Source: Solirubrobacterales bacterium (GTDB taxonomy: Bacteria > Actinomycetota > Thermoleophilia > Solirubrobacterales > Solirubrobacteraceae). Taken from it: a stretch of 35,541 bases of DNA. The notes below the pieces were generated by a model that was not told the DNA's origin, made no database searches, and saw only the letters and a program-made list of their open reading frames with translations. The position numbers were made by a program, and so were the translations under genes. This document shows positions 1 through 35,541 of this stretch, piece after piece. Position 1 is the first letter of the stretch, and the number at the start of each line of letters is the position of its first letter. The DNA lies in contig JAOPZW010000114.1 in the NCBI GenBank assembly GCA_025963905.1, positions 1 through 35,541 on the forward strand, in the 5' to 3' direction.

Positions 1-116
1 CGAGCTCGTGCGCGAGGGGCTGCTGCTGCGCCGCCACGGCTCGGGCACGTACGTCGCCGAGCCGAAGATCGCGCTGCCACTGACGATCACGTCGTTCTCG
101 GAGGACATGCGCCAGC
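1..116. repeat. Terminal direct repeat, left copy (identical to 35426-35541)
   Basis: cgagctcgtgcgcgaggggctgctg...gaggacatgcgccagc is read identically at both window ends. Confidence 0.97.
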
Positions 117-208
117 GCGGGATGCGCGCGGGCAGCCGGGGCCTTCGGAGCGGGCGGCAAGCTACTACGGGCTCAGGGACTGGTCAATACCAATCTCGGA
201 CCACTTGA
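2..208 (+). pseudogene. Truncated GntR regulator C-terminal portion; homology lost after ...EDMRQRGMRAGS at the inverted repeat
   Basis: In frame with 35259-35541 across the junction; reads RGLRSGRQATTGSGTGQYQSRTT* and stops, so most of the expected UTRA effector domain is missing. Confidence 0.7.
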
Positions 209-264
209 GTGGTTTGGCTGTGGAGCGGGGTTGGAGTGGGCAGTTGTGGCGCGTTGGCGCTCGG
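141..264 (+). repeat. Left arm of imperfect inverted repeat
   Basis: ggcaagctacta..ggactggtcaataccaatctcg.accacttga..ggtttggctgtgga.cggggt.ggagtggnca.ttgtggcgcgttggcgctc matches the reverse complement of 35091-35216. Confidence 0.9.
181..192 (-). promoter_or_regulatory. GntR/HutC dre-like operator TGGTCAATACCA
   Basis: Palindromic TGGT-N4-ACCA; exact reverse complement of the site at 35165-35176. Confidence 0.55.
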
Positions 265-632
265 CGGGGTCCGTCAAGGCCGGTGACCGGCAGCTCGCCC
301 GGATCGGTCGAGCCGGCATCGGGGGTGGTCACGACGAGGTCCGGTCTCTCGCTAGCCGCGCGCCGCAGGGCGGGGCTCGTCTCCCGCAGGAACGCCCTCT
401 GACCTCTGGGTCGACGGCGTCCTCAGGCGCCCTGGGGTACTAGACACCATCAGCCCAAGGAAGCGTTCGCGGCGGTCTCCGCGCTTGTGGAGCTGCTCTG
501 ACGAAGCCCGTCTGAGGAGCACAGAGGCGCCAGCGATGAGGTTCAGCAAGCGTCGTTGCCGGGAAGTTGCAGCCGACGCCAAGCCAGGGCCTGGGCCGCG
601 GAAGGTAGCGCGCCGGGCAAGGAGATGCTCTC

Positions 633-835
633 GTGAACGCAACCGCTCCCCGGACGGCCGCTCCGGACGAGGACGACGCCGCCCCCACCGGCCCTGGCGC
701 CGGGCTCGCCGCCGAACGCGTCAGCTTCCGTGACGCCGCCCGCAGGCTCGCCGAGGGCGAGCTCGGCTCGCTGCGCGTCCGGCTCATGCTCGCCGTCATC
801 TGGACGATCTTCACGATCGCCAAGATCGCTTCCGG
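633..835 (+). pseudogene. Truncated sugar ABC-transporter permease N-terminus (XylH/RbsC-like)
   Basis: VNATAPRTAAPDEDDAAPT...RLAEGELGSLRVRLMLAVIWTIFTIAKIAS resembles the N-terminus of XylH-type permeases; homology then stops. Confidence 0.5.
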
Positions 836-1101
836 CTCGAGGGCGCCGTCAGAGCGACGCTGTCGGTCAAATCGGGCTGGGGCGCGGTGCCCGCGATCGC
901 CGCGTCGCCATCGCGTCACAGGCGGCCGAGACGTCGCAGCAGCGCGTTGCGGCTCCACAACGACGCAGAGGCACAACGCGTGCTCGCCGAGAACGATCCA
1001 AGGTCCCCTGGCCGCGCGCGGCGTCGCGCCCGGCACGGGACCCCCGGCCCGGGAGACAGGCTCCAACGGCGCGGTCCGCTGTCACCGTTAAGCTGTCGCC
1101 C

Positions 1102-1746
1102 ATGGCCGTGCTGTCCGCTCCGATCCGCTACGCCGCATCAGCGCATCCGGGCTGCGCGTTCTGCGAGCGCATCGCGCGCGCCATCGAGCCGTCGCTGTTG
1201 CCCGACCCCGCCTTCGTCACCTGGGCCTCGGTCGGTGCTCTGGTCGACGGGCATGTTCTCGTCATCCCGCGCGCCCACGAGCTGAACGCCGCCGCAGGAG
1301 CGCCTGATCCGGCTTCCCGGCTTGCCCCGTATGTCGACGCCGTCACCGGCATGCTCGAGCGCAACTACGGGCCCACGTGCCTCTTCGAGCACGGGCCGGT
1401 GAGCCCCGGGACGGCACCCGGGTGCTCGATCGACCATGCGCACCTCCATCTTGTCCCGTGGTCCGGATCCCTCGTCGTGCTCGCCATGGCCGCGCATCCG
1501 GAGCTGTTGTGGCGCGAGTACTCGGGCGGGCTCGTCAACGGACTCCCGCCGGCCCCCGACACGTCCTACCTCCTGGTGCAGGATTCCGACGGCCGAGGCG
1601 CCGTGGGGTCCGGTGACACGATCCCGAGCCAAGCGCTCCGGAGGGTCATCGCGCGCGAGCTCGGGCGAACAGAGGAATGGGATTGGAAGACGCACGCGCA
1701 GTTGGAGACCCAGATGAGCACGATCCGGACCCTCACGGCGACCTAG
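1102..1746 (+). CDS. HIT (histidine triad) family hydrolase
   Basis: CAFCERI..., DGHVLVIPRAHELNAA, and the catalytic motif HAHLHLVP. Confidence 0.85.
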   Translation: MAVLSAPIRYAASAHPGCAFCERIARAIEPSLLPDPAFVTWASVGALVDGHVLVIPRAHELNAAAGAPDPASRLAPYVDAVTGMLERNYGPTCLFEHGPVSPGTAPGCSIDHAHLHLVPWSGSLVVLAMAAHPELLWREYSGGLVNGLPPAPDTSYLLVQDSDGRGAVGSGDTIPSQALRRVIARELGRTEEWDWKTHAQLETQMSTIRTLTAT

Positions 1747-2354
1747 CGCCCGCCGACGCCTCAGCCGGGGCGGAGCCACATTCCCGAGGGGAGTTCGCCT
1801 CGGTCCTCGGTACCTGGGACGATCGTGCGCCGTTCCAATGGGAGTCTCGGTGGCCCGCCAAGGCCAGGGTGCAAATGGGGATCGAGCTCTGCTACCTCGC
1901 GGTCCTGTTCGCTGCCTGCCCCGTTGGCCTCTTCTGTCTCAGCACCGGCAAGCTCGATGTCGCGTTGGACATTACGGCGGCCGAGAGCCGCTCCCTCGCC
2001 CTCTACGGCGACGCCTGGCTGGGCGGATTGCTGGGCGGCTGTCTGTTCTCGATGAAGTGGCTCTACCACTCGATCGCGCGCGGCAAGTGGCACCTAGACC
2101 GGCGCGCGTGGCGCTTCCTGACGCCGCTGGTCTCCGCGGGCCTGGCGTTCGGCACGATGGCCCTGTTCATCTCCGGAGCGCTGCCGCTCTTTAGCGAGCG
2201 CATCACCGGCACCTTGCCTGGTGTCACCGGCGTGAGCTTCCTGGTCGGCTACTTCTCCGACGACACGGTGGCCGCCCTCGCCGGGGCCGCGACCAAGCTG
2301 CTACGAGGAGCAGACGAGAAGGAGCCAGATGTCAGCGATCGCGGTCGGAACTAA
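1677..2354 (+). CDS. Multi-pass membrane protein of unknown function
   Basis: Hydrophobic segments IELCYLAVLFAACPVGLFCL, LGGLLGGCLFSMKWL, FLTPLVSAGLAFGTMALFISGALPLF, VTGVSFLVGYF; overlaps both neighbouring genes. Confidence 0.7.
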   Translation: MGLEDARAVGDPDEHDPDPHGDLAPADASAGAEPHSRGEFASVLGTWDDRAPFQWESRWPAKARVQMGIELCYLAVLFAACPVGLFCLSTGKLDVALDITAAESRSLALYGDAWLGGLLGGCLFSMKWLYHSIARGKWHLDRRAWRFLTPLVSAGLAFGTMALFISGALPLFSERITGTLPGVTGVSFLVGYFSDDTVAALAGAATKLLRGADEKEPDVSDRGRN

Positions 2355-4743
2355 GGCCGAGGGACTCCTCGGGCTGCCGGCCGGGTGGACACCGCCGTTC
2401 ATGGTGGTCAACCTGACGACCGCCGTCGACCTCCAGCACGGCCGACCGATCAATGACGGTCTTCCGGGCCGGCTCAGGGCCTTTGACGAAGGACCCCAGC
2501 TTGAACGGCTGTTCGCCGAGGCACCCGACGGAGTGCTCGTTCGTAGTAGCGCGCTCGACGAAGGCATGAGCTCCCGCGGGCTTTTCAAGTCGCTGCACGT
2601 CGGTTTCCCGAGCTTCGTCACGGTCGCAGAAGCCATGTCCGACATCTGGCAGCACGCCGCCACCGACCAGGAGGAGCCGGGGCCCATCCCGCTCATCGTC
2701 CAGCGCTTCGTGCGGCCCCAGCTGCTCGGTCACCTGTCCAACGAGATCCGCCTGCGCAAGGACCGGCGCGACTGGACCGTGGAGATTCAGGGGGAGACCA
2801 CCGTCGCCCACGCCGGCGGCATGCGCGCGCTCAAGAAGGACCGCGTGCCGCTGACCGACGTGGATCCGGCTTGCGCGTCCAGCGACGACCTCATCGGCGT
2901 CCTGCGGCGGGTCGCCGGCGCTTTCACGGAGGTGGGTCGCCGTCATCACCTCGAGTGGGTGTGGGATGGCGGTCGCCTCTGGATCGTGCAGCACGACGAG
3001 GTCGCCGAGCTCCGCTCGTCCGAGCCGCGCGCCATCGGCTGGGCGCAGGAGTTCCCCGCGCTTAAGTGCTTCCGGCCGCCCGGCCAAGGCGACGTGGATT
3101 TCCCGAAGGTGCGTTGCATCGCCGAGTACGCCGCCGCCGGTCTTCCGCACCAGGACCTGCGGCTGCTCACCGATCCCGGGCTGTTCACCCTGCTGCGTGC
3201 CGGCGGCGCCGTCCCGGCGCTCGAGAGCGATCTCTCGGTCCTGGCCGAGCGCAAGGCGGTCATCCGCACCGACGTCAGGCGCGGCGAGGACCGCGACTTC
3301 GACGTCCTGCGGGCGCGCACCGACGCGGGCTGCTCGGCCGGCGAGCTGCTCGGCTTCCTCCGTCAGACGCTCGATGACCTGACGCAGGCCGAGATCCCGC
3401 CCGGCGACGTGGTGTTCCTCGTGCACCCCTTCGTCCCAGCCGACGCCTCCGCGTGGAGCCTGGCGGCGCCCAGCACCAGCCAGGTGCGCGTCGACGCGAC
3501 GTACGGACTCCCTGACGGGCTTTTGTACTACCCGCATGACTCCTATGTCGTCGACACGCGGTCGGCGTCCGTGCGGCAGCGGCTGCGCTGCAAGAGCCGG
3601 ATCCTCACCTCGGACACCGTGGGTCAATGGCACGACGAGCCGCTGGGGAGCCCCTGGAACTGGCGCGCGACGCTCAGCGACGTGGAGGCTCGGCTGATCG
3701 CCCGGATGAGCAAGCAGCTGGCCGATCACCTCGGGCGCGCGGTCGAGATCATGTTCCTCGTCCGCACGCACACCCTGGACCGTGGCAGCTACGTGCTGCC
3801 GTGGGTCCACCGCGACGGCAGTCATCGTCCCGCTAGGCCTGCGGCGACGACCTCGTTCTTCCCCTCGCAGGAAGCGCTAGTCCGCAACTTCACCGATCTG
3901 CGCAAGCTGTCGGAGACGATGACCGACGCGGCGTCGTCCGCCGGCCGCGTCCTTGTTCAGCTCCGGCCGGAGGCCAGCGTCCTCCATGACTCGACATTCC
4001 TCGACGAGCTCGTGGCCGTGTGCGCCGCGAAGCATTGCTCGATCGAGCTCGAGGGAAGCACGCTGTCGCACATCTACTACGAGCTGGTTCGGGCCGGGCT
4101 GCACGTCGAGGTCCAGGACCCCATTTCGACCTCGGGTGCCGAGCCCGTGTCGTTCGGCAAGCTCGTGCGCGACCTCATCCCCTCGAACATCGCCGCCCGA
4201 GGCGAACACGTCGTGAGCTACCAGGCCTCCGGAGACGAGCTGCAGTCCCTGCTGCGCGCAAAGGTGGTCGAGGAGGCGTTCGAGATCGCGCGCGCCCGGT
4301 CGAGCGATGAGCTCTTGGAGGAGATCGGCGACGCGCTCGACGTCCTCGCGTCGCTATGTACGCTCACCGGCACCGACCTGGCGACCGTGAGCGAATGGGC
4401 CGAGCAGAAGCGCCGGACCCGCGGTGGCTTCAACATGGGCCAGGTCCTCGTCGAGACCCGGGAGCCCACGCTCGAGGAGGCGACGGCCGGCGACCCTCCG
4501 CGCTACCCGGTGACCGAGGACGTGCGCCTGCAAGTCGAGCGCCGCCAGTCGGAGTTCCCGGAGACCGTCGTCGTCGGCGACCAGGACGCCCGCATCCCGT
4601 ACGAGGTCCAGCTCTCGCGGCCCGACGGTATCGCCGTGAGCATCGACGGCATGGAGTTCGAGCTCGAGTTCCGCACCGACGGCGCGGTCGTCCGCCGGGC
4701 GGTTCCGACTGAGCACCCCGACCAGCTGGAGCTCGGCTTCTAG
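2329..4743 (+). CDS. PEP-synthase/PPDK N-terminal-like domain fused to a C-terminal MazG-like/PRA-PH-like nucleotide pyrophosphohydrolase
   Basis: N-terminal region has VLVRSSALDEGMSSRGLFKSLHVGF...LIVQRFV; C-terminal KLVRDLIPSNIAARGEHVVSYQ...LLRAKVVEEAFEIARARSSDELLEEIGDALDVLASL...EQKRRTRGGF. Confidence 0.75.
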   Translation: MSAIAVGTKAEGLLGLPAGWTPPFMVVNLTTAVDLQHGRPINDGLPGRLRAFDEGPQLERLFAEAPDGVLVRSSALDEGMSSRGLFKSLHVGFPSFVTVAEAMSDIWQHAATDQEEPGPIPLIVQRFVRPQLLGHLSNEIRLRKDRRDWTVEIQGETTVAHAGGMRALKKDRVPLTDVDPACASSDDLIGVLRRVAGAFTEVGRRHHLEWVWDGGRLWIVQHDEVAELRSSEPRAIGWAQEFPALKCFRPPGQGDVDFPKVRCIAEYAAAGLPHQDLRLLTDPGLFTLLRAGGAVPALESDLSVLAERKAVIRTDVRRGEDRDFDVLRARTDAGCSAGELLGFLRQTLDDLTQAEIPPGDVVFLVHPFVPADASAWSLAAPSTSQVRVDATYGLPDGLLYYPHDSYVVDTRSASVRQRLRCKSRILTSDTVGQWHDEPLGSPWNWRATLSDVEARLIARMSKQLADHLGRAVEIMFLVRTHTLDRGSYVLPWVHRDGSHRPARPAATTSFFPSQEALVRNFTDLRKLSETMTDAASSAGRVLVQLRPEASVLHDSTFLDELVAVCAAKHCSIELEGSTLSHIYYELVRAGLHVEVQDPISTSGAEPVSFGKLVRDLIPSNIAARGEHVVSYQASGDELQSLLRAKVVEEAFEIARARSSDELLEEIGDALDVLASLCTLTGTDLATVSEWAEQKRRTRGGFNMGQVLVETREPTLEEATAGDPPRYPVTEDVRLQVERRQSEFPETVVVGDQDARIPYEVQLSRPDGIAVSIDGMEFELEFRTDGAVVRRAVPTEHPDQLELGF

Positions 4744-5533
4744 GCCGAGCGCATTGCCGTTTGTTGGAGTGGCGTGGCGGTCGCGGCTGTGCTGATCGAG
4801 GCGGGCTCCGAGCGCATCCTGCTGCGACTGGGCGAGTACGCCCGCGCGCGCGTCGACGGCGAGACCCGAAAGTCGGTAACGCCGATCGACAGCGCCCGCC
4901 TCCGCGCGGTTGAGGCACAAGGCGGCTCCCTCGCGGAACTCCTCGGCCTCGCGGCGTAGGCCAGGGCGGACGGTCGTAAGTGGCAAGTGTTCCGCGGGAC
5001 GATCTTGTCGATCCCCAGCGAGCGATCGTCGGCGGGCGCGTCAGCCGACGCATCTAAGCTAATCGGGCGCTCGAGAGTCCTCGCCGCGGCAAGAAGTCGC
5101 GCCCGACGTCGGCGCTGCGATCCAGCGAGCCGAGGATCCGCTCGACCTCGACGGAGCGCATGCCGAGATGGGAGGCCTACCACCCACAACCGCCGTCGCA
5201 CCTCACCGAACGGGCTGAGATCCACGGACCGAGCTGTCCAGACCGGGCGGGCGGGCCCCAGCGGAGGTGCGGCGTTCTCCGCCTGGGCCGGCGTCTGACC
5301 CGGGTTGGCTTACGCCGAGAGGCAGCCCGTGACGAACGCGAGTGGCGACACCGGGACGACAACTCCGACTGCGCAGCGAGCACCCGCGCAGGCTCGACCA
5401 GGTCGTGCGCATCTCCAGGGCTACGCGGAGCACGGCCCCCGGATCGCCAACCACTCGCTGGAGACGCTGCAGCCACTCGGCCGCGCGTCAACCTGTCAGG
5501 CCGACCCGGTACGGTCCACCCACTGAGTCCCCC

Positions 5534-8500
5534 GTGTCGAAGCTCGAGGATCTCCAGCCCGGCCTGCGTCTCGCTGGCGTGATTCCCGGGCAGAACGTCG
5601 CCGTCATCGCCGTGCAGCCGCACGGACCCGATGCGATCGAGCTCACGTACAAGACTGCCGAGGGCGATCTCGGCCAGCGCGTCCTCGGTCGCGACGCCGA
5701 GGAGAAGCTCGCGATCGCCCACGCCGAGGCACGCCCCCTCGACGCTGTCGCCGCCGACTTCAAGCTCGTCGCCGAGTGCCAGCGGATCAAGCTCGCCGGA
5801 CTGTCGGACCCGATGCTCGCGGTCACGACGTCAGACATCCAGCCGTTGCCCCACCAGCTGCGTGCCGTCTACGGCGAGCTGCTCCCGCGCACGCCCCTGC
5901 GGTTCCTCCTTGCCGACGACCCGGGCGCCGGCAAGACGATCATGGCCGGGCTCTACATCAAGGAGCTCATCCTCAGGGAGGACGTCAAGCGTTGCCTGAT
6001 CGTCGCCCCCGGCGGCCTCGTTGACCAGTGGCAGGACGAGCTGTACCTGAAGTTCGGGCTCGCCTTCGAGATCTTCACGCCGCAGCTGAGCGAGACCGTG
6101 TTCGGCGCCTCGGCCTTCGAGCAGCACCCGTTGCTGATCGCGCGCATGGATCAGCTCGCGCGCAACGAGGACCTGGTGGCCGAGCTGGCCAAGTCCGAGT
6201 GGGACCTCGTGGTCGTCGATGAGGCCCACCGCATGGGCGCCCATTACTTCGGCGGCAAGCTCGAGAAGACCAAGCGGTTCCAGCTCGGCGAGCTGCTCGG
6301 CGACGTCGCGCGTCATCTGCTGCTCATGACCGCGACCCCGCACAGCGGCAAGGAGGAGGACTTCCAGCTCTTCCTCACGCTGTTGGACCGCGACCGTTTC
6401 GAGGGCAAGTACCAGGCGAAGATCCATGCCGCCGACACCTCAGGGGTGATGCGGCGGATGGTCAAGGAGGATCTGCTCACGTTCGACGGCAAGCCGCTGT
6501 TCACCGAGCGGATCGCCGAGACCGTCCCCTACGAGCTCACCGAGCTCGAGCAGGACCTGTACGAGCAGGTCACGACCTACGTCCGCGAGGGGATGAACCG
6601 CGCCGAGAAGCTCGACGGCAAGCGCCGCAACACGGTCGGCTTCGCGCTCACCGTCCTGCAGCGCAGGCTGGCATCCAGCCCGGAGGCGATCTACCGCTCC
6701 CTCGAGCGCCGCGCCGCTCGCCTCGAGCGCCGCAAGCAGGAGATCCTCGACGGCGCGGCGATCGGTGAGCCGAGGGCCGCAGACGTCGTGGGCGACCTCA
6801 ACGAGTTCGATGACGACGAGTTCTCGGCCGAGGAGCTTGAGAGCATCGAGGATGAGCTCGTTGACGCGGCGACTGCGGCGCGCACCGTCGAGGAGCTCGA
6901 TGCCGAGCTGCTCGATCTGCGCGACCTCATCAAGGCCGCGGCGCGGGTGCGTGCATCGGACACAGACCGCAAGTGGTCAGAGCTGCGCACGATTCTCGAG
7001 GACAACACGCTCGCCGCTCCTGGTTCCGGCGTCGAGCGGCGCAAGCTCATCGTCTTCACCGAGCATCGCGACACTCTGGAGTACCTCGCGCGCCGGATCG
7101 GGTCGCTCCTCGGCCGGCCCGAGGCGGTCAAGGCGATCCACGGCGGCGTGCGTCGCGCCCAGCGCCGCCAGATCACCGAGGAGTTCACGCACAACCCGGC
7201 CTGCCAGGTTCTGCTCGCCACCGACGCCGCCGGGGAGGGCCTCAACCTCCAGGTCGCCCACCTGATGGTCAACTACGACCTTCCGTGGAACCCGAACCGG
7301 ATCGAGCAGCGCTTCGGCCGGATCCACCGCATCGGCCAGCGCGAGGTCTGCCGCCTGTGGAACCTCGTTGCCGACAACACCCGCGAGGGTGAGGTCTTCG
7401 CCCGGCTGCTGCTGAAGATCGAAGAGCAGCGAAAGGCCTATGGCGGCAAGGTGTTCGACGTGCTCGGGACGGCGTTCAGCGAGACGCCGCTGCGTACGCT
7501 GCTCATCGACGCGATCCGCTATGGCGAACTCCCTGAGACCAAGGCGAAGATGGAGAAGGTCATCGACGCTGGGGTGGCTCGCGGTATCGAGGAGCTGCTA
7601 GTCGAGCGCGCGCTTGCGACCGACGCGATGCAGCACGCGGACATCGCGCAGCTCCGCGCGCTGATGGACGAGGCGCGGGCCCGACGCCTGCAGCCTCACT
7701 ACATCGAAGGCGCGTTTCGAACGGCGTTCACGCGCCTGGGCGGCAAGATCCGCCGCCGCGAGCAGGGCCGCTTCGAGATCACCCACGTCCCGGCGCAGCT
7801 GCGAACGATCGGGCGAGGCCCGATCGCCAGCCGGTATGAGCGCGTCACATTCGACATCGAGCATGTGCTTGATGAGTCCGGCGCTCGCGCCGAGCTGCTC
7901 GCCCCCGGCCACCCTCTGCACAACACCGTCACCGACGAGACCGTCGCTCGTTGGCACGAGACGCTCGAACGCGGCACCGTCCTCGTCTCGCCGACGGTGC
8001 AGGAGCCGCGCCTGCTCGTCGGCGTCATCGAGGAGATCGCCGACGCGACCGAGACCGCCGTCGCGCGCCGCTTCAGCTACGCGTTCATCGACGAGCACGG
8101 CAGCGTCGAGGCGGCGGGGCCGGCACCGTACCTCGATTGCGTCGCGGCCCCGTTGACAAATGAGGTCATCGCGGCCCGGGCGCTGCCTTGGCTCGCGGAA
8201 GCCGAGGAGCGGGCGGCGAGCTGGATCATCGCCAACCAGGTCCCCGCGTTCCTGAGCGAGGTCAAGCTGCGCCGCGAGGCCGAGTTGCACCGCGTACGCG
8301 ACCAGGTCGGGCGTCGCCTGGACCAGGAGAGCAACCGCCTCATCCTCGAGGCGATGGTCGCCCAGGAGCAGGAGCAGGCCGGCAAGAAGCCCAAGGAGAG
8401 CCACACGAGCCTGATGCTGAAGTCCGCCGATCTCGAGGGCCGCCGCACCGCGCGGCTTGCGCTGCTCGACCGCCAGCTTCAGATGCAGGCCAAGCCCCCG

Positions 8501-8971
8501 CGGGTCGTCACGGCTGCGCTCGTGCTGCCACTTGCGACCGTGGAGACCCAGATCCCCGACGACGCGCCGATGCACGCGGTCGAGACGAAGGAGGTCGAGC
8601 GCCGCGGCGTCGACCTCGTCCTGGCGACCGAGCGCATGCTCGGCCGCAGCCCGGTCGAGCAGGCGTTCAACAACCCAGGTTTCGATGTCCTCTCCGTCCG
8701 CGACGGCGAGGATCCGATCCGCATCGAGGTCAAGGCCCGCATCGCCGGCGCCGAGGACTTCTTCGTCACCCACAACGAGGTGCTCACCGCGCTCAACAGC
8801 GCGCCGCGGTACCGGCTGGCGCTCGTGCGCGTCGACCCGCGCGGCCCCGAGCACGACGAGGTCCGCTACCTCGAGAACCCGTTCGGCCGCTTCGACGCCG
8901 GCGACTTCGACGCGACCGGCCACCGCGGCAAGTGGGACACGACCTGGGCGCGCGGCAGGGAGCCGTTTTGA
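5534..8971 (+). CDS. SNF2-family DEAD/DEAH helicase with C-terminal DUF3883-like domain (DrmD-like)
   Basis: GTG start; LRFLLADDPGAGKTIMAGLYIKEL, VVVDEAHRMG, LLLMTATPHSGKEEDF, VLLATDAAGEGLNLQVAHLMVNYDLPWNPNRIEQRFGRIHRIGQ; C-terminal NPGFDVLSVRDGEDPIRIEVKAR. Confidence 0.92.
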   Translation: MSKLEDLQPGLRLAGVIPGQNVAVIAVQPHGPDAIELTYKTAEGDLGQRVLGRDAEEKLAIAHAEARPLDAVAADFKLVAECQRIKLAGLSDPMLAVTTSDIQPLPHQLRAVYGELLPRTPLRFLLADDPGAGKTIMAGLYIKELILREDVKRCLIVAPGGLVDQWQDELYLKFGLAFEIFTPQLSETVFGASAFEQHPLLIARMDQLARNEDLVAELAKSEWDLVVVDEAHRMGAHYFGGKLEKTKRFQLGELLGDVARHLLLMTATPHSGKEEDFQLFLTLLDRDRFEGKYQAKIHAADTSGVMRRMVKEDLLTFDGKPLFTERIAETVPYELTELEQDLYEQVTTYVREGMNRAEKLDGKRRNTVGFALTVLQRRLASSPEAIYRSLERRAARLERRKQEILDGAAIGEPRAADVVGDLNEFDDDEFSAEELESIEDELVDAATAARTVEELDAELLDLRDLIKAAARVRASDTDRKWSELRTILEDNTLAAPGSGVERRKLIVFTEHRDTLEYLARRIGSLLGRPEAVKAIHGGVRRAQRRQITEEFTHNPACQVLLATDAAGEGLNLQVAHLMVNYDLPWNPNRIEQRFGRIHRIGQREVCRLWNLVADNTREGEVFARLLLKIEEQRKAYGGKVFDVLGTAFSETPLRTLLIDAIRYGELPETKAKMEKVIDAGVARGIEELLVERALATDAMQHADIAQLRALMDEARARRLQPHYIEGAFRTAFTRLGGKIRRREQGRFEITHVPAQLRTIGRGPIASRYERVTFDIEHVLDESGARAELLAPGHPLHNTVTDETVARWHETLERGTVLVSPTVQEPRLLVGVIEEIADATETAVARRFSYAFIDEHGSVEAAGPAPYLDCVAAPLTNEVIAARALPWLAEAEERAASWIIANQVPAFLSEVKLRREAELHRVRDQVGRRLDQESNRLILEAMVAQEQEQAGKKPKESHTSLMLKSADLEGRRTARLALLDRQLQMQAKPPRVVTAALVLPLATVETQIPDDAPMHAVETKEVERRGVDLVLATERMLGRSPVEQAFNNPGFDVLSVRDGEDPIRIEVKARIAGAEDFFVTHNEVLTALNSAPRYRLALVRVDPRGPEHDEVRYLENPFGRFDAGDFDATGHRGKWDTTWARGREPF

Positions 8972-8975
8972 TCCG

Positions 8976-11825
<2,850 letters not shown>

Positions 11826-11828
11826 CCG

Positions 11829-15154
<3,326 letters not shown>

Positions 15155-15158
<4 letters not shown>

Positions 15159-15751
15159 CGCACCGCGGCAGCGTCCGCGGGCTCGCCTCGCGCTCGCCGA
15201 CAGGCCGACGCGATGGGTCCTCCTTGGCCCAACTTCGGCGGGTGGAGCCTGTCCGCCCCGACTGCCAAGCTGCTCTGTCGCTCCCGATCCACATGCTCAG
15301 ACAACTCCTGATCTCAGCTCTGGCAATTGGAACGCTGCTATCGACGGCCGCGCCCGCCAACGGTCAGAACAAACCGCGAACAAACGTCGACCAACGCGTA
15401 GCTCGGCTCGAGGCGCAGGTTGTAAAGCTGCAGCACGACGTCGACGTTGAGCGGGCGGCTCGGGTGCAGCTCGGGGACGACTCGCACTACTACTTCGGGT
15501 CCGTCGCAATCATCGTCGGTATCGCCACGTTGCTCATCGCGATCGTCGCGCTGGGTGCGACCTTCGCGGGTTACCGCCTCGTTCGCGACTACGTGACGAA
15601 AGAGTTTGATAGGCGCGCCGGAGACGCCTTCGACAACCAGGTCGGCCCGCTCATCGATGGGAAGCTTGACGCGGCGACTGAGAAGTTCGACGCAGAGCTG
15701 GCGAAGATGGTCGCGGCAGCTCGTCAGGCTATGGGGCAGAACCCAGCTTGA
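15155..15751 (+). CDS. Small membrane-anchored coiled-coil protein (signal/TM, then TM); alternative start at 15293
   Basis: ATGA stop-start overlap with the DUF499 gene; MLRQLLISALAIGTLLSTAAPANG, coiled-coil DQRVARLEAQVVKLQHDVDVERAARVQL, TM VAIIVGIATLLIAIVALGATFAGYRLV. Confidence 0.7.
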
Positions 15752-17646
15752 CTCCGGTGAATCCAGAGCTCGCCGACCTGGCCGCGTACGCGATCTTCGA
15801 TGTCGATCCGAACGTTCGGAGCGCGAACAAGCCGCTCCACTTCTTCATGGTCTCCGTGGCCCTGTTCGACGCGCTCGATGGCCTGACACCCGACGAGCTT
15901 CACGATGCGGTCTGCGCTCAGATGATCGTCGACCACCACCTGTCCGCTGATGAGGTGGACGCCGCGGTCAAGCTCGGGGTTGGTCCCGGCCTGATACTCC
16001 TTGGCGACGACGGAAAGCTCCGGTTGAGCGCAGTGCGGCGAGCGCAGCTCGAACAAGCGCGGACCCGCATCGGCGAGCAGCGAGAGGCGTTCCATGGCCA
16101 CATGGCGAAAGCTGTTGCGGAGGCCGGCGTGAGCCCGGTCGACGAGGGCGCTCTTCGGGATCACCTCGAGCATGGGCTACAGTCGCTGTTCGGAGAACAG
16201 TCCGCTGTGATCGCTGCGGCTTACGGGCCGGATGGTATTGGGCTTGACTCTGCCCTGAGCGGCGTCAACGCTCGTGACCGACTTCGGGAAATTGGGTCGG
16301 CGCTCGCCCCAGGCGGCGCTGGCCCCAACAAGCTCCAGCGCGAGCTCATCCACACCGGCCTGGAGAAGGGCCTGTTGACGCTCCCGAAGATGGCGACAGC
16401 ATACCTCGCGTCGCTCTACCACAGGACTGTTGCCGCCGCGCTTCTCGCGCAAGACCCAACCATTCGCAAGGTCAAGCACCAACTTGCGGGACGGCGCGTC
16501 GCGTACCTCGACGCGAACGTCCTGATGGCGTGGATGTTTGAGGCAGACCCGCTTCACGAGGTTGCCGAGCAAGCGATCGAATTGACCAAGGTAGTCGGCG
16601 CGACTCTTCGCGTCACGACCCACGCGCTCGACGAACTGGCGGTGCAGATTCGTGAGGCGGATCGCTTCATGACGCAGTACAAGGGTGAGCGTCGGCTGCT
16701 CTCGTATGCCGACGACGTCGTGGTTCGCAGCTTTCGAATGGCGCAGCGCGAACACACCGGCCTTGTCTGGTCGGCGTTCGTCGCTGCGTTCGCTCCTCCC
16801 GATACCTGGATCACACACCACGGCGTCGAGGTTGACGCCGACGGTACAGAGGCCCTCGAAGCGGACGAGAGACTTCAAAAATTCGAGGCGGCCGTTCGTC
16901 GCCGGCGCCCGCAGGCCGCCACGGTGGTGATCCGGACCGACGCATGCAACATGTTGCATGTCTTGAAGGCGAGGGACGGCATCCCCGCCGACAGCATGGG
17001 TAACCGTGCATGGCTCGTCACGAATGACGGCTCCCTCGAACTTGTGGAACGTGACATGGCAGCCGCCGGTGATCTCGCAGGACCCGTGTCGCGTAGCTCG
17101 CGGGTTTGGTGCGACCTTCTCGGGCCGTGCGTGCCCCCAGATGCCGAGCGCCTCGCTGGATACGTGACTCGGCTCGTTCAGTCGGAGTTTGGCCTGTTGG
17201 CGGAGGATCCGACCTTCGTCAATAAGGCGTTCCTGAATGTCCTCAGCCAAAGTCGGTTCAAGATCGCGGACGTCCTCGAGGATGATCGGATCGCGGGCCA
17301 GGTCTTGGCGCGCCTGCAAGCAGACGACGAACTCAGGCGCCTGATCGGCGACGCCGAGCCCGACTCGGAGGAGTGGAACGAGGAGCTCGCTGCGGCCGTG
17401 CAGCGCACGCTTGCCGAACTCGCGGTCGCCACCGTCGATGAGGCAGAGCTCAATGCGGCACTTGTCGCGCAAGCAAAGGCGGAACAGGCGGCCGAAGCGG
17501 AGCGCAAGTCCCGCATCGACGCTGTGCGAGAGAATGCGGACCTTAAGCGCGTCGTCCGAGAGGCTACAGACCGCGCCGAACGGGCAGAGGAAGAGCTGGC
17601 GGCAAAGGCGTCGCGCCGGTTTCTCGCGCGTTTGTTCGGCCGGTGA
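15748..17646 (+). CDS. Large PIN-like domain protein with C-terminal coiled coil
   Basis: RRVAYLDANVLMAWMF...VTTHALDELAVQIREADRF...AWLVTNDGSLELVERD (spaced acidic residues typical of PIN nucleases); C-terminal AKAEQAAEAERKSRIDAVRENADLKRVVREATDRAERAEEEL. Confidence 0.65.
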   Translation: MTPVNPELADLAAYAIFDVDPNVRSANKPLHFFMVSVALFDALDGLTPDELHDAVCAQMIVDHHLSADEVDAAVKLGVGPGLILLGDDGKLRLSAVRRAQLEQARTRIGEQREAFHGHMAKAVAEAGVSPVDEGALRDHLEHGLQSLFGEQSAVIAAAYGPDGIGLDSALSGVNARDRLREIGSALAPGGAGPNKLQRELIHTGLEKGLLTLPKMATAYLASLYHRTVAAALLAQDPTIRKVKHQLAGRRVAYLDANVLMAWMFEADPLHEVAEQAIELTKVVGATLRVTTHALDELAVQIREADRFMTQYKGERRLLSYADDVVVRSFRMAQREHTGLVWSAFVAAFAPPDTWITHHGVEVDADGTEALEADERLQKFEAAVRRRRPQAATVVIRTDACNMLHVLKARDGIPADSMGNRAWLVTNDGSLELVERDMAAAGDLAGPVSRSSRVWCDLLGPCVPPDAERLAGYVTRLVQSEFGLLAEDPTFVNKAFLNVLSQSRFKIADVLEDDRIAGQVLARLQADDELRRLIGDAEPDSEEWNEELAAAVQRTLAELAVATVDEAELNAALVAQAKAEQAAEAERKSRIDAVRENADLKRVVREATDRAERAEEELAAKASRRFLARLFGR

Positions 17647-17803
17647 GCCGCGGCGTTCAGGTTTTCTTTTCGCCGCCGACTGCGTATAGTGGAGCGATCG
17701 GACGGTACGAGAGACCAGTCGGGTCTTGCGAGCAAGGTGGGTAGAAGCGCGCCGGGTCCGACCTCCCGCCCTCCACAGGCGGAGTCCAAATCCAGTTTAG
17801 AGT

Positions 17804-17833
17804 CGAGGGCCGAGTCTTGAGACCCGGCCCTCG
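17804..17833. terminator. Strong hairpin between convergent operons (bidirectional terminator or 3' end of a small RNA)
   Basis: cgagggccg-a-gtct-tg-agac-c-cggccctcg: 9-bp outer stem plus 4-bp inner stem; no long T tract. Confidence 0.6.
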
Positions 17834-17911
17834 ATCGTTGTAGGACCATGCTGTGCCGAACGCTCGAGCGGTCGGGTGATGGTTCCTCCGGGTGGCTCGC
17901 GTCTGTTGCGA

Positions 17912-19837
17912 TCAGTTGCCCCACAGACGCCTGCGAAGCCCCGAGGCGCGTGCGACGGGCCGCTTTACCGCGGTCGCGATGGCTTCCGCACTCCCGACGA
18001 CGACCAGGCGCTTGCGCGCGCGTGTGGCCGCCGTGTACAGCAGCTCCCTCGTGAGGACTCGCGAGGTGGAAGCCGGCAGCAGCACCGCGGCGGTTTCGAA
18101 CTGCGAGCCCTGGCTCTTGTGGATGGTCATGGCGTACACCGTCTCGACCGACCCGAGCCTGGTGGGGCTGAACTCCACGACCTCGCCACGCCGCTCGAAC
18201 GCCGCGCTCGCGCGTTCAGGGGTGCTCTGTACGACGACCCCGGTGTCGCCGTTGTAGAGCTGGAGCTCGTAGTCGTTGTCGGTGACGAGGAGGGGGCGGC
18301 CGATGTACCAGCGGTCGTCGGTGGTGAAGTCGTTGAGCGCGGTGGCGAGCCAGCCCTCGATGCGGGCGGTCCAGGTGGTGACGCCGTAGGGGCCTCGGCG
18401 GTGGGCGCAGAGGAGGCGGTAGGACGCCAGGGCTGCGATTGCCTCTGAGGCGGCTCCGGCGCGGGCGGCTTCCATGACGGCTCGGGCGGCTGTGACGGCG
18501 CCGTCGCGGACCGTCGCGAGCGCGGCGTCGGTCGCTTCCTCCGCGACGTCGATCGGGATCCAGAGGACGTCGTGGGGTGAGTCCTCGAGGGCCTTGAGTG
18601 CCGCGTCGGAGTCGCCGTGGTGGATGGCTGACGCGAGGCGGGCGATGCCGGTGCCGAAGCGGTGGACGCGGTCGAGGACGATGATGCCGTCGCCGATCCG
18701 GGCCTCGCCGGGCGGGTCGTTCGCGGTGATCTCGTGGCCGGTCGCTTCGGCGAGGCGTAGGCGCGCTGGGCGCGTCATGAGCGGTCGATCGGTGGCGGGG
18801 CCGACGATGTCGCCGAGCACGGCGCCGGCCTCGATCGAGGCGAGCTGTGCGGGGTCGCCGACGAGGATGAGGCGGGCGTCGGGGCGGACGGCCTCGGCGA
18901 GCCGGGCCATCAGGGAGAGCGAGACCATGGAGGTCTCGTCGACGATCACGACGTCGTGGGGGAGGCGCTGGCCGCGGTGGTGGCGAAAGCGGCTGTGGCT
19001 GCCCGGGCGCCAGCCGAGGAGCCGGTGGAGCGTCGAGGCCTGGAGCGCGAGCAGGCCCGCGCGGATGGGCTCGGTGACCGGGAGTTTGGCTGCCTCCTCG
19101 TGGACTGCCTCCTCGAGGCGGGCGGCGGCCTTGCCGGTCGGGGCGGCCAGGGCGACCAGCGGCGGCGGCGAACCGCTGTGAGCGGCCTGCTCGGCCAAAA
19201 GGGCGACGATGCGCGCGACCGTCGTCGTCTTGCCCGTGCCGGGCCCGCCGGCGACGACGGCGAAGCGCCGCAGCACGGCGCTCGCGGCGGCCAGGCACTG
19301 GCGGCTCGCCGTCTCGCCTTCGAACATGCGCGCGAGGCCGTCGGCGAGCACCCCCATCGAGACGCCGGCGGTCGGCTCGTCGCTGATCGCCAGGAGGTCG
19401 GTGGCGACCCGGCGCTCCTCCTGCCAGTAGCGGTCGAGGTAGAGCCAGCTGCCGACGAGGCGGAGGGGGCGGGCGGTGCCCGCTTCAACGTCGTCCTCTC
19501 CGACGGCCACCAGCTCGCTCGCGGCCAGCTGTCGCACCCAGCCGTCGGCCTCCGGCCAGGGCAGCTCGGAGAGGTCGACCGGCTCCTCGGTGTCGACCGA
19601 CGCCGTGTCCCGGATCGTCGCGAGGTCGACGTAGACGTGCCCGATCCGGGGGGCGCGGACCGCGAGGGCGGCCGCGAGGACGACGCGCTCGTCCGGCTCG
19701 TCGACGAGCGTCGCCAGGCGCTGCGCGACCTGGACGTCGGCGGCCGCGAGCACGCCGATGTCGTTGAACTCCCGGAGCAGTTCGGGCGCGCGCAGGGCGC
19801 GGCGCGCGTCGAACGGATCGACGGCGAGCAGCGTCAC
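17912..19837 (-). CDS. recD: RecBCD exonuclease V alpha subunit RecD
   Basis: FAVVAGGPGTGKTTTVARIVALL, VVIVDETSMVSLSLMARLAEAVRPDARLILVGDPAQLASIEAGAVLGD; 4-bp overlap with recB. Confidence 0.93.
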   Translation of the reverse strand: MTLLAVDPFDARRALRAPELLREFNDIGVLAAADVQVAQRLATLVDEPDERVVLAAALAVRAPRIGHVYVDLATIRDTASVDTEEPVDLSELPWPEADGWVRQLAASELVAVGEDDVEAGTARPLRLVGSWLYLDRYWQEERRVATDLLAISDEPTAGVSMGVLADGLARMFEGETASRQCLAAASAVLRRFAVVAGGPGTGKTTTVARIVALLAEQAAHSGSPPPLVALAAPTGKAAARLEEAVHEEAAKLPVTEPIRAGLLALQASTLHRLLGWRPGSHSRFRHHRGQRLPHDVVIVDETSMVSLSLMARLAEAVRPDARLILVGDPAQLASIEAGAVLGDIVGPATDRPLMTRPARLRLAEATGHEITANDPPGEARIGDGIIVLDRVHRFGTGIARLASAIHHGDSDAALKALEDSPHDVLWIPIDVAEEATDAALATVRDGAVTAARAVMEAARAGAASEAIAALASYRLLCAHRRGPYGVTTWTARIEGWLATALNDFTTDDRWYIGRPLLVTDNDYELQLYNGDTGVVVQSTPERASAAFERRGEVVEFSPTRLGSVETVYAMTIHKSQGSQFETAAVLLPASTSRVLTRELLYTAATRARKRLVVVGSAEAIATAVKRPVARASGLRRRLWGN

Positions 19838-22800
19838 GTCGCCCTCCTTCCGTCGAGGATGTCGCTGAGTCCTTCGACCAGCGCTTTCGGCGGCCGCCAG
19901 GCGAACACGCCGCACGGCGCGCCGTCGATCGTCGGGGTCTCGGCGCCGAGCATGCCGCGCACGAACAGGTAGAGGACGCCGGCGAGGTTGCGCTCGGGGT
20001 CGTAGCCGGGCAGGCGCCAGCGCAGGTAGCGGTGCAGCGCGGCCGTGTACAGCAGGGCCTGCAGGCCGTAGTGGCCGCGATCCATCTCGGCGGCGAGCGC
20101 GGCGGGGCGGTGGTGCCAGGCCGTCAGCGCCTCGCCTGGCGCGGCGAGCCAGTTCGTCTTGTAATCGACGATCGCAAACCGTGCTCCCGGCAGGCGCAGC
20201 ACGGCGTCGATGCTGCCCGTGAGGTATCCGCGGACGGTGCGGCGCAGCGCCGGGTCTTCGAGCCGAGCGGCGTAACCGGCGAGCGGATCGCCCGCCGGCA
20301 GCGTGTCGCGCAGGAGCCGCGCGATCGCCGTGAGCGTGACGTCGCCGCTGGGGTCGTCGCCGCCGGCCAGGGGCAGCTCGAACTCGAGCTCGTCGAGTCG
20401 GTCGGCGCGCTCGATGTCGCGCAGCCGGAGCCCGCCGGCCAGCGGGCCGAGGGGCGTCTCGATCGTCGCGGCCAGGCCGGCGGCCACGATTGCCGGATCG
20501 CCGATCTCGACGCGGCGGCGGGCGAGCGCGAGCTCGACTTGGGTCGTGACCTCGCCCGGGAGGTCGGGGGCGGCGAAGTCGGTCGCCTCGAAGACCTGGT
20601 GCACGAACGTCCCGACGCTGAGGCCGACCGGCATGTCGGCGAGCAGTGACGGCATCGTCAGCGACGCCTCGACCGGCGCCACCTCGCTCGCGGCGGCGGG
20701 CGCCTGCGGCTCCGCGGGCTCGTCGACGACCTCAGCCGCCTCGGGCTCGCTCGCGACCCGGTGCTCGTACGCGCCGGCGGCGATGTCGCTGTAGGAGGTC
20801 CGGCGCCAGCGCCAGTCGAGGCTGCGGTCGAAGAGCGCGGCGCCGAGCTCCGCCGGCTCGGGGGCCGGCGGCGTCCAGCTCGCCGGCAGGCCGAGCGTCG
20901 ACCGTTCGACGGCGATGCGCCCGGGCGCTTCGGCGGCGAGGGCCTCGAAGCGCGCGACGGCGGTGGCGTCGTCCGGCGTCGACATCCCCACGGGAGCGAC
21001 CGTGCCCTCGGCGTCGCGCGCGAAGAGCAGCCGCCCGAGCGGCGAGTGGCGGCTGTCCTTGGAGCCCGCCCACCAGATGACCGCCTGGTGCTGCGCGCGC
21101 GTCAGGGCGACGTAGGCCAGGCGCAGGTCCTCGCCGCGCTGCTCGATGAGCGACTGCTGCTTGTGGCGCCGGTAGTCGGGGCCCGCGAGCGCGACATCGA
21201 TGGTGCGCGCATCGTCGGCCTCGGGGTCATGGAAGAAGACGGGGGTGTCGCCGGACGGGATGTATCCGGGCTCCCACAGGAACGGCAGGTACACGATCGG
21301 GAACTCGAGGCCCTTGCTGCGGTGGATCGTCAGCACCTGGACCGCCTCGGCGTCGGACTCGAGCCGGCGGCTGCGCTCCTCGTCGCCGGTGTCGTCGCCG
21401 GCCTCGGCGATGCGGCGCCGCAGCCACGCCGTGAGGGCCGTGGTGCCGAGCTGCTCGCTGGATGCCGCGGCGTGCAGGAGCTGGCCGACGTGGCGCAGGT
21501 CGGTCAGCGACCGCTCGCCTTCGGCGGTGGCCAGGATGCGCTGCGGCAGGCCCTCGACGAGCGTGATCGTCTCCATCAGCGACGCGACGCCCTTGACGCG
21601 CAGCACGCGCGCCCAGTCGTGCAGGCGCCGGTGCACGCCCTCCCACTCCTCGTCCTCGGCGCCGGCGACCCGCTCGGTGGACCAGCCGAGGAAGCAGGTC
21701 AGCGCGGCGGAACGTGCTCGCGTCGGGGAGGTGGGCCGCTCGATCGCTTCGAGCAGGCGCAGCCACTCGCCGGCCGGGGTGGTGCCGAAGACGCTGCCGG
21801 CGCCGTTGATGACCGCCGGGATCCCGGCCGCATCGAGCGCGTCACGAACGAGCGCCGCATTGCGGTTGGTGGGCACGAGCACGGCGACGTGACCGGGGCT
21901 CACGTGCTCGCGGGCGATCGGCACGCCGGACTCGTCGCGGCGCTCGATCTCCGCGGCGGACGAGAGGAGGGCGACGAGATCGGCGGCGAGGTCCTCGGCG
22001 ACGTGCTCGCGCGCGCTCGGCTTGCCGGCGAAGCCGCCGGGGGTCAGCGCGATCGATGGCTGGTCTCGGTGGACGACCCTGATCCGCACGGGCGCTGCGC
22101 TCGGTGCTCCGCTCAGCCGCGGGGTCTGGTTCGCGTCCGCCGCGCGGACGCGGCGGTAGACGATCCCCTCGTGGCCGAGCCTGGCGCCGCCGAACATGGC
22201 GTCGTAGGCGTCGATGAGCCCCTGGTCGCTGCGCCAGTTGACCTCGAGGGTCGCCTGCGCGCCCGCGGATCTCGCGGCCTCGAGGTACGCGTAGACGTCG
22301 GCGCCGCGGAAGGCGTAGATCGCCTGCTTCGGGTCGCCGATCAGGATCAGGGTCGCGCCGCCGTCCCCGAAGGCCCGCCGGACGATGTCCCACTGCACCG
22401 GGTCGGTGTCCTGGAACTCGTCCACGAGGACGACCGCGTAGCGCGCGCGCAGGCGCGCCGCGGCCGCATCGCCGCCCTCGCCGGTGAGCGTCTCGTCCAG
22501 CCGGGTCAGCAGGTCGTCGTAGGTCATGACCGCCATCCGGCGCTTGCGCAACTCGAGCTCGTCGCGCGCGGCCTCGGCGAGGCGCCGGCGCATCTCGGGG
22601 ACGTCGCCGACTGCGGGGGCGATGGCCGTCGTCGGGTTCTCGATAGCCACCCGCGCGACGTCGGCCGCCTCCCGGCGCGTGAACGGCGGGTCGCCGCCGC
22701 GGTGGAACCGGCGCACGTAGAGGTCGTCGACGACCTGCTCGACGAGGTCCCTGACGTCCTCCACGAACGCGGTCTCGCGCTCGACGTCGCCCGCGACCCC

Positions 22801-23220
22801 GAGGCCGGCGAGCACCTCCTGGCAGAAGCCGTGGGTGGTGGCGATCGTGGCGGCGTCGAAGTCGGCGAGCGCGCGTACCAGGCGGGCATGCCGGAGCCGC
22901 ACCTCGTCCTCGGCGCCGTCGGCCAGCAGCCGGACGAGGTCGTCGCTGCCGTCCATCGGGCCACCGGCGAGCGCGTGGGCGAGTCCCTGCTCGACGCCGA
23001 CGAGGCGCTCGCGCACGCGCTCGCGCAGCTCGCCGGTCGCCATGCGCGTGAACGTCACGAGCAGCAGCCGGTCGAGAGGGGTGCCCTCCGCGACGTAGCG
23101 CGCCGCGAGCGCGGCGATCGTGTACGTCTTGCCGGTCCCCGCGCTCGCCTCCAGCACGGTGACGCCCGTCGGCAGCGGTCCACGGAGGTCGAACGGCAGG
23201 ATGGCGATCGGCTGGGTCAC
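19834..23220 (-). CDS. recB: RecBCD helicase-nuclease beta subunit RecB
   Basis: VTVLEASAGTGKTYTIAALAARYVAEG, VVLVDEFQDTDPVQWDIVRRAFG, C-terminal nuclease motif FAIVDYKTNWL. Confidence 0.94.
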   Translation of the reverse strand: MTQPIAILPFDLRGPLPTGVTVLEASAGTGKTYTIAALAARYVAEGTPLDRLLLVTFTRMATGELRERVRERLVGVEQGLAHALAGGPMDGSDDLVRLLADGAEDEVRLRHARLVRALADFDAATIATTHGFCQEVLAGLGVAGDVERETAFVEDVRDLVEQVVDDLYVRRFHRGGDPPFTRREAADVARVAIENPTTAIAPAVGDVPEMRRRLAEAARDELELRKRRMAVMTYDDLLTRLDETLTGEGGDAAAARLRARYAVVLVDEFQDTDPVQWDIVRRAFGDGGATLILIGDPKQAIYAFRGADVYAYLEAARSAGAQATLEVNWRSDQGLIDAYDAMFGGARLGHEGIVYRRVRAADANQTPRLSGAPSAAPVRIRVVHRDQPSIALTPGGFAGKPSAREHVAEDLAADLVALLSSAAEIERRDESGVPIAREHVSPGHVAVLVPTNRNAALVRDALDAAGIPAVINGAGSVFGTTPAGEWLRLLEAIERPTSPTRARSAALTCFLGWSTERVAGAEDEEWEGVHRRLHDWARVLRVKGVASLMETITLVEGLPQRILATAEGERSLTDLRHVGQLLHAAASSEQLGTTALTAWLRRRIAEAGDDTGDEERSRRLESDAEAVQVLTIHRSKGLEFPIVYLPFLWEPGYIPSGDTPVFFHDPEADDARTIDVALAGPDYRRHKQQSLIEQRGEDLRLAYVALTRAQHQAVIWWAGSKDSRHSPLGRLLFARDAEGTVAPVGMSTPDDATAVARFEALAAEAPGRIAVERSTLGLPASWTPPAPEPAELGAALFDRSLDWRWRRTSYSDIAAGAYEHRVASEPEAAEVVDEPAEPQAPAAASEVAPVEASLTMPSLLADMPVGLSVGTFVHQVFEATDFAAPDLPGEVTTQVELALARRRVEIGDPAIVAAGLAATIETPLGPLAGGLRLRDIERADRLDELEFELPLAGGDDPSGDVTLTAIARLLRDTLPAGDPLAGYAARLEDPALRRTVRGYLTGSIDAVLRLPGARFAIVDYKTNWLAAPGEALTAWHHRPAALAAEMDRGHYGLQALLYTAALHRYLRWRLPGYDPERNLAGVLYLFVRGMLGAETPTIDGAPCGVFAWRPPKALVEGLSDILDGRRAT

Positions 23221-26200
23221 CGCAGCTCGATCTCCTCGCAGCCGAGCAGGCCGTCCCACATCCGCCGCGCGCAGCGGCCGAACCGGGTCGTCTCGGCGAC
23301 GTCCCAGCCGTCGCCGTACTCGTCGGGGTGCGGCGGCTCGTCGAGCAGTTCCTCAAGCGTCCGCACCCCGCCGAGCACCAGCTGGTGCTCGGGCTCCTTG
23401 TCCTCCTTGTCGTAGTTCCATTCCGAGGCCCACGCCTTGCGCGCGGCGGCGACCGCATCGCCGCCCGCTGCGGCCGCCTCCGCGTAGGCCGCCGAGGCGG
23501 CGCAGGAGAGTGGCAGCGGCTCCCGCATCCCGCGGTCATAGAGATCGATCAGCGCGGCGAGATGGCCCAGAGCGGCCTCACGGCGGCCGCCGGCGTCGTC
23601 GCCAAGCGGCCCGAGGCGGGCGATCGCGACGCTCGCGTTGCCGGGACCGCGGCCGATCGTCACCGCCGTAAATCGCCGCTCCGGGTGTGCAGCCGTCAGC
23701 GCGAGCAGCCGCACCCAAGCGGCAGCGCGATGCTTGGCAGCGAGCCGCGAGTAGGTGACCGTTCGCACGAGGTCGCCCGCGACCCCGGGCACCGTCCCCG
23801 TCAGCGAGCGGCCGTCGGGAAGGCGGACGCGGACGTCGACCGAGCCGGGCGCGGCGTCTCCCTGCAGCAGGGCCTCGGCGGCTTCGACGATCAGCTCGGC
23901 GATCGGGAAGACGCCGTCGACCACGGGTTGTCCGAGCAGCCCCGGAGGAAGCGAGCCGCGAGCGATCTCCGCGAGGATCGCCGTGCGGCCCTCGACGCCG
24001 GCGAGCCGCGCTTCGACCAGCCGCTGGCCGACCGCCCACTTGGCGAGACCGTCGAGGTCGACGGGCAGGTCGTCCTCGACCTCCTCGAAGTAGTCGCCGA
24101 CGCTGATCCCGAGCCGCTGACGGAGGAATGCGCGGACCGGATGCTGGGCGAAGCGGACGAGATCCTCGACCTCGACCAGCTTGGTCTCCCTCGCCGGCAG
24201 CGGCGCCGCGAGGAACGGTCCGGGCTCCGCGCGCGGACCCGCGAGGGCGCGCGCCCCCTCGAGCGTCACGGTGTCGAAGCTCCACGTCGTGTCGGGGACG
24301 AGCGCCCCGTCCTCGAAGTTGCGTGGGTCGAACGGCTGCAACGGGTGGCGCACGACGACCTGCTCGCGCGCGGCGCGATCCTCGGCGCGCACGGTGGCGT
24401 CGACGACGTCGAGCAGCTCGCCGACGGGCACCGCCGGCGGGCGCGGGGCGTTGGTCCGCTCGTCGTTGCCCGTGTAGGTGACGATCAGCCGGTCCTGCGC
24501 TGCCAGCAGCGCGTCGAGCAGCAGCTGGCGGTCCTCGATGCGCGCGTCGCGGTCCCCGATGTGGGGGTCGTCGAGCAGGAGGTCGTCGCCGTCGCGCGAG
24601 CCCTTGCGCGGGAAGACGCCGTCGTCGAGGCCGAGCAGGCAGACGACGCGATGCGGCACCGACCGCATCGGGACGAGCGTGCAGATCGTCAGGTGCCCGG
24701 TGCGGAAGTTCGCGCGCGTCGGGCGGCCCTGCAGGCGGCCCGCCAGCAGGGCGCGCAGCTCGGGGAGCGCGATCTCCGTCGGGTTGACCGCATCGTCGAC
24801 GGTCGCCTCCGCGACGACGTCGGCGAGCACCCGCTGCAGCTCCGTCCGCTGCCACGCGTCCCTCTCCGAGGTGGCGGTGACCGAATCGGCGGCGACCGTG
24901 ATCGCGTCCGCCCAGGCGTCGATCCGCTTCGCGGTGCTCAACACGTCAACAGCCGTCCCGACCCGGTCGACGAACTCGGCGAAGCGCCCGGCGAGGTCGA
25001 TCGCACCGCTCTCGACGTCGTCGAGCGGCAGGACCCCGGCGAACAGCCGCTGCTCGTCCTCGGTCATCGTGACGCCCAGGAGCACTCGGTCGAGACCGAA
25101 GCGCCAGGTACCGGCGGGAAGGCCGTCGAGCTTGAAGGGCGCGCGGTGGGCCGCGTCGAGGCCCCAGCGGATCCCGCTTTCGGCGACCCAATCGTGGAGC
25201 CGGGTGAGGTCCTCGTCATCGAAGCGGAAGCGCCGGCGGACGGGCTCGCGGTCGGCGAGGTCGAGCAGCTGAGAGGCGGTCAGCCGCTCCGAGGCGAGGT
25301 CGATCAGCTGCGCCGCCACGCCGAGCACCGGGTTCGTCTGGCGCAGCGCGCGGTCGGCGAGCCGGACCTTCAGGTCGACCGGCCGGACGTCGGCGGGCAG
25401 CGTGTCGAGCTGCTCGCCCTCGGGCGCCTCACCCGCGCTGAAGGTCGCGTGGATGAGCGGAGCGAACGTCTCGATGTCGGGGCACATCACGATGACGTCG
25501 CGCGGCTCGAGCGTGGGGTCCTCCTGGAGCAGGTGCAGGATCGCGTCGCGCACGACCTCGACCTGACGGCCGCGACCGTGGCAGGCGTGGACCTGGAGGC
25601 TCTCGTCGCCCGGGTCGAGCGCCGGGCGGCCGTCCGGGGCGCGGTTCTCCCTGATGCCGGCCTGGATCCGGGCCAGCAGCGTGTCGCCGCGATGCTCGAC
25701 GGGGTGATGGTGGTCGACGGCGCCGGGGTCGGCCAGCGCGAGCTGCATCTCGCGCGCGTCCTGTCCCCACGATGCCAGCAGGCGATGCTGCGCGAGATCC
25801 GCGGTGAGGTCGCGCTGGCGCCGGACGACGCGCGCCGCCGGCTCGATCGCCGCGGCGATCCGGTCCCAGAGCGCGGGGGAGGGGTGCAGGAGGAACAGGT
25901 GCACGTCCCGGCCGGCGGCAAGCGCGCGGAGCACCTGGAGCCTCCCCGCCGGAAGGCGCGTCAGGCCGAAGAGCGAGAGGCGTCGCGGCAGGTCGACCAG
26001 AGCGGGCTGCTCGCGGAGGCGCGCGCAGGCCTCCTCGAGGCGCTCCGCCGGACTGGGCTGCGCGACCCGCTCGCGGAGTCGCCGCCACAGCTCGGCCTGC
26101 CAGACCGCACCAGGCGCCAGCGCCTCCGCGGAGCCGTCGACGTCCTGGCCGTCCGCCCACGCGCGCACCATCCCGGGCCGGTGGAGCGCGTAGCCGTCGA

Positions 26201-26642
26201 ACAGCCCCGCCAGGTGCCGGATCGTGCTGAACCGCCGCGCCTGGCGGATCTTGTCCCCGCCGTCCGCCGCGCCGCCCAGATGGACCGCCAGGCTGTGCAG
26301 CCAGGGCTCGTCGATGGATTGGTCGACGACCTCCAGCAGCGGCCAGACGACTCGCTCGGGTCGCCACCGATCCTCCTCGGCGTCGATCCCCACCGCAGCC
26401 GCGACGGCGTCTTCGACGAGGCGCCGCGGGAACGGGAACTCGACGTTCGCGCAGACGCCGTCGCCATGCCCCGCGGTCGCGCCCAGGCGAGCGGACAGCC
26501 TCTGCGTGAGCCAGCGCTCCATGCCCCTGGTCGGAACGGCGATCACCTCGGGGGCGAACGGGTCGTCCAACGGCTCGGCGAGCAGCGCACCGAGGGCCTC
26601 GATGAGGCCATCAGCTCGTTCAGCTCGATGGACGTGAAGCAC
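23217..26642 (-). CDS. recC: RecBCD gamma subunit RecC
   Basis: VLHVHRAERADGLIEALGALLAEPLDDPFAPEVIAVPTRGMERWLTQRLSARLG (RecC N-terminus); PHRVVCLLGLDDGVFPRK; overlaps recB by 4 bp. Confidence 0.93.
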   Translation of the reverse strand: MLHVHRAERADGLIEALGALLAEPLDDPFAPEVIAVPTRGMERWLTQRLSARLGATAGHGDGVCANVEFPFPRRLVEDAVAAAVGIDAEEDRWRPERVVWPLLEVVDQSIDEPWLHSLAVHLGGAADGGDKIRQARRFSTIRHLAGLFDGYALHRPGMVRAWADGQDVDGSAEALAPGAVWQAELWRRLRERVAQPSPAERLEEACARLREQPALVDLPRRLSLFGLTRLPAGRLQVLRALAAGRDVHLFLLHPSPALWDRIAAAIEPAARVVRRQRDLTADLAQHRLLASWGQDAREMQLALADPGAVDHHHPVEHRGDTLLARIQAGIRENRAPDGRPALDPGDESLQVHACHGRGRQVEVVRDAILHLLQEDPTLEPRDVIVMCPDIETFAPLIHATFSAGEAPEGEQLDTLPADVRPVDLKVRLADRALRQTNPVLGVAAQLIDLASERLTASQLLDLADREPVRRRFRFDDEDLTRLHDWVAESGIRWGLDAAHRAPFKLDGLPAGTWRFGLDRVLLGVTMTEDEQRLFAGVLPLDDVESGAIDLAGRFAEFVDRVGTAVDVLSTAKRIDAWADAITVAADSVTATSERDAWQRTELQRVLADVVAEATVDDAVNPTEIALPELRALLAGRLQGRPTRANFRTGHLTICTLVPMRSVPHRVVCLLGLDDGVFPRKGSRDGDDLLLDDPHIGDRDARIEDRQLLLDALLAAQDRLIVTYTGNDERTNAPRPPAVPVGELLDVVDATVRAEDRAAREQVVVRHPLQPFDPRNFEDGALVPDTTWSFDTVTLEGARALAGPRAEPGPFLAAPLPARETKLVEVEDLVRFAQHPVRAFLRQRLGISVGDYFEEVEDDLPVDLDGLAKWAVGQRLVEARLAGVEGRTAILAEIARGSLPPGLLGQPVVDGVFPIAELIVEAAEALLQGDAAPGSVDVRVRLPDGRSLTGTVPGVAGDLVRTVTYSRLAAKHRAAAWVRLLALTAAHPERRFTAVTIGRGPGNASVAIARLGPLGDDAGGRREAALGHLAALIDLYDRGMREPLPLSCAASAAYAEAAAAGGDAVAAARKAWASEWNYDKEDKEPEHQLVLGGVRTLEELLDEPPHPDEYGDGWDVAETTRFGRCARRMWDGLLGCEEIELR

Positions 26643-26873
26643 TGTTCGGCGTTCCTCCGGGCCCGCGTGACGCGTGCAAGAACCCCCAGCGTGGGAGGTT
26701 CGCGCATGAGGCAGTCGTACGCGATTGCGGGCGGCTGACAACGCGTGGAAGCACAACTGGTCTGTGCGCCGTGGTGGGCCGTTGGACCGGCGCCCGCCCG
26801 CCGTCGGACCGGCCGCCGCCGCGACCCCGCGCGAATACGGTCGGACGACCTGACCGGGAAGGACGACCCCCTG

Positions 26874-28475
26874 ATGCAGACCGTCCGTGAGGCGACGTTC
26901 GACCTGTTTCGAGCCCACGGCATGACGACGGTGTTCGGCAACCCGGGCTCGACCGAGCTGCCGATGCTGGCCGACTTCCCTGCCGACTTCTCCTACGTGC
27001 TTGGCTTGCAGGAGCTCGCCGTGGTCGGGATGGCAGACGGATATGCCCAGGCCACCGGCCGCCCGACGCACGTCAACCTCCACACCGCGCCGGGCGTCGG
27101 CAATGCGGTCGGCGGGATCTTCAACGCTCAGGGGAACAAGGCCCCGCTCGTCATCACCGCAGGCCAGCAGGTCCGTGCTCACATCACCATGGAGGCGACC
27201 CTGACGAACCGCGACGCGACCGTCGGACCGCGCCCGTACGTCAAGTGGAGCTACGAGCCGCCCAGGCCCCAGGACGTCCCCGGCGCGATCGCGCGCGCGA
27301 TCCACCACGCGTCTCTGCCTCCGAAGGGACCGGCGTTCGTCTCGATTCCGATGGACGACTGGCGTGCCGAGGCCGACGAGGACCTCACGCGAAACGCGCT
27401 GGCGCGCTCGGTCAACGGCCGGGCGGCACCCGATCCCGCGGCGCTCCAGGACCTGGCGCGTCGGCTCGAGCAGGCACGCAACCCCGTCTTGATCGCCGGC
27501 TCGGACATCGATGCGAGCGGGGGGTGGGACGCCGCGATCGCGCTGGCCGAGAGGCAACGCCTGCCGGTGTGGGCCAGTCCGCCTTCCGGCGGCAGCAGGC
27601 TCGGCTTCCCCGAGGGCCACCCCTCTTTCCAGGGGGCGTTGCCGATCGCGATCGGCCCGGTGAGCGAGACGCTCGCGCCGTACGACCTTGCGCTGGTCGT
27701 CGGCTCCTCGGTGTTCCCGTACTACCCCTACGTCCCGGGCCCTCTGCTGCCGGAGGGACTGTCGCTGGTCGCGATCACCAGCGATCCGGGGGAGGCGGCG
27801 CGCGCTCCGATGGGCGACGCCATCGTCGGCGACGTGGCGCTCGCACTGGAGCGGCTGGTCGAGCTCGTGGGGGAGGCCGACCGCCCGGTCCCCGCTCCGC
27901 GCCCCGAGCCGGGCGAGCCGCCGCACGCCGAGCCGATGAGCGGCTCCGAGGCGACGGCGGCGCTCGCCGCCGTGTGGCCGCAGGACGGGATCGCCGTGCT
28001 CGAGGCCCCCTCGTCGACCATGGCCGTTCGCAACCGGTTGCGGCTGTCCAGGTCCGGGAGCTACTACCAATGCGCGAGTGGCGGGCTCGGCTTCGGGATC
28101 TCGGCGGGGGTCGGGGTGCAGCTGGCGCAGCCGGGCCGGCCGGTGATCTGCATCCTCGGCGAGGGCGCCGCCGAGTACGGGATCACGGCGCTGTGGACCG
28201 CGGTCGCGTACAAGGTCCCCGTCACGTTCCTCGTGCTGCGCAACGAGGAGTACATGATCCTCAAGTGGTTCGCCGAGTTCGAGCAGCTCGAACGCATCCC
28301 CGGCCTCGACCTGCCGGGCCTCGATGTCGCCGCTGTCGCTCGCGGATACGGGATGCAGGCCCGCGACGCGACCGGCCCCGACGAGCTGAGCGAGGCGATG
28401 CGCGAGGCGATCGCCGCCGATGACGGCCCGCGCCTGGTGCAGGCGCGAATCGCCTCGGGGATGTGGACCGAGTAG
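26874..28475 (+). CDS. mdlC: Thiamine-diphosphate-dependent enzyme, benzoylformate-decarboxylase-like
   Basis: MQTVREATFDLFRAHGMTTVFGNPGSTELPMLADFPADFSYVLGLQELAVVGMADGYAQATGRPTHVNLHTAPGVGNAVGGIFNA. Confidence 0.85.
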   Translation: MQTVREATFDLFRAHGMTTVFGNPGSTELPMLADFPADFSYVLGLQELAVVGMADGYAQATGRPTHVNLHTAPGVGNAVGGIFNAQGNKAPLVITAGQQVRAHITMEATLTNRDATVGPRPYVKWSYEPPRPQDVPGAIARAIHHASLPPKGPAFVSIPMDDWRAEADEDLTRNALARSVNGRAAPDPAALQDLARRLEQARNPVLIAGSDIDASGGWDAAIALAERQRLPVWASPPSGGSRLGFPEGHPSFQGALPIAIGPVSETLAPYDLALVVGSSVFPYYPYVPGPLLPEGLSLVAITSDPGEAARAPMGDAIVGDVALALERLVELVGEADRPVPAPRPEPGEPPHAEPMSGSEATAALAAVWPQDGIAVLEAPSSTMAVRNRLRLSRSGSYYQCASGGLGFGISAGVGVQLAQPGRPVICILGEGAAEYGITALWTAVAYKVPVTFLVLRNEEYMILKWFAEFEQLERIPGLDLPGLDVAAVARGYGMQARDATGPDELSEAMREAIAADDGPRLVQARIASGMWTE

Positions 28476-28571
28476 CGGCCGCCGGGTCGCTCGAAGCCTA
28501 GGAGTTCTCTTACAACAGGCGGATTCTCAGCCCGCGCTTAGCCTCGTGGCCGATGGTCCACGCAGAGCCGG

Positions 28572-29954
28572 ATGACTGACGCGACCGCCACCCTGCCGTT
28601 GTCCCCGCCCCTGCCGGCTGCCGGTCGGGCCGTCGCCCGTCGGCCGCGGCCGGTCGTCGTCGACGTGCTGGCGGCGGCCGCAGGGGTCGGCCTGGGCGTC
28701 ACGGTGGGCTTGGGTGTGGTCGGCGAGTCGGCGGGGTCGCTGCGCGCCGCAGGAGGGGTGGCGACCGCGTCGGGGCGGCTGACCGGCCTCGTGGGCACCT
28801 ATCTGATGTTGATCGTGCTGCTGCTCGTCGCGCGGGTCCCCGCGCTGGAGCGCGCGGTCGGCCAGGATCGCCTGGTGCGATGGCACCGGCGGCTGGGCCC
28901 CTGGCCGCTGGTGCTCCTGGGCGCCCATGGCGCTCTCATCTGCGTCGGCTACGCCCAGCAGGCCCGCACCGGCGTCTGGCATGAGCTCGGGGTGCTGCTG
29001 GGCTCCTACCCGGGGGTGTTGGCGGCCACGGTCGGGTTCGGCCTGCTCGTGATGGCCGGGGTGACCTCGGCGCGTATCGCACGCCGGCGCATGTCTCATG
29101 AGACGTGGTGGTCGGTGCACCTGTACACGTACCTGGCGGCAGCGCTCTCGTTCTCCCACCAGCTCGCCACCGGAGCCGCGTTCGTTGGGCATCCCGCCAC
29201 CCGGACGTGGTGGACGATCCTCTGGCTGGGCACCGCCGGGCTGGCGCTGGTCTACCGCGTCGGGCTGCCGCTGTGGCGCAGCGCCCGCCATCAGCTCCGG
29301 GTCGTCGACGTGCGGCCCGAGGCACCCGGCGTCGTGTCGCTGATCCTGCGGGGCCGGGCGATGGACCGCCTGGCGGTCGCCGGGGGCCAGTTCTTCCAGT
29401 GGCGGATCCTCAAGCCGGGCCTGTGGTGGCAGGCCCACCCCTACTCGATCTCGGCGCTGCCCCACGGCGCCTATCTGCGGGTGACCGTCAAGGATCTCGG
29501 CGACCACAGCCGCGCGCTGGCCGCGCTCACGCCCGGTACCCGGGTGGCGGTCGAAGGGCCCTACGGGGCGTTCACCGCCCACGCCCGCGGCGGCGACCGC
29601 GTGCTGCTCATCGGCGCCGGGGTGGGCACCACCCCGATTCGGGCGCTGCTGGAAGACCTCCCCCGTCACGTCGACACGCAGGTCATCGTGCGCGGCTCGA
29701 CCGCCGACAGCGTGGTGCTGGGCGATGAGCTGGCGGCACTCGCCGCCCGCCGCGGCGCCGGCCTGCACGTCCTGGCCGGCCCCCGGTCCCGCGTGGCGGT
29801 CGACCACCGGACCCTGCGAAGGCTGGTCGCCGACGTCGCCGACCGTGACATCTACGTCTGCGGGCCCGCCGGGTTCACCGCCGAGGTGCTGGTCGCCGCC
29901 CGCCGGCTCGGCGTTCCCGAGCACCACCTGCACCACGAAGACTTCCAGCCCTAG
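28572..29954 (+). CDS. Ferric-reductase-like transmembrane protein with FAD/NAD-binding ferredoxin-reductase domain
   Basis: Several TM helices, then HPYSISALP, VLLIGAGVGTTPIRALLEDL, IYVCGPAGFTAEVLVAARRLGVPEHHLHHEDF. Confidence 0.9.
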   Translation: MTDATATLPLSPPLPAAGRAVARRPRPVVVDVLAAAAGVGLGVTVGLGVVGESAGSLRAAGGVATASGRLTGLVGTYLMLIVLLLVARVPALERAVGQDRLVRWHRRLGPWPLVLLGAHGALICVGYAQQARTGVWHELGVLLGSYPGVLAATVGFGLLVMAGVTSARIARRRMSHETWWSVHLYTYLAAALSFSHQLATGAAFVGHPATRTWWTILWLGTAGLALVYRVGLPLWRSARHQLRVVDVRPEAPGVVSLILRGRAMDRLAVAGGQFFQWRILKPGLWWQAHPYSISALPHGAYLRVTVKDLGDHSRALAALTPGTRVAVEGPYGAFTAHARGGDRVLLIGAGVGTTPIRALLEDLPRHVDTQVIVRGSTADSVVLGDELAALAARRGAGLHVLAGPRSRVAVDHRTLRRLVADVADRDIYVCGPAGFTAEVLVAARRLGVPEHHLHHEDFQP

Positions 29955-29992
29955 CCCATCCTTCCTTGACCCCCTCTCCGAGAACCCGACCC

Positions 29993-30439
29993 ATGCGCCG
30001 CTCCCCGATCGTGCTGTCCGCCACCGCCGCCGGCCTCGCCGGCGTCCTCGCCTTCCACACCCATCCTCAAACGCTGGCCGCGGTCCCGGCGACGAGCCGC
30101 TCCGCCGGCACGACCGCCACGCCGGTGGCCAAGGCCGCGCCGGCGGCGAGCACCGGGACCCGCACCGGCACCGGCGTTGACGTGCCCAACCAGTACGGAG
30201 ACGTGCAGGTCAAGGTCACGGTCACGGGGACCAAGATCACCGCGGTGACCGCCGTGGCGTTGCCGCAGTCAGACGGGCGCTCGCAGATGATCAGCCAGCA
30301 GGCCGAGCCGATCCTGCGCAGCCAGGCCCTGGCCGCGCAGAGCGCCCAGATCGACGGGGTGTCGGGCGCCAGCTACACCAGCGACGGCTACCGCCAGTCG
30401 CTGCAGTCCGCGCTGGACAAGCTCGGCGTGCGCGGCTGA
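29993..30439 (+). CDS. Secreted FMN-binding domain protein
   Basis: Signal peptide; GDVQVKVTVTGTKITAVTAVALPQSDGRSQMISQQAEPILRSQALAAQSAQIDGVSGASYTSDGYRQSLQSAL. Confidence 0.9.
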   Translation: MRRSPIVLSATAAGLAGVLAFHTHPQTLAAVPATSRSAGTTATPVAKAAPAASTGTRTGTGVDVPNQYGDVQVKVTVTGTKITAVTAVALPQSDGRSQMISQQAEPILRSQALAAQSAQIDGVSGASYTSDGYRQSLQSALDKLGVRG

Positions 30440-30504
30440 TGCTCCGGCACTAGGGATTCCCGCCGCGCATTCGGCTCCGGCGCCACGCCGGAGAGTAGAG
30501 TGCC

Positions 30505-30562
30505 GATTGCCGGCGCGCGCATTGCGAACGAGCTCGTGCTCGGAGGTCGCCCCGGTGCTCAC
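30505..30562 (-). pseudogene. 5' remnant of a duplicated ECF sigma factor gene (module A)
   Basis: MSTGATSEHELVRNARAGN matches MSAGATSEHELVRNARAGD of the 33072 sigma gene, then homology is lost. Confidence 0.75.
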
Positions 30563-30708
30563 CGCCGCCTACCGGGCCAGAGCGGGCCCCTCGCGCCACA
30601 CGACGCGATCATGGGCCGGCTGATGACGGCCTCATCCAAGAAGCTCGGACCCGCCCCAGCCGATCGGAAGCTGAACCCCCCGACACCGCAGCCGGTCCAG
30701 GGTTCAAT

Positions 30709-30855
30709 TCATGGCGGCGGAGGCTCTCCCAACCGCCGGCGCACGGAAGCAGCGATCTGGCGCGCGTCGGCGCCGCCGGCGGGGCGCGGCAGGCGATGCA
30801 ACGCGCCCACCATCCGGCGCAGCGTGGCGAGCGCCTGACGGCACCGTCTACCGTC
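30709..30855 (-). pseudogene. Remnant of a duplicated zf-HC2-type anti-sigma gene (module A)
   Basis: RRCRQALATLRRMVGALHRLPRPAGGADARQIAASVRRRLGEPPPP versus CPKCRHVLATLRGMVGALHRVPPPVGGAGGRQIAASVRRRLGEPPPS at 33243-33512. Confidence 0.75.
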
Positions 30856-31038
30856 GGACCCTGTCAAAGGCCGCAAGGGTTCGCACACGGTCCTAGGGCG
30901 AGCGCGCTCCCGGGCGACTGGCCAGCTCAGCCGGCCTCGCCCGTAAGCGGACCCTCGAGCCCGGTCGCCGAGTCCCCGCCTGGCACACCGTGCCGGTGCC
31001 TTGCGGACAGGCAGAGGCTGAACCGTCGAGCGCCGAGC

Positions 31039-31070
31039 ACGGCCGCGCCCATCGGGGCGCGGCCGTCTCA
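31039..31070 (+). terminator. Intrinsic terminator, copy A
   Basis: acggccgcgccc-atcg-gggcgcggccgt followed by ctcatttta; 12-bp perfect stem. Confidence 0.8.
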
Positions 31071-31149
31071 TTTTAACCCCGGTCCAATTGAAACGTTTTC
31101 GCTGTACACGGGTCAGAGCCAGACACACCCCGGACACAGGAGGAACCTC

Positions 31150-31626
31150 GTGTCACGCAGAATCGCAGTACCACTGATCGTGCTGACCCTCGGCGCAGTG
31201 GCGTCCGCCGCCTACGGAAGCGCGGCATCGGGCACCGTTGCGTCGGCGCGGCCCGCGGCTGCGAGCAGCGCGCCCTCGCTCAAGGCCGGCTCCTCGAAGT
31301 ACGGCAAGGTGCTCTTCGACCGCGGCGGACGTGTGCTGTACACCTTCGCGCGCGACCACGGAAAGGCCAGCACGTGTTACGGCGGCTGTGCCGCAGCCTG
31401 GCCTCCATTCAAGGTCAAGCAGGCGCCGAAGGCCGGCGCCGGCGTCCGCAGCGGTCTGCTGGGGACGACCCGCCGGCGCGACGGGAGCCTGCAGGGCACC
31501 TACGCCGGACACCCGCTGTATTACTTCACGGGCGACAAGAAGCCCGGCCAGATCACCTGCCAGAACGTCTCCAGCTTCGGCGGGCGCTGGTTTGTCATCA
31601 ACCCGAACGGCAAGCCCGTCCATTGA
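31150..31626 (+). CDS. Secreted repeat-of-unknown-function lipoprotein-like protein (COG4315 type)
   Basis: Signal sequence; GKVLFDRGGRVLYTFARDHGKASTCYGGCAAAWPPF...GTYAGHPLYYFTGDKKPGQITCQNVSSFGGRWFVINPNGKPV. Confidence 0.88.
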   Translation: MSRRIAVPLIVLTLGAVASAAYGSAASGTVASARPAAASSAPSLKAGSSKYGKVLFDRGGRVLYTFARDHGKASTCYGGCAAAWPPFKVKQAPKAGAGVRSGLLGTTRRRDGSLQGTYAGHPLYYFTGDKKPGQITCQNVSSFGGRWFVINPNGKPVH

Positions 31627-31739
31627 CCCCCGGTGGCAGTCCGGCGCGCCTCGTGCGCGCCGGGCACGCCGCCTGGACCCGTGGGTCAGCTCCGACTGGC
31701 CCACGCGATGGCGGGACGCGCCCTCCTCGCGGTCGAAGA

Positions 31740-32431
31740 TCCAGCTCAACCGCGGATGCAGCCGTCCGACAGCAACACCGCAAGCCGCAGGAGACCCATG
31801 GTCCGGACCATGGTCGCGACGCAACCAGACGAGATCATCTGGACGCTGGCGACCGCGGTGGTGTCCTCGAGGTGCGCCTCGAGCGAGCGGTTCTGCGTGA
31901 CGCCCAGCAGCTCGGTGTGCCCCCAGCCGGCGACGGCAGGGGCGAGGTCCGCGTCGGCGCGGCGGATCGCCTGGGCGAGGCGGTGGACCATGAACGCATA
32001 GAGCGCAGGGTCGGGACTGGAGACGAGCGAGGTCGGCGCCTGCGGCGTGGGGTTGACCGAGTTCTTGAAGCCGAAGTTCGAGAAGCCGGTGGGCCCGGCG
32101 TGGGTGTGGCCGGCCGACACGATCACGTCGCGCGGCGTGTGACGGCCTGCTCGACCATCCCGCCGGGGATCGAGTTGAGGTCCTCGGCGACGAGCGCGAC
32201 CTTGCGCGCACCCTCGCGCAGCACGAGCGCGCGGGCGTACAAGCGCGTGTGCTGGCCGGAGATCCGCGCGTCGCCGCGCGCCCAGCCGAGCATGAAGTAC
32301 CCGGTCGGCGGCGTGATGTCGGCGCGGCCGACGCCGGCCTCGAGCGCCGGGGTGCCGGCTGTCGCGGGCGCCGGCACGGCCAACACCACGCCGACCACCC
32401 CCGCCGCCACCGCGCGCGTCGTCGGCCCCAT
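31740..32431 (-). pseudogene. Frameshifted and truncated neutral/alkaline ceramidase-like gene
   Basis: Frame 1: GVGRADITPPTGYFMLGWARGDARISGQHTRLYARALVLREG...EDLNSIPGGMVEQAV; frame 2 continues RDVIVSAGHTHAGPTGF...AVAGWGHTELLGVTQNRSLEAHL. Confidence 0.8.
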
Positions 32432-32491
32432 CGCGGCGGGATCGTAGTCGTGGGGGCGCGCCGGCGGCGGCAGTCCGCCGTCTCGCTCGCC

Positions 32492-33072
32492 TCAGCCCGC
32501 CTCGAGATCCAGATACGGCTCGAGGAGGCCGCGGAGCTGCATCCGCCCGCGGTGAAGGCGGCTCTTGAAGGCTGCCTTGCGGACGCCGATGACGTGCGCT
32601 GCCTCCTCCGTCGAGAGGCCCTCGATGTCCCGCAGGACGACGGCAGCGCGCCATTCGTCGGGGAGCTCTCTCAACGCCTGCTCCAGGGTCTGCTGGAACT
32701 CGTGGTCGAGCGCCTGGGCCTCCGGGCCGAGACGGGTTGGCTCCGCAGCGCGGCGGCCGGGTCATCGCGATCTGGACCGGACTCGACGGGCGGCGGCGCG
32801 CGCCGCGCGAGGCGCCGCTGGGCTTCGTTGAACGCGATGCGGTACAGCCACGTGGACAACTTCGCGCGCTCCTCGAATCGCGCGAGGCTGCGCCAGGCAC
32901 GCAGAAACACCTCCTGCGCCACCTCGTCAGCCTCGCTGGGGTCAAGCCCGAAGTGCCGCAGCGCGCCGAAGACGCGGTCGGCGTGCATCACGACCAGTTC
33001 GCCGAAGGCGTCCTGATCGCCGGCGCGCGCGTTCCGAACCAGCTCGTGCTCTGAGGTCGCCCCGGCGCTCAC
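32492..33072 (-). pseudogene. ECF sigma-70 factor gene with an internal frameshift between region 2 and region 4
   Basis: Frame 1 MSAGATSEHELVRNARAGDQDAFGELVVMHADRVFGALRHFGLDPSEADEVAQEVFLRAWRSLARFEE...RSQP; frame 2 [62 protein letters not shown]. Confidence 0.85.
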
Positions 33073-33242
33073 CGCGCGGTACTGGGTCGGGGTGAGCTCC
33101 TTGCGCCCCTTGCGCTCGGTCTACCCGACGCGATCATGGGATGTCTGATGTCGGGGCTGAGCGTCTTCGTCCAAGAAGCTTGACCCGCCGCACCCGGCTG
33201 GAAGCGGAACCCTCGACCCGCCACGGCCGGTCAAGGGTTCAA

Positions 33243-33512
33243 TCATGACGGCGGAGGCTCGCCCAATCGCCGGCGCACGGAAGCCGCGATCTGGCGCCCG
33301 CCGGCGCCGCCGACGGGGGGCGGCACGCGATGCAACGCACCGACCATCCCGCGCAGCGTGGCGAGCACGTGACGGCACTTCGGACACTCCTTGACGTGCC
33401 GCTGCATCCGACTGCGCCGGCTCGCAGCAAGCTCTCCGTCGAGGTAGTCCGACATGTGGCCCTGCGCCCAGCGACACTCGCAGAAACGCACCCGCTCGAA
33501 GAACCCGCTCAT
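33243..33512 (-). CDS. Putative zinc-finger (zf-HC2) anti-sigma factor
   Basis: MSGFFERVRFCECRWAQGHMSDYLDGELAASRRSRMQRHVKECPKCRHVLATLRGMV: H-x3-C-x2-C type ZAS motif. Confidence 0.85.
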   Translation of the reverse strand: MSGFFERVRFCECRWAQGHMSDYLDGELAASRRSRMQRHVKECPKCRHVLATLRGMVGALHRVPPPVGGAGGRQIAASVRRRLGEPPPS

Positions 33513-33670
33513 CTACTGTCTGACCCTGTCAGAGGCCGAAAGGGTTCGCACATGGCCCTCGGGCGAGCGCGCTCCCGGCCGACTGGCCAGCTGAGATCGC
33601 CGACACAGCCGGGCCGGCGCCTGTCGTGCCAGCGGCGCGCAACGCGATGCAAGGAGGCCACGTTGCCGAC

Positions 33671-33712
33671 GGCTGGGGCTGAACCGTCTACCGCCGTGAA
33701 GGGGTCATAGCG
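33671..33712 (+). promoter_or_regulatory. Conserved putative ECF-type promoter upstream of secreted paralog 1
   Basis: GGCTGAACC...GGGGTCATA shared with 34355-34390; GAACC-N17-GGTC resembles ECF -35/-10. Confidence 0.45.
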
Positions 33713-33743
33713 ATACATGCCCAGAATCCCATTGGAGCTCACG

Positions 33744-34034
33744 ATGTTTGACTACATTCCCGGCAATTCCGCCCAACGCAAGGTGAGCGGCTTGTTTGCC
33801 GTGAAGCCGACCCGAGCGCGTCTCGTCCGGGTCGCGGCCGCCCTGAGCGCGATCGCCATCGCTGCCCCGGTGTCGACCGCGGCCGCCGCCACGGCCGCTG
33901 CCGGCCCCGGTGACCCGCCTGCCGCCTCGGTAACGGGGGCTACATACATCACCAGCGCCCCGTCAACCTTCATTAACACCAATAACCAGGTCTCCGCCGA
34001 TAGCAACTCGTTGGGCGGCCAATCCGCCTCGTGA
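33744..34034 (+). CDS. Small secreted protein, paralog 1 (conserved N-terminus, Asn/Ser-rich tail)
   Basis: GGAGCTCACGATG start context; MFDYIPGNSAQRKVSGLFAVKPTRARLVRVAAALSAIAIAAPVSTAAAA...STFINTNNQVSADSNSLGGQSAS. Confidence 0.8.
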   Translation: MFDYIPGNSAQRKVSGLFAVKPTRARLVRVAAALSAIAIAAPVSTAAAATAAAGPGDPPAASVTGATYITSAPSTFINTNNQVSADSNSLGGQSAS

Positions 34035-34081
34035 CGGGTACCCCGGTCCATCAGCCATTCGGAGCATCACGAGACCCGAGC

Positions 34082-34112
34082 ACGGCCGCGCCCAGCGAGT
34101 GCGGCCGTCTCA
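34082..34112 (+). terminator. Intrinsic terminator, copy B
   Basis: acggccgc-gcccagcgagt-gcggccgt followed by ctcattt; same 3' sequence as copy A. Confidence 0.75.
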
Positions 34113-34117
34113 TTTAA

Positions 34118-34167
34118 GGGGTCTATCTCGGTTGGCTGCACCGGCGCAGACCAACCGAGATAGGCCC
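34118..34167. repeat. Long hairpin: gggtctatctcggttgg / ccaaccgagataggccc
   Basis: 13-bp perfect stem extended to 17 with one G-T pair; 15-16 nt loop; directly after terminator B. Confidence 0.85.
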
Positions 34168-34349
34168 TAAGCCCGTACGTCTTCGCGCGATCGCGGAAAG
34201 GCCGCAGCTCGTGCTTGGAGGTGGCCCCGGCGCTCATCGCTGGGTGCTGGGCCGGAGTAAGCCCCTCGCGTCGGCACGGGCGGGCCGCGCCCGTAAGCGG
34301 GCCCTCGAGTCTGGCCCCGCCGAGCAGTCGCCTGGCAGTGCCGGATGGC

Positions 34350-34390
34350 CGGAGGCTGAACCGTCGACCGCGATGAAGGGGTCATAACGG
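34350..34390 (+). promoter_or_regulatory. Conserved putative ECF-type promoter upstream of secreted paralog 2
   Basis: ggaggctgaaccgtcgaccgcgatgaaggggtcataacggtata, near-identical to the 33671 copy. Confidence 0.45.
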
Positions 34391-34419
34391 TATATGCCCA
34401 CAATCCCATCGGAGCTCGC

Positions 34420-34708
34420 GATGTTCGACTACATTCCCGGCAATTCCACGCAACGCAAGGTGAACGGCAGGTTTGCCGTGAAGCCGAACCGAGCGCGTCT
34501 CGTCCGGGTCGCGGCCGCCCTGAGCGCGATCGCCATCGCTGCCCCGCTGACGACCGCGGCCGCCGCGACGGCCTCCGCCGGGCCCGTTGACAAGCCCGCG
34601 GCCACGCTGACCGCGCCCACGTACGTCACCACCGCCCCGACTACCTTCATCAACAACAACAACCAGGTGTCCTCCGAGAGCAACTCGTTGGGCGGTCAAA
34701 CGGCCTAA
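34420..34708 (+). CDS. Small secreted protein, paralog 2
   Basis: MFDYIPGNSTQRKVNGRFAVKPNRARLVRVAAALSAIAIAAPLTTAAAA...TTFINNNNQVSSESNSLGGQTA; tandem paralog of 33744-34034 with the same upstream region. Confidence 0.8.
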
Positions 34709-34769
34709 TGACGGTTCGGCGCATCCCGACCGTTCCACCAGCCACCCGGAGCACCACAAGACTCGCGCG

Positions 34770-34800
34770 CGGCCGTGCCCCGAGCGCGGCCGTCTCATTT
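34770..34800 (+). terminator. Terminator, copy C (imperfect stem)
   Basis: cggccgtgccccgagcgcggccg followed by tctcatttaaggg. Confidence 0.55.
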
Positions 34801-34802
34801 AA

Positions 34803-34850
34803 GGGCGGCGGCAAGAAGCCCGGCCAGGTCGCGTGCCAGAACGTCTCGAG
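34803..34850 (+). pseudogene. Fragment of the COG4315-type gene
   Basis: ggcaagaagcccggccaggtcgcgtgccagaacgtctc matches 31533-31572 of the intact gene (GDKKPGQITCQNVS). Confidence 0.8.
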
Positions 34851-34859
34851 TCTTCGATC

Positions 34860-35080
34860 GTGAGGAGCGCTCGCCCGGCCATCCCATCGAGAACGTCGTG
34901 CCGGAGAACGGGGACGACCCGGTGGTTCAGGCCCTCGACATCATCATGCTCGCCATGATCGGCGGGCGCGAGCGCACCGCGGGGCGCTTGAGCGAGCTGT
35001 TGACGAGCTGCGGCTTCGGCGAGCCCAAGGTGATCCCAACCGAGGGACGGCTGCGCATCGTCGAGGCACCGGCGGTGTGA
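34860..35080 (+). pseudogene. C-terminal fragment of an O-methyltransferase-like gene
   Basis: VVPENGDDPVVQALDIIMLAMIGGRERTAGRLSELLTSCGFGEPKVIPTEGRLRIVEA resembles the C-terminus of SAM-dependent O-methyltransferases; no N-terminal domain upstream. Confidence 0.65.
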
Positions 35081-35090
35081 CCCACCGCTG

Positions 35091-35216
35091 CTGAGCGCCA
35101 ACGCGCCACAGTTGACCACTCCCACCCCGTTCCACAGCCAAACCGCGATCAAGTGGTTCGAGATTGGTATTGACCAGTCCTCGAGGCGCTAGTAGCTTGC
35201 CACACGCCCCGAAGGG
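35091..35216 (-). repeat. Right arm of imperfect inverted repeat, immediately upstream of gntR
   Basis: Reverse complement aligns to 141-264 over more than 100 bp with scattered mismatches and small indels. Confidence 0.9.
35165..35176 (+). promoter_or_regulatory. GntR/HutC dre-like operator TGGTATTGACCA
   Basis: TGGT-N4-ACCA about 85 bp upstream of the GntR start; HutC-subfamily regulators (DasR/NagR) bind TGGT...ACCA palindromes. Confidence 0.6.
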
Positions 35217-35258
35217 CTCTGACACACAGGGCTCACCCGGGGCCTGGGAGATAGAACT

Positions 35259-35541
35259 GTGGCAAGTGGTGTAGACCAAAACGGCACGTCGTCCAAGCAG
35301 GAGCTCGCACGCGACGCTCTGCTGGAGCTCGTCGGCAGCCTCGAGATCGGCGCGGCGATCCCGCCCGAGCGGCGCCTTGCGACGCAGCTCGGCGTCTCAC
35401 GACCGACGCTGCGCATGGCGATCGACGAGCTCGTGCGCGAGGGGCTGCTGCTGCGCCGCCACGGCTCGGGCACGTACGTCGCCGAGCCGAAGATCGCGCT
35501 GCCACTGACGATCACGTCGTTCTCGGAGGACATGCGCCAGC
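35259..35541 (+). CDS. GntR-family (HutC-like) transcriptional regulator, N-terminal wHTH part; continues across the circular junction into 1-~150
   Basis: GTG start; VASGVDQNGTSSKQELARDALLELVGSLEIGAAIPPERRLATQLGVSRPTLRMAIDELVREGLLLRRHGSGTYVAEPKIALPLTITSFSEDMRQ is a typical GntR wHTH plus linker. Confidence 0.85.
   Translation, partial: MASGVDQNGTSSKQELARDALLELVGSLEIGAAIPPERRLATQLGVSRPTLRMAIDELVREGLLLRRHGSGTYVAEPKIALPLTITSFSEDMRQ
35267..35278 (+). promoter_or_regulatory. Possible second dre-like site TGGTGTAGACCA overlapping the gntR start region
   Basis: TGGT-N4-ACCA palindrome at codons 3-7 of the predicted GntR ORF. Confidence 0.5.
35426..35541. repeat. Terminal direct repeat, right copy (identical to 1-116)
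   Basis: Exact 116-base match to the window start; consistent with a circular contig. Confidence 0.97.

Follow-up and report, generated by a model that had tools for sequence, protein, structure and literature searches.

The locus lies near one end of the window, the stretch of 35,541 nucleotides from a Solirubrobacterales bacterium (contig JAOPZW010000114.1) that was analysed, and comprises three genes on the same strand with a joint length of 3.6 kb (Table 1). They encode a predicted HIT protein, a membrane protein and a large fusion protein of 804 residues.

Table 1. Genes and predicted features of the three-gene locus (positions in the window; residue numbers refer to the encoded proteins).
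Feature	Position	Strand	Description
HIT gene	1102..1746	+	214 aa; predicted HIT-family nucleotidyl hydrolase/transferase, CWF19-like subfamily
Histidine triad HAHLH (H112, H114, H116)	1435..1449	+	Invariant in 8 loci
Membrane-protein gene	1677..2354	+	225 aa
Overlap 1, HIT/membrane-protein genes	1677..1746	+	70 nt
Overlap 2, membrane-protein/804-aa genes	2329..2354	+	26 nt
804-aa fusion gene	2329..4743	+	Predicted 2x PPDK_N/rifampin-phosphotransferase-like ATP-grasp + histidine-motif region + MazG (COG4997) + C-terminal region
PPDK_N-like module 1 (residues 1-232)	2329..3024	+	Profile P 2.5e-10
PPDK_N-like module 2 (residues ~250-480)	3076..3768	+	Profile P 1.2e-9 for residues 225-505
GSTLSH motif (G576...H581)	4054..4071	+	His invariant in 8 loci
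MazG/COG4997-like NTP pyrophosphohydrolase domain (residues 607-715)	4147..4473	+	Predicted from identity to annotated enzymes
MazG metal motif E648 E649 xx E652 ... E665 xx D668	4270..4332	+	Full EExxE12ExxD

The ORF coordinates agree with the two gene overlaps (about 70 and 26 bp) that were claimed in the first-pass annotation. The longer one is forced, because the conservation of the HIT protein extends beyond residue 180 at its C-terminus and the membrane gene, which starts at ATG 1677 or TTG 1683, contains no in-frame ATG, GTG or TTG between approximately position 1683 and its conserved part. An AAGGAG is found upstream of the ATG of the 804-aa gene. The same annotation had called the three products HIT, multi-TM and a PPDK-like region fused to a MazG-like one, and these calls were correct according to profile, Pfam, Foldseek and identity searches. 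For the PPDK-like region the fold class stands, but the number does not, since two PPDK_N-like modules are present where one had been claimed.

The HIT protein matches HIT proteins in the PDB (3imi, E 5e-7), although its single-sequence Pfam HIT match stays under the cut-off. The profile of its family matches PDB HIT structures with an E of 4e-11 and, with nearly the whole profile covered, CWF19-like protein 1 (8ro2_L1, E 2e-9); seven of the ten family members also match the Pfam family CwfJ_C_1. The HxHxH triad on a predicted HIT fold thus places the protein in the HIT superfamily. Further conserved positions in the eight loci are E96-H97-G98, H59 and C108. The triad is shared with the HIT hydrolases CWF19/CwfJ, HinT, MccH and ThsC, whereas the conserved C-terminal SQ..RR..A..LG..WDW sets the protein apart in a subfamily of its own, whose members score 174-250 bits and other HITs at most 47 bits.

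An identity with ThsC of Thoeris type II was rejected: the PADLOC ThsC model does not match the protein, the partners ThsA and ThsB are absent, and the HIT gene is instead accompanied by the TM protein and the dikinase-MazG fusion. For ThsC itself, a role as off-switch of Thoeris type II has been suggested (PMC8565338), which provides a precedent for reading the trio as a nucleotide-signal system. The dikinase-like enzyme would then make a phosphorylated or nucleotidylated messenger, with degradation of this messenger by the HIT protein and with the membrane or AAA protein as effector. The layout of enzyme, nucleotide hydrolase and membrane protein fits such a system, but the trio has no known messenger synthase, no sensor of the CARF/SAVED/SLATT type was matched, and the ThsC model recognizes just one of the ten HIT family members (E 0.016), so that this reading is rather improbable.

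In the 804-aa protein, a PPDK_N ATP-grasp domain is predicted by both profiles and modelling. The two profile comparisons of Table 1 can be set against unrelated controls, for which P was at least 0.1. In the first module K9, R72, E209 and Q221 align with the ATP-site residues of PEP synthase and are invariant in the eight loci. The second module has K260, R313, D404 and K422 as invariant residues (eight loci) and lacks the E...Q pair. The Pfam model PPDK_N matches residues 384-479 (E 3.7e-5), with a score of 23.6 that is under the cut-off of 27. Structure prediction had been proposed as a check on this protein, and its outcome was mixed. The top Foldseek matches of the full-length model are rifampin phosphotransferases (E 4e-9), in agreement with an RPH/PPDK-like fold. 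The AlphaFold model itself, built from three sequences, is poor (pLDDT 50) and was used solely for this agreement, which was retained because the profile result independently supports RPH. The model of residues 504-712 (pLDDT 72) shows the element order beta-alpha-beta-motif-alpha-beta, but its fold search gave no significant match.

The latter region contains the GSTLSH motif ('GSxLxH'), which is similar to GGxxSH, the phosphohistidine motif found in PEP synthases. Comparison of this region with the profile of the phosphohistidine swivelling domain gave a P of 0.08. Because of the negative fold search, a swivel domain is suggested at the level of the motif only. Overall, the protein has the ATP-grasp fold, the ATP-site residues and a downstream histidine motif in common with RPH and PEP synthase of the PPDK_N family, the last of these by motif and not by confirmed fold. 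It differs from them in its two tandem PPDK_N-like modules, the fused MazG and the lack of a recognizable drug or PEP domain.

For the MazG domain, Pfam matches to PRA-PH/MazG are sub-threshold. Over approximately 100 residues, however, the domain is 38-44% identical to annotated nucleoside triphosphate pyrophosphohydrolases (E ~1e-6), and both this relation and the motif EExxE(12-28)ExxD identify it as a probable MazG/COG4997 enzyme. The motif is complete in six of the eight loci; it has been lost in G035 and is absent from G008. As MazG is missing or degenerate in these two relatives, it cannot be an indispensable part of the system. MazG effectors were reportedly predicted in immune systems by Nicastro et al. 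in 2023. Compared to these and other COG4997/MazG enzymes, the present domain is distinct in being fused behind a dikinase-like enzyme and in being dispensable in the two relatives.

The first-pass annotation would have been refuted if the three genes were never co-localised elsewhere, and the outcome was in its favour. The trio was found in the same order, at 23-36% identity, in four other genomes: Agreia, the actinobacterium G911, a gammaproteobacterium and, on a plasmid, Caulobacter. Altogether, the ordered trio occurs in five genomes from at least three classes, with genes that abut or overlap. In the host's own family an alternative form exists, in which an AAA+ ATPase takes the place of the membrane protein. 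G027 and G035 carry this AAA form. The proteins have diverged in parallel: the correlation between HIT and dikinase divergence is r = 0.91 (4 of 40,001 relabellings as high), and that of the TM protein is 0.92 with both the HIT protein (4 of 120 permutations as high) and the dikinase (3 of 120). Active-site residues are retained in all eight loci for HIT and for the first ATP-grasp module, and in 6/8 for MazG.

The distribution of the system is patchy. It was detected in 4/146 genomes of the own family, 1/398 of the phylum sample, 1/369 of the class of L009 and 2/297 of the order of Agreia. Relatives of the 804-aa or HIT protein were not found in the phage collection, nor were any found in viral contigs scanned with the dikinase and AAA alignments.

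HIT relatives were also found in other settings. In Parabacteroides they adjoin a ThyX-like gene and a stand-alone PRA-PH/MazG-type protein with AAA, on Streptomyces plasmids dCTP-deaminase-like (DCD) and cysteine desulfurase genes, and on Lactococcus pUC06C an EamA-like transporter; HIT relatives also lie near DHFR genes. A PPDK-like nature of the 313-aa protein that adjoins HIT in Streptomyces was unsupported (profile P 0.13). The ThyX-like, DHFR and DCD neighbours would suit an enzyme set for nucleotide house-cleaning or salvage, which would remove damaged or non-canonical nucleotides and have no immune role; COG4997/MazG and HIT proteins are typical of such house-cleaning. Against this, the distribution is very sparse and the contexts are mobile and defence-rich, whereas wider occurrence would be expected of housekeeping genes, so that this explanation is improbable.

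The trio had been described as lying directly before a defence module, and this module could now be named. At 5537-15158 of the window, a helicase (HmaA), a methylase (HmaB) and an ATPase (HmaC) follow in a row, matching the PADLOC models with E values of 0, 0 and 3e-264; the module is a canonical Hma (DUF499/BREX-related) system. Hma appears to be a unit separate from the trio. It was rejected that the trio is part of it, because Hma is complete as three genes and, in the other genomes that were examined, does not adjoin the trio.

Proximity to unrelated defence systems (BREX, type III RM, SIR2, Hma) nevertheless recurs in this small sample. Three genomes each have a single strong copy of a defence marker, and this copy adjoins the system: HmaC here, the BREX PglZ in G035 and the type III Res in G911. 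Each lies within ~8 kb, against a chance expectation of ~0.5% each, for marker families that were chosen after the neighbourhoods had been seen, in few loci and with no library-wide background. The G008 locus, alone among those compared, contains a SIR2 (ThsA-like) gene, and the trio of Agreia has a metabolic neighbourhood. Since the association with defence islands recurs with different systems, a defence role, as suggested earlier, is plausible and does not require Hma.

This neighbourhood also bears on small-molecule self-defence, in which an RPH-like enzyme would phosphorylate an antibiotic, the HIT protein would cleave a peptide-nucleotide or nucleoside compound and the membrane protein would aid export. 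MccH-type HIT hydrolases give microcin C resistance (PMC7157772), rifampin phosphotransferases are the closest structural matches, and the EamA-like and DCD/cysteine desulfurase neighbours of the HIT relatives would fit as well. Against this, the system repeatedly adjoins BREX, Hma and type III RM, its TM protein can be exchanged for an AAA+ ATPase, the fused MazG would have no obvious role, and where RPH usually has its drug-binding region the protein has a second PPDK_N module. Self-defence of this kind is therefore considered unlikely.

The preferred reading, to which we assign a probability of roughly 45%, is a horizontally spread, defence-island-associated operon encoding a membrane- or AAA-coupled immune module that consumes or modifies nucleotides. 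For its substrates, order of steps and trigger we infer the following. The 804-aa protein most likely belongs to the rifampin-phosphotransferase/PEP-synthase class of ATP-dependent phosphotransferases. Its first module would provide the ATP-grasp site, H581 may carry the phosphoryl group, and the substrate would be a nucleotide or a nucleotide-like compound. The fused MazG would cleave (d)NTPs to NMP and PPi. The HIT enzyme would hydrolyse the nucleotidyl product of the same pathway (a phosphoramidate or phosphoanhydride), either as second step or as off-switch. The membrane protein, or the AAA+ ATPase in the other form, would be the sensing and gating subunit, and upon invasion the nucleotide pool would be altered or drained. 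The recurrent position of HIT relatives beside nucleotide enzymes was counted in favour of the immune module; the metabolic neighbourhood in Agreia, the dispensability of MazG, the poor full-length model, the unconfirmed fold of the histidine domain and the small number of defence loci were counted against it, as was the fact that housekeeping and resistance also make use of HIT, ATP-grasp and MazG proteins.

The combination had not been recognized as a named system. None of the PADLOC 2.0 models matches the three proteins at E 0.1, no NCBIfam model covers any of them, and no description of an operon of HIT, PPDK-like and MazG or AAA was found in the open-access literature. More tentatively, the trio may represent an undescribed immune class with a PEP-synthase/RPH-type dikinase core and HIT, interchangeable gates (membrane or AAA+) and an optional NTP-destroying MazG. 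If so, the invader would be attacked by a nucleotide chemistry that no current system is known to use. PEP-synthase/RPH-type phosphotransferases and CWF19-like HIT hydrolases would join the nucleotide-targeting defences, and a single enzymatic core would be wired to two gates. The set is compact, its catalytic residues are clear and relatives are available on the Caulobacter plasmid and in Agreia; the question is therefore directly testable.

The putative membrane gate consists of a soluble N-terminus of ~60 aa followed by 3-4 hydrophobic segments, and carries the conserved motifs GGLLGG..FSMKWLYH...G.WHLDRR.WR and GYFSD. Family searches, including Pfam, assigned it to no family; one of its relatives weakly matches the Bestrophin-like PF14023 (E 0.005).

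The three open reading frames proposed in the first-pass annotation (1102-4743) were recovered at the same coordinates, and both gene overlaps are real. They lie on contig C412; the draft genome to which it belongs comprises 4.71 Mb in 512 contigs and is 88.6% complete. The overlap of 64-70 nt cannot be attributed to a mis-called start, since no further start codon lies between TTG 1683 and the conserved part of the membrane-protein gene, and the conservation of the HIT C-terminus extends beyond residue 180. The gene for the 804-aa protein (dikinase) carries AAGGAG 4 bases upstream of its ATG.

Coordinates of the trio genes in the window
Gene	Position	Strand
HIT	1102-1746	+
Membrane protein	1677-2354	+
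804-aa protein (dikinase)	2329-4743	+

The co-localisation by which the earlier proposal was to be judged recurs elsewhere: Agreia sp. PsM10 (L008), Candidatus Methylumidiphilus (L009), a Caulobacter rhizosphaerae plasmid (L014) and genome G911 (L099) each carry the trio with its gene order unchanged and its genes abutting or overlapping. The proteins at other loci share only 23-36% identity with those of the window, which marks the association as old. HIT and dikinase are correlated in their pairwise identities over 8 loci (r = 0.91; 4 of 40,001 relabellings as high), as is the membrane protein with HIT and with dikinase over 5 loci (0.92 each). Such correlated identities are the mark expected of joint inheritance.

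The single HIT sequence of the window scores below the Pfam HIT threshold. Its assignment to the HIT family is nevertheless borne out by a match to PDB entry 3imi (E 5e-7) and of the family profile to HIT structures (E 4e-11). Across 8 loci the triad HAHLH, E96-H97-G98, H59 and C108 are invariant, and the subfamily is set apart from ordinary HITs by its scores (174-250 versus at most 47 bits). Nearly the full profile is covered in a match to CWF19-like protein 1 (E 2e-9), and this eukaryotic protein aligns not only across the HIT domain but also across the C-terminal part, which suggests a common origin with the spliceosome-associated CwfJ family. The one precedent for HIT in defence is ThsC; the window HIT was tested for ThsC membership and falls outside it.

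The middle protein, previously called multi-TM, indeed has 3-4 hydrophobic segments after about 60 soluble residues, and a strongly conserved stretch (GGLLGG..FSMKWLYH...G.WHLDRR.WR). No family could be assigned, except that one relative gives a weak match of Bestrophin-like type. In three genomes of the host's own family (G027, G035, G008), HIT and dikinase occur with an AAA+ ATPase (660-820 aa) replacing the membrane protein; the genes in G027 and G035 are tightly packed on a single strand.

For the 804-aa protein, Pfam PPDK_N remains below cut-off. The PPDK-like character of its N-terminal region was confirmed, but two modules were found instead of a single region: profile-profile comparison with PEP synthases gave separate matches at residues 1-232 (P 2.5e-10) and 225-505 (P 1.2e-9; unrelated controls, P >= 0.1). 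In module 1, the invariant K9, R72, E209 and Q221 align with the PEP-synthase residues established as those of the ATP site in the PEP-synthase/PPDK family. Module 2 keeps K260, R313, D404 and K422, while the E...Q pair is missing. At residues 570-595, GSxLxHxYY (histidine invariant) resembles the GGxxSH phosphohistidine motif of PEP-synthase-type enzymes; a phosphohistidine domain was confirmed neither by profile (P 0.08) nor by fold search. With a low-confidence model, Foldseek ranked rifampin phosphotransferases first (E 4e-9), followed by PEP synthase and other ATP-grasp enzymes, which is consistent with the predicted PPDK-like fold. Antibiotic-type resistance by the trio, to which this ranking is relevant, appears unlikely beside the defence placement described below.

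The MazG-like call stands as well: residues 607-715 form a COG4997/MazG-type domain with 38-44% identity to annotated NTP pyrophosphohydrolases and a complete EExxE-12-ExxD motif. In the AAA+ form this domain is intact (G027), degenerate (G035) or absent (G008), and MazG is therefore accessory. House-cleaning by the trio, a role in which such a domain could serve, is improbable given the sparse distribution and the mobile, defence-rich settings. The idea of MazG as an immune effector is reportedly already present in the 2023 work of Nicastro et al.

The adjacent defence module is a complete Hma system at 5537-15158 (PADLOC HmaA/HmaB/HmaC, E 0, 0 and 3e-264). Hma was first named as a candidate by PADLOC's authors (PMC8565338) and later recast as BREX-related and centred on DUF499, in a paper that also cites an experimental report of defence (PMC12839542). 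The trio appears to be separate from Hma, as related sets sit with other defence genes: that of G911 adjoins a type III RM system, that of G035 directly follows BREX PglX-PglZ-BrxL, and that of G008 encloses a ThsA-like SIR2 gene. In whole-genome searches HmaC (host), PglZ (G035) and type III Res (G911) were each the sole strong copy; the chance of one such marker within 10 kb is about 0.5% per genome, for markers picked after the fact. The system occurs in 4 of 146 own-family genomes (4 different genera), 1/398 of a phylum sample, 1/369 in the class of L009 and 2/297 in the order of Agreia.

Co-inheritance of HIT and MazG, both nucleotide-bond hydrolases, with an ATP-dependent phosphotransferase-type enzyme points to nucleotide chemistry; the exchange of membrane protein and AAA+ ATPase points to gating or sensing by that subunit; immunity is suggested by several unrelated defence systems nearby and by the patchy distribution. 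The trio is thus predicted, with a probability of roughly 45%, to be a nucleotide-consuming or nucleotide-modifying immune module, in which HIT, MazG and the phosphotransferase-type enzyme would perform the nucleotide chemistry and the membrane protein, or the AAA+ ATPase in the second form, would act as gate or sensor. A messenger system is improbable; the immune module is preferred because it joins nucleotide chemistry, subunit exchange, defence placement and patchy spread. PADLOC and NCBIfam contain no model covering any of the three proteins, all their Pfam matches are sub-threshold, and no description of the gene set was found in the open-access literature searched; as far as checked, a PEP-synthase/RPH-type enzyme as core of such a system is new.

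Plasmids with other nucleotide enzymes are a recurrent home of AAA-protein and HIT relatives. In Parabacteroides (L042:6241-10946) a double-length ThyX-like gene, AAA, HIT and a stand-alone PRA-PH/MazG-type protein form a row adjoined by DHFR, and in Streptomyces plasmids (L040) a dCTP-deaminase-like gene adjoins HIT. Rhizobium and Burkholderia gladioli plasmids (L046:5924-10197, L047:5816-10398) carry an AAA ATPase, DUF4406 and a 457-aa protein whose PPDK-like match to the dikinase family has P 1.6e-5, and which contains a GITSHIA/GLTSHIA motif; this arrangement may be a third variation on the theme. In plasmids of Streptomyces and Lactococcus (L040:9441-12737, L041:9441-12741, L043:8781-11488), the HIT subfamily also lies beside a cysteine desulfurase/class V aminotransferase, with an EamA-like transporter nearby at L043.

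Near the G027 set lie an LmuA-like gene (L010:3283-5886) and, by eye, an AbiEii-like nucleotidyltransferase pair (L010:13800-15730; no PADLOC match). The genome of L009 (G446) has four HmaC-like DUF499 ATPases, none on the trio contig. In the window, HmaC bears an N-terminal Swt1-like HEPN domain. Two genes at 15155-17646, the first in a 4-nt overlap with the HmaC end and the second with the first, encode, respectively, a coiled-coil membrane protein (198 aa) and a 632-aa protein in which a PIN-like stretch was noted by eye; Pfam, PADLOC and NCBIfam gave no convincing match for either. Right after the defence genes, a putative RecD-RecB-RecC set was read on the minus strand (17912-28070).
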